Under the pieces are notes generated by a model. That model was not told where the DNA came from. It worked only from the letters and a program-made list of their open reading frames with translations, and made no database searches. 64,000 nt of DNA from Anas platyrhynchos. Lineage: Eukaryota > Chordata > Aves > Anseriformes > Anatidae. The stretch lies in assembly GCF_047663525.1 (NCBI RefSeq), contig NC_092601.1, positions 16,701,501 to 16,765,500 of the forward strand, given 5' to 3'. This document shows positions 1 to 64,000 of this stretch, in pieces (positions within the stretch are counted from its first letter, which is position 1; each line of letters opens with the position of its first letter). A program made the translations under genes and the position numbers.

Positions 1-120
1 GCAGGAGGAAGCTCCCCAAGGCAGCACCACTGACCACCCCCTGCCAGCTGCCACCACCCTCCAGGGCACACCTGCCCCCGGAGCATCCCCCCCTTGTCCC
101 CAAAAAGCAAAAACCCAGGG

Positions 121-182
121 ATATGGGGGACACAGGGACATAGGGACATGGGAACATGGGGACATGGGGACATGGGGACACG
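121..182. repeat. (GGGGACAT)n-like tandem repeat
   Basis: Seven to eight degenerate GGGACAT/GGGGACAC units. Confidence 0.85.
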
Positions 183-546
183 GTCTCGGCACCGCAGCTC
201 AGCCGGTGGCAGTGGCAGCAGAGCAGACTGCAGCACGGCCGTTACGTAAGCCCGAGCTGGCTCCGGGGATGTAGGACACCGGGGCTGTCCCCCAGCCCAC
301 CCGGGGGTGTCCCCCCCCACCCCACCTCTGTCCCCGAGGCTCTCGGAGCACCATGGGGATCCCCAACCCCTCAGCCTATGCTGCGGGGGGCTTGGGGTGG
401 CCTTAGGGTTGCTGTGGCCCTACAGAAGCTCATGGCAAGGGGCAGCAGCAGGGGGATGTGTGGGGGCACAAGGGGGGTGGTGCTGTGGGGTGGGAGCATC
501 CTGGGGTCAGCATCCATAGGGACAGGATACCTGGAGTCTGCTCCCC

Positions 547-641
547 TGGGGACAGCACCCCTGGGGACAGCACCCCCCCAAGATAACCTCCTTGGGGACA
601 GCACCCTTGGGGACAGCACCCTTGGGGACAGGACCCTTGGC
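547..641. repeat. 15-bp tandem repeat
   Basis: GGGGACAGCACCC(T/C)T units start at 548, 563, 594, 609 and 624, an exact 15-base period with one diverged unit between the second and third. Confidence 0.9.
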
Positions 642-3278
642 ATTGGCATCCCAGGGAGCAGCATCCCTGGTGCCCCCAGCACCAGCTGGGGAGCCAGGAT
701 CAGGCCTCTCCAGAGCTAACGAGGAAACCTTTCCCCTGCCCCAATGCCACCTGCCCTGAAGGATGGGGACAGGGACCCCACGGTCCCCCAGCCGTGTGGC
801 CTCCCCCATCTTTCCCCCAGGCATAGCCTGGACCCATCCGTTTCCATCTTGGGGGGGGAGGGAGAATAAAAAAGAAATAAATAAATAAAATCCCAGGCTA
901 AGGCTCCTGGCAATAGGAGATACCAGAACAGGGAATTAATGTTAATTAATTCATAATGACGCCGAGATAGTGATACCAGATGCTTCAAAAGTCCAACGGG
1001 GGAATCTGAAAGAGCTCGGCAAAAAAAAAAAAATCCCTCGCCCACCGGCAGCCCTGCCTCGCTGCAAGCTGGGAGCGAGGGAGGGAGCTGGGAACCGGGG
1101 ATGGGGCCGGGAGCACGAGAGGAACGGGGACAGAGGGGCACGTCCCCGCGAGGTGATGGGCACACGGCCAGCCAGAGCTGTGGGGGCAGCACCGGGAACC
1201 CCCGAGCGCCCTACAGCCCCCCAAATCCCACCCTTGTGCCCCATAGCCCAGCTGAGATGCTGCAGCGGGGCCGTGTTCAGCTCCCCGTGTTCTCAGCAGG
1301 CTGTAGGATGCGTTTGCGTGCTCTGTGCCTGTGGGGTGGATGGAGGGACAGGCTCGTGATCCGGGGCAGGGACACAGGTCCTTCAGCAGCTGGTGTCCCC
1401 AAGCTCGGGGGACAAACCCCAGGTCCCGCAGCGGGTCGGCAGCACAAGGAATAGGCACAAATCGGGCTGTTTTCTCCCTTCCCAAAAGCGCCAGCCCTCA
1501 CCCTGGCCATGGCCTTTGGGTACAGAACCCAAAATGGGCTGGGTGCAAGCCAAGAGGTGCAGAAGAGCCTAGAAATGGGCTGCAGCCCCTGTGCCCCTGC
1601 CAGGCAAAGCTGCACGCACCCACCCTGCAGAAATCCCAGCAGAGCCCCGTGCCCACCGCCTCTGGTCCCCCTGGTCCCCCCCCGGACAACACCAGGAGGG
1701 ATTTTGCTGCCCTCACGGTGACGCAGCAGCACCCACATCCATCAGGACCCCCCCCAAAAAGGAGGTTTGGCAGGGCCAGCAGCAGGGCTACAGGAGGTGC
1801 CTGGTGCTTACATAAGGTGTCTGCGTGCCACGCACCCCAGCACAACGGGGAGGGGGCCAAACCCGTGTGTCCCCCCCTCGGTGACAGCCCTCCTGGCCCT
1901 TCCAGAGGCAGCATCCTCAGGGAGCACCTTCCCCATCCAATTCCCTACCCAGCAGAGCTTGGGTGAGGCTCCCAAATTTTTTTTTGGTTTAGACCCCAAA
2001 TCCTGTCTCCCACCGGGGAGAAAACGCCGGTTTTAAGCTCATTTAAGTGCCATTGCCTGGAGAGCTCCTGCGAAGTTTCTCTGCAGAGGGGCCGGGTCCC
2101 TCCCCTGCTGCCCCCCAGGAGGGAGCTCACCTCCAGCTGCGGCCGTGCCACTGCCTGGGGACCGCCACCACCCTGCTGGGGTCACCTCAGGGCTCCAAAA
2201 AAATCCACTTGGAACTCGTAGGCGAAGCGGCTCTTTGGGATAAAAACCCAACAGAGACAACGAGGGATTTTAAAGCATGTCGTAGACCGGAGGCAAGAGG
2301 TAAAGTGGCCTTTGGGGTGCCTGCCCCAGCAGAGCCGGTGTTTTCCTGAGCTCCTTCGGCGCGTATGGGAATGCTCAGCGCTATTCCGGGCCTGGAAGGA
2401 GCCGTCGGGGATTTTTATTTTTGTTTTTTTAACCTTGTTTTCCTTATTTTCTGCCTTCACGGCTTTGTGCTCACACAAAGGGAATTTCACCTGCTGTTCA
2501 GAACAAAAGGACACGGAAAGTTTTCCAAGCACAGAGAAGAGGGATGAGGGGAAGGAGCTCTCCGGGAGCAAAACGAGTTGTTGCTGTTTGTTTGCAGCCA
2601 GCTGTAAAACATCCCCGGCCTTCAGTGCCTGCCAGAGCCACACAAGTTCCCTGTCCCCATCGGGCCACCCCAGCGAGATCCCCCAGATGCTGACAATGGG
2701 GGCTGCTCCGATTTGGGGTGCAGGGGGGGTGTGGGACAGCGGCAGGGTCACTTTCGGAGAGCAACACGCTGCTAAGTGCTTGCCACAGGCCCTATGAACA
2801 CAGACGGATCAACCCCCTGGGTAAAAGCCATCCCCAAAATTTCCTGGCCCGGGCCATTTCTGCCAGAGCTTTCCCAACACCAGAGGTAAACAGCGCTAGG
2901 AAACGAAGTCATCGGCACGCTTTCTAAGAACAGGAATACAAAAACCCAGACCTGGTTCCCACCGCCAAACAGGTGGCTCGAAACCACCAGGGTACGGGGC
3001 AGGGGGGGGGAGAAGAACCCCGATTTGGTGCTGCTGTGCTCACATTCACTGCAAAACCCCCCCGGGGCTGAATCCTGCTAAGCACACACCATTTTCTCTC
3101 TTCCACGCTTTGCTCTATAATTAAGAGAGCCTGCTAAAAATACAAACAGCCTTCATGCACCCAGAGAAGGCGTGCAGGTGCTGCTAACTGGAGGCACTTT
3201 AGCACAGCTCATTTTCTGGACGATTTTTACTCGCCTGGCTCGCGCTCAGCGCCGATACTATTACAGTGATGCAATTAT

Positions 3279-3308
3279 GCTGCTGCTGCTGCTGCTGTCG
3301 GCGGCGGC
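3279..3308. repeat. (CTG)n/(CGG)n trinucleotide stretch
   Basis: Six GCT/CTG units followed by TCGGCGGCGGC, within an AT-rich block. Confidence 0.9.
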
Positions 3309-4479
3309 TCGCTTCGCTTTTTTTTTTTCCCCTGCGCTTTGCAGTTTGCATTTAAGCACCCCCCAAGCTCCCGGCTCGCCCCTCTCCAGCCTCACGGGAG
3401 CGGGCATCGCGCACGGGCATGTGCGTGCTCGGGGGCACAACCCCGCACGGGCATCTCCAAAAAAAACCACCTTGTGCAAAAGTTTTGGCTGAGAAGGCGA
3501 GCACGGCACCAAAGCTCCCCGAAAGGCAGCAGGAATCCTCGCCATCCAGGCAGGGAGGGGACCCGAGGCATTGGTTTGGTCTTGGGTTTTGTTTTTTTTT
3601 TGGCAAAGTCAAACCCACCCTGGCATTTAGGGCACGGTCACCAACAGGGAAAGGGGGAGTGAGGGTAGGAACTTCACCGGCGAGGCTGCTGCCACGAAAC
3701 TTCCCCGTGTTATTCCTACGGTAGGGCTGCAAGAGGTGGAAGTGATTGACTCACTATGAGACTGCTGTTTTTGCCTCCGACCTGGGATCAGGCAGAGCTA
3801 CAGGAGCGGGGGGAGCCGTGGCGCTGCCGCCCCAGGAGCAGGCACTTACCTCTCACTGCATCGAGCCCCCCGGCCCCGGGTCCTGCGGAGTTAGCTGGCG
3901 AGGGACCCCGCGTCCGCGCCGGTTTCTCCCAGGACCAGCATTCGGCTGCTGCTTCGTAGGCACAGACCCAAGCCCTCCATTGCAACCACACGAAAAAAAA
4001 TAAAAATAAAAAAAAAAAAGATCTTCTTCCAAAAGAAAAAAAAAAAAAAAAAGAGCTTAAAAACAAACAAACAACAAAACACGTTTTTTTTTTTGTTTGG
4101 TTGGTTTCCCTGGAGAAAAATAAAAATAGATAGATAGAGATAAATCCCAGCGGCCAAGAGATCCAGACTCAGGTGAATTTAGCTTCAAACTCCCTCTGCG
4201 CTTTCAGAGGCTTCACCCTCAAATGGGCTCTGGAAGATGCTGGGGGCCCCATCGCTGCAAAAGTGTCATCAAATATCCTTCGGGCTCAACTCCGCTCCTG
4301 CCCGGGGAGGGAAGACTTCTTCGCTGCTGGATGCGTGCTGTGTAGTTGGCAGGGACCTGCCTGCTTCAGTCTCAGCGTGGAGGGTGGGTTGCTTGCTTGC
4401 TCGGTGGTTTGTTGTTTCTTTTTTTTTTTTTTTCTTTCTCTCTTTTTTTTTTTTGGTTCCCTCCGCTATTGGTTTCCTC

Positions 4480-5010
4480 GCTATCTGATCCTGAGCGAGC
4501 GCTGCAGCTCGGCGCTTCCCTGCTTTTCCCCAGCCGCTTGACAGGGAATGAAACGCAGACACCCAGCGAGACAGGCTCCGGCTTCTACAAAGCTCCACTC
4601 CCTCCTACCGCCTTTGTCCGCGAACAGCAACTCCTCCAACTCTGCCCGTAGACACAAGTGAACCTCTGCATCAGCACTTTCCTAATGGCTGCTTCGCCCG
4701 AGCCCTTCGGCCCTTCTTCTTCCTCTCCTCCACCTCGATTTTCCTCCTCCCTTGGATTTTTCTGGCCGAGCAGAGCCCCAACCAGCAGCGATGCTCCCCC
4801 CGGCTCCGGTTCAGCTCCCCGCTGCCGGCTGCTGGGGCCGGGGGCTCGCGGCCCCGTGCTCCATCACCGCCCTTTCTGGGCTCCTTCCACGAAAAATCGA
4901 TGGTGGGCACGGCCACCCCGCAGCCTTCGCTCCCTTTTCGGCTCGTTTAGGGGCAGGAAAAAAAAAAAAAGCAGGGGGCAGGGGGAGGGCGGGGAAGTAA
5001 AGCCGCTTCT
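4480..5010. promoter_or_regulatory. CpG-rich island, candidate promoter
   Basis: CpG frequency rises to near the level expected from base composition, unlike the surroundings. By synteny KCNJ12 should lie to the left on the minus strand, so this is one candidate for its non-coding first exon (inference). No donor or start could be fixed. Confidence 0.3.
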
Positions 5011-8000
5011 TTTTATTGCGGGCAGGGATTTTTTTTATTTTTTTTTTTAAGGTTGGTTGGAGTCCAAGTTTATTTCTTGGTGGTGAATATTATTTTAAGC
5101 TCTTTGGGAGGCTTTGGGTGTCTCCAGGTCACCCTGTCCTTACAAAAGTGAGGCCTTTTTGGAGAGGGTCGGAGCAAAGTCCTGCTCCGGCAGCCTCTTC
5201 CCCCAACGGTGGGCTCCCAACCCAAGCTGGCCCCCAGCCAGCAGGAGACACAAACCAGCCCCCGGCTGTAATATTTGCTGTGTTTTGCCTTCCCGGCACC
5301 ATTTCTCCCTCTCTCCAACACCTCCAAGCTCCAGAACATCCCCAAGGCGAGGCCAGACCTTGCCGTCCTGCCCCAGCCTCACCCTATTGCTTGCACTAAC
5401 CCCACAACGCTGACTTTTTACCAGCGCTTTGATATCCCTGGCTGGAAAACCCAAACCCCAGGGGATGCTCAGGGGGTCCGCAGCCCTCGGGGCCGGCTCG
5501 GAGGGTGACAAGCACCAGAGGTGCCGGAGATGAGGCCAGGGGTCAGAATCTGGCCTGATCCTACAGCCAGATCCTGATCCCATAGCCTGATCCCCAGTGC
5601 CCTGGGGGGGTCCCTGCAGCCCCCTGTCCCCCAGGAGCCCCATCCCACCGCCCAGGAGCACCACGGCTGCGCGGGGAGGCGAGCGAGTCAGCGCAGAGCC
5701 ATTAGGGCTAATTTAATCAAGACGGATGGGCCGGTTGGAGGGCTGCCGCCCATAAATCCCGCGCTTGCACTGCATTAGTGTCAGGGCTCCTGGAGGAAGA
5801 GGCTTTGGGGGGGGGGGGGGGCAGCGGGGACCAAGAAACATGCTAAGTCACCCGTCCTGCCCCATGGCACGGGGTCACGGGGCAGTGGATGGGGCCGGGG
5901 GGCTCCCAAGAACAGGATGAAGAGGACCCGAGGACCCTGGATGCAGGATCCATCCCAGAGCCAGGCTGAGACTCCTCCAGCTCACCCCGTGCCAGCGCAC
6001 TGTGGGGCTGTGGGATGTCCCCAAAGTGAGACGCTGCTCCTAGAAGGGCCTGGGTGCACAAAAGGAGTCTCCTACCCAAATTAAATACAGCTGTTCCCAC
6101 GCTGTTAACGTGCCCTGGTGCTCCATGGGCACCCCTGCGGTGCTCGGAGCTGGTCCCAGTGCAGGATGTGGCCCCAGACGGTGCCGGGGAGCTGGGCCTT
6201 CTGCTCTGGGTTGGGATGGCAGAGCCATGGGACACGTCCTGCCCCAGGAACACTCAGCCAGGGGCTGTCATTAGCGCCCTGCCCCACGAGGAGCCACGCA
6301 CCAAACAAGCCGTTTCTCCCCCAAAACATCCAGCGCAGGGAAGGAGACGTTGGCCTTGCTGCCAGCCAACAAACGGGGCTGCTTGCAGCCAGTGAAACTC
6401 TGCAGATTTTGCTAATAAAGGATTGCTCCGTCCAGCTGGATTTGTCCCCAGCTGCAACGCCGACGTTAGCAGCATCGTCACCGCATGCAAGCGCTGGCAT
6501 CCCCCCGGGGGCTGGCCCCGTGCCGCGGGCTCAGGCTCCCTGCAGACTCAGGCACTGGGGTCTCCCCCTCTCCATCCCCTCATCTGCCGTGGGGTCGTGC
6601 AGCTGGGATCACGCCGCAGCCCTCGGGAGGCTCCAATTTTACTCAGCCTCATCTCACACAGCAGAGCTCATTCCAGCAGGGTCCCTGCAGAGAGACCCAG
6701 GCCACGTCGGTGGGACAAATGATCAAGGAGACCCTGCCCGCAGCTGGGGAGCAGGAAAAGAGACAGTTTGGGAAAAACCACCCCGAGATCTGCCCTGGGA
6801 CCATGTCCCGCTGGGATCCTGCCCAGCAAATATAGGACGGAGCAGGAGGCAAGAAGCTTATCTGCTGCTATCGTGACCTGCCGTGTTTGGGGGGGAGGAT
6901 TTGGGGCAGCAGCTGTGATTTCCCAGACCTCGTGCATAAGCCCGGTGCTAGCTCGTGCCCTGGACCAGCAGGGATAAGCACAACTTTGCCTCTCTGCCAT
7001 GGGATGCTCCCAAAAGAGCTGCTCAGAGCAGTGGGGTGAAGCCCCCCGTCCCCTTGCTGCTCCCCATGCTCCACCACCAGTGCTCAGCTTCCTTTCACTT
7101 GCCCATGGGGCAGGTTATTTTAACACAGGGAAGAGGAAAGAGCTGTGATGACCGATGGATGCTCATCACAAGGAGATGAGCACCCCAGGGGCGAGGCAGC
7201 CAAAAAACAACCCCCCAAAATAACCCCCAAGCGCTCTCTGCAGCCGGTTCCTTACATAAACAGCCTCTGGGCAGCAGCTCGAGGACCACCAGCTGCTGCG
7301 AGGACAAAATCCACCCCGTCCCGGGCAGACGTCACCTAATCAGTACGTTGGCTTCCACCCAACACGGTCTTGGGGCACACAGTAAGTATTTTATGTAACC
7401 ATCTCTGACCCAGGGTCAGAGCCAGCTCAGCCACAGCGTTGTCCTACGTGGAGGCACAAAGGACCGGGCAGCAATGCCACTGTCCCCATAGAACCCCACT
7501 CTTGGGGTCCTATGGTCCCCAAGAGGGCCATAGGACCTTTTGGGGACCCAACTCTGCTGCAGGAGAAACCCTGGTGTATGAAGAAATGCCATCCAGCCCC
7601 AATGGCTAGAAAGGAGAGAATAGAGGGGTCACGATGACGAGCCACTTCCACCTCCCGGTTATTTGCCCTCCAGGAACTGATGGCTGGGTGAGCACCTCTC
7701 TGGAGCAAGCCCAAGCACAGCTTTCTGGCAGGACCTTAGGCTCTGGCTGTGATGGAGACATCACACGGGGTCGTGAGACCTCTGCCAGCACTCAGCTCTC
7801 CCCACCTGGGAAGTTTTGGATCCCGCTCTGCGCTTCCAGTTTTATTACAAAATAAAAACTCCCCACATGGGGCGTTTGGGCTGTTCTTGAAACAAAATAT
7901 TTTATTCCCAAAGTCAAAGTGAAGCACCGTGATCTCCTCATTTGTTCCACTCCCCCATTTCGCACATTTTCCCAACCCCACGTGAATTTGGGAACCGCAC

Positions 8001-11000
8001 CAGATCCACAGCACCGGTGCTGAGTGCCCACAGCTGCCAGCAAACACCAAATCCAAGCTAAAGGGGCAGAGCAGCCCCACAAACCAAGGGCAGGGGGCTC
8101 ATAAAGGGATGGAGGAAGGCTCTTCCCATTTTCCGAGGACATCCATCTCTCCTGGAAGGGTCAGGCCGTACCCTCCTGCACTGCATGGGTGGCACATGCA
8201 CGGGGACAGCAAGAGTGCAAAGCGAGGAGCTCAGAGAGGAGGTGCAGTGCTTGGAGAGGTACAATCAAGCTCCGTGGGAGAAGAAAAAGAGCCGTGCCTC
8301 TGCTACAGCAGCCTGTGCCTTAAATTCAGCCCCGCTGGGCTGGTAATTTGGCTGCCAGTGGGTATATTGATGCACACACAAGAGGAGAAATGTCTGTGTG
8401 CTCCTCTCCAAGGACCGCAGCCAGCACTCTGGGGCTGCCACTGCGCCAGCACTCCACACTTCTCAGCTAAGGTGCTTCACCAAAACTGGGCTTTTTCCCC
8501 CTATTTTTCCTCCATTCTGGATGTTGGATAATGAAAGAGAAAGCAGCAAAGGGTTCCCTAGACCCAGGTGCCCCGAGCATCCTTGCAAGAAGTGGCAGCT
8601 TCCTACAGTGCATCCCTCTCTCCCCCACGGTAAGGGAGCTGCCAGAGCAAAATCGTGGGTTTGTTTGTCAGGGAGCAAACTGTGCCTCTCCCTGGGGGTC
8701 TTCCACCTCTGCTCCATTAAAGAAAAGATGAAAAAAAAGCATTTTAAAAAGCCAACACTTAACAAGACAGCTGCGGGGAGGCTACTTGACTGATTGAGTT
8801 TTTACCTGTCCCTTACAGGCAAGCTAAGGTACTTAACATAGAAATGAGGTTTAGTCACAGCAAGGCATTTGGGATTAGAGTTGGCTGGAGAAACTCTGAT
8901 GGAACTACGTTCCTCCAAAATATGTACTCCTGTCAAAACTGAAATGCTTTGTGAGATTGAATAGGTTTAGCCAGAAGTTCATTTTCTAAAGAAAACCGGG
9001 GAGCGGGCGCAGGAAAACGTTGAATGAGAAATTGTGCTTTTTCTTTGGAGCCAGGCTGTTGTGTCTGCTGGGTATTTGGAAGTTGTGCATTACCCTGGGA
9101 AGAACCTGTAGAATTTGTTTTCTCTGTAATGAAAAATTTACCCAAACTCAGCAATTCCCCGCTCCCTGCTGGCTGGCAAGCTGGTAGCCCTGAAGACATT
9201 TCTGTCTCCGCAGGAGGTGCTTGCTGTTGGACTCCAAGGCCAATGAAACTTGACAAAAGTGAGCTATCAAAACCCACCTGGAGCAAGCCTGGGAAGGCAA
9301 GGGCAGCCCAGCAGGACCCAAACAGAGAGCAAAATTGCAGAGGAGTGATGAACTTTGTGAAGGTAAGTCTGCAGCAGTGACCTGTGATTCCTCACCGCAG
9401 CTTTTTGGGAAGCATCATCCCACCGGCAAGCAGCAGAAGTGATGGGGGAGCCCCTCAAAATAGAGGTGATGGGAAAGTGACTTTCCACCCACCCTGGATG
9501 ACAGAGCCTGGGGTTTTGGGGAGCCTGTTGGCTTCTCTTTTCAAACATCTCCCCTGCCAAAACCCAACATCATTCCCGCTGGGTAAATCTGCTACTTGAG
9601 CCCTGGCAAACGCTCGTGCTCCTGGATCTGAAGGGTGAAACTTTAGGGTCAGGTCTTTGTCAGGAGCTGTGATCTCCACTCAGGAGAGACTCACACCAGG
9701 TTCTCAGGCTCCAGTTTGAGCACTGGTAAGAATGAGGATGGGCTGGGCTTCACCTCCCTGAGACAGCTCCCTGGAGCCTGGTGGCAGAGAAAGGGATTTT
9801 GGGGTGCTGGAGCTGCCAGCAGCCCCCTGCCTGCCCAGCTGGGTGCATCTTACACAATCATAAAATCATTTAGTGTGGAAAAGGCCTTCAAGATCATCAA
9901 AATCAGGGATGCAGGGCACATGGATGCCTAGGAACAGGGGTCGAAGCTGCCTCTGCACTTACCTAGAGGATGCCAACAGCCTCCCTCACTCTGCCTCAGG
10001 AGGCAGCGGCTCCAAATCCCCCCAAAATCAGATTTCCCACCGGACTGATATTTTAGCAGCCCTGCCCAAGAGAGACACTTGTCCAAGAGCAGGAACCACA
10101 GCCTGAGCCCCAACACCCAGCCACACCACAAACTAAAGCCCAGTTTGCCACAAATGCCCTATTTAAACCGTGGGGGTCCACCAGCTACAGGAGCAGATTT
10201 GGGGGAAACCACCAGCAATCTGTGGCCCCAGGGGAGCGAATCTGAAATTATTCTCCAGCACCAAAAGGCGCTCGCTGCTGCTGCTGGAAACCAAGGAGGC
10301 TTTGTGCGAGCAGATCTGGGGCTGGGGTGTCCATGAGCTCTTGGACCGCTGTCCCTGTAACCCCAGCTGCACGCCCGGCCATCCAAACCAAACAGTGCTC
10401 TGGGTTGTGGGTGGTTTTTTTTTCATTTTTGTTCTCCCACCCCCCTCCTGCTTTGGGATGAGAAGCCCTTTATAAATGACTTCCGCTTAATCTCATTGCC
10501 AAGCAGACATCGCTGCGCTCTGCCATTGCATCATGCTCTGAAGACAGTTTTCTGCCTGGGCTTAAAAGAACATTGTTTGTAGAACAGAGCGAACAACACG
10601 TGAAAAGGAGAGGAGGAAAAAAAAAAAAAAAAAAGAGATCAGTGATGTTTGTTGGAAGAAAAACCCGTCCGTTTGTTCAGACGAGGATTCTCAGCACGTA
10701 CAATCTCTGCTCAGAACAAAAGGAGTTGCTTGTTCCCTTCTGTGTTTGCAGGAAGAGTCCTGCAAATATTCAGGGGTGTTTGTGCTGCAGATGAGCTCGC
10801 CCACCTGAGCATCCCAGCACCCCAAAAATCACGGATGGGGGCCCAGCCCTCACCCAGCCCCACGGCTCCAGACCCTGAGCCTTTCCTTTCCTACTCCGTG
10901 GGAAACAAGCAGCCTATCCAAAACGAAATAACCACGCCACTAAAATTCCTCTGGGCACAAGTTGGGGAAGAAACACAGCCCCAAATGACCTTGCCGGTGC

Positions 11001-11370
11001 CCATCAAGATGTAGGTCAAATATTTTCCTTGCCGAGTCACTAATCCCCCACGTGCAGCCTTTCGATATTTGTATTGCTTCGTACTTCTTCCCCGCCGAAG
11101 CAGCAGGGGAGGGGAGGAAAGAAATAGCTGCCTGGATTGATGGGCTGGTAATTTCTGCCAAAATCCAGCCCTGGCTACAACCGCTCAGGATGAATGGTTG
11201 TAGCTGCAGGGAGGAGCAGGGGGGGAGCCGCTGCTTTGCCAGCTGCATTTCTGCTCGGATTCACAGCTTTTGCCACCTTCCCGAAACAGCTGCATCCCCC
11301 AGCAGCCGAGCACAGCCACCCCGATGCACGCAGACAGGGTGCTGGGGTCCGAGCACACCCTTCAGACCTC
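5011..11370. other. Gene-free segment
   Basis: No coding exon recognised. A candidate regulatory patch lies at 5695-5790 (ATTAGGGCTAATTTAATCA), followed by a run of fifteen G at 5807-5821. A CR1 scrap is at 9853-9906. Poly-A occurs at 10617-10634. Confidence 0.6.
9853..9906 (-). mobile_element. Short CR1 LINE 3' terminal remnant
   Basis: The plus strand reads AATCATAAAATCATTTAG, then GGAAAAGGCCTTCAAGATCA, the reverse complement of the CR1 3' tail and adjacent sequence. Confidence 0.75.
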
Positions 11371-11379
11371 CCCGCTCCT

Positions 11380-11560
11380 GTCAGCAGCCAGGAATTCGGA
11401 GCAAAGCGCCTGTTTCGTGGCGCAAAGCTCTTGTTTCGTGGCGCAACGCTGAGCAAAGCGGCGCGAGCATCGCCAGGGCTGGGGCGCCTGCAATGCGGCC
11501 ACCTCCGGGCTGCAGCACCTCGGCGGGGAGGGGAGCAGAGAATTGCATCGCTGCCCCCCC
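11380..11560. other. CpG-rich patch with 21-bp duplication
   Basis: Dense CpG. A unit containing TTGTTTCGTGGCGCAA is repeated at a 21-base spacing between about 11398 and 11452. Function unknown. Confidence 0.5.
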
Positions 11561-13303
11561 CCCCGAGCCAGGGAATTTGTAGAGACGGGAGAGTAATTAG
11601 CCGTGATGAAATTTGGCTCGCACAGAAAAATACTACAGCGGGAGGCGAGGCTCCTGGGTCACACAGGGACAGGCAGGAGGGAAGAGGGGGCCTCAAATCA
11701 CCAGCTCCAGACCCCTGCCATCGCCGGCAACCGAGCCGCGTAATCCAATTCGGAAATCTATCATGGAAATCTTAAAATTAGCTCAATTTGCTGCCTTCCC
11801 CCCCTGCCACCGCTGGCTTCCTGCTCTGCAGCTGCCTCCTTCCGACAGCGCTGAGGATGCTCTGCTCCCGGCACGCCCACCCCTGGGTGGCTGTCCCCAC
11901 GTTTTGGGACACGCAGAGGTCCCCACGTGGACGTGCACGGCCTCGGGGCTGGCTTCCCCCGGCTGGCTCGGTGACGGCATCTCCAGAGAGGAACGAAACC
12001 GGAGGAGAAACTGCGGCACGGAGAGCATCGCGTTGTCAGGCCAGAATTAAAAGGCCAATTACTTTATAATCTCCCGGGTACGGGGATGGTCTCGTTGGTT
12101 CAAACAGGGCTTAACGAGACACGGTCCTTGCCCAGAAAAGAGATGTTTCTGCCGACCAGATAGCCTATAATAAATTCAGATGAAGGCAGAGGTTGCGTCA
12201 GTGAAAACGAAGCGCAGGCTGCTTTCTGCCCTCCTATCTACCCCTGTAAATCCCAGCCAAAGGATTTTCTAGGTTCTGCACACACATTCCTCTCCCCACT
12301 GCTTCCTTAAATAATGCTCCGTGCCCTTTTCCCGGCATAGGCTGGAGCAGTCACCCCAGGGGTGCAACAAGGAGCCAGCAGCCTCGAGGCTCTCCTGGGC
12401 AGAAGATCCCTGGGGATAGAAAAATAACATTTGGATTTTTTTTTTTCCTCCTTTTTCTGCAGTTGTTAGGGAAGGATATACCTTGGCTTTCTTGCAACGG
12501 TCTGATGGCTGGAGCAGCGTTTGGAGGAACCTCGTTTCCAGCCTCACGTTTGCAAACAGGAAGAAAAACATTGATTTTTCTCCCCTTAGGCTGATTCATG
12601 GAAAGCTGCTCTTTGGGCACCTGATAGCAGGGGATGCGCTGGGTGCAGGAGGATGGAAGAGGCTGTGCCTGCTGGGGTGCACGGCTTGTACCCCCACCTC
12701 TACACCTGGTGCTGCAATAAGGAGCACAGAGCAGGTTTTGGCAGGGCACACAGCCCTGTTCAGCACACCAAGGCTCACCTCTGCCTCCCGAGGATGGTTA
12801 TCACTTCGGAGAGTTAGTCATCCCGACCCAAAGCCATTAGTTACAAAACAGGGAAGAGGGCTTAAATGCTTGAACATGTTAGCTCAGCCCTTCAGGGAAC
12901 TCCTGATGTGCCAGAGCATCTAATCTCTGCAAATCACTTTTCTTCTGCCATGCTCTGGGTTTTCCTTTTTAATCAACTTAATCTTTATTCATGAGGTGTG
13001 TTGCTGCATTACAGAAGCACCCGGATCCTAAGCATCAGGCTCGGGGAAGAGAAATTAAGGAAAACTTGGTGCTTGTTCCAGCCGGGGCTTAAGGTCTTGA
13101 GCCATTTATCTGGGTGGGTGGGAGGCCCCAGCACCCCCCCAGTTCACATCAGGGATGGGTGCAGGGGAAGGAAGAGGTGGGAAAGGGCCCAAGGGTGCAG
13201 GGGCTGAGCGATGCACCCCGAGGCTGGCGTGCTTTGATCAGCACATCTCCCTGCTATATTTAATCAGCCAGGTCCACGCTCACCTCACCTTGCCAGCGGA
13301 GCC

Positions 13304-13306
13304 TTT

Positions 13307-13343
<37 letters not shown>
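13304..13343. repeat. T10-A30 tract
   Basis: Ten T followed directly by thirty A, able to fold back on itself. Confidence 0.95.
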
Positions 13344-13347
<4 letters not shown>

Positions 13348-15228
13348 TGAAATAAAAATAATAAATTAAAAGGATCAAAGAATTGAGTGACAGCAATGAG
13401 AATAGAGAATAAAGGAAGTGCTAATAAGATTGAGGGGAGAAGTGGGGCAGAAGGCAGCCTCTGCTCCCAGAGGGAGCAAAGAGCAAGGACACCAGGACCT
13501 GCCCTGTGTGGACTCAGCCCGTTCCCCTCATCCATCCACACCCACAGGGGATTTTCGTGAACCTGCTCCAAGAAGGGACCTAGAGAAAGGCAGGATGGAA
13601 CGTGGTTTAACACCCCGGTGTGCTGGGAAATGTCAGTGCTTCTGTTCTGGGAAGACTGCTTCCAGGAAGGCATAAGTGGAAATTGATGCTAAGGGCCGTC
13701 ATTTAGGGGATCCCAAGAGGGGCTGCCAGAGCATGACCCCATTTCTGGGAGCCAGCCCCGCAGCACCCCAGGTTCCCCCATGCAAACAGTGCTGCTCAGC
13801 AGCCCACATCCTCCCAGCATCAGCTTCCCCCTCCCAGCCATCATCCAGAGGTACTAATGGGATTGTAATTCTGCTAATGAGCTGTAATTAATTCATTAGC
13901 CTGTTAGCACAGGAGTTTTACATTTTTGGCAAACACATCTTGTAGCTAGGGAGGAGGCTCTTCCCCAGCACGATCGGGCACTACTGGTGGCAGGGGACAA
14001 GCCCCATCCCTGCACCCAGCACACACCTCTCTGCTGGCCCCACTGGGCACCAGTTTTACCGTAGGGACAGGACCCTGGAAAAGCCACAGATGTTCCCTGG
14101 ATTGCAGACAGCATCACAAACCTTAATTCCGAGGCTTCAGACATCTCCATCAGCCCCCTCGGGAACATCAATCCCTTCTAGCAAATTTAACAAGGAAAAC
14201 ACAGCCCAGGCAGAGAGCAAGAGATGCCGGGACGCTGCTCGGTCCCTGCAGAGCAGGAACAAGCTGGAGGAAATTCCCCAAAGCACCGAGGAGGCAGCCA
14301 AAGCAGGCTGGGGGCCAAGCAGCGTCTGAGCTGCAGCGAGCAGCCCTGCGATGCTCAGAGCTGTGCTGCTGCCTCCTGTGTGCCCCCGGAGCCTGAGCCC
14401 AGCCCGGCTTCTCCATTACCACGGTGGTTAATAATTGAAGCGCCGGTGTAGAGGCATTAAAGTTTCAGGGCTGACACGTTTGGAGTGAAGCAGAAGGATT
14501 GGAGACGGGTGCTGCTAATTAACCCAGCTCAGCGCAGGCAGCACCGTGCGGGTCCCTGCCCGCCTGACCCCACAGACAAACCCTTTCCTCCCCGCAATCC
14601 CTGCCCCTCAGACCTGCTTTCCAAAAGCATCCATCCCATACCATTTATTGGGATACTGGGATTTTGTCTCAATATCAGGGATCTGGATAAAACAGGAGGA
14701 TTTCTCCCCAGGGAGAGTGGTTTTCAATAGGGCACGTGGCTTTGCACAGAGCCAGCCCCGAATAAAGGTTATGAGCTACCTTTGCTGGACTTGGAGGCCG
14801 AACAGGAGGGCTCTGCTGCAGGAGCAGATGGAGCCGTTGTGCCTGGGAGCCAGCCCAGCCCCGCTGCGGTGACAGACTGTCCCACGCCACCTCCTCCGCA
14901 GCCCCCGAGGGGCACAACTCACCCCCAAAAGGAGCCACAGGCCAGCTCTGCCCCTCACAGCCCTCCCCCAGCACCCCTCTCACCCCCCTTGTTCCTCCTC
15001 TTTATAAGCCACCAGCCCAAGAGGCTGGGGAGCAGGGTGCTTCTGCTCTCATTAGTCCCAGCTGGGCAGAGCTCACCATCTTCCCACCAGTGCTCTCAGC
15101 AATTAAGCTAATTACATCCCCCCTGGGTAGCCGATGCTGCTATGCTGCTTCCCTGATGGCACAGGCTTTGGGTTTCTTTGCGCTTTAGGGGATGGGAGGT
15201 TGTTGCGTGCAGGATGGGATCCCCTGGA

Positions 15229-15239
15229 TAAAAAAAAAA

Positions 15240-15270
<31 letters not shown>

Positions 15271-15303
15271 TAAAAATAAAAATAAAAATAAAAATAAAAA
15301 TTT
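15229..15303. repeat. (TAAAAA)n microsatellite
   Basis: About twelve hexamer units, some one base shorter at the left end. Confidence 0.95.
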
Positions 15304-15429
15304 TAGACCCATTATTGCTCTTGGCTCCATGGAGCACCCTTGCAGCTTGAACCCTCCTAAGCCCTGCACTGAAATCCCATGGAAAACTTGGGATTTTCAG
15401 CACTCCCATTTGAATTCCCTTTTTTTTTT

Positions 15430-15730
15430 GGCTGAATCCCCGGGGGAAATGGAGCGCCGAGGGGAGGCGGGCAGCGGGGCTGTCTGAGCAGAGCCCGGCG
15501 CTGCGCTCAGGTTTTGGAGCACGGCGGCTCGGCGATTAATCTTCCCCCCGACACCGCCTGGGCCGAGGCGCAAGGGAGCATTACCTTGATTAAAAGGGAG
15601 GTGTTAACGAAGCCTGCTGGCCCCAGGGTCGCAGCCAGCTCCCCGAATTGCAGGGAGCCCACCAGGTGCCCAGGACACCGCTGAGCACCGCGGGCGGCCG
15701 CTACCCAACGCTCCTGGGCACCGTCCCTCC
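15430..15730. promoter_or_regulatory. CpG-rich island, unassigned
   Basis: CpG is frequent across about 300 bases with GC-rich flanks and an ATTA-bearing middle (GGCGATTAATC). Could be a promoter of an unrecognised noncoding transcript or a KCNJ12 5' exon; no exon can be drawn. Confidence 0.3.
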
Positions 15731-18700
15731 TTGCTGGGCAGCCAGCGGATGCTTCCCTCATTAATTTCTTGCTCCTTGGAGGCTGCTCCTGCCCTTTCAA
15801 AGCATCAGACACCGCAGGCACAAAGGAAGCTTTTCCCCATGGAGTGCCACCAGCCGGGTGCCTGGCCTGGGAGCACAGCAGCACCCCTGGGTGCAGCGCT
15901 GGAGCTGAGCTAACGATGCCACCGTCACCTCTACTTCCAGCCCAGGTGCTTGTCCCACTTCCCAGCCTTCTTTCACCACTTTCATCTCACAAAATAAGAT
16001 ATATTTTTGGAGAAGCTTCTTCCATGGCAATATTATTAATGTGGCTTTCTGGCTGTGTATTTGGGCTGTTCCTTGCCGCCTCCCCTGAGGACCGTTCCCA
16101 AGTCCCTCTCCCCCCTTGTGCTGTCCCTGCACCTGTTCTTGTTTGCTCAATACCAGATATTTTATTACCTCCCTGGAAAGTTACTGGGGACATTTCCTAG
16201 CACAGCAAACACTCGGAGCTGCGTGCTGCTCCTGGGGTCACGCCGAGTCCAGGGAGGCTGCAGCCACCCTTGCCCCACACAACTTTGGGAGCCCAGGGGG
16301 CATCCTGGCCCCGTGTCCCCCCCTGCTGCCCCCGTTCCTGGTGCTGGGTGTCAGGATGACAAAGCCGAGCAGGCGCAGCACCCAGCAGCTCCCTTAATTA
16401 ATGGCATCGCGAGCACTTCCCTGCCGGGCCATGAATAAAACATCCCTTCTCAGGACCCAAACTTTGAAAAATCTTGTCTTTTTTTTTTTTCTGTTAATTA
16501 TATTTGACGGGATGCTGTGCTTTTATTATTTTCTCCTGATAAATCGGGGGGTGAAAGCTGGTTTGGGGCCCCAGTTTCCTGGAGGGATGGTGTAACCACG
16601 AGGGAGGCTCCCCCCAGCCCAATCCCACCCCTGGGAACGCAGCCACCCCTGCGGTGTCACAGCCCACGAGCCTGTCCGCCCGGATTTGCTCCATCCATCA
16701 CACTTTTTGGCATTTCTGCACCCTTCATCACCTAAGACCCGGAACCCAGCCTCTCCAGACCCCTTCCAACTCACAAACATTTGTCCCAGACCCCCTCAAT
16801 CTGCAGAGGGAAGGAGAAGGAATGGGATAACAGAAGCCAAGCGGCTCTAGACCCTCGGGATGAGCTCCTGGCCCACAGGCTGCCCCCACCCAGCAGCTTC
16901 TGCTGGGCAAGCAGTTCCCACTGCCGCTTGGCTTGGGGAACCAAAGCAATTTCTAAGCAGGAGAGAGCCTCTGCCTGCACGCATCCAAGTCTCGGAGCAT
17001 CTCCCTCTATGGAGAAAGGTGAAATTCCACCCACAGCTCCCCTGGCTCTGATCCAGAGGAGCTGCATTAGCAGAGCTTTGCCAGGCCGGGATCAGCCCCA
17101 AATCCAAGCCCTGCTGTTGCACAAGCAAGAGTCTCAGCCACCCGAAATGCTTCTGCCTGGCCACAACGGGTGCCAACCAGCAAGGGAGGATGGATGCTGC
17201 CCCACCACGAGCTCCACGGCACGGTGCTTTTATGGATGGAAATGACCAGGACTTGGTTTTCCCAGTGTTTTTGTGGGCTGTGGTTCCTTGGGCTCCATCA
17301 GGCACTGTGGGCAGCATAGCCCTGGCTGAGGGTTCAGCTGCCCCTGCACCCGCAGCCTCTACTGGAGACGCAGGTTTGGGGGGAGATGGTAATTTCCTGC
17401 CTGAGCAACAAGCGCTTTACTTCTCGCTGCTTCCTCTGCCAGGCAATTTTCTCTCTCTGCTGAAAGCCCTGGGCTCCGTCCAGCTCCGCCGTCCAGCCTC
17501 CAGCGCAGCACAGGGGCTGCAGCCAGCAGTCAGCACGTCAGATGGGCGCGCACAGGCTCACCCTGAGCAGCACCTCTCCATCACTTCTGCCCTCCTGAAG
17601 GTCCTAAAATACTCAGCTCCCAGCGAGGCCCATGCTGTGACCCTAAGAGCTGGAGCGTAAGTGCTACAAGTGCTCTCCCAGGCGAGAACTGGCACCTTTG
17701 CTGCGAGGAAATGCGGTTGCATCCACTCACACGAGCTGAGGATGCTTCACTTGGTTGTTAAGAGGGTGGCCTGCAGGGCAAAAGGATCTGCTAGCAGCTT
17801 TGTCACTGCAGTGCAAGCATGGAGCTAATAAAGGAGATGCACTCTGCCAAGGTAGAGAGGAGCTAAGGAGAGGAAAATGAATGAGTAATCTAAGCACAGC
17901 CACTAAAAATCCCCCGGTGCTCTTCAATAAAGCAGAGATTAGGAGGAGGATTTTCAGCCCCGCTGCAGGCTGGGGCTCGGCTCTGCCACGGAGGTTTTGC
18001 ACGGGGCTGAACAGCTTCATCGCGTCCTGGTTGCCCATCTGGGAAGCAGAGACCTCCTCGATTCCCCATTAAAAGCTTGATTTGGTGCTGGCTGTGCAGC
18101 ACTCCAAGATCTCCAGGAGAGGGGAGAAGCTGGAGGAAAGCAGAGCACGGCACGGCCGGGTGGCAGGGAACAGCAGGTACGAGCTGTGCTCATTTCCACG
18201 AGCAAAGTCTTCCCTCAGATGCATTCATCAGCCCCAGCTAATTGCTCACTTGCTGTCACCGGGATCTGGGTGCTGCAGAACAGCCTCGGCCACCCCAAAA
18301 TGGCTTTGGGAGGCTCCTGGTGCCTGTAACCCCGTACTGACCACCACCAAAAGCAGCTTCATGCCCATGTGCTGACCGATTCCCTGCTGAGCAGGGTTTA
18401 TAAAGGTGGCAGGGTCGAGACCTCGAGGTGCAGGGCATGGAAGAGATGAGGCTGTGCAAGACTGGACTGCACGATGGCCAGGGTCTCACCTCCAGAGATG
18501 CCACCACCTGCCTGCATGCCCAAAACACCTCCCCTCATCTCCTGAGATGGACACAGCCTTCCCACAAGGGTGCCGGGAGGCAGAAGCCTTCCCGAGACCA
18601 CCAGGCACGTCCTCAGGACAAATAATGAAGAGGAATTTGCATGGGCCAACAGAAAAGGAACCAAAGCAATCCCAGTGGGAGCATATTTTTGTAAGCCAGG

Positions 18701-21700
18701 GCTGTAAGAGAAAGGGCAGGAAACCTGACACATCGCAAATCACTCTCCTGCCACTCGCTGCAGCCTCGAAATGCTCTGTTCAAAATAAGAAAATGATAAA
18801 GCTGCCGGCAGCAAAGCAGAACCAAGGCCAGGGCCGAGGGCAGCTCAGGTTCGGGGCTGGGTTCCAGGTGGATGGAAAAGCCTCTGAGGTTTGCAGCTGA
18901 TAAGCTCTGGTGTGATTTATCAGCACAGAGCTGCTCAGCTCTGTGGCGTTCGTCACCCGCAGCAGCACACGTGGCAGGGGACACGATGCCATGGGGGGGC
19001 TCGGCCGGACCTGCAGCAGGGAGCAGGGAGGGGGAATCAGCTCAAACACAGCCCCCTGCAGCCCAAGGCTGAGCCCAGAGCCGTGCAAAACCTCAGCTAA
19101 CAGTGATCTGGCTGAAAAATGAGGGCAAAGGGGAGCTCTGCAAGTTCAGTGCAAAGCAAACAAATAATTAAAGTGTGGGGGAGGCAAAAAAAATCAAAGG
19201 TGTTGAAGCATTTCAGTGCTTCCAAAAGAAGTACTCGGGTTTTCTCAGGAAGCGCAGACACCTGTTTGCTTTGACATTCTCCAGGTGAGACCTCCGGCAG
19301 CATTTACCCTTCCATTTTCAAACCTGGCTGCTCTGATCGTGGAGGCACAAAACCCTGGGGAAGAGCAGGAACCTCCCCGCTTCCCCAGCTCCAGCGGGGT
19401 TCCCACCACCCCCAGGCCCATTTTCCCAAATCAGAGCCAAACCTTTGGACATCCTTGGCCCCAGGCACGGGTTGGGAGATCCTGGAGTGCCAGGTGCCCC
19501 CTGGCCATGGGGTGAGCCCATGGCAGGGCTGGGCAAGGTGCCCCCACCCCAGCACCCCACCGCGCAGCGCACACCAGCTTGTTCAAATAAATCCCCATCT
19601 GTGCGCTTTATTTACAGGAGGATGTTTGCTCTGCTGCAGAAACTGATTTGGCCATGAAAGTTTAAACAGGATGGAAAAGGGCCACGGAGCTGGGGGTGTC
19701 CTGGAGACGGGACGCGGCCCGGATCCCTGCAGCAGCGCCCCTCCACCCGGGCTCCCCGACACCGCCAGCACCTCAGTGGCGTTGACGCAGAAGTTGGGAT
19801 CCGCAGAGAGCCACCAGCCCTGGGACAACCTGCCCTGCAGGTTAGAGGAGACGCAAAGTGGCTTGCCCACACACGGAGCAAAAATCCCTGCTGGCCACTG
19901 AAAGCCCAGGGCGCCCCGTCAGAGATAACCCCACGCGCTGTGAACAGCCCTGGGAGGGGGCACGGCAAAGCCGCTCGCAGCCTAGGGAAGGAAGAGCGGA
20001 GCAAGGGAAACCTTTTGTAAAAATATTTCCCCCCAAAGCAGGTGTCTTGTTGGCCAGCCAGGAATAAAATCCCTGCTTTCCATGTTGCTGCACCCCAAGG
20101 TAGACCAGAAAACCACCCCGAGTCCCTACAGACACCAGGACAACCCCCAGGCCACCACATCCATGCCTCCTTCCCCGCCGGGGGCAGATGGGGAGCCCAG
20201 CCCTGGAGAAAATTTTCCTCCCAGCCCTTCCAAGTCCTATCAGGATGCTCCAGGCTGGTGACCACCCCTTTGCACATCCAAATACCCCCTCCTGGCAGGC
20301 AGGGAGCTCACCCATCCCACCTGGACTCACCCTGTGGACTCACGCTCATTCAGCTCCGTCTTTCCTTCCACGGACAGCTCCTGGAGCCAAGGAGCTGGTG
20401 GAGAAAAATCTCAAAGGTCTCACCTCTCAGAGCCAGCCCTCACCGTCCTCCGACACCGCTCCTCCCGAGGAGCCGGGCGGTGCAAGCAGCTCGCCCGTGG
20501 ATAGATCGAGAGCGGGGAAAGGGCTGGGGAAGTGGGAAAACCTGCACTCGAGCCAGCAGCGCTCGCCCGACCGCTGGTTAGTGGCCTCACAGGAAACACC
20601 TCGCCGTGCTCACCCAGACAGACGTGTTCCCAGCAAGGCTGGTGGTGGCCAGGAGGAGACAGAGGTCCTCACAGCCAGGTGATGGAGGCAACCGATGTGT
20701 TTTGGGGTGCCAGCACCCACACGGTGCACCCTGCAGCCTCCCCAAAGAGCCTGGGGTGCAGCACAAGGCTCCCCTCTCTGGTTAGGAGAAGGTTACTCAG
20801 GCTAAAGACACGTCCGTGCGTGTGTGTGTGTGTCATAAAACCAGACTCTGCTTCCTCCTGCCGCCACCCTCACCGCCGAGCCGGGCGGTATGGCCGGTGC
20901 TCGCCACAGGGCTTCAGCCACGCTGCTGGCAGTGCCAGGAGCTCCTTCCCTGCCACAGCAGAGCCCCCAGCACCCAGCCTTGTGACGAGGAACATGTCGT
21001 CCTTTCCCCTCTGCCACAACAGGGGGAAACGCTGGTTTCGCAAGGAGCTCTGACAGGAGAAGCCAAACCCTAGCTGGGAGATCCGCAGCTCAAACCGAGC
21101 CAGGAAGCGTTTCTTGCCAGCCACGAGCGAAAAAAGGGAAAGAGGAGGACCAGGACCAGGTGAGGCCGGGCTCGAAGCACCATCTGCCGCCTGTCTTTGC
21201 AGGACGCCAGCCAGATCGCGGCCTACAAGCGGAGTCCTCTCGCCCGCACGGACACGGCGCTGTCTGATGAATTCAAGGGGCTGAAACGCTCCTGGGGAGC
21301 CGTGGGTCGGCCTGGAGCACTGCTACGGACTGGAGGTCTGTGAGTCGTGGGCTGCAGCTCGGAGGTGACCGCTGAGCATCGCTGTTATCGAAAGATGAGA
21401 TGCTCAGGAGGCAGGAGGGCCCTGTGCTCCTGTCCCGGATTCCCAACCTGGATCACTGCCTCAGATGGGTTCCCGGTGTGCTGGATGTGTCCCCTTCATC
21501 CCGGTGCCACACTCCACCCAGCAGCTGGTCTCAGTGCTAAATCCAACATCACCACTCGCCTAAATACTGCATTCCCCAAGGCTCTCTCCCCATGGGTACC
21601 ACCTGAAAACAAACGCCATGAAGGAACAAACAGATCCTGCAGAGGGACTTCTAACAGGATTTTTCTGTCATTCAAGAGGCACTAAGGCTGGCACAGAAAC

Positions 21701-22900
21701 ACTTGCATGGATCCATCCTTACACCTTAAAGACTCAATTTCCCCAGCTTTGCCCACACGACCCCACCGCAGTGGCCCAGGACCTTCCTCCCCACCTCATC
21801 CTCCAGCCTCCTCCACACCCTCGTGTGGAGGCATTTGGGCTGTGCTGTGTCCAACCCTCGTTTCGAGGCATTTGGGCTGAAAGGAGCAGCTGCGAGCACA
21901 GCACGCAGCGCTGCGAGGCCAGGAGCAAGGCTTGCCAAGAGGTTTGAGGGAAAAAGGCCGGTGAGGAGTGGCTGGCCTTTGCAGGCTGCTTTGCTTCATG
22001 CCTCCCTTCCGACCGCACGGTGCCCTCAGCCAAATGTTTGTAAAGGTTTACCCGCACACAGATTATACCCTGTTTGTCTTCAAAGCTGGACTGAGACCTC
22101 TCTCCTCACCGAGAGGCAGTAGCTGCTGTCACACCGCCACCTTCAAAGGTTGTGCATGGCCCTGCTGAGCATCACTTGGCTGCAGGAACTGGTCAGAAGG
22201 AAGTGGCTGGTGCCTTCAAAGTGGAGCACGGGTGGATAAGTGGGGAGGGAGATGGAGATTTTAGCTCCTACCGGGTAATTATCACCTGCAGAAAGCTGGT
22301 GGGGGGGAATTATCAACTAGAATAAAACCAATCTCTCTCCCAGATCCACAGTCTCGGTGTTTGGTTGGGCTCCAATGCTCAGCATCTGAAGGGGATGGAG
22401 AGGTCTCACGACACCTTCGCCAAGGGTCTGCACCCTTTTGTCCGGTGGTGTGGTGGCAGGAGGCTGCTGCCAAAAGAACTGCTTCGTTCGGGAGAGACGA
22501 GAAGTGACTTAATTACAGTAAGTCCCTTCCCAGCAAAACTGCCAGGTGCTAAAAGACTTTTTAATTTAGCAGAGAAAGGCAGATCACCGCCAAGCATCTG
22601 GAAGCTGAACCCAGAGAAAAATCCAATTAAAAATCAAGCGGTGCTGCAAGGTGATGGATTATTCATTTCGGGATGTCTCGAAACCAAGGCAAGGGGGAAG
22701 CTACTGGATGCTTCCAGCACCGTACCTGCTGGCGAGCAGCACTTCTCCCCAGCTCCTGGGCACGTGCTGACTTCGTGGCAGAGGCGAGGCCAGAGCTTGG
22801 CCGAACACAAGGTTCCCGTGCATGTGATGGAGGACGAGCCCTGAGCCCTGAGCCCTGCTCGGTAAATCGCTCTGCTTCGTGCTCGGAGGCATTAATAACC
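15731..22900. other. Gene-free segment
   Basis: No coding exon recognised with confidence. A (TG)n repeat lies at 20818-20833, and a 37-bp tandem duplication around GAGGCATTTGGGCT lies at 21816-21880. Confidence 0.55.
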
Positions 22901-22914
22901 CAGAACTAGCAGCC

Positions 22915-23070
22915 AACGCCATGGAAACCAACTGGTAGTCGGTGACAAGTTCTCCTGTTGCTATAGGAACCGGGCCCAAACAAATAAAAATTACCTATAA
23001 TTTTTTTTTTTTCCTCCCCAAAGTTCTCCCACATTGCATTTCCATAGCAACTAATTAGCTCATTAGTGAT
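22915..23070. promoter_or_regulatory. Cluster of three X-box-like (RFX) motifs with homeodomain sites
   Basis: AACGCCATGGAAAC at 22915-22928 (reverse GTTTCCATGGCGTT), GTTGCTATAGGAAC at 22957-22970 and ATTTCCATAGCAAC at 23038-23051. Each differs from the X-box GTNRCCATRGYAAC at about two positions. The last is followed at once by TAATTAGCTCATTAG. The cluster looks like a cis-regulatory element; its target gene is unknown. Confidence 0.45.
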
Positions 23071-25770
23071 CTGAACCACACCAGTGGATGGGCAGAAGGG
23101 CCCCGCTGCCCGGCCTGGCTCCGTCCCCTCTCAGCCCCTCGGTGGCAGCTCCAAGGGCAGTGACACCTCCGGCACAAAGACACCTCTCTACATTACACTC
23201 TGGTTTCTCAGCCTCGTCCTTTCCTTCCCAGGCTGCCCACGTTTCCTCCAGCCTTGGTGCCAGTCTGCTTGAAGGCCTCTGGCTTGGCAGAGCTCTCTCC
23301 TCCATCCTTCTGGCCACGGCATTCAGAGCTCCTGGTTTTTTGCTGCCTCCTGCACCAGGCTAGAATATTTCATCTGCAGGGCCCGTGCAGGAGGCTCTCT
23401 CTTCTCTTTTATGTTCCTTTCTTATAAGCACGTCCCTCCCTCTGGCAGCTCAGTGGCATGGGGCTCCTCCAGCTCCAAGCCCCTCTGGAGCATTGCTCAG
23501 ACACTTCCACCCACATCCCACCATAAGGAGACCTGGGGGAACCACTGCTCATCCCCACCAGGCCAAATCAGAGCCAAGGCTCAGGTCTGGAACCCTCTGA
23601 TGCCTTGTTGGAAGTAGCAATGGGTGGCCAAGAAAAGCTGGTGGCTTTGCAGGTTGAGAAGGAAGCATCAGATCCCCTCCCTCAATCACAAGCCGTCCTG
23701 GGTGCAGCAGGATCCTCCCTGAGGCCGTTCTGCTGGCCCAGAGCTGGGTCCTGCCACAGGAGATGGCTGAAGCCAGAGCAATCAGGTGTTAAAAATTGAC
23801 CAGGAAAAAGCAATGTTTAGGAAAAAAAAAAAAAAGAAAAAAAAAAAAAAAAAAAGAGCAAAGTGGCAGAATTGCTGTTGACAAGTGTTGGTGTAATTAA
23901 CACAAGCAAGCACATTCAAGGAGATTAGATGTATTAAACCACAGTTGCAAACCCACAGAGAAGAGATGGCACCCTCAATTAGTGTCAGAAACTGGAAAAC
24001 AGAGAGCAGGCTGGATTGCCTTCATGGTGGTGGAAATCCGCCGCAACCTGAAATCCCCTGACTGCAGCCACACGGAAACCCAGGGCTTCTTGGTTTGCTG
24101 TCTGTGATTCCCGTATTTTGGCACTTCTCAAGGAGTAAGTTATGAAAATAAGATATACAAGGAAAAAGGAAACAATCAGCAATAAAAATAAAAAAGTGAC
24201 TGAAAGCTTTTGAAACTAGCAATCCTGAGCCTCAGTCCAGGGCCTTAAATACAAAATGAGATTAAAAGAAAAAAAAATAAAATGAAAATAAAAAAGATGA
24301 ATTCAAGAGAGAAGAGCATTCCCCCAGCCCTTCGGACAGACAGACCTTCTCCTTGGCACCGCAGATCCCCACTGAGCTACAGGAGGGGAGCAAATGCCTC
24401 AGGGCCGCTGAGCCCTGCAGAAGCAGAGCTCTTTTTTCCCATTCCCTTTGTATTTTGCTATTCCTCTGTTCCTTGGAGTCTCCGTTATTCACAGAGAGAA
24501 TAGCTGAGTATTCCTCACTCAGGAGCTGCATCTCCTGCCCCCCCTGGGAACCACACAAAGCTGCCACGTATCAGCACGACGATTAGCAAACTGCTCCCGA
24601 GGAGAACATAAATAGGAGTCCTTTGGGACCAGCTGGATGCTCAGGGGCTGGGTACTTGGTTAAAGTCCTTTCCTGAGACTTCAGGTAGAGTTGACTGCGT
24701 TGAACGTTCCTCCCAAGCCCCTCACATGAAACGTTGATAAGAATGAGTCAGTGGAAACAAGAGATCTGAGTGCTGGTTTTCATCAGAGGCAAAAAAAAAT
24801 CACCCAAATTTTTGTGGGTTGGGTATCGCCAGCTGGGAAGGAATCTGCTGCAGAGACCACTGATGCTGCCTGGAAGCCTGCCCACCTGCACATCCTCAGC
24901 TCGCCACTTTCTGGTCCAGAAGCCTGGGTCAGGGTGGAGGGGTATTGATTTTCCCCCAACCTGAGGAGTGCCACAGTGCTGGGGCTGCTCCCATCAGCCT
25001 TCAGCAAGATGGAGCCACATTGGGATTTTGCAAATCGGCCTTTTTTTGGCCAAAACCAGCCCAGCCCACTTAGTTAAGTTCCTATTGAGACATGCACTAA
25101 ATTTGGCCAGCCCCAAAAGATGGAGCCAGGTTCCCATGTAGCTTCTCCAGTGTCTCGTAGGGACCAAGCAGCACCAGCACGGGTGTGTGAGCCCCCAGCC
25201 CCATCTCTGTGCCACCCCTGGGAATCTGCTGATCATCATCAGACGTGATCAAAGCAGCAACTCAATTAGCTTTGATTGGATTGAAAGGCGAGGGTTTCGA
25301 GGACACAGGCACGTAGACCTGAGCAGGACACTGCTCCCCAAGACAGCGGGCTGAGCTCCGTGGTGTGGTCACCTACGGGTGATGGAAATGGGTGAACGCC
25401 TGCCCTTGGGGCCAGGCATCGCTGGCAGCTCACGCACCCCCCTTCTGCAGGGTCCCAGGTAGGGTAATGTGAGCCCAGCCTTCCCTGAGATGCTTTTAAT
25501 TCTTTCTCATCTTCTGAAATCAAATCAAAATCCGAAGGAGAAACTTTGTCATCCGAGCAACGGTAAGGAAAAAAAAAAAAAAAAATGCCTGGAGATGAAA
25601 GAGAATTGTAGATGGATGTTTCATCTCCTGCTCTTGTAACGAACGTGAAAACAAAAAAGAAACAAACAAACCAAAAATCCCAGACACTGTTAATGAGCTT
25701 TGCATTTCAATGTGGCACCCATGTCGCCGCCGCTCCGCCAGGCTCCCGTGGACCCGCTCGCATCGGGCAC
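23071..25770. other. Gene-free segment
   Basis: No coding exon recognised. Poly-A tracts at 23822-23855 and 25569-25585; ATTA-rich patch with GTGTAATTAACAC near 23890. Confidence 0.6.
23822..23855. repeat. Poly-A tract
   Basis: Two A runs separated by one G; no mobile-element body recognised beside it. Confidence 0.9.
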
Positions 25771-25779
25771 GGGCAGCGG

Positions 25780-26240
25780 GGCAGAGCAAGTTATATCAGG
25801 TTAAATATCACCAGCACTTACTAAACCAAACATGTGGCTTGAGAAGTCAAGAAAAAGTTTGTTAAATATTTTAGTACATCTGGTCTCCTCTTCCCCGCCC
25901 GTATACGGACTTATAAGATGCTTTGCATATTTATTTTAGCGTGCACTAGATTTATTTAAAAATAGCATCACCAGCACTGGAAACAGCCCACTTGCTTTTC
26001 ATCTAGATCTTTGCATTGAATCAATGAATCCAAAATTAAACAAGGTTAGGTGAACCAAATCTATACAAGGACCTATTTGCTGATCAATACGGGAATGGAT
26101 GCCTGGGACCTCTTTTCTGCATGAAATATGAGGACGCGTGAGAGAGAGATTGCTTTTGTTATTATATTAAAAAATTGGATTTAATCTCCCCACATAAAAA
26201 AATTATTTGTCAGAGAGATGCTGTCCTAAATAATTGATGC
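25780..26240. promoter_or_regulatory. AT-rich block with MEF2 and POU-like sites
   Basis: Base composition is sharply AT-rich compared with its flanks. TTAAAAATAG at 25956-25965 (reverse CTATTTTTAA) is a consensus MEF2 site, and TTTGCATA near 25922 is an octamer-like POU site. Candidate enhancer only. Confidence 0.35.
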
Positions 26241-28240
26241 TGGTTGCATAGTACCCAGAAGAGAGAAGACTCCCTTCTTCCATTCCTAATGAGAGGGAAC
26301 AAGACCTCAGATATTTTTCATCGGTGCACGGAGCTGAAACTCCACCTGGCTTCGGGAGTTTGGCTCCCCCCAGCACAGCAAAAAACGTGCAGCACATGAG
26401 GGAAAAGGAGCTTCAGACACATCTGGAGGCCAAATTCAGACCTGTAAGGGTCACCTGGCTTTGGCCTTGAGGTTCAAGGGGTGATGGTGGTGGCCAGGGA
26501 GCCAGAGAGGGAAGGAGGGTCTCCTGGAGAAGCCACCTCGATGCACCCACAACGGTCTGGGAAAAGATGATCCGCCTTTCAGCCCATCGTGGGGACAGCA
26601 TTTGGGGTTTGCTTTGGGAACAGCAATGCACTCAGCCAGGTGCCTTTCTCCCAAGTGTGCCACCAGAATTGATCCCTCAAGCGCTGAACCTGCTCTGCCC
26701 TGAATACATCTGCATATCAGACGCTTCCATGAATGAAAAATGCATGCAGCGGTAAATTGGAGGTGAAATAATACATCTGTTGTCAGCACTTTTTTTTTTT
26801 TTTCCACGGATTTCATTAAAAAAGACGTATCGCCTGATGAAGTTAATGCCACCAGCTCACTAATTGTCCCCGAGGTGTCCCAGTTGCTCCGATGATGGAT
26901 GGCTGCAGCAGCACCAGCCCTGGGCAGGAGGGGAGTGAGGAAGTCACCTCCCGAGGCTGTGCCCCCCTTTTGAGGGCTGGGGACGGTGGGTGGCAGAGCT
27001 GTTCCAGCCCCCTGCGAGGTGCCAGGGCTGGATTGGGATCCTGCAGTGCTGCAGCTGGCTTCCTCTGAATGAGCAAGTGGGAGCATCAATGAAAGGAGGA
27101 ACGAGAAAGCTGACCCCGTCCACACACGTCACGAAGCCCCGGTGATATTCCGAGCTCAGGGGACACTCCCAGCCCCAGTTTCCATTTTCATCTTCATCCA
27201 CCGGCACCCTTCAGCCCTCCTCCAGGCCAGGAGCTCTGCAGACCCTCAGTGACAATTTTGGGGGGCAGGTGCCTGGGGTGATTTCAGCTCCTGCTGGCAA
27301 AACGAGGGCAATCCTCACAGCCATCTCCACTCAGCACCACCTCCACAGGGCGTCTCATCTCTCCTCGGGGGTCCTGCACCCACCTGGAGCCTGCATCCCT
27401 TGTGGGGATGGAGGAGCCAAGCAGGACAGTGACGTTCCCTGCCTCCCCGCAGGGTCCCTGTGCTGTCCCCTGTCCTGTCCCCGCAGGGCCACCAGCCGGG
27501 TTAGCAGCTCACGGCGCACACGAGCACGCAGCAAAGAGCCAACAGCTGCTCCCCGCTGGCCCAGATTGGGATTTTAATTAAGGACAAGATTTGGGGGAAT
27601 AAAGGGGAAGATCATTCCGAAAGCTTTAATTAAAGGAACGCAGGGCGAGGCAGGAGGATGGGAAAGGGCGCATCCTGCTGCCAGCTGGGCTCGGGGAGCA
27701 CAGACACTCGCTAAGATGCTCGGTGCCAAGGGGAGCGCAGGACACTGCCCCTTGCCTGTCCCCAAATTGGGTCCGGGCTCCTCCGGTGCACGCAGAGAAG
27801 GCTCAGTGGACTCCAGGCATGGTGGGGTGGTGCGATCTGAATAAGAAGAGCTCCTATTACTGCCTTTTTTAAGCCATCTTCCTTTTTCCTGGCACGTTTT
27901 CCATCGCACAGCCACAGCGTGGGGTCCCCCCGGCTCATTCATCAGCTGCTCGTCACTGAGGCCGTGTGGGATGCTCTGCAGGGCGTTTGCAGAGGGTCAG
28001 CATGACCCAGGGAACTCCAAGAGATCGCCTCGCTCCTCCACGCACTGCACACAATGCACGTTTTGGGGCGGCTTCAGACCCAAGCTAGAGCTTTTTGCCT
28101 CAAAACCCTGCACCGTAGGCGAGCATTTCTGAAATCCTGGCTTCCAGAAGGAGCACGCCGCTCTGGAAGTGACCCCAGGGTCCCTGAGCTGATATCGAGG
28201 TAACCACTTCAGTTCATCAGCGTTCCCATCTTCCGCACCC
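26241..28240. other. Gene-free segment
   Basis: No coding exon recognised. T-run at 26790-26803; two TTTAATTAA motifs near 27573 and 27627. Confidence 0.6.
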
Positions 28241-28249
28241 CGAGCAGCT

Positions 28250-28640
28250 CCAAGATGCAAATCAAGTGCAAAAGCCACCCCGGCTCGCCGGGCTCCTCCG
28301 CAGCCCTCTTCCCACGTGCCTGCAGCGTCTGGAAATCAGCCGCCTGCTCCAGCACCCTCGGTATTTTGGGAAAGGTTAACGAAGCCTGCGACGGCCCAGG
28401 GCCACCACGCGTGGGGCTGGGGAGCCTCCTGGCAAAGCTGCAGCAGCCCCGGGGCTCCCACGCGGGAGGTGACCCCCGTGGGGACCCCAGCGCCTCCCCG
28501 ACCTGTGATATTTTCAGGTTTTGCACCGTGAAGGTTTCCTTCGCTCGCCCCCGTGCTTCCCCGCCGGCGTTGCCACCTCTGAAAAAAGCAGCAGGGATGT
28601 GAAGGGAAAGGAGGGCTGCGCCCGCTGGGCAAGCCGGGGG
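28250..28640. other. CpG-rich patch downstream of MAP2K3
   Basis: Raised CpG frequency over about 400 bases, ending in CCGCCGGCGTTGCC. No exon assigned. Confidence 0.35.
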
Positions 28641-29639
28641 CTTTTACCCAACCTCTTCTGCTCGTTTGTTTTGGGGTCCTGTGTAAGGTAGCACGGGGTC
28701 ACCCTGTTTTTCCAGCACCCCACCTGTGGCCCCATTGCTGGATTTACGAACCGGGCTGCTAGGACGGGCAGAAAGGGCTCAGAGATTGCCCAAGGCAGTG
28801 GTGAAAACAGAGCAAAACTTGGAAACTCACCCCTAGGGATGGCCAGTTATCAGGAAGGGCACCAAAGCACCGGGATGCCCATGGTTAAACCAGAGCCTGG
28901 GCTCTCCTCACCCCAAAACGCAGCCTCTGATGGGCTGCCCCGGTCACTCCAGGTGCCCCCAAAATGATTTTCAGGCCCCCCAGCAGCCTGGCTGGGCCTG
29001 GAAAGGCCACTCCATACAGCGGAGGTCTCGTTGGGCCACCCAAAGCAAAAAGAAACCCTCCCTAAATCCAGCCTCAGCCGCTTTCGGGTAAAAAAAAAGA
29101 AGAAAATTTAAGCAAAATTAAAAAACCCGCAGCCCCAGAAAGCTGCCCACATCATCACACCCCCTGCTAATTGCTATCAGCCGGCCTCCCCCACAAACAC
29201 TCTTGAGGAATGGTGTGAGCTCCAGCTCCCGGGAGCCCCACCAGCTCCCAGTATGACCAGTGAGGGTGCCCCCAGCGCACTGGGGGAGCCCATTTGGGGA
29301 CACCGTGCTAAGAGAGCTCCAAGTGATGGATTTTCTGCTTCTGCTGAAGTTCTCTTCTCGGAGGCACTGATTCATTTTTAATAAGTCTCGCTGTAGTTAT
29401 TAAGTAATTAATTGAAACAAGAGCCCTCGAGCTTGGCCCCACAGCAGGCAGAGCCCCCCGAGCCCCCTCCCCGTGCCGCAATTTGGGGTCACTGCACCTC
29501 GGGCACCCCCCTCCCAATGCATCCCCGTGTCCCCGCTGCTCCTGGCCTCATCCTGCCCGACCCCATACCGGGTGGGGGACAGCTCCTAGGGCAGATATTT
29601 TGGGATGAAGCCCCCCTTTCCCCCCCTTTCCCCCTCTTT

Positions 29640-29775
29640 TCCCCATCCCATTGCGCAGTGGCCACGCGAGGCGCAGCCCCACGGGAGCCCACGGGCGGCC
29701 GCTGGCCGCTGCCTCCCCCTCGCGGCGGCCCGGGGACGGTGCCCCCGGTCCCGGTGCCTGCTCCAGCCCTAAAAA
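29640..29775. other. Short CpG island just beyond the MAP2K3 poly(A) site
   Basis: Very dense CpG, including GCGGCCGC, lying 130-265 bases past the predicted MAP2K3 cleavage site. Could mark an antisense or unrelated start, or simply be GC-rich DNA. Confidence 0.4.
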
Positions 29776-29880
29776 GGACCAGGGGAAAAAAAAAAAAACA
29801 CTGCCACCACCCCCCTCTGCTGTCCTGCGCTGCGCCCACCCATCCCCGGCGGCTGGAGCGATGAGGATGCTCCAAGGATT

Positions 29881-29928
29881 TAAAAAAAAAAAAAGGCACA
29901 AAGAGGTGGTTTGAGGGGTGATTTTATT
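29881..29928 (-). terminator. MAP2K3: MAP2K3 polyadenylation signal and U-rich downstream element
   Basis: AATAAA on the minus strand at 29928-29923, followed about 30 bases later by a run of twelve to thirteen T (plus A-run at 29882-29894). Together these form a standard cleavage/polyadenylation module. Confidence 0.65.
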
Positions 29929-32263
29929 GAAAAGGATGGGGTTGGATGGGTACAGACCGTTCTTAGACATATAGGGCTGGGGGGGCTTTCGCTGTGGTTA
30001 AAAACCTCTCCCACCTTGAAGCCAAGGTGGTGGCTCCCGGCCCCAGCCGAGGGACACGGAGCTGCTGCGTTCGTCTCCTCCACAGCTCCCAGCTTCATCA
30101 GCAGGGTCCCAAGCCCACCCTCCAGGCATGGCCCAGTATCCGTAAGGGCAGATGTTCCCCTTCCCCAAAACACAGGAGTCAGGAGCGTGTCCGAGAGGAG
30201 AAAGGCAGCCAAAAATAAAAACATGCAAAAAAAAAAAAAAAATAGTCGCCATTCCCCCAAGCACCAAAAAAGGGTGAGGTAAGGAAAGGGATGGAAACAA
30301 GGAGAAAGGGGAAAACAGAAGCTCAACATCCAAACAAAAACAATCCAAAGTAAACATCTAAAAAAAAAAATTACAATTGTACAAATTTGTACAGAAGCTG
30401 CAAAGCTGTCCTACCAAGCCAGCATCGGGGCGCTCAGCGAGTGCCGGGTGGTTTGCAGAGTGGGACCGAGGGGGGGGCGTGGAGAACATCAATCAGCGTA
30501 TATTATACAAAGAGGTGGGGTGGGGGTCAGGGTCAGCCCAAAGCTGAACAGGGTTTGTCCATCTCAATACCCCTGATGGTTTTTTTCAGGGCTGATCCCT
30601 CTCCCTGGGTGGACAAGACACTGGGGGAGAAGCTTTTCAGCAGGTGGAGGACCCCAAAAAGGAGGGAAATGCACCCTAAAATCCAGGCCTCCAGGGCAGG
30701 GATTTTAGGAAAAACGTTTTTTAAAAGAGTCGCTTAAAAAATAGATGCATTTCTTTAAAAAAAAAAAAAAAATCTTAGGCCGGGGTCTCTTCTAGAAGTC
30801 TTCCCCACCACCCCAAATTTAGCCAGAAAATCGCTAGCCATTTCACCAAAACTGCTAGCCACACAGACATTCACACATTCGTCACTGATTTTTAAAAATA
30901 TATAATATATAGAGCACGCGCACATACACCCACACAAATATATATTAGAAAAGGAAAAAAATCCCTCTGAAAACTCAATCTATCAAAAAAAAAAAAAAAA
31001 ATCCACAGCCGGTGCGTTTGTCCTGTGACCACGTACAGTAGAAGACAGAAATCCCTTTTGCTCCCGTAGCTCCTCGCAGGCTGCTGAGGCTGGGGGAGCA
31101 GGGAAACACATCAGGTTTTCACAGTGGATTTGCTAGCGGAGAAGAAACCGCTCCTCCCTCCTCCCCCACAGAAGGGCTTTTTTTTTTTAATTTATAGCAA
31201 GTTAGGTTAAAACTAGGAAACACGTTACGAAGTCCATCATCTATAGACAGAAAATGTACAACTGGCAGCAGCCCCCATGCAAGTCGTTGGGTTTCGGGTT
31301 TTGGCTGACATCCCAGTGGGCAGCCACGGGGCTCGAAGGCAGCTCGGGATGCATGGGTGGCAGCAGGGCCTCCAAAACGAGGGGTGTCACAGTGCGAGGT
31401 CTTACACGAGCCCGGGCTGGGAAGGGAGATGGAGCAGCATCCTCTCCGGATGAGGAGCTGGGGAAGGCAGAGGCAGTGGCTGCGGGTGGTGTTGGATGGT
31501 TTCTGTCCCCACATCCTCCAAAAATGAGGCTGGAGGTGGCCACCAGGGTCCCACTCATCCACCCCGTCCCCTGGGGACGCAGAGCGCGGCGTGGCTCATC
31601 CAAAAAATGTTTCCCCCTCCACCTTCAAGGGGCCGCTGGATGGAGGCGGTGAGGGGGTGGGAAGGGGGTGCCAGGTCTGGTGCTGCACTGAAGGGTCGAA
31701 CCAGGCATTAAAACGGCTTCTTGTGGGAACAGCGGTGTACCCAGGGAGCTGTGGAGCCTCCTAAAAAGCTGCCCAGGAGCCTTGGGGCAGAGAGGCAGGC
31801 ACAGAAGGGACACAGTTTGGGGACGGGGCTTGGGGCAGGGCAGACGAGGAGTGCAAAAGCACAGCAGAATGTTTTCTCCCTGCCCTCCCCAGTCAGCAAA
31901 AGGGAAGAAAAAGGTAAAAATTCTGTGCCTGTTGTGCCAGGAGTGATGACAGACGGTGCCTGGCCCCGCTCAGGTACCATGGGCACCATCCCCTCGTGGT
32001 GGGGGACGTGCCTGGCACCCCAAGGATGCTCCCCAGCCTTCGGTTGTGGTGGCTTAGTTGGGAAGGTGTCGGCTTCAGAAGGCTCCTCCTGGGGGATTTC
32101 AGTTACGGGGCAAAGAGAAAAGAGACTGCAAGGGCGGCCAGGCCCGGAGACGCCCGTGGGTGGGGGAAATGTGATCTGTGCAAACCACCACTGACTCGAG
32201 TCCTCGTCGGCTGTGCTGCAGGGATGCCGGGTGGAGGGGACTGCAGAAGCCGTGAGCTTTGAG
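29905..32263 (-). other. MAP2K3: MAP2K3 3' untranslated region
   Basis: Continuous with the last exon, about 2.36 kb. No splice acceptor is needed, and no other AATAAA occurs on this strand across the interval. It holds T-rich tracts, an AU-rich patch around 30.9 kb and a perfect 16-bp palindrome at 30378-30393. The end is set by the signal at 29923-29928 and could be off by a few tens of bases. Confidence 0.6.
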
Positions 32264-32347
32264 TTAGGAGTCTTCCCCGAGGATCTCTGTCACGAAGGAG
32301 GCCATGTCAGTCTCTTTGGTGTCGTGCAAGGTAAAGAAGGGGTGTTC
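32264..32347 (-). CDS. MAP2K3: MAP2K3 last coding exon and stop
   Basis: Residues 322-348, EHPFFTLHDTKETDMASF to ILGEDS, then TAA at 32266-32264. The ending ILGEDS is the MKK3 signature; MKK6 ends ILGD. Confidence 0.97.
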   Translation of the reverse strand, partial: EHPFFTLHDTKETDMASFVTEILGEDS

Positions 32348-35300
32348 CTGCCGACGAGAACCGAGACAACGTCAGTCACATCCCAGGATGGACCAGCCCA
32401 AAAGCAGCCCCCAGGGGATGTCACACAAATGGCCAGGGGGACACCAGCGTCCTCCCCAGGCTCCCGTGGGCACCATCCCTCAGCTCAAAGCTTAACGCTT
32501 CCAGGTTTGGCATTTCTGGGTTTAACCCCACCCAGGCAAGCAATTTTTGAGGTTGTTTGCCTAAAGCCACCGAGAGCAGATAGGAGAGAGGGAGAAAGCA
32601 CTTAGAAACTGACCTTAACACCCCTGAATTCAGCACAGCCTTCCACTTCAGCCATGCTACACCCACCCCACCATGTGCCTGAAAATCACCCCCACCCACC
32701 CCCTGTTGTTCCATTTTGCTAGGGCCCTTTATCCCAAAATGTTTCAGAAGTGGGACCAATGCCAGCAGAAACAGCTCCGCACTTACCATAAGTTCTAAAT
32801 AGTTCATTCGCTCAGCAGGGTTCTTCCTTAAGCTGGAAAGAAAAAAAATAAAAACACAAGAGAAAGGCTGTAGGATCTTTTTTCTCTTTTTTTTTTTTTC
32901 TTCCCCTCGCACCCTCGCCTCTGTATGGGGTCAATGGGATGGGACTTCCCAGGCACCACAACTCCTTCCCAAGCAGCTCTGAACCATGCAGCCCTACAGA
33001 GCGGCCAGGGAGGGAACTGCAAAAAAATGAGTGAGGGTTTTGCCACAGAGGGGACAAGCCAAGCAGCACGCAGCCTTGCTCTTGTCCCCAAGACCAGGGA
33101 AGGAGGGGAGAGGCTTCCCTGCAGCCGGCAGGCTGGGCAGAGCACCTCAAGGCTCGCTGGAGCCCTGGCACCTCTCCGAGGGGCTCAGAGCACGCCAGGA
33201 GCAGGGGATACCCCGAGGGGAGCAGCTCTCCAGCTGCGGTGCCCGCAAAACCACGGGTCAGCTCTCACCCGGAGGCACCCAGACAGTGCCTGGGGGTTTG
33301 TTCTCGTTTCATTGCCGCTTCGCCAGAAACCACCACGATTTCAGCAGCGCCAATGGTAAAAGGGGAAGAGAAACCTCTGCACCTTCCAGCAGCCGGGGTG
33401 AGTCAGGACGAGAGCAAAACCCGCTGGGGCTGAGCTTCCTGCCGTGGCCGAATGCCAGCTTGGTGCAGGGAGGGAGAACCGGGCTCCAAAGCTGGACAAA
33501 CCCAGCCCCACGCCTCGCTCCAGCCCCTGCAGACCCTTTCGGGCAGGTCGGGGGAAGCCACAAACCCTGCTGGAGACTCACCACTGCGCCGTGAAGTCCA
33601 CAAACTCCTTGGAGAAGTGGTCGGCAGGCAGCTGGGGCGACGGCTCCTCCACCACTTGCTTGAGCTGCTGGAAGGGGGTGCCCCAGGACTCGTACGGGAA
33701 GCGGAGAATGGCCAGCTCGATCTGGGGACAGGGACAGGCCGACGTGAGACATCGGGGTCACCTCCACCCCACGCAGCCCGCCGCCTCAGAGGCTGCAGCG
33801 GGCTCAGATTCAGAATGAAAACCCTCTTTCCTTACCAACAGTTCTCAATTTGGGTCATGCTACCTTTTTTTTTTTTCCTCCTTTTTAAATACAAAAACCC
33901 AGAGGCCAAAAATACTTCCTTTTGAGGCCCGCTCAGCAAATTAATGCATTTACAGGAAGCAGACAAAAGATATGTAAAATGGGATTAGTTTAAAAGATAG
34001 CAGCAGCGCGCACACCATTTCTGCACTGGCTTCTCACCAGAAACTGGCCTCTGGGCTTCAGGCTGGTGCTGCATGAGCACAAAAAATATCCACAAACCCA
34101 AAAAAAAAGTGCTAGGACATCATTTAGGAAGACTGCTGCCAAACCACTTCAGCTACTGGGTCCTTGGTGCAAGTCAGCCCTGCTCCATCACCCACTCCAG
34201 CAGGAAAAAAGCCCTTCACAGCTCCTGGGCATCTCCTGCCAAGGGTCAGCTCCTGTCTGGAGATGGACAGCAAAGCCTGGCAGGGCGGGATGGGATGGGA
34301 GGGATGAGAAATGTGCGGGGATGTGGGACAGAGCCAGGGGCCCCCATCTGGGGAACTCAGCTGCTGGAGAGCTGAATGAAGCCAGCAGCCCGGAAAGGCC
34401 TGGATTAGCCCCGCACCTCAACGGCCCTAAATTTGGCCAGTCTGAAATCAATCACACCCCTCCAGAAATAAAATAACAGGAAGCCAGCCCAGGAGGAAGA
34501 CATTAAAGGGAATCAGGTCAGGGCTCCTTTCAGCTGCAGGCTGGCAGGCTTTCAGCAAGGTCCCCTCTCCCATCCAGCACTGGAAAGGTTCAGAGATGTC
34601 GTCATTGACACAATCTCCCATCCCACAGCTTCCTGCATCTCGGAGGAAAGCCGGAGCTGATTACATTCCCAGCCTGCTTCACAGCTGGCCAGCCAGCCCA
34701 GCTCTGCATGGCACGGGGGTACCAAGAAGAAGGGGCTCGGGTTTGGCACCCCGGACAAGACCAGCCAGGGAAGAGAGAATATTTGCCAAAATATCTGTGC
34801 AGCACACCCAAATGCCTGGATGCAGCGCCCAAAACAGAGGTCGCAGCTAAGAGGGTGCAAGAAAAATTCATGAAAATAATCTAGCCCCAGAGAGAGAATC
34901 TCCTGGAAAGCATGAGAAGCGTTCTCGGGCAGCATCCCCTTAGAGCCAACAGCTGGGATTTCCTTCGCCTTCCAGTGCCAGACGATTTCAGCTGTTTTGG
35001 AGGTAGATCCACCATCCTGTGCAGCTGCGATTTTGGAACTCAAAGCATTTCCCCTTTCTGTGGGCTGCTGCAAGCTACCCCGGAGGCGGGACTGCTGCAG
35101 GCCATGCACATCACCCCTTGGGGGGGCAGGCAAATTCATCGTGATCCTCCTACCAGGCACGGCTAATACAGGAGGGGTGTGCTTGCAGGGAGGCTGCGAC
35201 CCAGCCACAGAGAACCCTGCTCCTTGTAACCAGCTCTGCCAAGCACCTCTCCAGCCAGCGTGTGGGGAACTGCAAAGCAAAGCCTTGCAGGTGGCTTTAA

Positions 35301-38300
35301 AAGCCAGGCTTGGGGATGCCCACGAAAGCACAGTGGCCCTGAGTGCACAGGGAACCACAACCCCTCTGTGCCCTGGTTATCTGCTCGTGCCCTGAGCTGT
35401 TACACTCAAAAATCAGCCCCATTTAGCAGGGGTGAAAGCCTCAGACCCCACAGCCTGCAGCAGGGTGGGAGCCCCCCAGCACAGACCCCATCCCACACCC
35501 GCATCGCAGGGCGCTGGCCTCAGCCTGCTGCCTTACCATGGTGATCCCCAGACTCCAGACATCCGACTTCACGTTGTAGCCCTTCTGGTTCAGCTCAGGA
35601 TTTATTCTTTCTGGCTGTAAGAGCAAAATGGAAGATATTACGACTCTGTCTCGTTTTCCCAGTGCAAACCACACGCAGCAGAGCTCTGGCTCCAAAACCC
35701 AGGCTGGGTGGATTCCCCTGGGTCACGTCCCCACGAAGGCAGGGCTTGAGGTTAAATCTATGAGCACCGATGAAAGCCACGTCTTGTTCCACACAAACCC
35801 CACAAATGCTCCCCTCCAGCTCCTGAGCGTGACTCCTACCCCAGGAGCACAAGCTACCCACACACACCACGGATGGCAGTGGGAAATTCACACTGACTTG
35901 AGAGCAAGGAATGAAATGACCCTGCCAAGAAAAGCCTCAGCATTTTCTAACCAAGAAGAGCAGCCCGTCCAACCACCACAACCAGCACCAGCCAGGCTTT
36001 CACCCTTCTGGGAAGGGAAGGTGGCAAAGGGAGAGCCTGCTGCAGGATTAACACAAACAGGAAGGTTTACAGGGAGGGTAATCCCTTCCTTGGAGGATCC
36101 TGCTGCATCAGGAAGCCCAGAGCGCTCCGTAATGGTTTATATCTCAGGACAGAGGGGAACACAGACTGATTTTTAAGAGCAGCCTCTTTGAGCCGAGGCT
36201 GGACGGCTCCCCACTTACAGCCATGTACGGTTTGCAGCCGGCATCCATGGTCTTTGCGACTGAATCCACCAAGTAGCCGCTGATCCCAAAATCACACATC
36301 TTCACGTGTCCCTCCTTGTTGATGAGCACGTTGGAAGGTTTCACGTCTAAAAGAGAGAGAACACGAGAGAGCAGATGGGGCCTCTGCAGAGGTAGCGCAG
36401 AGCCTGGGACAACACAGGGAGAGAAGGGACCAGGGAATGGAGACAAAACCCCACGATGCTTTTATCAAAGTAAATGTTCACAGGCAGGCCCATAACCCTG
36501 CCCTCCAGGCAGAGCAGGCCTGGAGATCAAAAGATCCTTACACAGATGAAATAAAATGCTGAGGAGCTAATACCCTGCTCCTTAGGGGGCATTTATACAC
36601 CCAGCACAGCCTTGAAAGTTCAACCCCTATCAAGTTCTCAGGACAGCTTGTCTCATGCTCATCATGAGCTGTCCACAAGGAGCTACATGAAGATGAAGAA
36701 CAGGGCCTGGGTGTTATGATTGTGTTACGATTCCCATCCATGATTTGCAAGGTCTCCTTCAGCTCTCACCTTGCCAGAACTACTCAGCCAGGAAGGGTAT
36801 GGGATTTTGTCCCCAAGAGCTGCCTGCAACGCATCTCTGTGCTCGGAGAGGGCCAGAGATGTCCACACAAGTACAGGCAGTGAGGAAGTCGGTCATTATA
36901 TTCAACCTTTCATCCAGAAAGGATGAAGAAAACAACATCATGCAAGGAGACGCATGAAAAACACATCTCAGGAACAGGCCTTGGGCATCCAGGTCTGCCC
37001 ACCACATTCCCAAGTGCCACCAAACACCCCTGCAGGGGACCCTGAGGCACAATCCATGTAATTTATAAGGTTAGCACTCCAACCACACCACACGAATCCC
37101 AGCCAGCACCTACCTCTATGGATTACGGACAGCTTACTGTGCAGATGCTCCAGAGCCCGTACAATCTGGTGACAAACAGAGCAGGAGAGAACTGTTAGAC
37201 ACACGCAGCACCAGCATTTCACTGTGAACACACCACCCATTTCTAAACGCTGTGTGTCTGAGCAGAGACCTCCAACAGGCTGCATTCAACCCCCGTGAGT
37301 GCAAAACCCAGCACAGAGTTACACGTGAGGGGTGCCATGCATCACTGCAAGGCCTGGGGGGAGCACAAAACCACGTATGAACCCAAAAGGCACTCACAGA
37401 CACGGCCATTTTCCCCAAAATGTCTTCAGGGATGGTTTTCTTCTTCTCTAGTACTTTCTTGTAGAATTTATCTAGGGAGGTGTCCATGAGCTCCATGCAG
37501 ATCCACACGTCGCCCTGCAGATAAAAGAGAAAGCAGCTGAGTAGGAATTCCCTAGAAAACCCCAGGAGCTGAAGGGAGTGGTGGGGACAGACAAACAGTC
37601 CCTGCCCCTTCCACCTGGGACAGACTGAGCTCCCCAGGCACCAGCACGCTGCCTCCACACCAGGCACGATGGGCACAGACGTTCAGGTACCACCAAAAGT
37701 GCCTGCAACAGCCTCCCTAGGAGGGACTCCCTGAAATCCAGCTCAACCAAGGACAACGTGGGGACAAAAGGGACCTGCTGCACGCTGCCTGGAGGAGGCA
37801 GGAGTTCAATTTTGCTGCATCTCAAAGAGACCAGCTTGGCTAAAGAAAGCCAAGGTGGCTTGAGACAGTTTTGTGCCTTTGGAGATCTCGCCCGGCCCCA
37901 AGGTGCTGTGCAGCCCAGCAGCTCCCCACCAGCCCAGTACCTCTCGGAAGAGGGCTCCGTAGAAGGTGACGGTGTAGAAGCAGTCGACCGTCCTCATGGA
38001 GATATCCAAGTCCATCAACAGCCTCTTCTGCTCCTGCGTGTTCACAGTCGCTCGAATCCTCTGAGACAAACATATAACAAAGAGAAAAACAGGGGTTTAA
38101 TGAAGGTGGAGTTTTGCAGCCAGTAGCACCCTCAGGAGATGCCCAGATTCCCTCTCCCAGGCAGCTCCTTAAGGGATGACACCACCTAAGCCCAGGGCTC
38201 CATACTTGGATTTCAAAACCTGCTTTGAAGGAGCCGCACCGAGCTGCACAGGGACACCGGAGGCTGCCAAAATCAGCATCCCTCTAACCTCCCGCACCTC

Positions 38301-40568
38301 TCTGCCCCCAGCAGAGCCTCTCTGCTGCCCTGGAGCTGCACGTCCCAACCTCCAGCCCTCTGGCAGGCAGCTGGGCTCACCTTCACGGCCATGATGGTGC
38401 CGCTCTGCGCGTGCCGGACTTTCTCCACCACTCCGTAAGCCCCACGGCCCAGCTCCGAAATCGTCACCAGGTCATCAGCTTCCACCTCAAAGTTCTACAG
38501 GGAGAGAAGTAAAAAAAAAAAAAGAAATCAGACATGGGTATGCTCATCACCAAAGGCAAAATTCCAAGCTTGCATCTCTTCTATGCAGAGCGCTCCCAAA
38601 CGATGGTGCCTACAGGATTCCAGCAGCTCTAGGCACCAGGCTCGGAGGAGATGGATGCGTTTTTCACTCTGTTGAGCCCCAAACTCACCAGGGCTCACTG
38701 AATTCTCCCTCTGAAGCTAGAGATCAGGAGTTTCATCCTTTCAGCCAGGGCACACTATTTCTGTGGTGAACAACCCGCAGGGTTTCAGCAGCTCCCCTGC
38801 CAGCACGGGCAGCTATTGGGATTCAGGATTGGCACCAGATCCCAGTGCCCAGCGGGGCATCACTGCCTGCCCCCGTGTGACCACAAGCACACCCACGTGC
38901 CCGAGAGCACCCTGCTTGTGCAAAGCTGCTCTTAGACAGGGTGGCACACACCACAACCCAATTCCCAGCATTGGGCAGCTCAGGTTGTGCCTGCTTTCAG
39001 CACCTCGCCCCATCATCATAGCCAGCAAGGCACAGCATGAGCTAGCACCAAGAAAAGAGCTCAGGCAGTGCAGTGACATGAACTTCATTTCCAGCTGGAA
39101 AAAGACAAACCCCCAGTGTTCAGGCAGCAGGCAGCGAGCGAGGCTGTGCGCAACCCCCAGACAAGTTTCCCTAACCACGCGTTACCCTGTAATTGCCTGC
39201 GCCGCTGGGCAGGGCATAAACTGCTCGAGTGAGCCACGGGCTATTTTGGGAGGCTGCATTCATCGCTCCTAATAAGTTACAGACCTCCTTTCAACCAGGA
39301 GGAACTTCAGCCAGCCTGCGAGTCTTCCTCCGGTCCCGGGGAAGAAAAATAATACCAGGATGCCCAAGTGACCCAGCAGCCACAAAGGGTGGGAAAAGCG
39401 CACGCCACGTCGGAAACACCGCCCGCGAGCTACACCCCGGGCAGAAAGGAGGCAGAAAACGCTGCTGGGGGGCCAAAATGGGAGCTGGGGCTGCCGGGCT
39501 GGTGGCTAGCCAGCTCCCCCGCCACGCTGGCCACGGGGCGGCCGGCAGCAAGCAGCATTTATGCGAGCCAGATGTGGCTGGCAGGCGGCCGAGGCAGGGA
39601 GCAGGAGAGGTCTGGGGTTGAGCTCAGCGGTGAGATATGCGCTGCCTGGCACGGGAAGGTGCCAGCTCTGTCCCGGGCAGGACGGTGGGTACAGGGATGT
39701 GGGGACCCTACAATCTCCCCCCAGTATCCCGCTGGCCTGGGCAGAGGCATGGTACAGGCTCACTGCTCCTGCAGCAGCCTCCAGGAAGGATCTCGTGGTG
39801 CTTTTCAGGACACGCGTTGTGCAGTTGTTCCAGGTTATTGTTGTGGGCTTTTTTTTTCCTGGCATTTACCCACAGAAGCTGGCAGTTCCCAACACACTCC
39901 AGGAACCAGGACGGCCCTGCCCAGGGGCAGAGGCGATGCTCCAACACCATCAGCATCCCCCTTACAGCATCCCTCACCCCCTGCCCTGCAGAGACGCAGG
40001 ACACCACCTGCACAGATCAGATGGACCTGAGCTCATCCTCCACCCCATCACCCAAACCTTCCTCCATCCTACATCGTGTCACTCCAGTGCCCAGATCAGA
40101 CCCCTCCTGCAAACACCAGAGCAGGCAGAGCACAGCTGCTGAATCCCTTGGAGAAAGGCACGGCAGGGACAGCAGCCAGCACGGAGAGCTGTCCCCACGC
40201 TGCACCACGCTCCCAGCGCACACGCTGTGCCCAGGCTGCCACACGGAGCCTCTCTCCCCGAGCTATTAATACACAACAGCTAGAAAACAACAAGGGCTGT
40301 GGGGCTGTGCCCTGGATCTAACCCAAGCTGCCTCCTCAATCCCTTTCCCCTCTGTCCCAGCTCTCCCCAAACCCTAAAGCCTTGCACTGATGGTGCCCAC
40401 GGAGCGAGCTGCTCAGCCTGGGAGGGAAGCAGCAAGGCGCAGGGCTGCTCAAGGCACCACCCCGAAATTTTTAGCTCACTCACAAACAGCCTTCTGCAGC
40501 CCCAGGAGAGCCCGTAACAAGAGGATGAAATAAAAGAGCAGCAGTGGCTGTTTCTAGCAGCTCTTTCT

Positions 40569-40600
<32 letters not shown>

Positions 40601-43600
40601 TAAGATCAGGTCTCTCAAATTGCAAGAAGCAAAAAGAAACCGCGCTAGCACGTACCTTATCTCCGATGGTGATGAACGTCCTGGAGTCCAGGTTCCTCGG
40701 GGGCCTGCGAGGAAAAAGAGAGAGAAAGTCAGAGGAAAGCACAGCTCCGTGCTCCCCATTCTGCAGGGCCAGGTTTTGTGTTCCTTCCAGCACTTTCATC
40801 CCCTGCTTTCCACCATGCCTTGTTGTTACAGGCTCAGATCAGCCCCCTCCAAACGCTCACAAACGCTTTCATCGTGCAAACACCACCCACAAAGCATTTG
40901 CTAAACGCAGCCAGCGAGAACCCCAGGCAGCCAGCGAGGTGAGGCATGCATCGAACCAGCAGGCTTTGAAACCATCCCCGCTCGGGATGCGAGCCCACGG
41001 AACCCCGACCGATCCCACGAGCTGTTCCCGTGGCACAGCGGCTCGGCTGTCATGTTTTGACAGGCAGGTGTTGTAACAGGACAGCCACGTCGCCCGAAAC
41101 ACACGCCTAGGGAACAACAGGTAATTCCTCAGCAGTGAGTCATTTGTGTACACTCCACGGCCTGTTCCAGGCAGCCTGGCACGCGGAGCAGCCAGCATTT
41201 CACAGGGTCACGCTTTGCACAACAGCACGCTGGCAAAAATAATAAAAAAAAAAAAGTCTTCCCTTACGGCTTTTTCCCCCCCATCGTTGCCTGCTTCCCA
41301 CTACTGGTAGCAGGGTGCTTTTGGAGCAGATTTTAGCCTTTTGTCCCTCGTGCTTCGCTTCCGTGCTTTCCCCAGCTGTGAGCTTGTCGGATTGGAAATT
41401 GAGCAATTTGTTTTAGCCTCCTGTTTAGCTCCCGTCAGAGCCATGCAGCGAGCTCCAGCTTCAAGGAAGTGCTCGGGCTCATGAAAAAAGCCTTGCACTG
41501 AGCAAATATTTGCATTGCACCTCGAGAAGTGCAGAGAAAAGGGATCGCAGGCACCTGGCAGCAGCCTCTACCGGAGTGCTCCAGGCATGCAAGCACCCTG
41601 CAGGCTCCAGGCGGACACCTTCGCCAGGGGAAATTCAGAGAGATGAAGCCACAAGGGAAGGAGGTGGCTGCTGCGTGCATGCCAGGCCGCACGGCACTAA
41701 CGGGGGACTTCCCCAGCTCCCCAGCTCACAGATCTGCCTTATCTGGGCTTTTAGGGAGTGTAATTTCCCCTCTGAGGATTTCACTGCTCTCCCAGAGCTG
41801 CCGAGGGTCTCTGGAAAGGGCTCCTGGTACAAGCAGGGCTGAGCGGCGGAGGCGCAGCCCGTGGTGTTTGGGAAGAGCATCACAGAGCAGGAATTTCAGC
41901 TGCCTGCTTTTCGTCAAACCCCACTTACGTTGTGTTGGCAACGGGCTGCTTGATGGGGACACATGTTATCCTCAGCTCCCGCTTCTTCTTGCTTTTCACT
42001 GGAAGAGAAGACGCACACGTGAGCAACTGGCATTTTTCTTTCTCTGCCTTCAAGCATCCTCCTACCCACAGGCCCCCGGCCCGGGGGTGCACAGAAACCC
42101 TCTTCCTGGCCTCACACCTTGCACTGCTCCTCAGCCACCCCAAAAGCGCCTGTTAACCCCCTGTGGCCATTAAGGGTTCCTCCTCTTTGGGGATTTTAAT
42201 TGCAGGTGTTTAGGGGATGGGCTGAAGCTGCTGTTCCTGCTGGGCACTCACCTGGTTTGTGCGGCTCCAAGGATCCCTTGGAATCTGGAAGAGAGCAGAG
42301 AGACACGGGGTCAGTTTTGGTGCTCCAGAGCAGCAGGCACAAAGCACGCACCCCTCACGGCCCCGGGTACCATCCGAAAAACACGCCAGGAGGACAGAGG
42401 GGTGCTGGCACCCGGCCCCATCCCGGCTTGACCAGCCACAAGAGGTCCCCACGCCACCAGCCGTGCACAGGGCCCTGACCCGAGCCCTGCTGCCCCAGCT
42501 CCTGTGCTCCCCGCCAGGCCAGTTTGGGATGCACAAACCCATTTCTCAGGGTGGTCACAGCCCCGCAGAGCCTGCTGCATATGGGATGGGATGGGACAGA
42601 TCCATCACGGCCACAGAAGCAGGCAGGGAAGTGGCCAGGCCTTCTCCGCTCCACACCTACAGCAGGTTGGAGGCCACCAGACCACAAGCAAGCCGAGCAG
42701 TAACTAACCCCCACCCCAAATGGGGACACCCCCACGTGTCACCAAGGGAAAATAGCACAAAACCAGGCAGGAGCTGGCTGCCTTTGTGCTGCCAGACACA
42801 AATCAAGGCCTGGTCTGCATGGGCTGAGAGCTGGGAGAAGGCCAGGCCTGTCAGGAGCAGCCCTCAGGATGCTCTCCTGCCCAGCTCCAAACAGCACAAG
42901 GAGATGGGTCTGAAATGAGAATTGAGCCCAAAATAGGATGGCCAGAGCCCTGCTTTGCTGCCCTGATCCCCTGCAGGGACAAGGGGCCTGGGGAGCTGCG
43001 TGAGAAGCAGCCCCACGAGCTGGCCTCCGAGCACGGTGTGAGCTTGTGGCCGGCTCCTTGTGGCCTCGTGCAGGCTCCCTGCCATGAGGAACGGCTCCTG
43101 GGACAAAGTCCAGCGCTTCCAACGCTGCTGGGAAAGGGAGGGGAGAGGCGAGGAGCTGGGAGCTGGGCAGGAAGGAGGGGAGATGTTCCTGGATGCATCC
43201 TGCCCTGCTGGGGGGGCACCACGGGTGGGCAGCTTCAGCCTGGCTGCTCCACACCAAACCCATCCTGCTGGGCTGGAAATGGGTCCCGGAAAGCTGACCC
43301 TGTCCTGGCAGTTGTGGGGTTTGATCACTGGTTCACAAACCTGCGAGGTTTCCTTTCCCAACCCCGCACCCGGCCGGGCTGGCAGAGGGAGCTATAAATA
43401 TCCCCGTGCACCCACTGAGGACACTGCAAAAATACCTGGTTGAGCAACGCCGGGAGCAAACACAGAACGGAGCCAAAGGAAAGCTGACATCCCCGTCTTC
43501 AGGCACCGCCTTCCCTCCCTGCAGCCAGCCCCAGAGCCAAAACCCGGGGGCTGCAGCATCCTCCTGCAGCCAGGGGGTGGGAGAGCCCAGGGGGCACACG

Positions 43601-46600
43601 CTCCCATCCCACCCAGCGTGCTGCATTTAGCACGTGGCTCAGGGATGCAGGCAGCAATCCAGGGATGCTGAGCTGCTGCACACCCACCCGGCCAACCCTG
43701 CACCTCCTGCTCAGCCAAAAAAAAAAAGAAAAAACCAGGACAGGGTGAACCAAACGCCTGCAATCCCATGACAGCCCCCCCAGCCACCTTCTGCCTGGCA
43801 GAGGGCGCAGCCACCAGCCAGAGCTTTGCACGAAGCCCTGAAACAACCCCCATACACACACACACACACATCCCATCCCGGCTGGTATTTTGCTTAATCT
43901 GTTTGCTCTCCTTCTCCCCAATTGCCATAGTAACCCCAGCAGGAGCACAATGCTCCCTCTGTGCTGCCCGCTCCCCCGAGCGGCGCTGACTCACGCGGGG
44001 TCACCAACGCAGCGGCCCCGAGGCTGCGGTGTCAGCCCTGCCGGAGCCCCAGGAGCTGCCAGGAGGCGTCTTGGGGTCGGGAATCGATGCAGAGCCTCGT
44101 GCCCGTAGCGGGATTTGAGAGCACGGTTGGAAGGGTCAGCACGGGATGGGGAGATCCCCGCTGCAAAGTCCCCGTGCGCCGTGCTGGAAAATCACATCGC
44201 GTCTCCATGCATCGATTGTACCCCGTGAGACAGAATTAGGTTTGCCTCTTCCTGCTCTCCCCGTGTTTGCCACGGGGCCAAACTCCCCAGCATCCTGCAA
44301 ACCTCCTCCAAAAAGCGCTGGCAGCATTTCTCCTGCTGCTCGCAGCCACAGAAGCAGCACGGGTCCGGCCGTGCAGGGGTGGAGCGGGCAGGAGCCACTT
44401 CCTCTTGAGCACAGCCCAGAAATAATTAAATTTCTTTTACAAATGAATAAAATAAATAATAAGAAAGAGGCAAACGGTGCTGTCCTGAAGCTCTGCACAC
44501 CCACAGCCTGCTCAGGGCAGGCAGATGGTGGCCGTGGGGGACCAGAGCCCAGCACCGCTGTCCCCAGCACGCTGCCCAGTGTCACCCCCAAAGCTGGTGG
44601 CAGCCCCAGAGCAGGACACCCGGTGCCAGAGGAACAAACAGGCGGTGGGACGAGCACGGCACGACCTTGCAATTCAATCCCTTCTGCCCTGAGCAGGTCC
44701 CGGGGCAGCATCTGCTGTCAGCCCCCGCAGGCGGCTGCTCTCAGCTCCCTGGCACCTGCCAGGCTCTCAGCAGCTCGCCCCCAAATTTGGGACCCCACGG
44801 GAGAGCTGCTGGGGACAGGGGGACGCTTTCTGTCACCTGCAAGTCCTGGGGATGCGCCAGCTTGTACCAGGGCACGGGGCTCTTGCAAGAGTCACCCACT
44901 GCTCGCGGTGACCTCAGATCGCTTCCACAGCAGCCAAATGGGGACGGGGCAACCTGGGGGCACGGCCCCATTAATCCCAGCCCCGTCACCCCCAGCCCAA
45001 GCCGAAAGCATGTCCAAAAAGCCGAAAGCACGGGTCACACAGCACTGTGCATGCACCCGGGCTGGGGAAAATGAGCTGACCGAAGTTCCTAGCGCAGCCG
45101 AGCTCGTAGCCCACGTGATGCCGCAGGCACGTAACTGCATCCTTTATGCTAAGAAAGGCACCATTTCCTCCTAAAGAAAGAAAAAAAAAGGCTTTTTTTC
45201 CCCCTCCCCTCATGCCACAGCCCGCACCAGCTAAGACCGGACACATTCGTTTCCTGGAACTGCTCAATTCAACGCTGAAATCCTCCTCCTCCTCCTCCCC
45301 AACCTCAGCCCCGTCCCGCTGCACCTCTCCCCGGGAGGTTTGGCCTTCCCACTCCGCCGGCGTGGGTGGAGAGAAGCGAACAGGACAACGTAAAGAACTG
45401 CAAATAAAGCTATTTGCCTGAGCTGACCTTTGAAATCAAACCTCTCCGAGCCTCCCCTGCGCTCCAGGTGAAGTCCTGGAACATGGACCTGCAGGGTGCA
45501 GGGGCTGCTGCAGGGGTTGCACGGTGGGGTTAGTGCTGGGGAAAGAGTTTGGGGGCCCCCAAATTCCCCTCGACCTGCAAATAGGAGTCAAACACTGCTG
45601 GGGAAGACGTTTTGGGGAATCGAGGGGCACCCTCGACCTGCAGACGGGAGCCAAACGCTGCAGAAAAGGCGCAGGGCTGCAGGGTGGGTCCCAGCCTGGC
45701 TGCAAAGGAAGGGCCAAAAGAAAAAAAAAAAAAAAAAAGGATCCCCAAAAGGAAATAAAAAATAAAAAATACAGGCAGGGTGCAACAAAGCAGAGAGGGG
45801 AATTTGGCCGCTTGGGTCACGGGAGTGGAAAAAGCTCCCTGTGTAAGCGGAAAAGCGGCGCTCAACCTGCCGAGAGCCATCACTCATCAGCCTGCAGAGG
45901 GGCTGCTGCAAGCCACCGCCGCCCTGCGCCCGGCACTTCTGCAAAAAGAGAAAGAGAAAAACCCGAGCGGGCTGGACGAGAAGCCCCCGCCGGCTGCAAC
46001 GGGTGTGCAAGGGCTGCTGGAAAGCCCTGGGAACACCACCAGAAGAGGGACAGGCTCCTTCCCGGAGCTCTGCTGGATTTCTGCTAAGATGCCAGCGCTC
46101 CAACCCCGTGCAAAACATGCAAGTTTCCAGAGCTTTAAAAATAGATCCCGAGCTGCACATGCAGAACCCCCCCTTCCCGAGCGAGCAGAGGGGAGAAAAA
46201 CTCCGTGGAGGGACCCCAAAAAAGTTCCACCGTCCCCCTTTTTGGCACCGCAAGCAGCCGTTTGGTCGCCCCCCCCTCCGGCACGTGCTTTGGAAATTGC
46301 AACACCTACCTTGCCTCTTGTCCATGGCTTCCCAGAAATGAAGAACAGAAACGGGCACGCCTGGCGGAAGGGAGGGATGGGGGAGCCGGAGGAGGGAGGG
46401 AAAAAAAACAGCCCGTGGGATCCGCTGCAGGGCCCTTCTGGTGAGCACCACGGCTTACCCTCGGTAGGGCTGCATGCTCGGAAGGTGCCAGCAGCCCCCT
46501 TTTTGGGGTCCCCGCTGCGTGCCGGGGGTGCGCGAGCCAGCGAGCGGCTGGGGAAGGCTGGGGGGGAAGGCGCCAGCAGCACCGCGTCCCCGCATGGGCA

Positions 46601-49600
46601 GCTGCTGAGGTTGGCCGGTCTCAGCTCGGGTTACACTTGAAAGCTCAACAGTTGTAGAAAAAAAAAAAAAAAAAAAATGCAGCGGGCGAAATAACCGCTG
46701 ACGTCAACAGGAAGCTGGGGGGGAGCCAGCGCCGGGAGCCATCGAGGCGCAGGGCTCCCGCGGCGCATCCCCCGGGGGACGCCTTTGCCGCTGGAGGGTT
46801 CGACCCTCGGAGCACAGCTCCCCCTCTGCCATCTCGATCCCACTCCCCAGGATAAAATCCCAACGGTGGGAGGCTCCCAAAGGTGCTGCCGTGGGCTGGG
46901 TGGGTTCCACGGGGGAGCAGCAGTGCTCGTGCCATCCTGAGCCCCCCACCGGTGCAGAGCTTTGCACGGTGATGGCTGCAGCTCCATGCAGGAGCACAAA
47001 ACACCAGGGTACAGGGGATGTAAGCGCTTGGGGGGGCTCAAACACACGGCCCCGAGCACCCACGCTCAGCCCTTTGGCACCCAGGGAGCGCCAGGCAGCA
47101 CGAGGTCGGATTTCTTGGCGCTGCAGGTGCCCGGCTAATTGCTTTGCCACTGACAACCATTCCCACAACAAATAGTGCAAAGCTTGTTCCATCACAATGC
47201 CGGCTCCCAGCTCGGCAGCTATTCCAGGGTGACAACTGAGACGGCATCTCCGCTGGCCAAGTCCAAGCTGCCACCCGGATTCTGCTGGGAAATAGCAAAG
47301 GAGGAGGACGGAGGCGTGGAAAAAATCACCCCCGGCTCCGCCACCACGTGCGAGAATCGTGGCCGAGCCTCGCTGCTCTCCCCTCTTCTGCCCGGGTGGG
47401 GTTTGGAGAAGCCAGCACCGACGTCCCTGACCAAATCCGAACAGGTTGCAGCTTTGTTTTCAGCTTCCCTGGCAGCCTGGAGGGCAGATGCTGCAGCAGC
47501 TCCTTCACCTTCCCCTAATTATAGCAAACATGCCTCCGCCGCGCGGGCTGCGCCGCCCCGCGCACGTTTGCAGGCAGAAAAGTCAGAGGTCGAGGTAAAG
47601 GCGCATACCGACCTAATGAGCGCCTCCGATTTTAAATAGTGTTTATACAAGCCCCAGAAGGACTGCGGAAGATATTTTCCTCGGCAGCATTTCCACTCCC
47701 CGGGTATGGTTTCAAGCCGAGCTCATCGGCGCAGAAGGGATGCTGGCACAAGAGCTGCCCCCCAGCCCTACAGCAGCGTCCCCGTCCCATACAGGGGATG
47801 CTCCAAGGATCCCTACAACCCCTCGTGGAGCCCATGCTGCCTCGGCACATCCCAAATGCTAATAAATGCCATTTTTTTTTTGAGCCAGACCCATCTTTTT
47901 GCAGGTCCTGGGGCCACCAGCACCACTGCTGCTGGGTTCTGAGCAGCCGAACCTCGTGCGCCGGGCAGCTGCCGCCGCTCCCTGCCAGGCTTCAATGAGG
48001 GGAAGAGCACGCCCTGAAAAACAGCAATGAGCTCAAGCAGCAGCCTGCCAGCACCAGGCCCTCTCCCCACCCTTCCCCTGCCCACCCGCGGCCTCTCCGA
48101 GGGCTGGATGAGGCCGGGGGCACCGGGGGGGGGATGCACCGGGCTGGCAGCGGGGACCCAGGACCCTGCAAAACCCCATGGGCAGGACCACAGCCCCGAT
48201 CCCAACCTGGAAGCTCTGTGACAGCTCTGCTTTTAAGCAAAACCTTGGAATAAAATCTAATAGGAAAGGGATCAGGGGCATCTTTCTGCTCCCATCACTC
48301 CAGCTGGGCAATGATGCCAAGAGCAATGCAAGGAGAGCACTGCGAGCGCCCAGTACCCCAAAACAGGGAAGGATTTGGGGACGGGGACACCAGCTGAAGC
48401 CACCACGGCGGTGACATCCCAGCTGCCAGCCCTGGGCTGCCAGGCACACCCCAGCTCCGTGCAGCAGCCAGATAACAGCCCGGCCAGCCCGCTTGCTCTG
48501 CTGCAGCTTCGGGAGGATGTCACCGCCCAGTTACGCTCCAGTTGGATTTTTAAGGTTACCTGCATTACCGTAACGGATGGGGGAAAGCAAAAAAACAGCC
48601 ACATTTCACTCTGTGCTTTGTTCCCTGATGTTCTGCAACAGGGGGGCTCTGCAGACAGGCTCCACGCTGGGAAACCCACAGGAGCAGAGCCCAGGCTGCC
48701 CTCGGGGAGCGTCGGAGCAGCGGCCAGCTGGCACGGCACCGTGGCGTTATCGGACACGCTGCCCCATGCCAAAAACTGCACAGCTGTGCAGCAGGACCTG
48801 GGCAAAAAACCTCTGCCCACCTCTTCGGAGCAGGCACGGGGCCGGGCAGAGCATCCTGCAGGGCTGCAGGCTCACATCCATCGCTCAGGATCGATTTTTT
48901 TCCCCCAAAAAAAGCAGTGGCAGAGGCTACACCTGCTCGGAGCTCGCCGTGCAGGCAACCACGAGCCACCTCCTGGAGCAGCACAGTGCTGGCGTGCTGC
49001 CACGAGACAAAGGGCTGGGAGCAACCCCAACCCCAGAGACTTCATGGGCAAGAGGAGAGGAAAAAGGAGATGGTGCTTCAAGAAAAGCCAGGAGGGAGAG
49101 GCGAAACTGCTGCCACCAGCTCTGCTCCTGCTCTGGTTCCTGAGCCCGTCCTACCCGGCTCGGTGCAATTTCAAGTACCTCCAGTTGGCCACAAAACCCT
49201 GTAAAGTTGGTAAAAGGGCAAAGTATTGCCTCTTTCTGCTTTTAATGCAGAGTCTCAATGACTAAAAATAAATAAATAGAAATAAAAATTACTTCTTTAG
49301 CTTCCTGCCATCCTCCCCCCAATTTATTTCGGGTGGGGAAAGAGGAACTTCATCCCGGCAAATGACACGGGTACCTGGGCTGAAAGTGGAATTTGTGGGG
49401 GGAAAAAGTAATAATTAATAATAATTAGGAAGTGCTCAATGTCTGCAGCTGCCTGCTCCGGGAGGGGGACAGAAGGAAAGGGAGCAGCGGGAGCGATGCC
49501 ACCCGCGGGGACTGCGGTTCACAGCTCCCCGCTGAGTCAGGCCCAGGTGCACCACGAGGGCTGTGAGCTGGCTGCAGGTGCTGCAAACTCAGCTCGGGGT

Positions 49601-52600
49601 CCGTGAGTCAGAACAGGTCTGTCTGTCCGTCTGTCACCACCAGCAGCTCGACGGAGACAGGGCTGGGAGCACCACAACACCCAGATTCGGCTCTCCGGTG
49701 CCCAAACCTCTCCGGTGCCCAAAACTGCGCTCACGTCTGAAGACGCACAGGGGATTTCTGCCTCACCACCCTCACCTGCTGCCTTTAACCACGTTTCTCC
49801 CCTGATTACATCCATGCATGCGCTTTTCCAAGCTGAGAGGGAGGAAAGGAGCAAATTGGGGTGCTGCAAAGAGGCAAAACCCACCCCGTGATGGGGGAAC
49901 TGGGTGAGATCCTCGGTCTTCGGCGAGGCGAGAGGGTGGAAACCGCCGCAGACAGCAGGACCCGCAGCCACCACCTCGCAGCCTCTGCCCCAGCCCTACG
50001 GACACCACCGGGGACAGACTGACGTCTGCATCCCAACCCATGTCCAGCTGCTGCCTGCGGCCAGCCCCAGCCGCTCAGCGGCTCAGGAAGTTAAGATTTT
50101 ATATTAAAAAAAAAGCGCAGCACGCTTGCTAAGCCCCACATTTTTGCAGAAGTCGCCCGCAACCATTTCTCCTTCGCTCCTCCAAACTCCCCCACTGCAA
50201 AGCATCGCCCCCGTGGGCTCTCGGCAGCTCCACACCACAAAAAAACCCTTCCACGTGCCCTGCACCCACAGGGCATCTCTGCCTGGTGCCCGGCTCGGGC
50301 AGCGTTTCCCCACCGCAGCCCCACGTGGCAGCCCCGGCGCAGGAAGGGCACAGCCTCGCTCGCCTGCTTCCGTTTCGCTGGGGTTTATTTATTTTTTTTT
50401 TTTGCTGTGCCCTCCTCGCCCCTTGCTCAGGAATCACTGCGAGGTTTTTGAGGCTGGGTGGAAATGAGCCCAGCAGGTTTTTGCTCTTGGAGCTGGTTTG
50501 AGACGTCCCGGGAAGGCAGCAGGCTCCGCAGAGGCTGTCCCGACACATCCGGCTCACGTCCCGGGGCAGGAGCAGGCAGTGACTCAGTGCCGCTCAGCCT
50601 GCAGCTCGCAGCTTTTCCTGGGGCACGCTGGAGGTTTCCAAGAATCATTTCCATTTACAAAACAACGAGAAAAAGAAAAAAGAAAAATCCCCTTTTAGCC
50701 CCAAAAGGGCAAGGCTCAAATCAGTGCTTTTTTTTGGGGGGAAAAGGTGGCGCGCTGCAGGGCAGAGCATGAAAAGGAGCAGAAAGGAGCTGGAAGGAGA
50801 GGTGCAAGAGGTGAAACCTGCTCGAGATAAGGGGAACGCACGCGCTTGGTGCCGGCCCCGTGGCTGCCGCTCGCGGCTTCCCCCGGCGAGCTGTGCCTGT
50901 AAAACCCCCACGGGGAAACCCACGATTACCGAAGGCGAAATTCTTTGGGGATCCAGAAATGAAGGGCGAAGCGTTGCAGCAGCCTGGAATGTACACGGAG
51001 AGATCTCACGGACGGGAGAGGTGCCGGAGGAAAAGCTGAGTGGCCCCCTGGTTCCTCAGCAAAGCTCATGCGAGGCTGATAAAGGACTTGGATTAAAATG
51101 CACCCGCAATTTCCAGAGGTGCCTCCTCCAGACACCACTTTGCTCGTTGCCCAGGCATCCTCCACCAAGCCAGGCAGTGGCAGGGTGAATTAATACCTGC
51201 AAAAAGCTTCTGGTGGGCAAGAAATCAGCCTCTGCAGAGCCCAGGAGGGCAACCCCAGCCGTCCACCAGCTCCTGCTGCTCACCATCAGCCCCCTGGTGC
51301 GCAGAGCTAAAGGTGCTCGAAGCCGAGCGACCGCAGGGATCGACCAAAAAACGCAGATAGAACAGGTTGCAGAGGCTTTTCTGGGTTTAAACACCGGGTT
51401 TTACAGCCAGGTGTGGAGCGTGGCTGGGTCTGCCACCTCGCTGCTCCTTTACCAGGTGCTCGGGAGGAGGCAGAGAGCAGCCCTGGCACCGTGTCCATTC
51501 ATTTTCACCCCAAGCTCAATTTGGCAGCATTTCAGGAGAGAAACCAAGCCGTCCGCGGCGGCAGGGGATTTTTAACTCTGCAGAGCAGCTTTCTTAAAAA
51601 GCCTCGCGGCCGAACACATCCGGCTCTTGCAGAAAGAGCCACGTCACTTTTGGGGACGAGCTGCACCGTGGGCAGGGGACAGCCCTCACCCGTCCGCTCC
51701 TTTCCAAGCAGGGCCAAGCCTCCCCTTCCCCAGCGCAGCAAGATCTCTGTCCTACAGCAGGGAATGCCTCCCCCACACACTATATTTGTTCTTTGCTACC
51801 TTTAATAGGGAAAAAAAACAGTGCTACTGAGCTGTGGGCAGCAGGAGGTGGCACCGGCTCGGGCTGCAGGTGCCTCCAGCTGCAAAGAGCAGGACGGGTG
51901 GCCGAGGCAGGGGGGCTTTCCTGCAAGATTTGGGCTAAGAGGGAATTTTTATGCACAGGACCGTGGTACCTAACCAATCTGCAAGCACAGGCACGCCAAA
52001 CCTTCCTAGATAATCCCATGTTCCCCTAAAGCAGGCTCCCTGCTTCCAGACCCGGCCGTGCTGGTTGCAAACCATTTTCCGAGCACACGTCCGCCCGCGG
52101 CCCCAGCAGGAAGCGGCGCCGGTGTCACAACCACCCCGGGGCAGAAGCACTCGGCTGTTGCCCTTGCCAAGCTCTCCCGACCTGCAAATGCAGCTGCAGC
52201 ACTTGGAGAAGGAAAAGGGGGCACAGCCCGAGCTGGAGAAGTGGTGCCCCCACCCAATTGCGCCCAACATTTCGCCCTCTCGCCGCTCAGCGCCTCTGGA
52301 GAGGCACCGGCAGGACCCAACGCCAGCTGCAGGTTTTGTTTGCTGGAAATCTGAGACCTCCGGCTGAACAAAAAGCAGTAATTAAAAAGCTTTACCTTTC
52401 CTAAAATACACCAAAATGTCCGGCACCACCACGGCAGGGGAGCTGCCCGCAGCCAGGGTCAAACCGTGCGGCTCCCGGCGCGGATGGATGCGGGACACAG
52501 GCACCAGGCTCAGCCCCACGCAGCGTTTTTGGGCACGTCAACCCCACCAAACCACAGCACAGGTTTAGCAGCCTCTGCTGGAAAGTGTTTGTACCAAAAA

Positions 52601-55600
52601 GAGGCTTCCTCCTTTCCAAAAGGAGTTTTTTTTTTGTTTTTTAATTATTTTTCGTGGCGCTGTAGGGGGCAGGAAGGGTGGATGCTCTGCAAACAATTTC
52701 TGGTTAAGTTTTGTCTCCTCCTCATCCTGCCTCCTCTCCCACTCGTGGGATGTTTTTAAAGGAAATTTATCCCTTAAAAAAAAATAAAAATGAGCATTTC
52801 ACTTGAGAGGATGCAAACCTGGCTTAGAGCACGGGACAGACCCCCCTTGGCAGTGACCCTGCTGCAGCCTGGAGGGGACCAACCCCCCCCCCAGCTCCTC
52901 CTTTTCCATGCTGAGAGCTCCCAAAGGAGCTGTGCTGGTGTTGTACCCACCTGTTTTGGGGACAGACACTCAGATGGGGATGAAAAGGCCATGGGGAGAT
53001 GCAGCATCTCCCAAGCTGGGAAAAAAAAGACCACGAATTTCCAGTTTCCATCATAAAAAATCCTCTCTGCTGTCTCAAAATCCCTGGCTAGGACTCGACC
53101 TGCACTGCAGAGTTTTGTCAGCAAGCAGCTGTGGGTAAATGGAGCTCCGTGCGCACCCACAAGCAGTCCTGAGTCACGTCCGTAAAACCCCAAAGTTTTT
53201 GTTGGGCGAGTAAAATTACCCCCAGACAACACAAGTTCCTCTCCCAGCTCTCCCCCCAGCGAGCGGCCCCGCCACCGTTAGCCCAGTGAAAGCAAGCCTC
53301 TGACAAAAAACCCCACGTCCTCGGCCCCAAAATCACCGGGACCCGACACCTGGGCACTAATGGAGAAGCCCCACAGTGCACGCACGGATTCTCTACAGCA
53401 GAAACCAGCTTTGGGGCCAGGTTTGTGCTCAAAGCAACCCCTGGCTCAGCCCCACACTGCAGCCAGGGCCTGGGGAACAAAAGCAGCGGGTGACAAGCAG
53501 GAGAGCAGCCTTTGGGGCTGCCAAAGCACAGCTCAATATTTATTTATCCTGTGTGATGTTCTACAGGTGCAAAGCAAAACCCTGGCTCTGTGGGTTCAGA
53601 GCTGAGAGCCCCCACACTGGCCATGCACCGAGGGCACCGGTCGCGCTGCCAGCCCCAAAAAAACACAACCAGGTGGTGGTGACGGGCAGCAGATCCCATC
53701 CAGGCACCTGCCAAACCCTCCTGGAGGAAAATCTCTTGGCTAAGGGGAAGGACGCGCTCTCAAAGGGTGCCCACGTGCCCCTCTCAGAGCTCACCAAATG
53801 GGCACAGCTCCACGCATAATTCCTTCCCATCCTGACACCAAGCTGGGAAAATGGAGCTGGACGGAGCGCTGGGGGCCTGAGGCAACCCGAAAATCTATCG
53901 ATAAACAGGCAACCAAAGATGCAAAATAAGATTTTGCATATTCGGGCAACCCTCAGGCTCGACGGCGCGCAGAACCAGCGAGCGAGGGTTTCCCACACTC
54001 ACACACACAGCCCTCACCCCGCGAGATAATTCGGATCAAGGCGGCAGCGGGAAGAGGAAGAAAGGCGAAATCCTTCCTGAGCTTCCCTAATCCCCGCCAG
54101 GTGTTTATCTCGGAAGCTATGTTTAGCACCGCGCGGGGAAAAAGGCTCCTGCCCGGCACCATTCCTATCCCCGCGTGTCACGGGTGGCCACGCGCATCCC
54201 CAAAAACTCCGGAGGCAGGAGACAGCCCCGTGACTAAGCCGAGGTGACGGCAGCCGAGTTTTTGCACGCATCGGTCACGGGCACGGCCAACCTGCGAGCC
54301 ACGAGGCAGCCGTCTCCATTCATTGCTCCCATCACCTCCAGCGGGAGCACGAAGCCACCCGAATCTCCCGGGATAAATCCTAGGCTACATCCAGCCGGAG
54401 AGAGTAAAGCCACCTGAATTTCCCAAGTTAAATTTCAGCAGGAGTCTAAAGCCACCCCGAATCACCCAGGTTAAATTCTGGGCTACATCCAGCAGCAGCC
54501 CAAAGCCACCTAAATTTCCCCGAGTTAAATTCCAAGTTTCAGCCAGCGGGAGCCCGAAGCCACTTGAATCTCCTGCGTTAAATTTTGGGCTACATCCAGC
54601 AGGAGCCCAAAAACCACCTGATTTTTTTCCATATATTAAATTCTGGGCTGCATCCAGCAGGACCCCAAAGCCACCTGAGTTTCCCAGGATAAATTTCAAG
54701 CTGCAGCTCGCTCTCAGCCTACCAACACCCCCAAAAGAGCAACACACAACCAACAAACCCTCCCCGGGAGCCAGCACGTTTCAGGCAAAACCCAAACCGA
54801 GCCAAATCTCAGCAGCCAGCAGGGCACGAGGAGGAGAACACACGCACAACACCACGACCCCACGAGCAAAGCAGCCCCCCAAAAACCCTCCCCGAGCTCA
54901 CCTCGGCTCTCCATCCAGGCAGACAGACCCCAGGTAAGGTGTGGGCACGTTGGGGCTCCCCGCAGCCTTTTTATGAACCCCGTTGCAGCCCCGCAGCCGG
55001 GGCAGGCGGGCGGGAGGCATGCGCCCGTACCCGTGAGTCAGCAGCTCCGCTCGGCGCACCGTAAATCGCCGCTGATTCACACCCCGCTTACACAGCAAAC
55101 AGGAAACTCAGGTCCACATTCCCTCCGTTTAAGACACGGAGCGTTCAGAGGAGGAGGAAAAAAAAAAAAAAAAAAAAAAAAAAAAGCCCCCCCCCCCCAA
55201 AAAAAAATCCAAAGTCACGCCGAGGTGCGCTCATCTGCTCACATGGCTCCTGACTTCGAGTTTCCAGCGCATCACCGCTGCCGAGAGGAAAGCCCCGCGA
55301 CTTCCACGCCGGCGGCACGAGCTCCACGGACGGGTCCCTGCTGCCCTCGGGGACGCGGTGGCACCGCCGGGTCCCATGGGTGGCACCGTCACCCACGGGT
55401 GGCACCCACGGACACAGCCCCCCTGCATGGGGGGCTCCCCAGGGACCCCCTTGGGTTGCCCCCAGCCACGCACAGCGCTCACCGAACCACCCCAACCAGC
55501 GTTGAACGAGAGGCGATTTGGGGCCGTTTCGTCCAGAATAGGGTCAGCTTGTTGCTTTTTTTTTTTTTTGCTATTTCCCAGCTCTACCAAACTCACTTTT

Positions 55601-56216
55601 TTTTTTTTTAATTTATCGCCGTGCTGCACACACAGAGCCATTCACCCCTTACCTCCCCCCCCCATCCCATTATGACCCCACGACCCCCTAACCCCCTTTT
55701 TTGGGGTTTGGGGATTTTTTTTTTCCCCAGCTGGACCAAAATCACCCTTTTTTTAAAAAAAAATTATCAACATGCTGCAAGCACAGAACCCTTCACCTTT
55801 TAACCCCCTGGCTGCCCCCTTACGACCCCACGACCCCTTAATACCCCTTTTTAGGGTTTGGGGATTTTCTTTTTCCTAGCTGGACCAAAATCACCATTTT
55901 TTTCCCAAAAAAAATATCAACGTGCTGCACACCCACGGCGCTTCACCAATGGTCCCCACGGTCCTCCCCTACACCCCAAACCCCCCCTACACCCCCCTAC
56001 ACCCCAAAACCCCCCTAACACCCCTTTTACACCTTATTTACACCCCTTTACACCCCCTGACCCCACGCCCCCCAGCCGGGCTGTGCCCGCAAAACGGCGT
56101 GGGCTGCCTACAGCCCGGGAACGGAGGGAAAGAGAAGGGGGTCCCGGGGTCCCTATATCGGTCCTGGGGTCCCCAGATCCCCTCCTGTCCCCGCTCCTAC
56201 CTCTGGGCACGGACAT
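32264..56216 (-). CDS. MAP2K3: MAP2K3 (MKK3), dual-specificity MAP kinase kinase 3, complete coding region
   Basis: Cytoplasmic/nuclear kinase that activates p38 MAP kinases by phosphorylating the Thr and Tyr of their TGY loop (family knowledge). The thirteen coding segments, 5' to 3', are 56216-56201, 42284-42252, 41998-41929, 40704-40656, 38494-38381, 38060-37941, 37514-37398, 37165-37114, 36346-36219, 35614-35537, 33721-33582, 32832-32787 and 32347-32264. All junctions are GT-AG and phases agree, giving 1047 nt and 348 residues; human MKK3b has 347. Visible motifs: basic docking (D) motif near residues 18-27, Gly-rich loop GRGAYG at 72-77, catalytic lysine in MAVK at 94, HRDVK at 189-193, DFG at 209-211, activation-loop Ser219 and Thr223 (SVAKT), and a C-terminal LRKNPAERMNYLELMEHPFF docking region. 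The spellings AEADDL-type linker, ISELGRG and HAQSGT favour MAP2K3 over its paralogue MAP2K6. The start used is the distal CpG-island ATG; two alternative 5' exons are listed separately. NATD1 lies head-to-head upstream. Confidence 0.96.
32787..32832 (-). CDS. MAP2K3: MAP2K3 exon, LRKNPAERMNYLELM
   Basis: Forty-six nt, residues 306-321, with the conserved kinase helix H-I arginine context KNPAER. Forms part of the DVD docking region for upstream MAP3Ks (family knowledge). Confidence 0.96.
33582..33721 (-). CDS. MAP2K3: MAP2K3 exon, C-lobe (IELAILRFPYESWGTPFQQ...)
   Basis: One hundred and forty nt, residues 260-305 plus two bases of Cys306. Reads through VVEEPSPQLPADHFSKEFVDFTAQ, matching the MKK3/MKK6 C-lobe. 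Acceptor ccccag, donor gtgagtc. Confidence 0.96.
35537..35614 (-). CDS. MAP2K3: MAP2K3 exon, PERINPELNQ...SLGITM
   Basis: Twenty-six codons, residues 234-259, holding the APE-equivalent PER and the helix F motif SDVWSLGI. Acceptor cttacag, donor gtaagg. Confidence 0.97.
36219..36346 (-). CDS. MAP2K3: MAP2K3 exon, catalytic and activation loops
   Basis: Residues 191-233. Contains DVKPSN, DFG and the activation-loop segment SVAKT, whose Ser219 and Thr223 are the sites phosphorylated by upstream MAP3Ks. All key residues are intact. Confidence 0.97.
37114..37165 (-). CDS. MAP2K3: MAP2K3 exon, IVRALEHLHSKLSVIHR
   Basis: Fifty-two nt, residues 174-190. The codon for the catalytic aspartate of HRD is split across the next intron (phase 1). 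Donor gtaggtg, acceptor caccag. Confidence 0.97.
37398..37514 (-). CDS. MAP2K3: MAP2K3 exon, hinge region (GDVWICMELMD...)
   Basis: Thirty-nine codons, residues 135-173. Includes the hinge MELMDTSLDKFY and the stretch VLEKKKTIPEDILGKM, which is more lysine-rich than human MKK3 (VLDKNMTIPEDILGEI). Confidence 0.97.
37941..38060 (-). CDS. MAP2K3: MAP2K3 exon, N-lobe (RIRATVN...GALFRE)
   Basis: Forty codons, residues 95-134, covering helix alpha-C and strands 4-5 of the kinase N-lobe. RTVDCFYTVTFYGALFRE matches MKK3. Acceptor tctcag, donor gtactg. Confidence 0.97.
38381..38494 (-). CDS. MAP2K3: MAP2K3 exon, Gly-rich loop and catalytic lysine
   Basis: Thirty-eight codons, residues 57-94. Contains the ATP-binding loop GRGAYG and ends with the lysine of MAVK that pairs with the alpha-C glutamate. 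ISELGRG and HAQSGT are MAP2K3-type rather than MAP2K6-type spellings. Confidence 0.97.
40565..40601. repeat. T-rich tract in MAP2K3 intron
   Basis: Two long T runs broken by a single C. On the gene strand this is an A-rich tract starting about 55 bases after the exon ending at 40656. Confidence 0.95.
40656..40704 (-). CDS. MAP2K3: MAP2K3 exon, PPRNLDSRTFITIGDK
   Basis: Forty-nine nt, residues 41-56, identical to the human linker except for the last residue. Acceptor cctcgcag, donor gtacgt. A long pyrimidine/T-rich tract lies about 55 bases into the following intron. Confidence 0.96.
41929..41998 (-). CDS. MAP2K3: MAP2K3 D-motif exon
   Basis: Encodes VKSKKKRELRITCVPIKQ and the start of the linker (residues 17-40). 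The basic cluster followed by L-x-I is the p38 docking D-motif and matches KSKRKKDLRISC of human MKK3. Acceptor cttccag, donor gtaagtg. Confidence 0.93.
42252..42284 (-). CDS. MAP2K3: MAP2K3 33-nt microexon (DSKGSLEPHKP)
   Basis: Acceptor ctcttccag and donor gtgagtg flank 33 bases, symmetric phase 1-1, so the exon can be skipped without a frame change (337 residues). It encodes residues 6-16, just before the p38 docking motif. It has no obvious counterpart in the human MKK3b N-terminus as I know it, beyond similar length and polarity. Confidence 0.75.
43851..43870. repeat. (CA)n microsatellite
   Basis: CATA followed by eight CA units, in the MAP2K3 intron. Confidence 0.9.
43921..43934 (+). 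promoter_or_regulatory. Near-perfect RFX X-box
   Basis: ATTGCCATAGTAAC matches the X-box GTNRCCATRGYAAC at all but the first base. It lies in the MAP2K3 intron between the 33-nt microexon and the 46.3-kb exon. Confidence 0.45.
45560..45675. repeat. Two-copy degenerate tandem repeat of about 64 bp
   Basis: A block starting CCCTCGACCTGCA and followed by GGGAGCCAAACGCTGC or a close variant occurs near 45567 and 45631. It lies in the large MAP2K3 5' intron. Confidence 0.6.
45720..45738. repeat. Poly-A tract
   Basis: Uninterrupted A run inside the MAP2K3 5' intron. No LINE or SINE body is recognisable beside it. Confidence 0.9.
46310..46360 (-). CDS. MAP2K3: Candidate MAP2K3 51-nt cassette exon or alternative first exon (MDKRQ)
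   Basis: The donor at 46310/46309 reads GGCAAG|gtaggt (phase 1). Two readings fit. As a first exon, translation starts at the ATG at 46325-46323 in strong context (GCCATGG), giving MDKRQ-D. As an internal exon, a pyrimidine-rich acceptor (cctcccttccgccag) at 46361-46363 defines a 51-nt, phase 1-1 exon with no stop in frame, which would insert GVPVSVLHFWEAMDKRQ between MSVPR and DSKGS. A consensus CRE 370 bases upstream supports a promoter; the good acceptor supports a cassette. Confidence 0.4.
46658..46678. repeat. Poly-A tract (poly-T on the MAP2K3 strand)
   Basis: Uninterrupted run of about 21 A, twenty bases below the CRE. Confidence 0.9.
46699..46706. promoter_or_regulatory. Consensus cAMP response element (CRE)
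   Basis: Perfect palindrome TGACGTCA, the binding site of CREB/ATF family proteins. It lies 374 bases upstream of the MDKRQ ATG on the MAP2K3 strand, next to a poly-T tract. Confidence 0.55.
54335..54715. repeat. 54-57-bp minisatellite, seven copies
   Basis: The block AAGCCACC(T/C)GAAT and its flanks recur near 54351, 54407, 54449, 54503, 54557, 54611 and 54668, mostly 54-57 bases apart; one unit is shortened to 42. The minus-strand open frame across it is a by-product of a unit length close to 18 codons. Confidence 0.85.
54902..54914 (-). CDS. MAP2K3: Candidate alternative MAP2K3 first exon (exon 1b, MESR)
   Basis: Thirteen-nt coding stub ATG-GAG-AGC-CGA-G followed by the donor gtgagctcgg, in phase 1. 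It would splice in frame to the 33-nt microexon (MESR-DSKG...) or to the D-motif exon. It begins MES, as human MKK3b does, though three residues are weak evidence. The ATG has G at -3 and G at +4. A TATA-like box lies 53 bases upstream and an AP-1 site about 120 bases upstream. Short ATG-plus-donor combinations arise by chance in an intron this long, so the promoter context carries most of the weight. Confidence 0.4.
54915..55080 (-). promoter_or_regulatory. MAP2K3: Candidate TATA/AP-1 alternative promoter of MAP2K3
   Basis: On the minus strand an ATAAAAAG TATA-like box sits at 54974-54967, which predicts initiation near 54,940 and a leader of about 30 nt before the MESR ATG. Upstream is TGCTGACTCA (plus TGAGTCAGCA at 55034-55043), an AP-1 site with MARE-like extension. 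This is the usual layout of a stimulus-inducible promoter. It is wedged between two tandem-repeat arrays and next to a poly-A/poly-C tract. Confidence 0.4.
55158..55207. repeat. A28-G-C12-A9 homopolymer block
   Basis: Runs of 28 A, one G, 12 C and 9 A directly follow one another, just upstream of the AP-1 site of the candidate MAP2K3 alternative promoter. Confidence 0.95.
55555..55950. repeat. 149-bp tandem repeat, about 2.6 copies
   Basis: The phrase GCTGGACCAAA and its flanks recur at 55581, 55730 and 55879, exactly 149 bases apart. Each copy also carries a GTGCTGCA block about 44 bases later. Copies are diverged by small changes and homopolymer length. It lies in MAP2K3 intron 1, between the distal and TATA-type promoters. 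Confidence 0.8.
55966..56070 (-). repeat. G-run tract in MAP2K3 intron 1 (G-quadruplex potential)
   Basis: On the MAP2K3 coding strand this region has at least seven runs of four or more G (plus C-runs at 55974-55977, 55981-55987, 55992-55997, 56002-56005, 56010-56015, 56021-56024 and 56043-56046) with short loops. It begins about 130 bases into the intron after the distal first exon. Confidence 0.75.
56201..56216 (-). CDS. MAP2K3: MAP2K3 distal first coding exon (exon 1a)
   Basis: Encodes MSVPR plus the first base of the next codon. The ATG follows GCCAGCC, with G at -3, and the donor reads AGAG|gtagga (phase 1). It lies in a CpG island with CCAAT and GC boxes and has no upstream ATG for about 180 bases, so it is my preferred main start. 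Joined to the 33-nt microexon it yields MSVPR-DSKGSLEPHKP. Confidence 0.7.
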
Positions 56217-56480
56217 GGCTGGCGACGGCCCCGCAGCGCCCGGGCAGAGCGCGGCGCCCGGCGGAGTCCGGCCCAGCGAGGCGGGCGGCGGAGGAAAAAC
56301 AGCGAAAGGCGGGGCCCGGCGCCGGCCGGCGGAGCCCCGCCCACTCGCCTGCTGAAACCCCGTTCCGATTGGTTGACAGCGGGGAGGGGGCGGGGTTATC
56401 TCACCGCCCACCCTCGCGGGGGGAGTTTTATGGTTCACGAGCACGGTGGGCGGGGAGCGGTGACGCGGGCGGGGGGGGGG
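56217..56480 (-). promoter_or_regulatory. MAP2K3: MAP2K3 distal CpG-island promoter and 5' UTR
   Basis: Very CpG-dense segment directly upstream of the distal ATG. On the gene's strand it has a CCAAT box (ATTGG on plus at 56368-56372) and several GC boxes (about 56307-56316, 56335-56344 and 56386-56395). There is no TATA box. Broad initiation around 56.25-56.33 kb would fit, but the transcription start cannot be fixed from sequence. Confidence 0.7.
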
Positions 56481-57855
56481 AAGAACGTGGCTGCCCGGGG
56501 GTGCGGTGACTCACGGCATCCCCGCGGCCTCTCCGCGCGTTTTGCCCCTTTCCACGTCTCCCCCTTCCCCGCACGACCCCCCCCGTGCTCGGGGCTGAGC
56601 ACACGCCACCCCCACGGCAAGGGGAAGCAGGGCAAGCCACCCGCCTGGGCTCCCCAAAAATCCTGCTTGCCCCCCCCCAGGGCTCCCTGCTGGGGCAGGA
56701 GGGGTGCAGGGATGCAGGGATGCAGGACTCAGCCCGGCCAGGAGCTGAAAAAAAACCACAGACACACCCCATGAAGCTGCCACCATGCTGGGGGGGTGCC
56801 CTGCTGCAGGACATTCAGCAGCACCCCCAGCCTTGCACCCACACCCTGGCACCCTTGCTCCATCCTCGGCGGCGCGGGGCACCCAGGGCTCTCCCCAAGC
56901 CTTGGAAGGGGCTCCCAAGGCTCTCCCCAACCCCCCGTCGCACCCCGGAGGAGAATCACCCACATATCTGCAGCCCTGATGCATCAGGCTCACCTGCCTG
57001 CACGTGCCTCCTGCCCCGGGGCGATGCAAGGGTCCCCTCCCCATGCTGCAGCCCCATGGGCACCTGGCCCAAGCGTGGGGACCCTCAATGGTGATGCCAC
57101 CGTGTCCTCCGTGGGTCCTGCTCGGGGTCACCCATGTCCCACCAGCCAGCCATGAGTTGTCCCAGCAGCGTCCCCACCATCCAGAGCCTGCTGTGAGTGC
57201 AATTTTTTGGAGAAAACACCTAGAATATCTCAGGGGGGTACAAGGGAGGGGTGGTAGTCGAGCACAGTCACTCATGGTTCTGATCTGGGCTTTGCAGCAT
57301 GTTTTGGAGAGGTTCAAGAGCTGGAAAACCTGCCTGGAATACAGAAAAGAAGGGGCTGGGGGCTGCGTCTACAGGGGGCCAGATGCCTCGGCTGGACCTT
57401 TAACCCAGCAGCCGCAGCGTAACAGCCAGCAGCTGGAAATGGAAGCAAGAAAAGTTCAAATGAGAAATAAATTACAGGTTTTTAACAGCGAGCAATTATC
57501 TCCCCGAGAGAGAGAGAGACGTAGCAGATTCCCCGCCTTTCAAGTCTTCCAACACACGCGAGGAGCCTTCCTAAAAAAAAAAAAAAACAAAAAAACTCGA
57601 CCGCAGGGTTATTAGCGGTGACGCACAAGGGCTGCCGGCTGCCCGTGTCATCCCCCAGGCCGGGCGAGTAGGCGGTGGGATCGGGATGGACTTTTCTGGC
57701 TTTTTGCCATCCCGATTTCTGAATCAGCAGCGGGGCTGATAGCTCCGGAGTGGCTGATGCGAGTGGGTTTGGGCTCGGTGGCTGCCAGCGTTATTTCTCC
57801 TGGCTGGAGCCATGCACGGGGCAGAGCAGGGGCAATCGGCCCAGGTTATGTCAGC

Positions 57856-57896
57856 TGTGTCCCAGTGTCCCAGTGTCCCAGTGTCCCAGCATCCCA
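57856..57896. repeat. 9-bp tandem repeat (CCCAGTGTC)n
   Basis: Four near-perfect units and a diverged fifth. Confidence 0.9.
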
Positions 57897-58099
57897 GTTC
57901 GAGGAGTCCCAGAAATGTCTGTGGACTGTCAGCACTCCTGGAGGAACACAAACACCACCTCTCCGTCCTCCTCTCTCCTCAGGTTTCCCAAATTGACTCC
58001 CTCCAATATCGCTGTGTGCTCAGGGGCATCGCCAGCCCCTCACGGCCCCAAGCCGGGTGCAGGATTTGGCCCCTCTCTCCCTTCCCTGCTGCTGCTGGA

Positions 58100-58195
58100 C
58101 GGTGACAAGTAGCAGCACCGGTACCAAAATCAGCACCAGTAGCAGCACCAGCACTGGTACCAGTACCAGCACCAGTAGCAGCACCAGTACAGCTG
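58100..58195. repeat. Degenerate CAGCACCAGTA-type tandem repeat
   Basis: Short units mixing CAGCAC, CAGTAC and CAGTAG. Similar in composition to the larger 11-bp array and perhaps derived from the same precursor. Confidence 0.75.
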
Positions 58196-58284
58196 CTCTG
58201 CTAATCACCACAGAGCAGGCCGCATGGGCAGCACCAGTCCAGCAGGGTTGTGTCCCAGTGTGGCACCAGTAAGCTGGGCCGGAG

Positions 58285-58332
58285 AGCCCTGTGTGCCAGC
58301 ACAGGGCCTGCACAGGACCAACACAGGACATG
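58285..58332. repeat. Left fragment of the 11-bp minisatellite
   Basis: A few degenerate units (CACAGGACCAAC, ACAGGACATGA) lie just left of the CR1 fragment, so the array flanks the element on both sides. Confidence 0.6.
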
Positions 58333-58640
58333 AAATGACAGAACGTGAGGGATTGGAAGCGGCCTTGACGGATCAGCCGGCCCCATCCCCGTGCTGGAGC
58401 AGGAACACCGCCATCAGGTCACGCAGGAACAAGGCCAGGAGGGTTCCAGAGAGGAGCCCACAGCCCCTGGCAGCCTGTCCCATGCTCTGTCACCTCGCCC
58501 TGACCATGTTTTGTCTCATTGAAGCAGAACCTCCCCTGTTCCAGCTTGCCCCCATTGCCCCTCGTCCTGTTATTGGGTGTCACCAAGAAGAGCCTGGCTC
58601 TGTCCTCCTGACAGTCACCCTCGGTGTGTTGAAACACGCA
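58330..58640 (-). mobile_element. Diverged CR1 LINE fragment, 3' end
   Basis: The plus strand reads as the reverse complement of a CR1 3' region: GGGATTGGAAGCGGCC near the start, then phrases such as GGCAGCCTGTCCCATGCTCTG, CTGTTCCAGCTTGCCCCCAT and AAGAGCCTGGCTCTGTCCTC. It is non-coding and old. CR1 is the dominant LINE of birds and other sauropsids. Confidence 0.8.
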
Positions 58641-59402
58641 CAGGACCAGAACAGGACCAGTACAGGATCAGTGCAGGACATGCACAGGACCAGCACAGGA
58701 CCAGTGCAGGACCAGGACAGGACAGGCACAGGACCAGTATAGAACCAGTACAGGACATGAATAGGACCACTACGGAACCAGTACAGGATGCGCACAGGAT
58801 GAGTAGAGGATGTGCACAGGACCAGCACAGGACCAGTACAGGAGCAATATAGAACCAGTACAGGACCAATATGAGACATGAGCAGGGCCAATGCAGGACC
58901 AGTACAGGACCAATATAAGACCAGTACAGGACCAATTCAGAACCAGTACAGGACAAGTATAAGACCAGTACAGGATCAATATAGGGCACACACAGGACCA
59001 ATACAGAACTAGTATGGGACACGCACAGGACCAATATGGGACACGCACAGGACCAGTACAGGACCAATATAAGACCAATACAGGACCAATATAGGACCAA
59101 TACAGGACCAATACAGGACCAGTACAGGACCAATATGGGACACGCACAGGACTGGTACAGGAATGATATACAACCAGTACAGGACTGACATAGGACCGAT
59201 ACAAGACCGGTACAGGACCAGTACAGGACCAGTACAGGACCAATATAGAACCAGCACAGGACATGAATAGGAGCAGTACAGGACCAGTATGGGACATACA
59301 CAGAACCAATACGGGACACACACAGGACCAGCACAGGACCAATATGGAACACACACAGGACCAACACAGGACCAGTATAGCACCATATAGCACCAATATA
59401 GC
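58636..59402. repeat. 11-bp minisatellite, about 70 units, upstream of NATD1
   Basis: Reads as consecutive 11-mers of three main types, ACCAGTACAGG, ACCAATATRGG and ACACGCACAGG, almost without insertions or deletions; one 10-base unit occurs near the right end. Mixed 22- and 33-bp higher-order patterns are visible. All three minus-strand frames stay open because the unit lacks stop codons on that strand. Confidence 0.95.
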
Positions 59403-59429
59403 ACCAGTGCAGCCCCCCCCAGCCCCCCC

Positions 59430-59679
59430 TTTGCGGTGCCGCTGCCCCTTTAAGCGCCGTGCGGCCGCACCAAAACAAAACGGCGCCGCGCCCATTGGCT
59501 GCCGCGCGGGCACGTGGCGCCCCGGCTGCCTTCCTGCGGCCGCGCGCCGCCGGCGGCCCCGGCGCTGCTGCCCCGGCCCGGCCCCGAGCGCGGCTCCCGC
59601 TGCTGCTGGGGAGGGGGGGGGCGGGCGGGCGTCATATCGCGACTTATCGCCGCCCTATCGCGGCGTATCTCTCCCGGCT
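59430..59679 (+). promoter_or_regulatory. NATD1: NATD1 CpG-island promoter and 5' UTR
   Basis: Extremely CpG-dense. Carries an inverted CCAAT box (ATTGG at 59494-59498), a canonical E-box CACGTG at 59511-59516 and a G-run. TATCGC repeats every 10-11 bases (59635, 59645 and 59656, plus TATCTC at 59666) just before the ATG. No TATA box. It begins directly where the 11-bp minisatellite ends. Confidence 0.75.
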
Positions 59680-59776
59680 ATGGCCCATTCGGCTCCTCTC
59701 GGCCTCCTGGAGCAGGGCTGCCCCATCCAGGTGGAGCACGATCGCAAGCGGCGGCAGTTCACCGTGCGGCTCAACG
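59680..59776 (+). CDS. NATD1: NATD1 exon 1 (coding part)
   Basis: Ninety-seven nt, 32 codons plus one base, donor AACG|gtaagg. Context GGCTATGG has C at -3 and G at +4, a moderate start. Confidence 0.95.
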
Positions 59777-62700
59777 GTAAGGGGGCGCAGCGGGCACTGG
59801 GATGGGCACCGGCACCCCCCCGATCCCCCATATCCCCTCCCCGATCCCCCATATCCCCTCCCCGATCCCCCATATCCCCTCCCCGCAGTGCCCCCTGTGC
59901 TGCCCACAGGCCCTTCTCCAACCCCCCTGACCCTAAAAGCTGCCCCCCCTCCCCCAGCACCCACCCATGGGTGCCCCCCACCCGTGGGCACCCCAATAGG
60001 GTCGGTTATAGGGTGGGGGGCACGCATTTGGGGTGCTGGCGCGCCTTTCCGGCACGCTGAGGCTCCCCCAGGCACCGTCCCCTTGAAAAAATCCAAATAT
60101 TTGGGGAGTTTGGCCCCCCTGGGGTTGTCACCCTAAAAAAGGCTTTGCCACCCCGCAGAAGTTCTGAGGGATTTGGGGTTAAAAAATAATAATATTAAAA
60201 AAAAAGTGTAGGAACTTAAAGGAAAAAAAGCACAGAAATCCTACACGCTGGGAGGTGTTCTCGGTAAAACAACAGGAGCCGGCTGGGGTTATTTTGGGCT
60301 TTTCTCCCTCTTTTTTTTTTTTTTTTTTTTTTTCTCCTTCCCTTCTTTAATTTCAACCGCTAATTACAAAGCGCAGGCTGGAGGCTCGGCGGCGGCGGGG
60401 TACGCAAGGAGGAGACGGGAGGCGTGCGTGCTGGGTGCGGAGAGGGCGATTTCCCCGGGTGCTCCTTGCAAAGAGACAGAGATCAAACGAGGGCCCCGGC
60501 ACCGCCAGGGCTGCGGCTGCCCCAGGAGCTCACAGGGACCTGGAGAAAAAAAAAAAAGTTATAGGGGAAAATGATCCCCTCTGTTGGGGTTTGCCAGGTT
60601 GCCAGCCTGTGGGTCAGGTAGGATTTGGGGGGTGAGGATCCAATGTGGGTTTCCCCAGGTGCTTGGATGGGTTTTGTGTTGTTTTTTTTTTTTTTCAAAT
60701 TTTTCCTTTTATTTTTTTTTTCCATTATTTGGGGGAATTTGGTGCTGGGCAGCACCATGGAGCTGTGGTGTGGAGGTGTTCCTGCCCTGGGCTGACTGAA
60801 GGCAGGGTAGGTGATGGTCCTGAGCTGCGGGACTGCACTTTTGGGGCTCGTTGCCCTCATAGCCCTGCTCCTGGCGGGATGAGGATCAGCAGAGCTGAGT
60901 GGATTCCTCTATAGGATTTTGGATTTTGGGTTCCCTGTGACCCATGTGGCCCTCCTAGAGCACGTTTGCCACTTGCCATGCCCCGTGCCGCGGGTGAGCA
61001 GCGGCCCTTGGGGCGAACCCAGAGCTCGCTGCGGTGGCACAGCCCCGACTCGAGGAGGTGCTGGTTGGGATCTCGCAGTGGTGCTGTGCTCGAGGCAGTC
61101 CCTGTGACAACAACAGGCCCGAGACACCACGAGAGCCGTGACGTAGCCGTGGAAGTGCCGCGTTTCAGCGTCGCCTCCTCCTCTTCCCCTCCGCGCCCTC
61201 GTGCAGCCTCCTGGCGGGATTCCCTGCTCGTAGGCAAGAAACACGGGCTTCGTTCGGGTGCTTTCTCCCTTGCCCCGTCACCCCCTCCCTCCGAGCCCTC
61301 GGTGCCCCGTGTGGTTTCCCAAGCTGACAGTCAGCTGTGCCGCGGTGACACCTTCCCCTCTGCCTTCGCAAGCCAACTGCAGAAGCGTTGGGGAGCTGCA
61401 AGAAAAGCAGAGCGTAACCAGACCTCGCCGAGCTTCGCTGTCCCCTCGGAGAGGAGGAGGGCAGAGAGGAGCCCAGCTGGATCTGTCATCAGCTGCGATG
61501 TGACTAACGGCACGAGCTGGCTAACGAGCACTTCTGGGCAAAACAAGAAACTCAGAGAGATTCCTGCCCCGAAGTAGCCGCGGGTCGGGCTACCTGCTGG
61601 TGGGGCAGGGGCGCAGCGCTTTGGGCAGAGCCCTCCTTGATTTCTGAGCATCCCTCGAACACCGCGCTCTCTGCCAAGTGCCTCAGTCTCCTCCGGGATG
61701 CTCGGGCTTCACGTGCGTGGTCCCCATCTTTGGGCACGTGGGTGCAGCGAGCCGTGCTTCCAAACCTCCCTTTCCTTCCCCAGCTGCCGACTTTGGGCAG
61801 GATCCAGCTGCTGGGAGCTTTGCCTGGCTCGGGCTCGTTGAGGAAACCCGGAGCCGGTCGTGCCGTGGTGCTCTCCTCCCTGCCGCGGGGTGGAAGGGAA
61901 CTGGCTGAGCTCTGCATCAAGATGGCACCGCGCTTTTTCCCCGTGCCACGGACCTCGAGAAAGCTCCTAAACAGGAAACTGCAGCACAGCAGCCGGGGCC
62001 CCCCCTGCGCCGCTCTGGCAGCGGGGCCCATCGGGGACGGCTGCGCTGTCTCCGCTCGGCGCCGCCTGCTGAGGTCTGTTGGGTTCCCTCCCGGCAGCGC
62101 CGTGCCAGTCGCTCCGTGGGGAGCGAGGCCGAGTCGGGGAGCTGTCCTGGATGGGGCTGCGTGTGTTCTTTAGGATGTCTTGTCCTTGGGGATCACCCCA
62201 CAGGCAGCTTTTGGCAGCGGAGGAGCCGAGCTGCCGGCCCTCTCCTGGCCCCTGCTCTGCGCCTGCTGCGTCCCTTCCCTGGTTTGGGGCTGGGGCCAGG
62301 CTTGCTGCCTCTTCCCCCTCATCCCCCTGTGATTTGCAGCTGTGAAATGGGGTTGTAGGATGGCATCTGCTCCTCTCTGACCAGCAGGGAAGAGGTGACT
62401 GCTCCTTCAGCCCCTTCCCATCCTGCCCGTCCCAGCGGCTCACCCCAAACCCTCTGAGATGGAGGGGAGGCAGGGAAGGGTCCCCAGCAGGGACGTGGGG
62501 TTGGCTTTGCATTGGCCACAGGGGTCTGGGGCTGTAGAGGCGCTTTAAAAGAGCTTTTTGGTGAATTAAAAGCTGAGAGGGGCAGGGCTGCTGCCTGTAA
62601 ATACTCGGGGGTGGCAGGGATAGGAGGGATTTATGTCCACCCAAGGACAATGCTGGCTCAAGAACCAGTGGGTAGAGACCGGCAGGAATAAACTCGGGCT

Positions 62701-63452
62701 GGGAATGCCAAATCCTCCATCCCATGCAGGAGATGCCTGAAAGCTCCAAGTGCCTCTCTGTGCTGAAGTCTGGGCTCTGTGGATGAACCCGGGGGGGTAT
62801 TCTTAGCTCTCCTCTCATTTACACGTGTGTGAAACTTCTTTCTTCCTGTATCTGAACCGGTGTGAGATGTGTCAGCGTGGCGACAAGAAGGGTGTGTGTG
62901 TGAATGTGCACACACCCGTGCACACCTGCCTGCACTTCCCTCTGTCTTTTTAGGATCAGTCTCTCGCAGCATCTTCCCCCTGTCCTTGCAGGGTCCTGAA
63001 CACAAAACCCCAAGAATTCTTGTCCCATTTTACAGATGATGACAAAATCCTGCGGAGGGGAAGGAACCAGCTGTTACCTGGGCCGGCTTTTCCTGTTCTT
63101 TCCCTTCTTTTTGCTCCTGACCCCGTCAACGCATCTCACCCCTCTGCTGCCAGCTGCTTTCCTACCCTAAACGTGTTGTGTTGGCGTCAGCACTCGAATT
63201 AGGTTGGGTTGGGAAAGCTCACCCCTTTTCCAGGGGCTCGGGAAGCCTGAGCTGCCCCAGCTTAGGCACGGGGAGCAGCACCGTCCCCCTGGGCCACCCC
63301 AAACCTCACCTCTCTCTCTCTCGTGCCCCCCAGGTTGCCACGACAGGGCAGTGCTGCTCTACGAGTACGTGGGGAAGCGGATCGTGGACTTGCAGCACAC
63401 GGAGGTCCCGGATGCCTACCGAGGAAGGGGAATAGCCAAACACCTGGCGAAG
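59680..63452 (+). CDS. NATD1: NATD1, N-acetyltransferase domain-containing protein 1 (exons 1-2, 3' part beyond window)
   Basis: Small GNAT-like protein of the CG-type acetyltransferase family; substrate and biological role are not established. Exon 1 (59680-59776) encodes [20 protein letters not shown] and on to RRQFTVRLN. Exon 2 (63334-63452) encodes [20 protein letters not shown] through [16 protein letters not shown], 72 residues in all. The junction is phase 1, GT-AG. RGRGIA at residues 62-67 fits the acetyl-CoA pyrophosphate-binding R-x-x-G-x-A motif. Human NATD1 is about 113 residues, so roughly the last 40 (one exon) should lie past 64,000; no such exon is seen in 63453-64000. The start is the first ATG after the CpG-rich leader and matches the human N-terminus MAHSA. 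MAP2K3 lies divergently 3.5 kb upstream. Confidence 0.95.
59777..63333 (+). other. NATD1: NATD1 intron 1
   Basis: About 3.56 kb. Contains three 21-bp tandem copies directly after exon 1, T-rich tracts at 60311-60333 and 60680-60720, and GC-rich sequence around 61.0-62.1 kb. No further exon recognised. Confidence 0.7.
59821..59883. repeat. 21-bp tandem repeat, three copies
   Basis: Three essentially identical units beginning CGATCCCCCATAT, 45 bases into NATD1 intron 1. Confidence 0.95.
63334..63452 (+). CDS. NATD1: NATD1 exon 2
   Basis: One hundred and nineteen nt, acceptor tctctctctcgtgccccccag, donor GCGAAG|gtacgg. Encodes the core beta strands and the acetyl-CoA loop. Confidence 0.95.
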
Positions 63453-64000
63453 GTACGGCCGCTGCCAGCCCTGGGGGTTTGCTGTCCCTATCCGACAGCA
63501 GACGGAGGCACAGGGAGGCAAAGAGAGGTCCCAAAGGAAAAGGAACACGTTTTGGGGTGACCAAACCCCAAGAATGGATGTGTTAAGCCAGCCCTGCTGC
63601 AGCCAAGAGCTGGGATGGGGATGCTGTGATGCAGGGGGGGTGTTTTGGGGGAGCTGCTGCAGCAGGCACTCTCCCACCCCTTTAGGTTAGCTCCTTGCAA
63701 GAGGAGCCCCCCAAGCTCCAGGCACCTCTTTTTTTGGGGACACCTCGGCGGGGCAGCCGGGCTGTTTTGCCTTCCCTTCCCTGTGCCCTGGCGTGCTGGA
63801 TGGAAATGGGTGGTCAGGCGTTCCTATTTCTGGCCACGAGAGGGGCTGGGTGAGTTCCAGCGCATCCGGCCGCTGCCCAGCCTCGGCCCTCTCCTCCTCC
63901 CTCGCTCCCACCCTGCTTTTTGCTCGGGGCTGGTTCAACCTCTCCCCCCTGCAGCTCACCTCAAAGCTTTTCAAGGCCCTCCTGGGTCTTTTTCCTGCCT
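63453..64000 (+). other. NATD1: NATD1 intron 2, start only
   Basis: Follows the exon 2 donor. No sequence matching the expected final exon is found before the window ends. Confidence 0.8.

Follow-up and report, generated by a model that had tools for sequence, protein, structure and literature searches.

A bird MAP2K3 gene with a very likely main first coding exon and one candidate alternative start

Introduction

How many first coding exons does the MAP2K3 gene of a bird possess, and would a choice between them matter to the kinase? A preliminary description of the locus had proposed three short ATG-bearing stubs, here numbered 1 (MSVPR), 2 (MESR) and 3 (MDKRQ), as alternative first exons, each with a good donor and its own type of promoter, and had suggested that the choice between them may tune docking to p38 or the response to a stimulus. 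The precedent that it invoked, alternative 5' ends of human MAP2K3, is indeed published: in the part of that report considered here, the human gene has a primary and alternative promoters with their leading exons, and methylation there correlates with the level of MKK3 protein (PMC7805211). Alternative leading exons of MAP2K3 are therefore a known kind of arrangement, and the human case resembles the proposal for the bird in that the same gene has more than one promoter, each coupled to a separate leading exon before the exons in common; the human evidence consists of methylation and protein level in tumours. MAP2K3 is absent from the main text of a study of inflammation and alternative first exons (PMC8260223), and the portions considered of three further papers (PMC4248312, PMC4290593 and PMC4961362) mention MAP2K3 without an alternative promoter or first exon for it.

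We propose that the locus is mostly an ordinary MAP2K3 gene with one fair candidate alternative start. Stub 1 would be the main first exon, stub 2 a candidate only, and stub 3 a product of chance or part of a cassette exon. Taken as a whole, this account seems to us reasonably probable; it covers the use of stub 1 alone as well as that of stubs 1 and 2 together, so our estimates for the rival explanations overlap with it, and most of the weight is shared by these two readings.

A complete MAP2K3 gene in the window

The window, by which we mean the whole 64-kb stretch of DNA analysed, sits on contig C15 of the genome searched (1.26 Gb, 42 contigs), the size and chromosomal layout of which would suit a bird. 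Splice assembly from stub 1 yields a complete MAP2K3 (MKK3) gene on the minus strand, with 13 coding exons running from 56216 to 32264 and a product of 348 amino acids, the kinase domain of which is complete (PF00069, E=5.1e-57) and the best solved relative of which is MKK6 (3vn9, E=1.4e-178). In tblastn, the exons of the window match pieces of a human MAP2K3 query at between 52%, for the D-motif exon, and 100%, and a separate MAP2K6 locus on contig C19, encoding KKRNPGLKIPKEAFEQPQTSS, identifies the gene of the window as MAP2K3 and not MAP2K6. Stub 1 is followed by a 33-nt exon (42252..42284, minus strand; phase 1-1, DSKGSLEPHKP; acceptor 8.68 bits, donor CAG/gtgagt 8.51 bits) and by an exon (41929..41998, minus strand, thus read from 41998 to 41929; KSKKKRELRITC) that carries the N-terminal D-motif KSKKKRELRI. 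The remaining ten coding exons (32264..40704, minus strand) encode the kinase domain, with the stop at the 32264 end. Scored with a textbook matrix, the assembled gene has 12 donors between -1.02 and 8.51 bits; its 12 acceptors range from 3.01 to 12.46. By far the weakest donor is that of exon 6 at 37941 (GAG/gtactg, -1.02 bits). An Rfam scan of the window returned no match, so that a special RNA structure is unsupported.

The ATGs and donors of the three stubs lie where they had been placed (56216-56201, 54914-54902 and 46325-46310), all the donors are phase-1 GT sites, and all three stubs join the 33-nt exon, or the D-motif exon directly, in frame and with open spliced translations. Joining the shared next exon requires phase 1 of every first exon of MAP2K3, which makes the phase match a condition of use and, taken alone, weak evidence; the same pattern of an ATG stub ending in phase 1 is shared by a poly-G stub of intron 1, a probable decoy encoding MGGG (55653..55665, minus strand; ATGGGGGGGGGAG/gtaagg). 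The description of the donors as good suits stub 2 (GAG/gtgagc, 6.19 bits) and stub 3 (AAG/gtaggt, 5.90 bits) and less so stub 1 (GAG/gtagga, 3.41 bits), the weakest of the three, and the decoy has a better donor (6.39 bits) than either extra stub. An origin in a repeat or transposon was considered and rejected for stubs 2 and 3 and for the 33-nt exon: in a DNA search of the own genome, with simple repeats and very common words skipped, each of the three regions matched itself alone, as a single copy.

Stub 1 as the probable main first coding exon

Stub 1 (56201..56216, minus strand; ATGTCCGTGCCCAGAG) encodes MSVPR + G, ends in phase 1 and splices to the full MAP2K3. The promoter region ahead of it (56217..56513, minus strand) contains six GC boxes, a CCAAT at 56372, a CATAAAA at 56432 and an AP-1 site, TGAGTCA, at 56513. 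The tile that includes the stub (56000-56499) has the most CpG among the 32 tiles scanned (51 per 500 bp, with GC 0.71 and CpG o/e 0.80), its o/e ratio being exceeded in tiles 54000 and 55000, both at 0.84. CCAAT is bound by NF-Y. At the human MKK3 promoter NF-Y is known to act, according to the part considered of PMC4761708. The 100 nt ending at stub 1 folded no better than shuffles (z 0.65).

The MAP2K6 locus on contig C19 offers a comparison within the same genome. At C19:2668377, 20.3 kb upstream of the D-motif exon, lies a 16-nt phase-1 stub, ATGTCTCAGGCGAGAG/gtaagg, which encodes MSQAR + G and is one of 12 phase-1 stubs scoring at least 3.4 bits in the 116 kb upstream of that exon. We took it as the first exon of MAP2K6 because it has the right phase and fits MSQSKG, the start of human MAP2K6. 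With stub 1 it shares its length of 16 nt, its phase-1 end and the junction to a D-motif exon. Of their nucleotides 11/16 agree, a degree of agreement also attained by 1/62 other ATG-N12-GGT windows in the control loci; the letter match by itself thus proves little, and the argument from the paralogue rests on length, phase and place. MAP2K6 has no known counterpart of the 33-nt exon of MAP2K3, the comparison covering its stub and D-motif exons.

Together, the gene model, the MAP2K6 stub, the CpG-richest tile and the GC boxes and CCAAT make it very likely that stub 1 is the ordinary main first coding exon of MAP2K3, and it would be transcribed from a GC-rich CpG promoter as the main start of the gene. 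We infer that stub 1 was inherited from before the separation of MAP2K3 and MAP2K6.

Stub 2 and the chance expectation for intron 1

Stub 2 (54902..54914, minus strand) encodes MESR + G and ends in phase 1. The candidate core promoter directly upstream (54915..55040, minus strand) comprises an AP-1 site, TGACTCA, at 55040, a CATAAAA at 54975 and an initiator-like CCACACC at 54944, which lie 126, 61 and 30 nt upstream of the ATG respectively, and the interval between the box and the stub is free of any ATG. We counted composites of a TATA-like box 25-160 nt upstream, no ATG after it and a stub of any phase with a donor of at least 5.0 bits. Only 1 occurs in 512 kb of controls, which corresponds to 0.027 expected in the 13.9 kb of intron 1 and P=0.027 for one. 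The tile just upstream of stub 2 (55000-55499) is CpG-rich, with an o/e of 0.84 and 41 CpG. AP-1 sites are common: the 64-kb window contains 11, including one ahead of stub 1, and the AP-1 site at stub 2 therefore adds little; the presence of both CATAAAA (56432) and AP-1 (56513) ahead of stub 1 means that motifs of the inducible type are not special to stub 2. Because the composite is rare in the controls and the upstream tile is CpG-rich, stub 2 is plausible as an alternative first exon, a fair candidate and no more.

How often would such stubs arise by chance? We counted phase-1 stubs of 2-10 codons with a donor of at least 5.89 bits, a threshold set at the candidates' own score, and intron 1 (13.9 kb) contains three: stub 2, stub 3 and the poly-G stub. 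The controls of 512 kb, all taken on both strands, were nine 10-kb stretches of C15, the 116 kb leading up to the D-motif exon of MAP2K6, and the remainder of the window, and the one presumed real MAP2K6 exon was removed from their counts. They yielded 10 stubs, hence 0.27 expected in intron 1, with P(>=3)=0.003 and, for the case without the poly-G stub, P(>=2)=0.03; at 5.0 bits they yielded 22, with P(>=3)=0.02 and P(>=2)=0.12. Almost identical values resulted when only the remainder of the window served as control: 0.003 and 0.02 for at least three stubs and 0.03 and 0.11 for at least two. Intron 1 has a GC content of 0.59 and the rest of the window 0.56, and it is a weakness of the C15 (0.44) and MAP2K6 (0.47) controls that they are GC-poorer. 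The antisense strand of intron 1, 13.9 kb outside the 512 kb, held 0 stubs. In 200 dinucleotide shuffles of intron 1 the mean was 0.15 stubs at 5.9 bits, a threshold that drops stub 3 (approximately 5.898), and 2 stubs were reached in 3/200. The excess of stubs over chance is mild and the evidence from it weak, and it was judged after the fact, with tests framed once the candidates had been seen.

To the alternative that stub 1 alone is used, stubs 2 and 3 being chance ATG-donor pairs in a GC-rich intron, we give a little less than an even chance. The P=0.12 for two stubs at 5.0 bits agrees with it, as does the MGGG decoy, with its better donor in the same intron, while the TATA, initiator and AP-1 set ahead of stub 2 speaks against it. 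On that reading the gene would be an ordinary one, and what is gained is an improved gene model.

Should stub 2 be used as well, it would bring a first exon of its own under a second promoter of the TATA type, perhaps responsive to AP-1, and its use would change the timing of kinase production and make a small change at the N-terminus ahead of the same docking motif; the likeliest effect would be on the time and place of kinase production. A further step, which we consider rather unlikely, would be a stress-inducible MAP2K3 expressed from this second promoter of TATA/AP-1 type, 1.3 kb into intron 1, which would form a positive loop in which the AP-1 output of stress kinases raises an upstream kinase of p38; if the 33-nt exon were skipped, the stub residues would be set against the docking motif. 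Were stub 2 in use, birds would have, for a central stress kinase, an inducible promoter alongside the standing one, and this would bear on the priming of p38 responses.

Stub 3 and the cassette reading

Stub 3 (46310..46325, minus strand) encodes MDKRQ + G, ends in phase 1 and has the best ATG context of the three stubs, GAAGCCATGG, by the Kozak rule. A perfect CRE lies at 46706, 381 nt upstream of its ATG, and is the only one in the window, versus 1 in 210 kb of control loci. Between the CRE and the stub are ATGs at 46595 and 46475, which share a single frame that stops at 46455, and a motif scan found no TATA-like box upstream of stub 3. The claim of three promoter types is therefore borne out for stub 1, with its GC boxes and CpG, and for stub 2, with its TATA-like box; stub 3 shows only the distant CRE.

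In our judgement it is unlikely that every one of the three stubs functions as an alternative first exon under a promoter of its own. The three stubs of at least 5.89 bits versus 0.27 expected would favour it, as would the TATA box and AP-1 site ahead of stub 2 and the rare perfect CRE ahead of stub 3, but the poly-G stub is one of those three and passes the same filter, and stub 3 is without a TATA-like box, its CRE being 381 nt off with two ATGs between.

Stub 3 might also form the 3' end of a cassette exon of 51 nt (46310..46360, minus strand), which would be inserted after stub 1 and before the 33-nt exon and would contribute GVPVSVLHFWEAMDKRQ. This exon is open, phase 1-1 and divisible by three in length, with a donor of 5.90 bits and an acceptor of 6.64 bits that falls within the 3.01-12.46 of the gene's 12 acceptors. 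The cassette reading seems to us quite improbable: among the 50 sites of intron 1 that reach 3 bits, 13 outscore the acceptor at 46360, and an open cassette with stronger sites lies at 49832-49776, so that such pairs arise by chance. The stretch in question (49776-49832) is 57 nt long, open and phase 1-1, and with an acceptor of 7.76 bits and a donor of 7.31 bits it is stronger than either extra stub.

Stub 3 most likely represents either a chance pairing of ATG and donor or a portion of a cassette exon, and the simplest of the readings as first exon, cassette or chance is the last. Its ATG context speaks in its favour, and the surplus of stubs in intron 1 leaves room for it to be real. The earlier proposal of three alternative first exons thus holds for stub 1 as the MAP2K3 start, on the gene model and the MAP2K6 paralogue, and is plausible for stub 2, while stub 3 is inseparable from chance or a cassette exon.

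Docking motif and the 33-nt exon

Would the choice of stub tune docking to p38, as had been suggested? With the 33-nt exon included, KSKKKRELRI is identical in every product and is separated from the stub by 12 residues. For this form we rejected docking tuning through the stubs on these grounds, and any direct influence of stub choice on docking to p38 is unlikely as long as the 33-nt exon is retained. With that exon skipped, stub and motif would be adjacent, giving MSVPR-VKSKKKRELRI versus MESR-VKSKKKRELRI, and this is the one arrangement in which stub choice could touch docking. Human MKK3 also has N-terminal isoforms, the short form starting at a Met after the D-motif; like the bird products these are N-terminal variants of MAP2K3, but unlike the short human form all three bird products keep the D-motif.

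The 33-nt exon itself, flanked by stub 1 and the D-motif exon, is symmetric and has strong splice sites. It may be optional, and may be a more interesting switch than the stubs. Both the 16-nt first coding exon and the 33-nt second exon are easily missed by annotation. The product without the 33-nt exon would be MSVPRVKSKKKRELRI, a layout near that of MAP2K6, MSQARGKKRNPGLKI.
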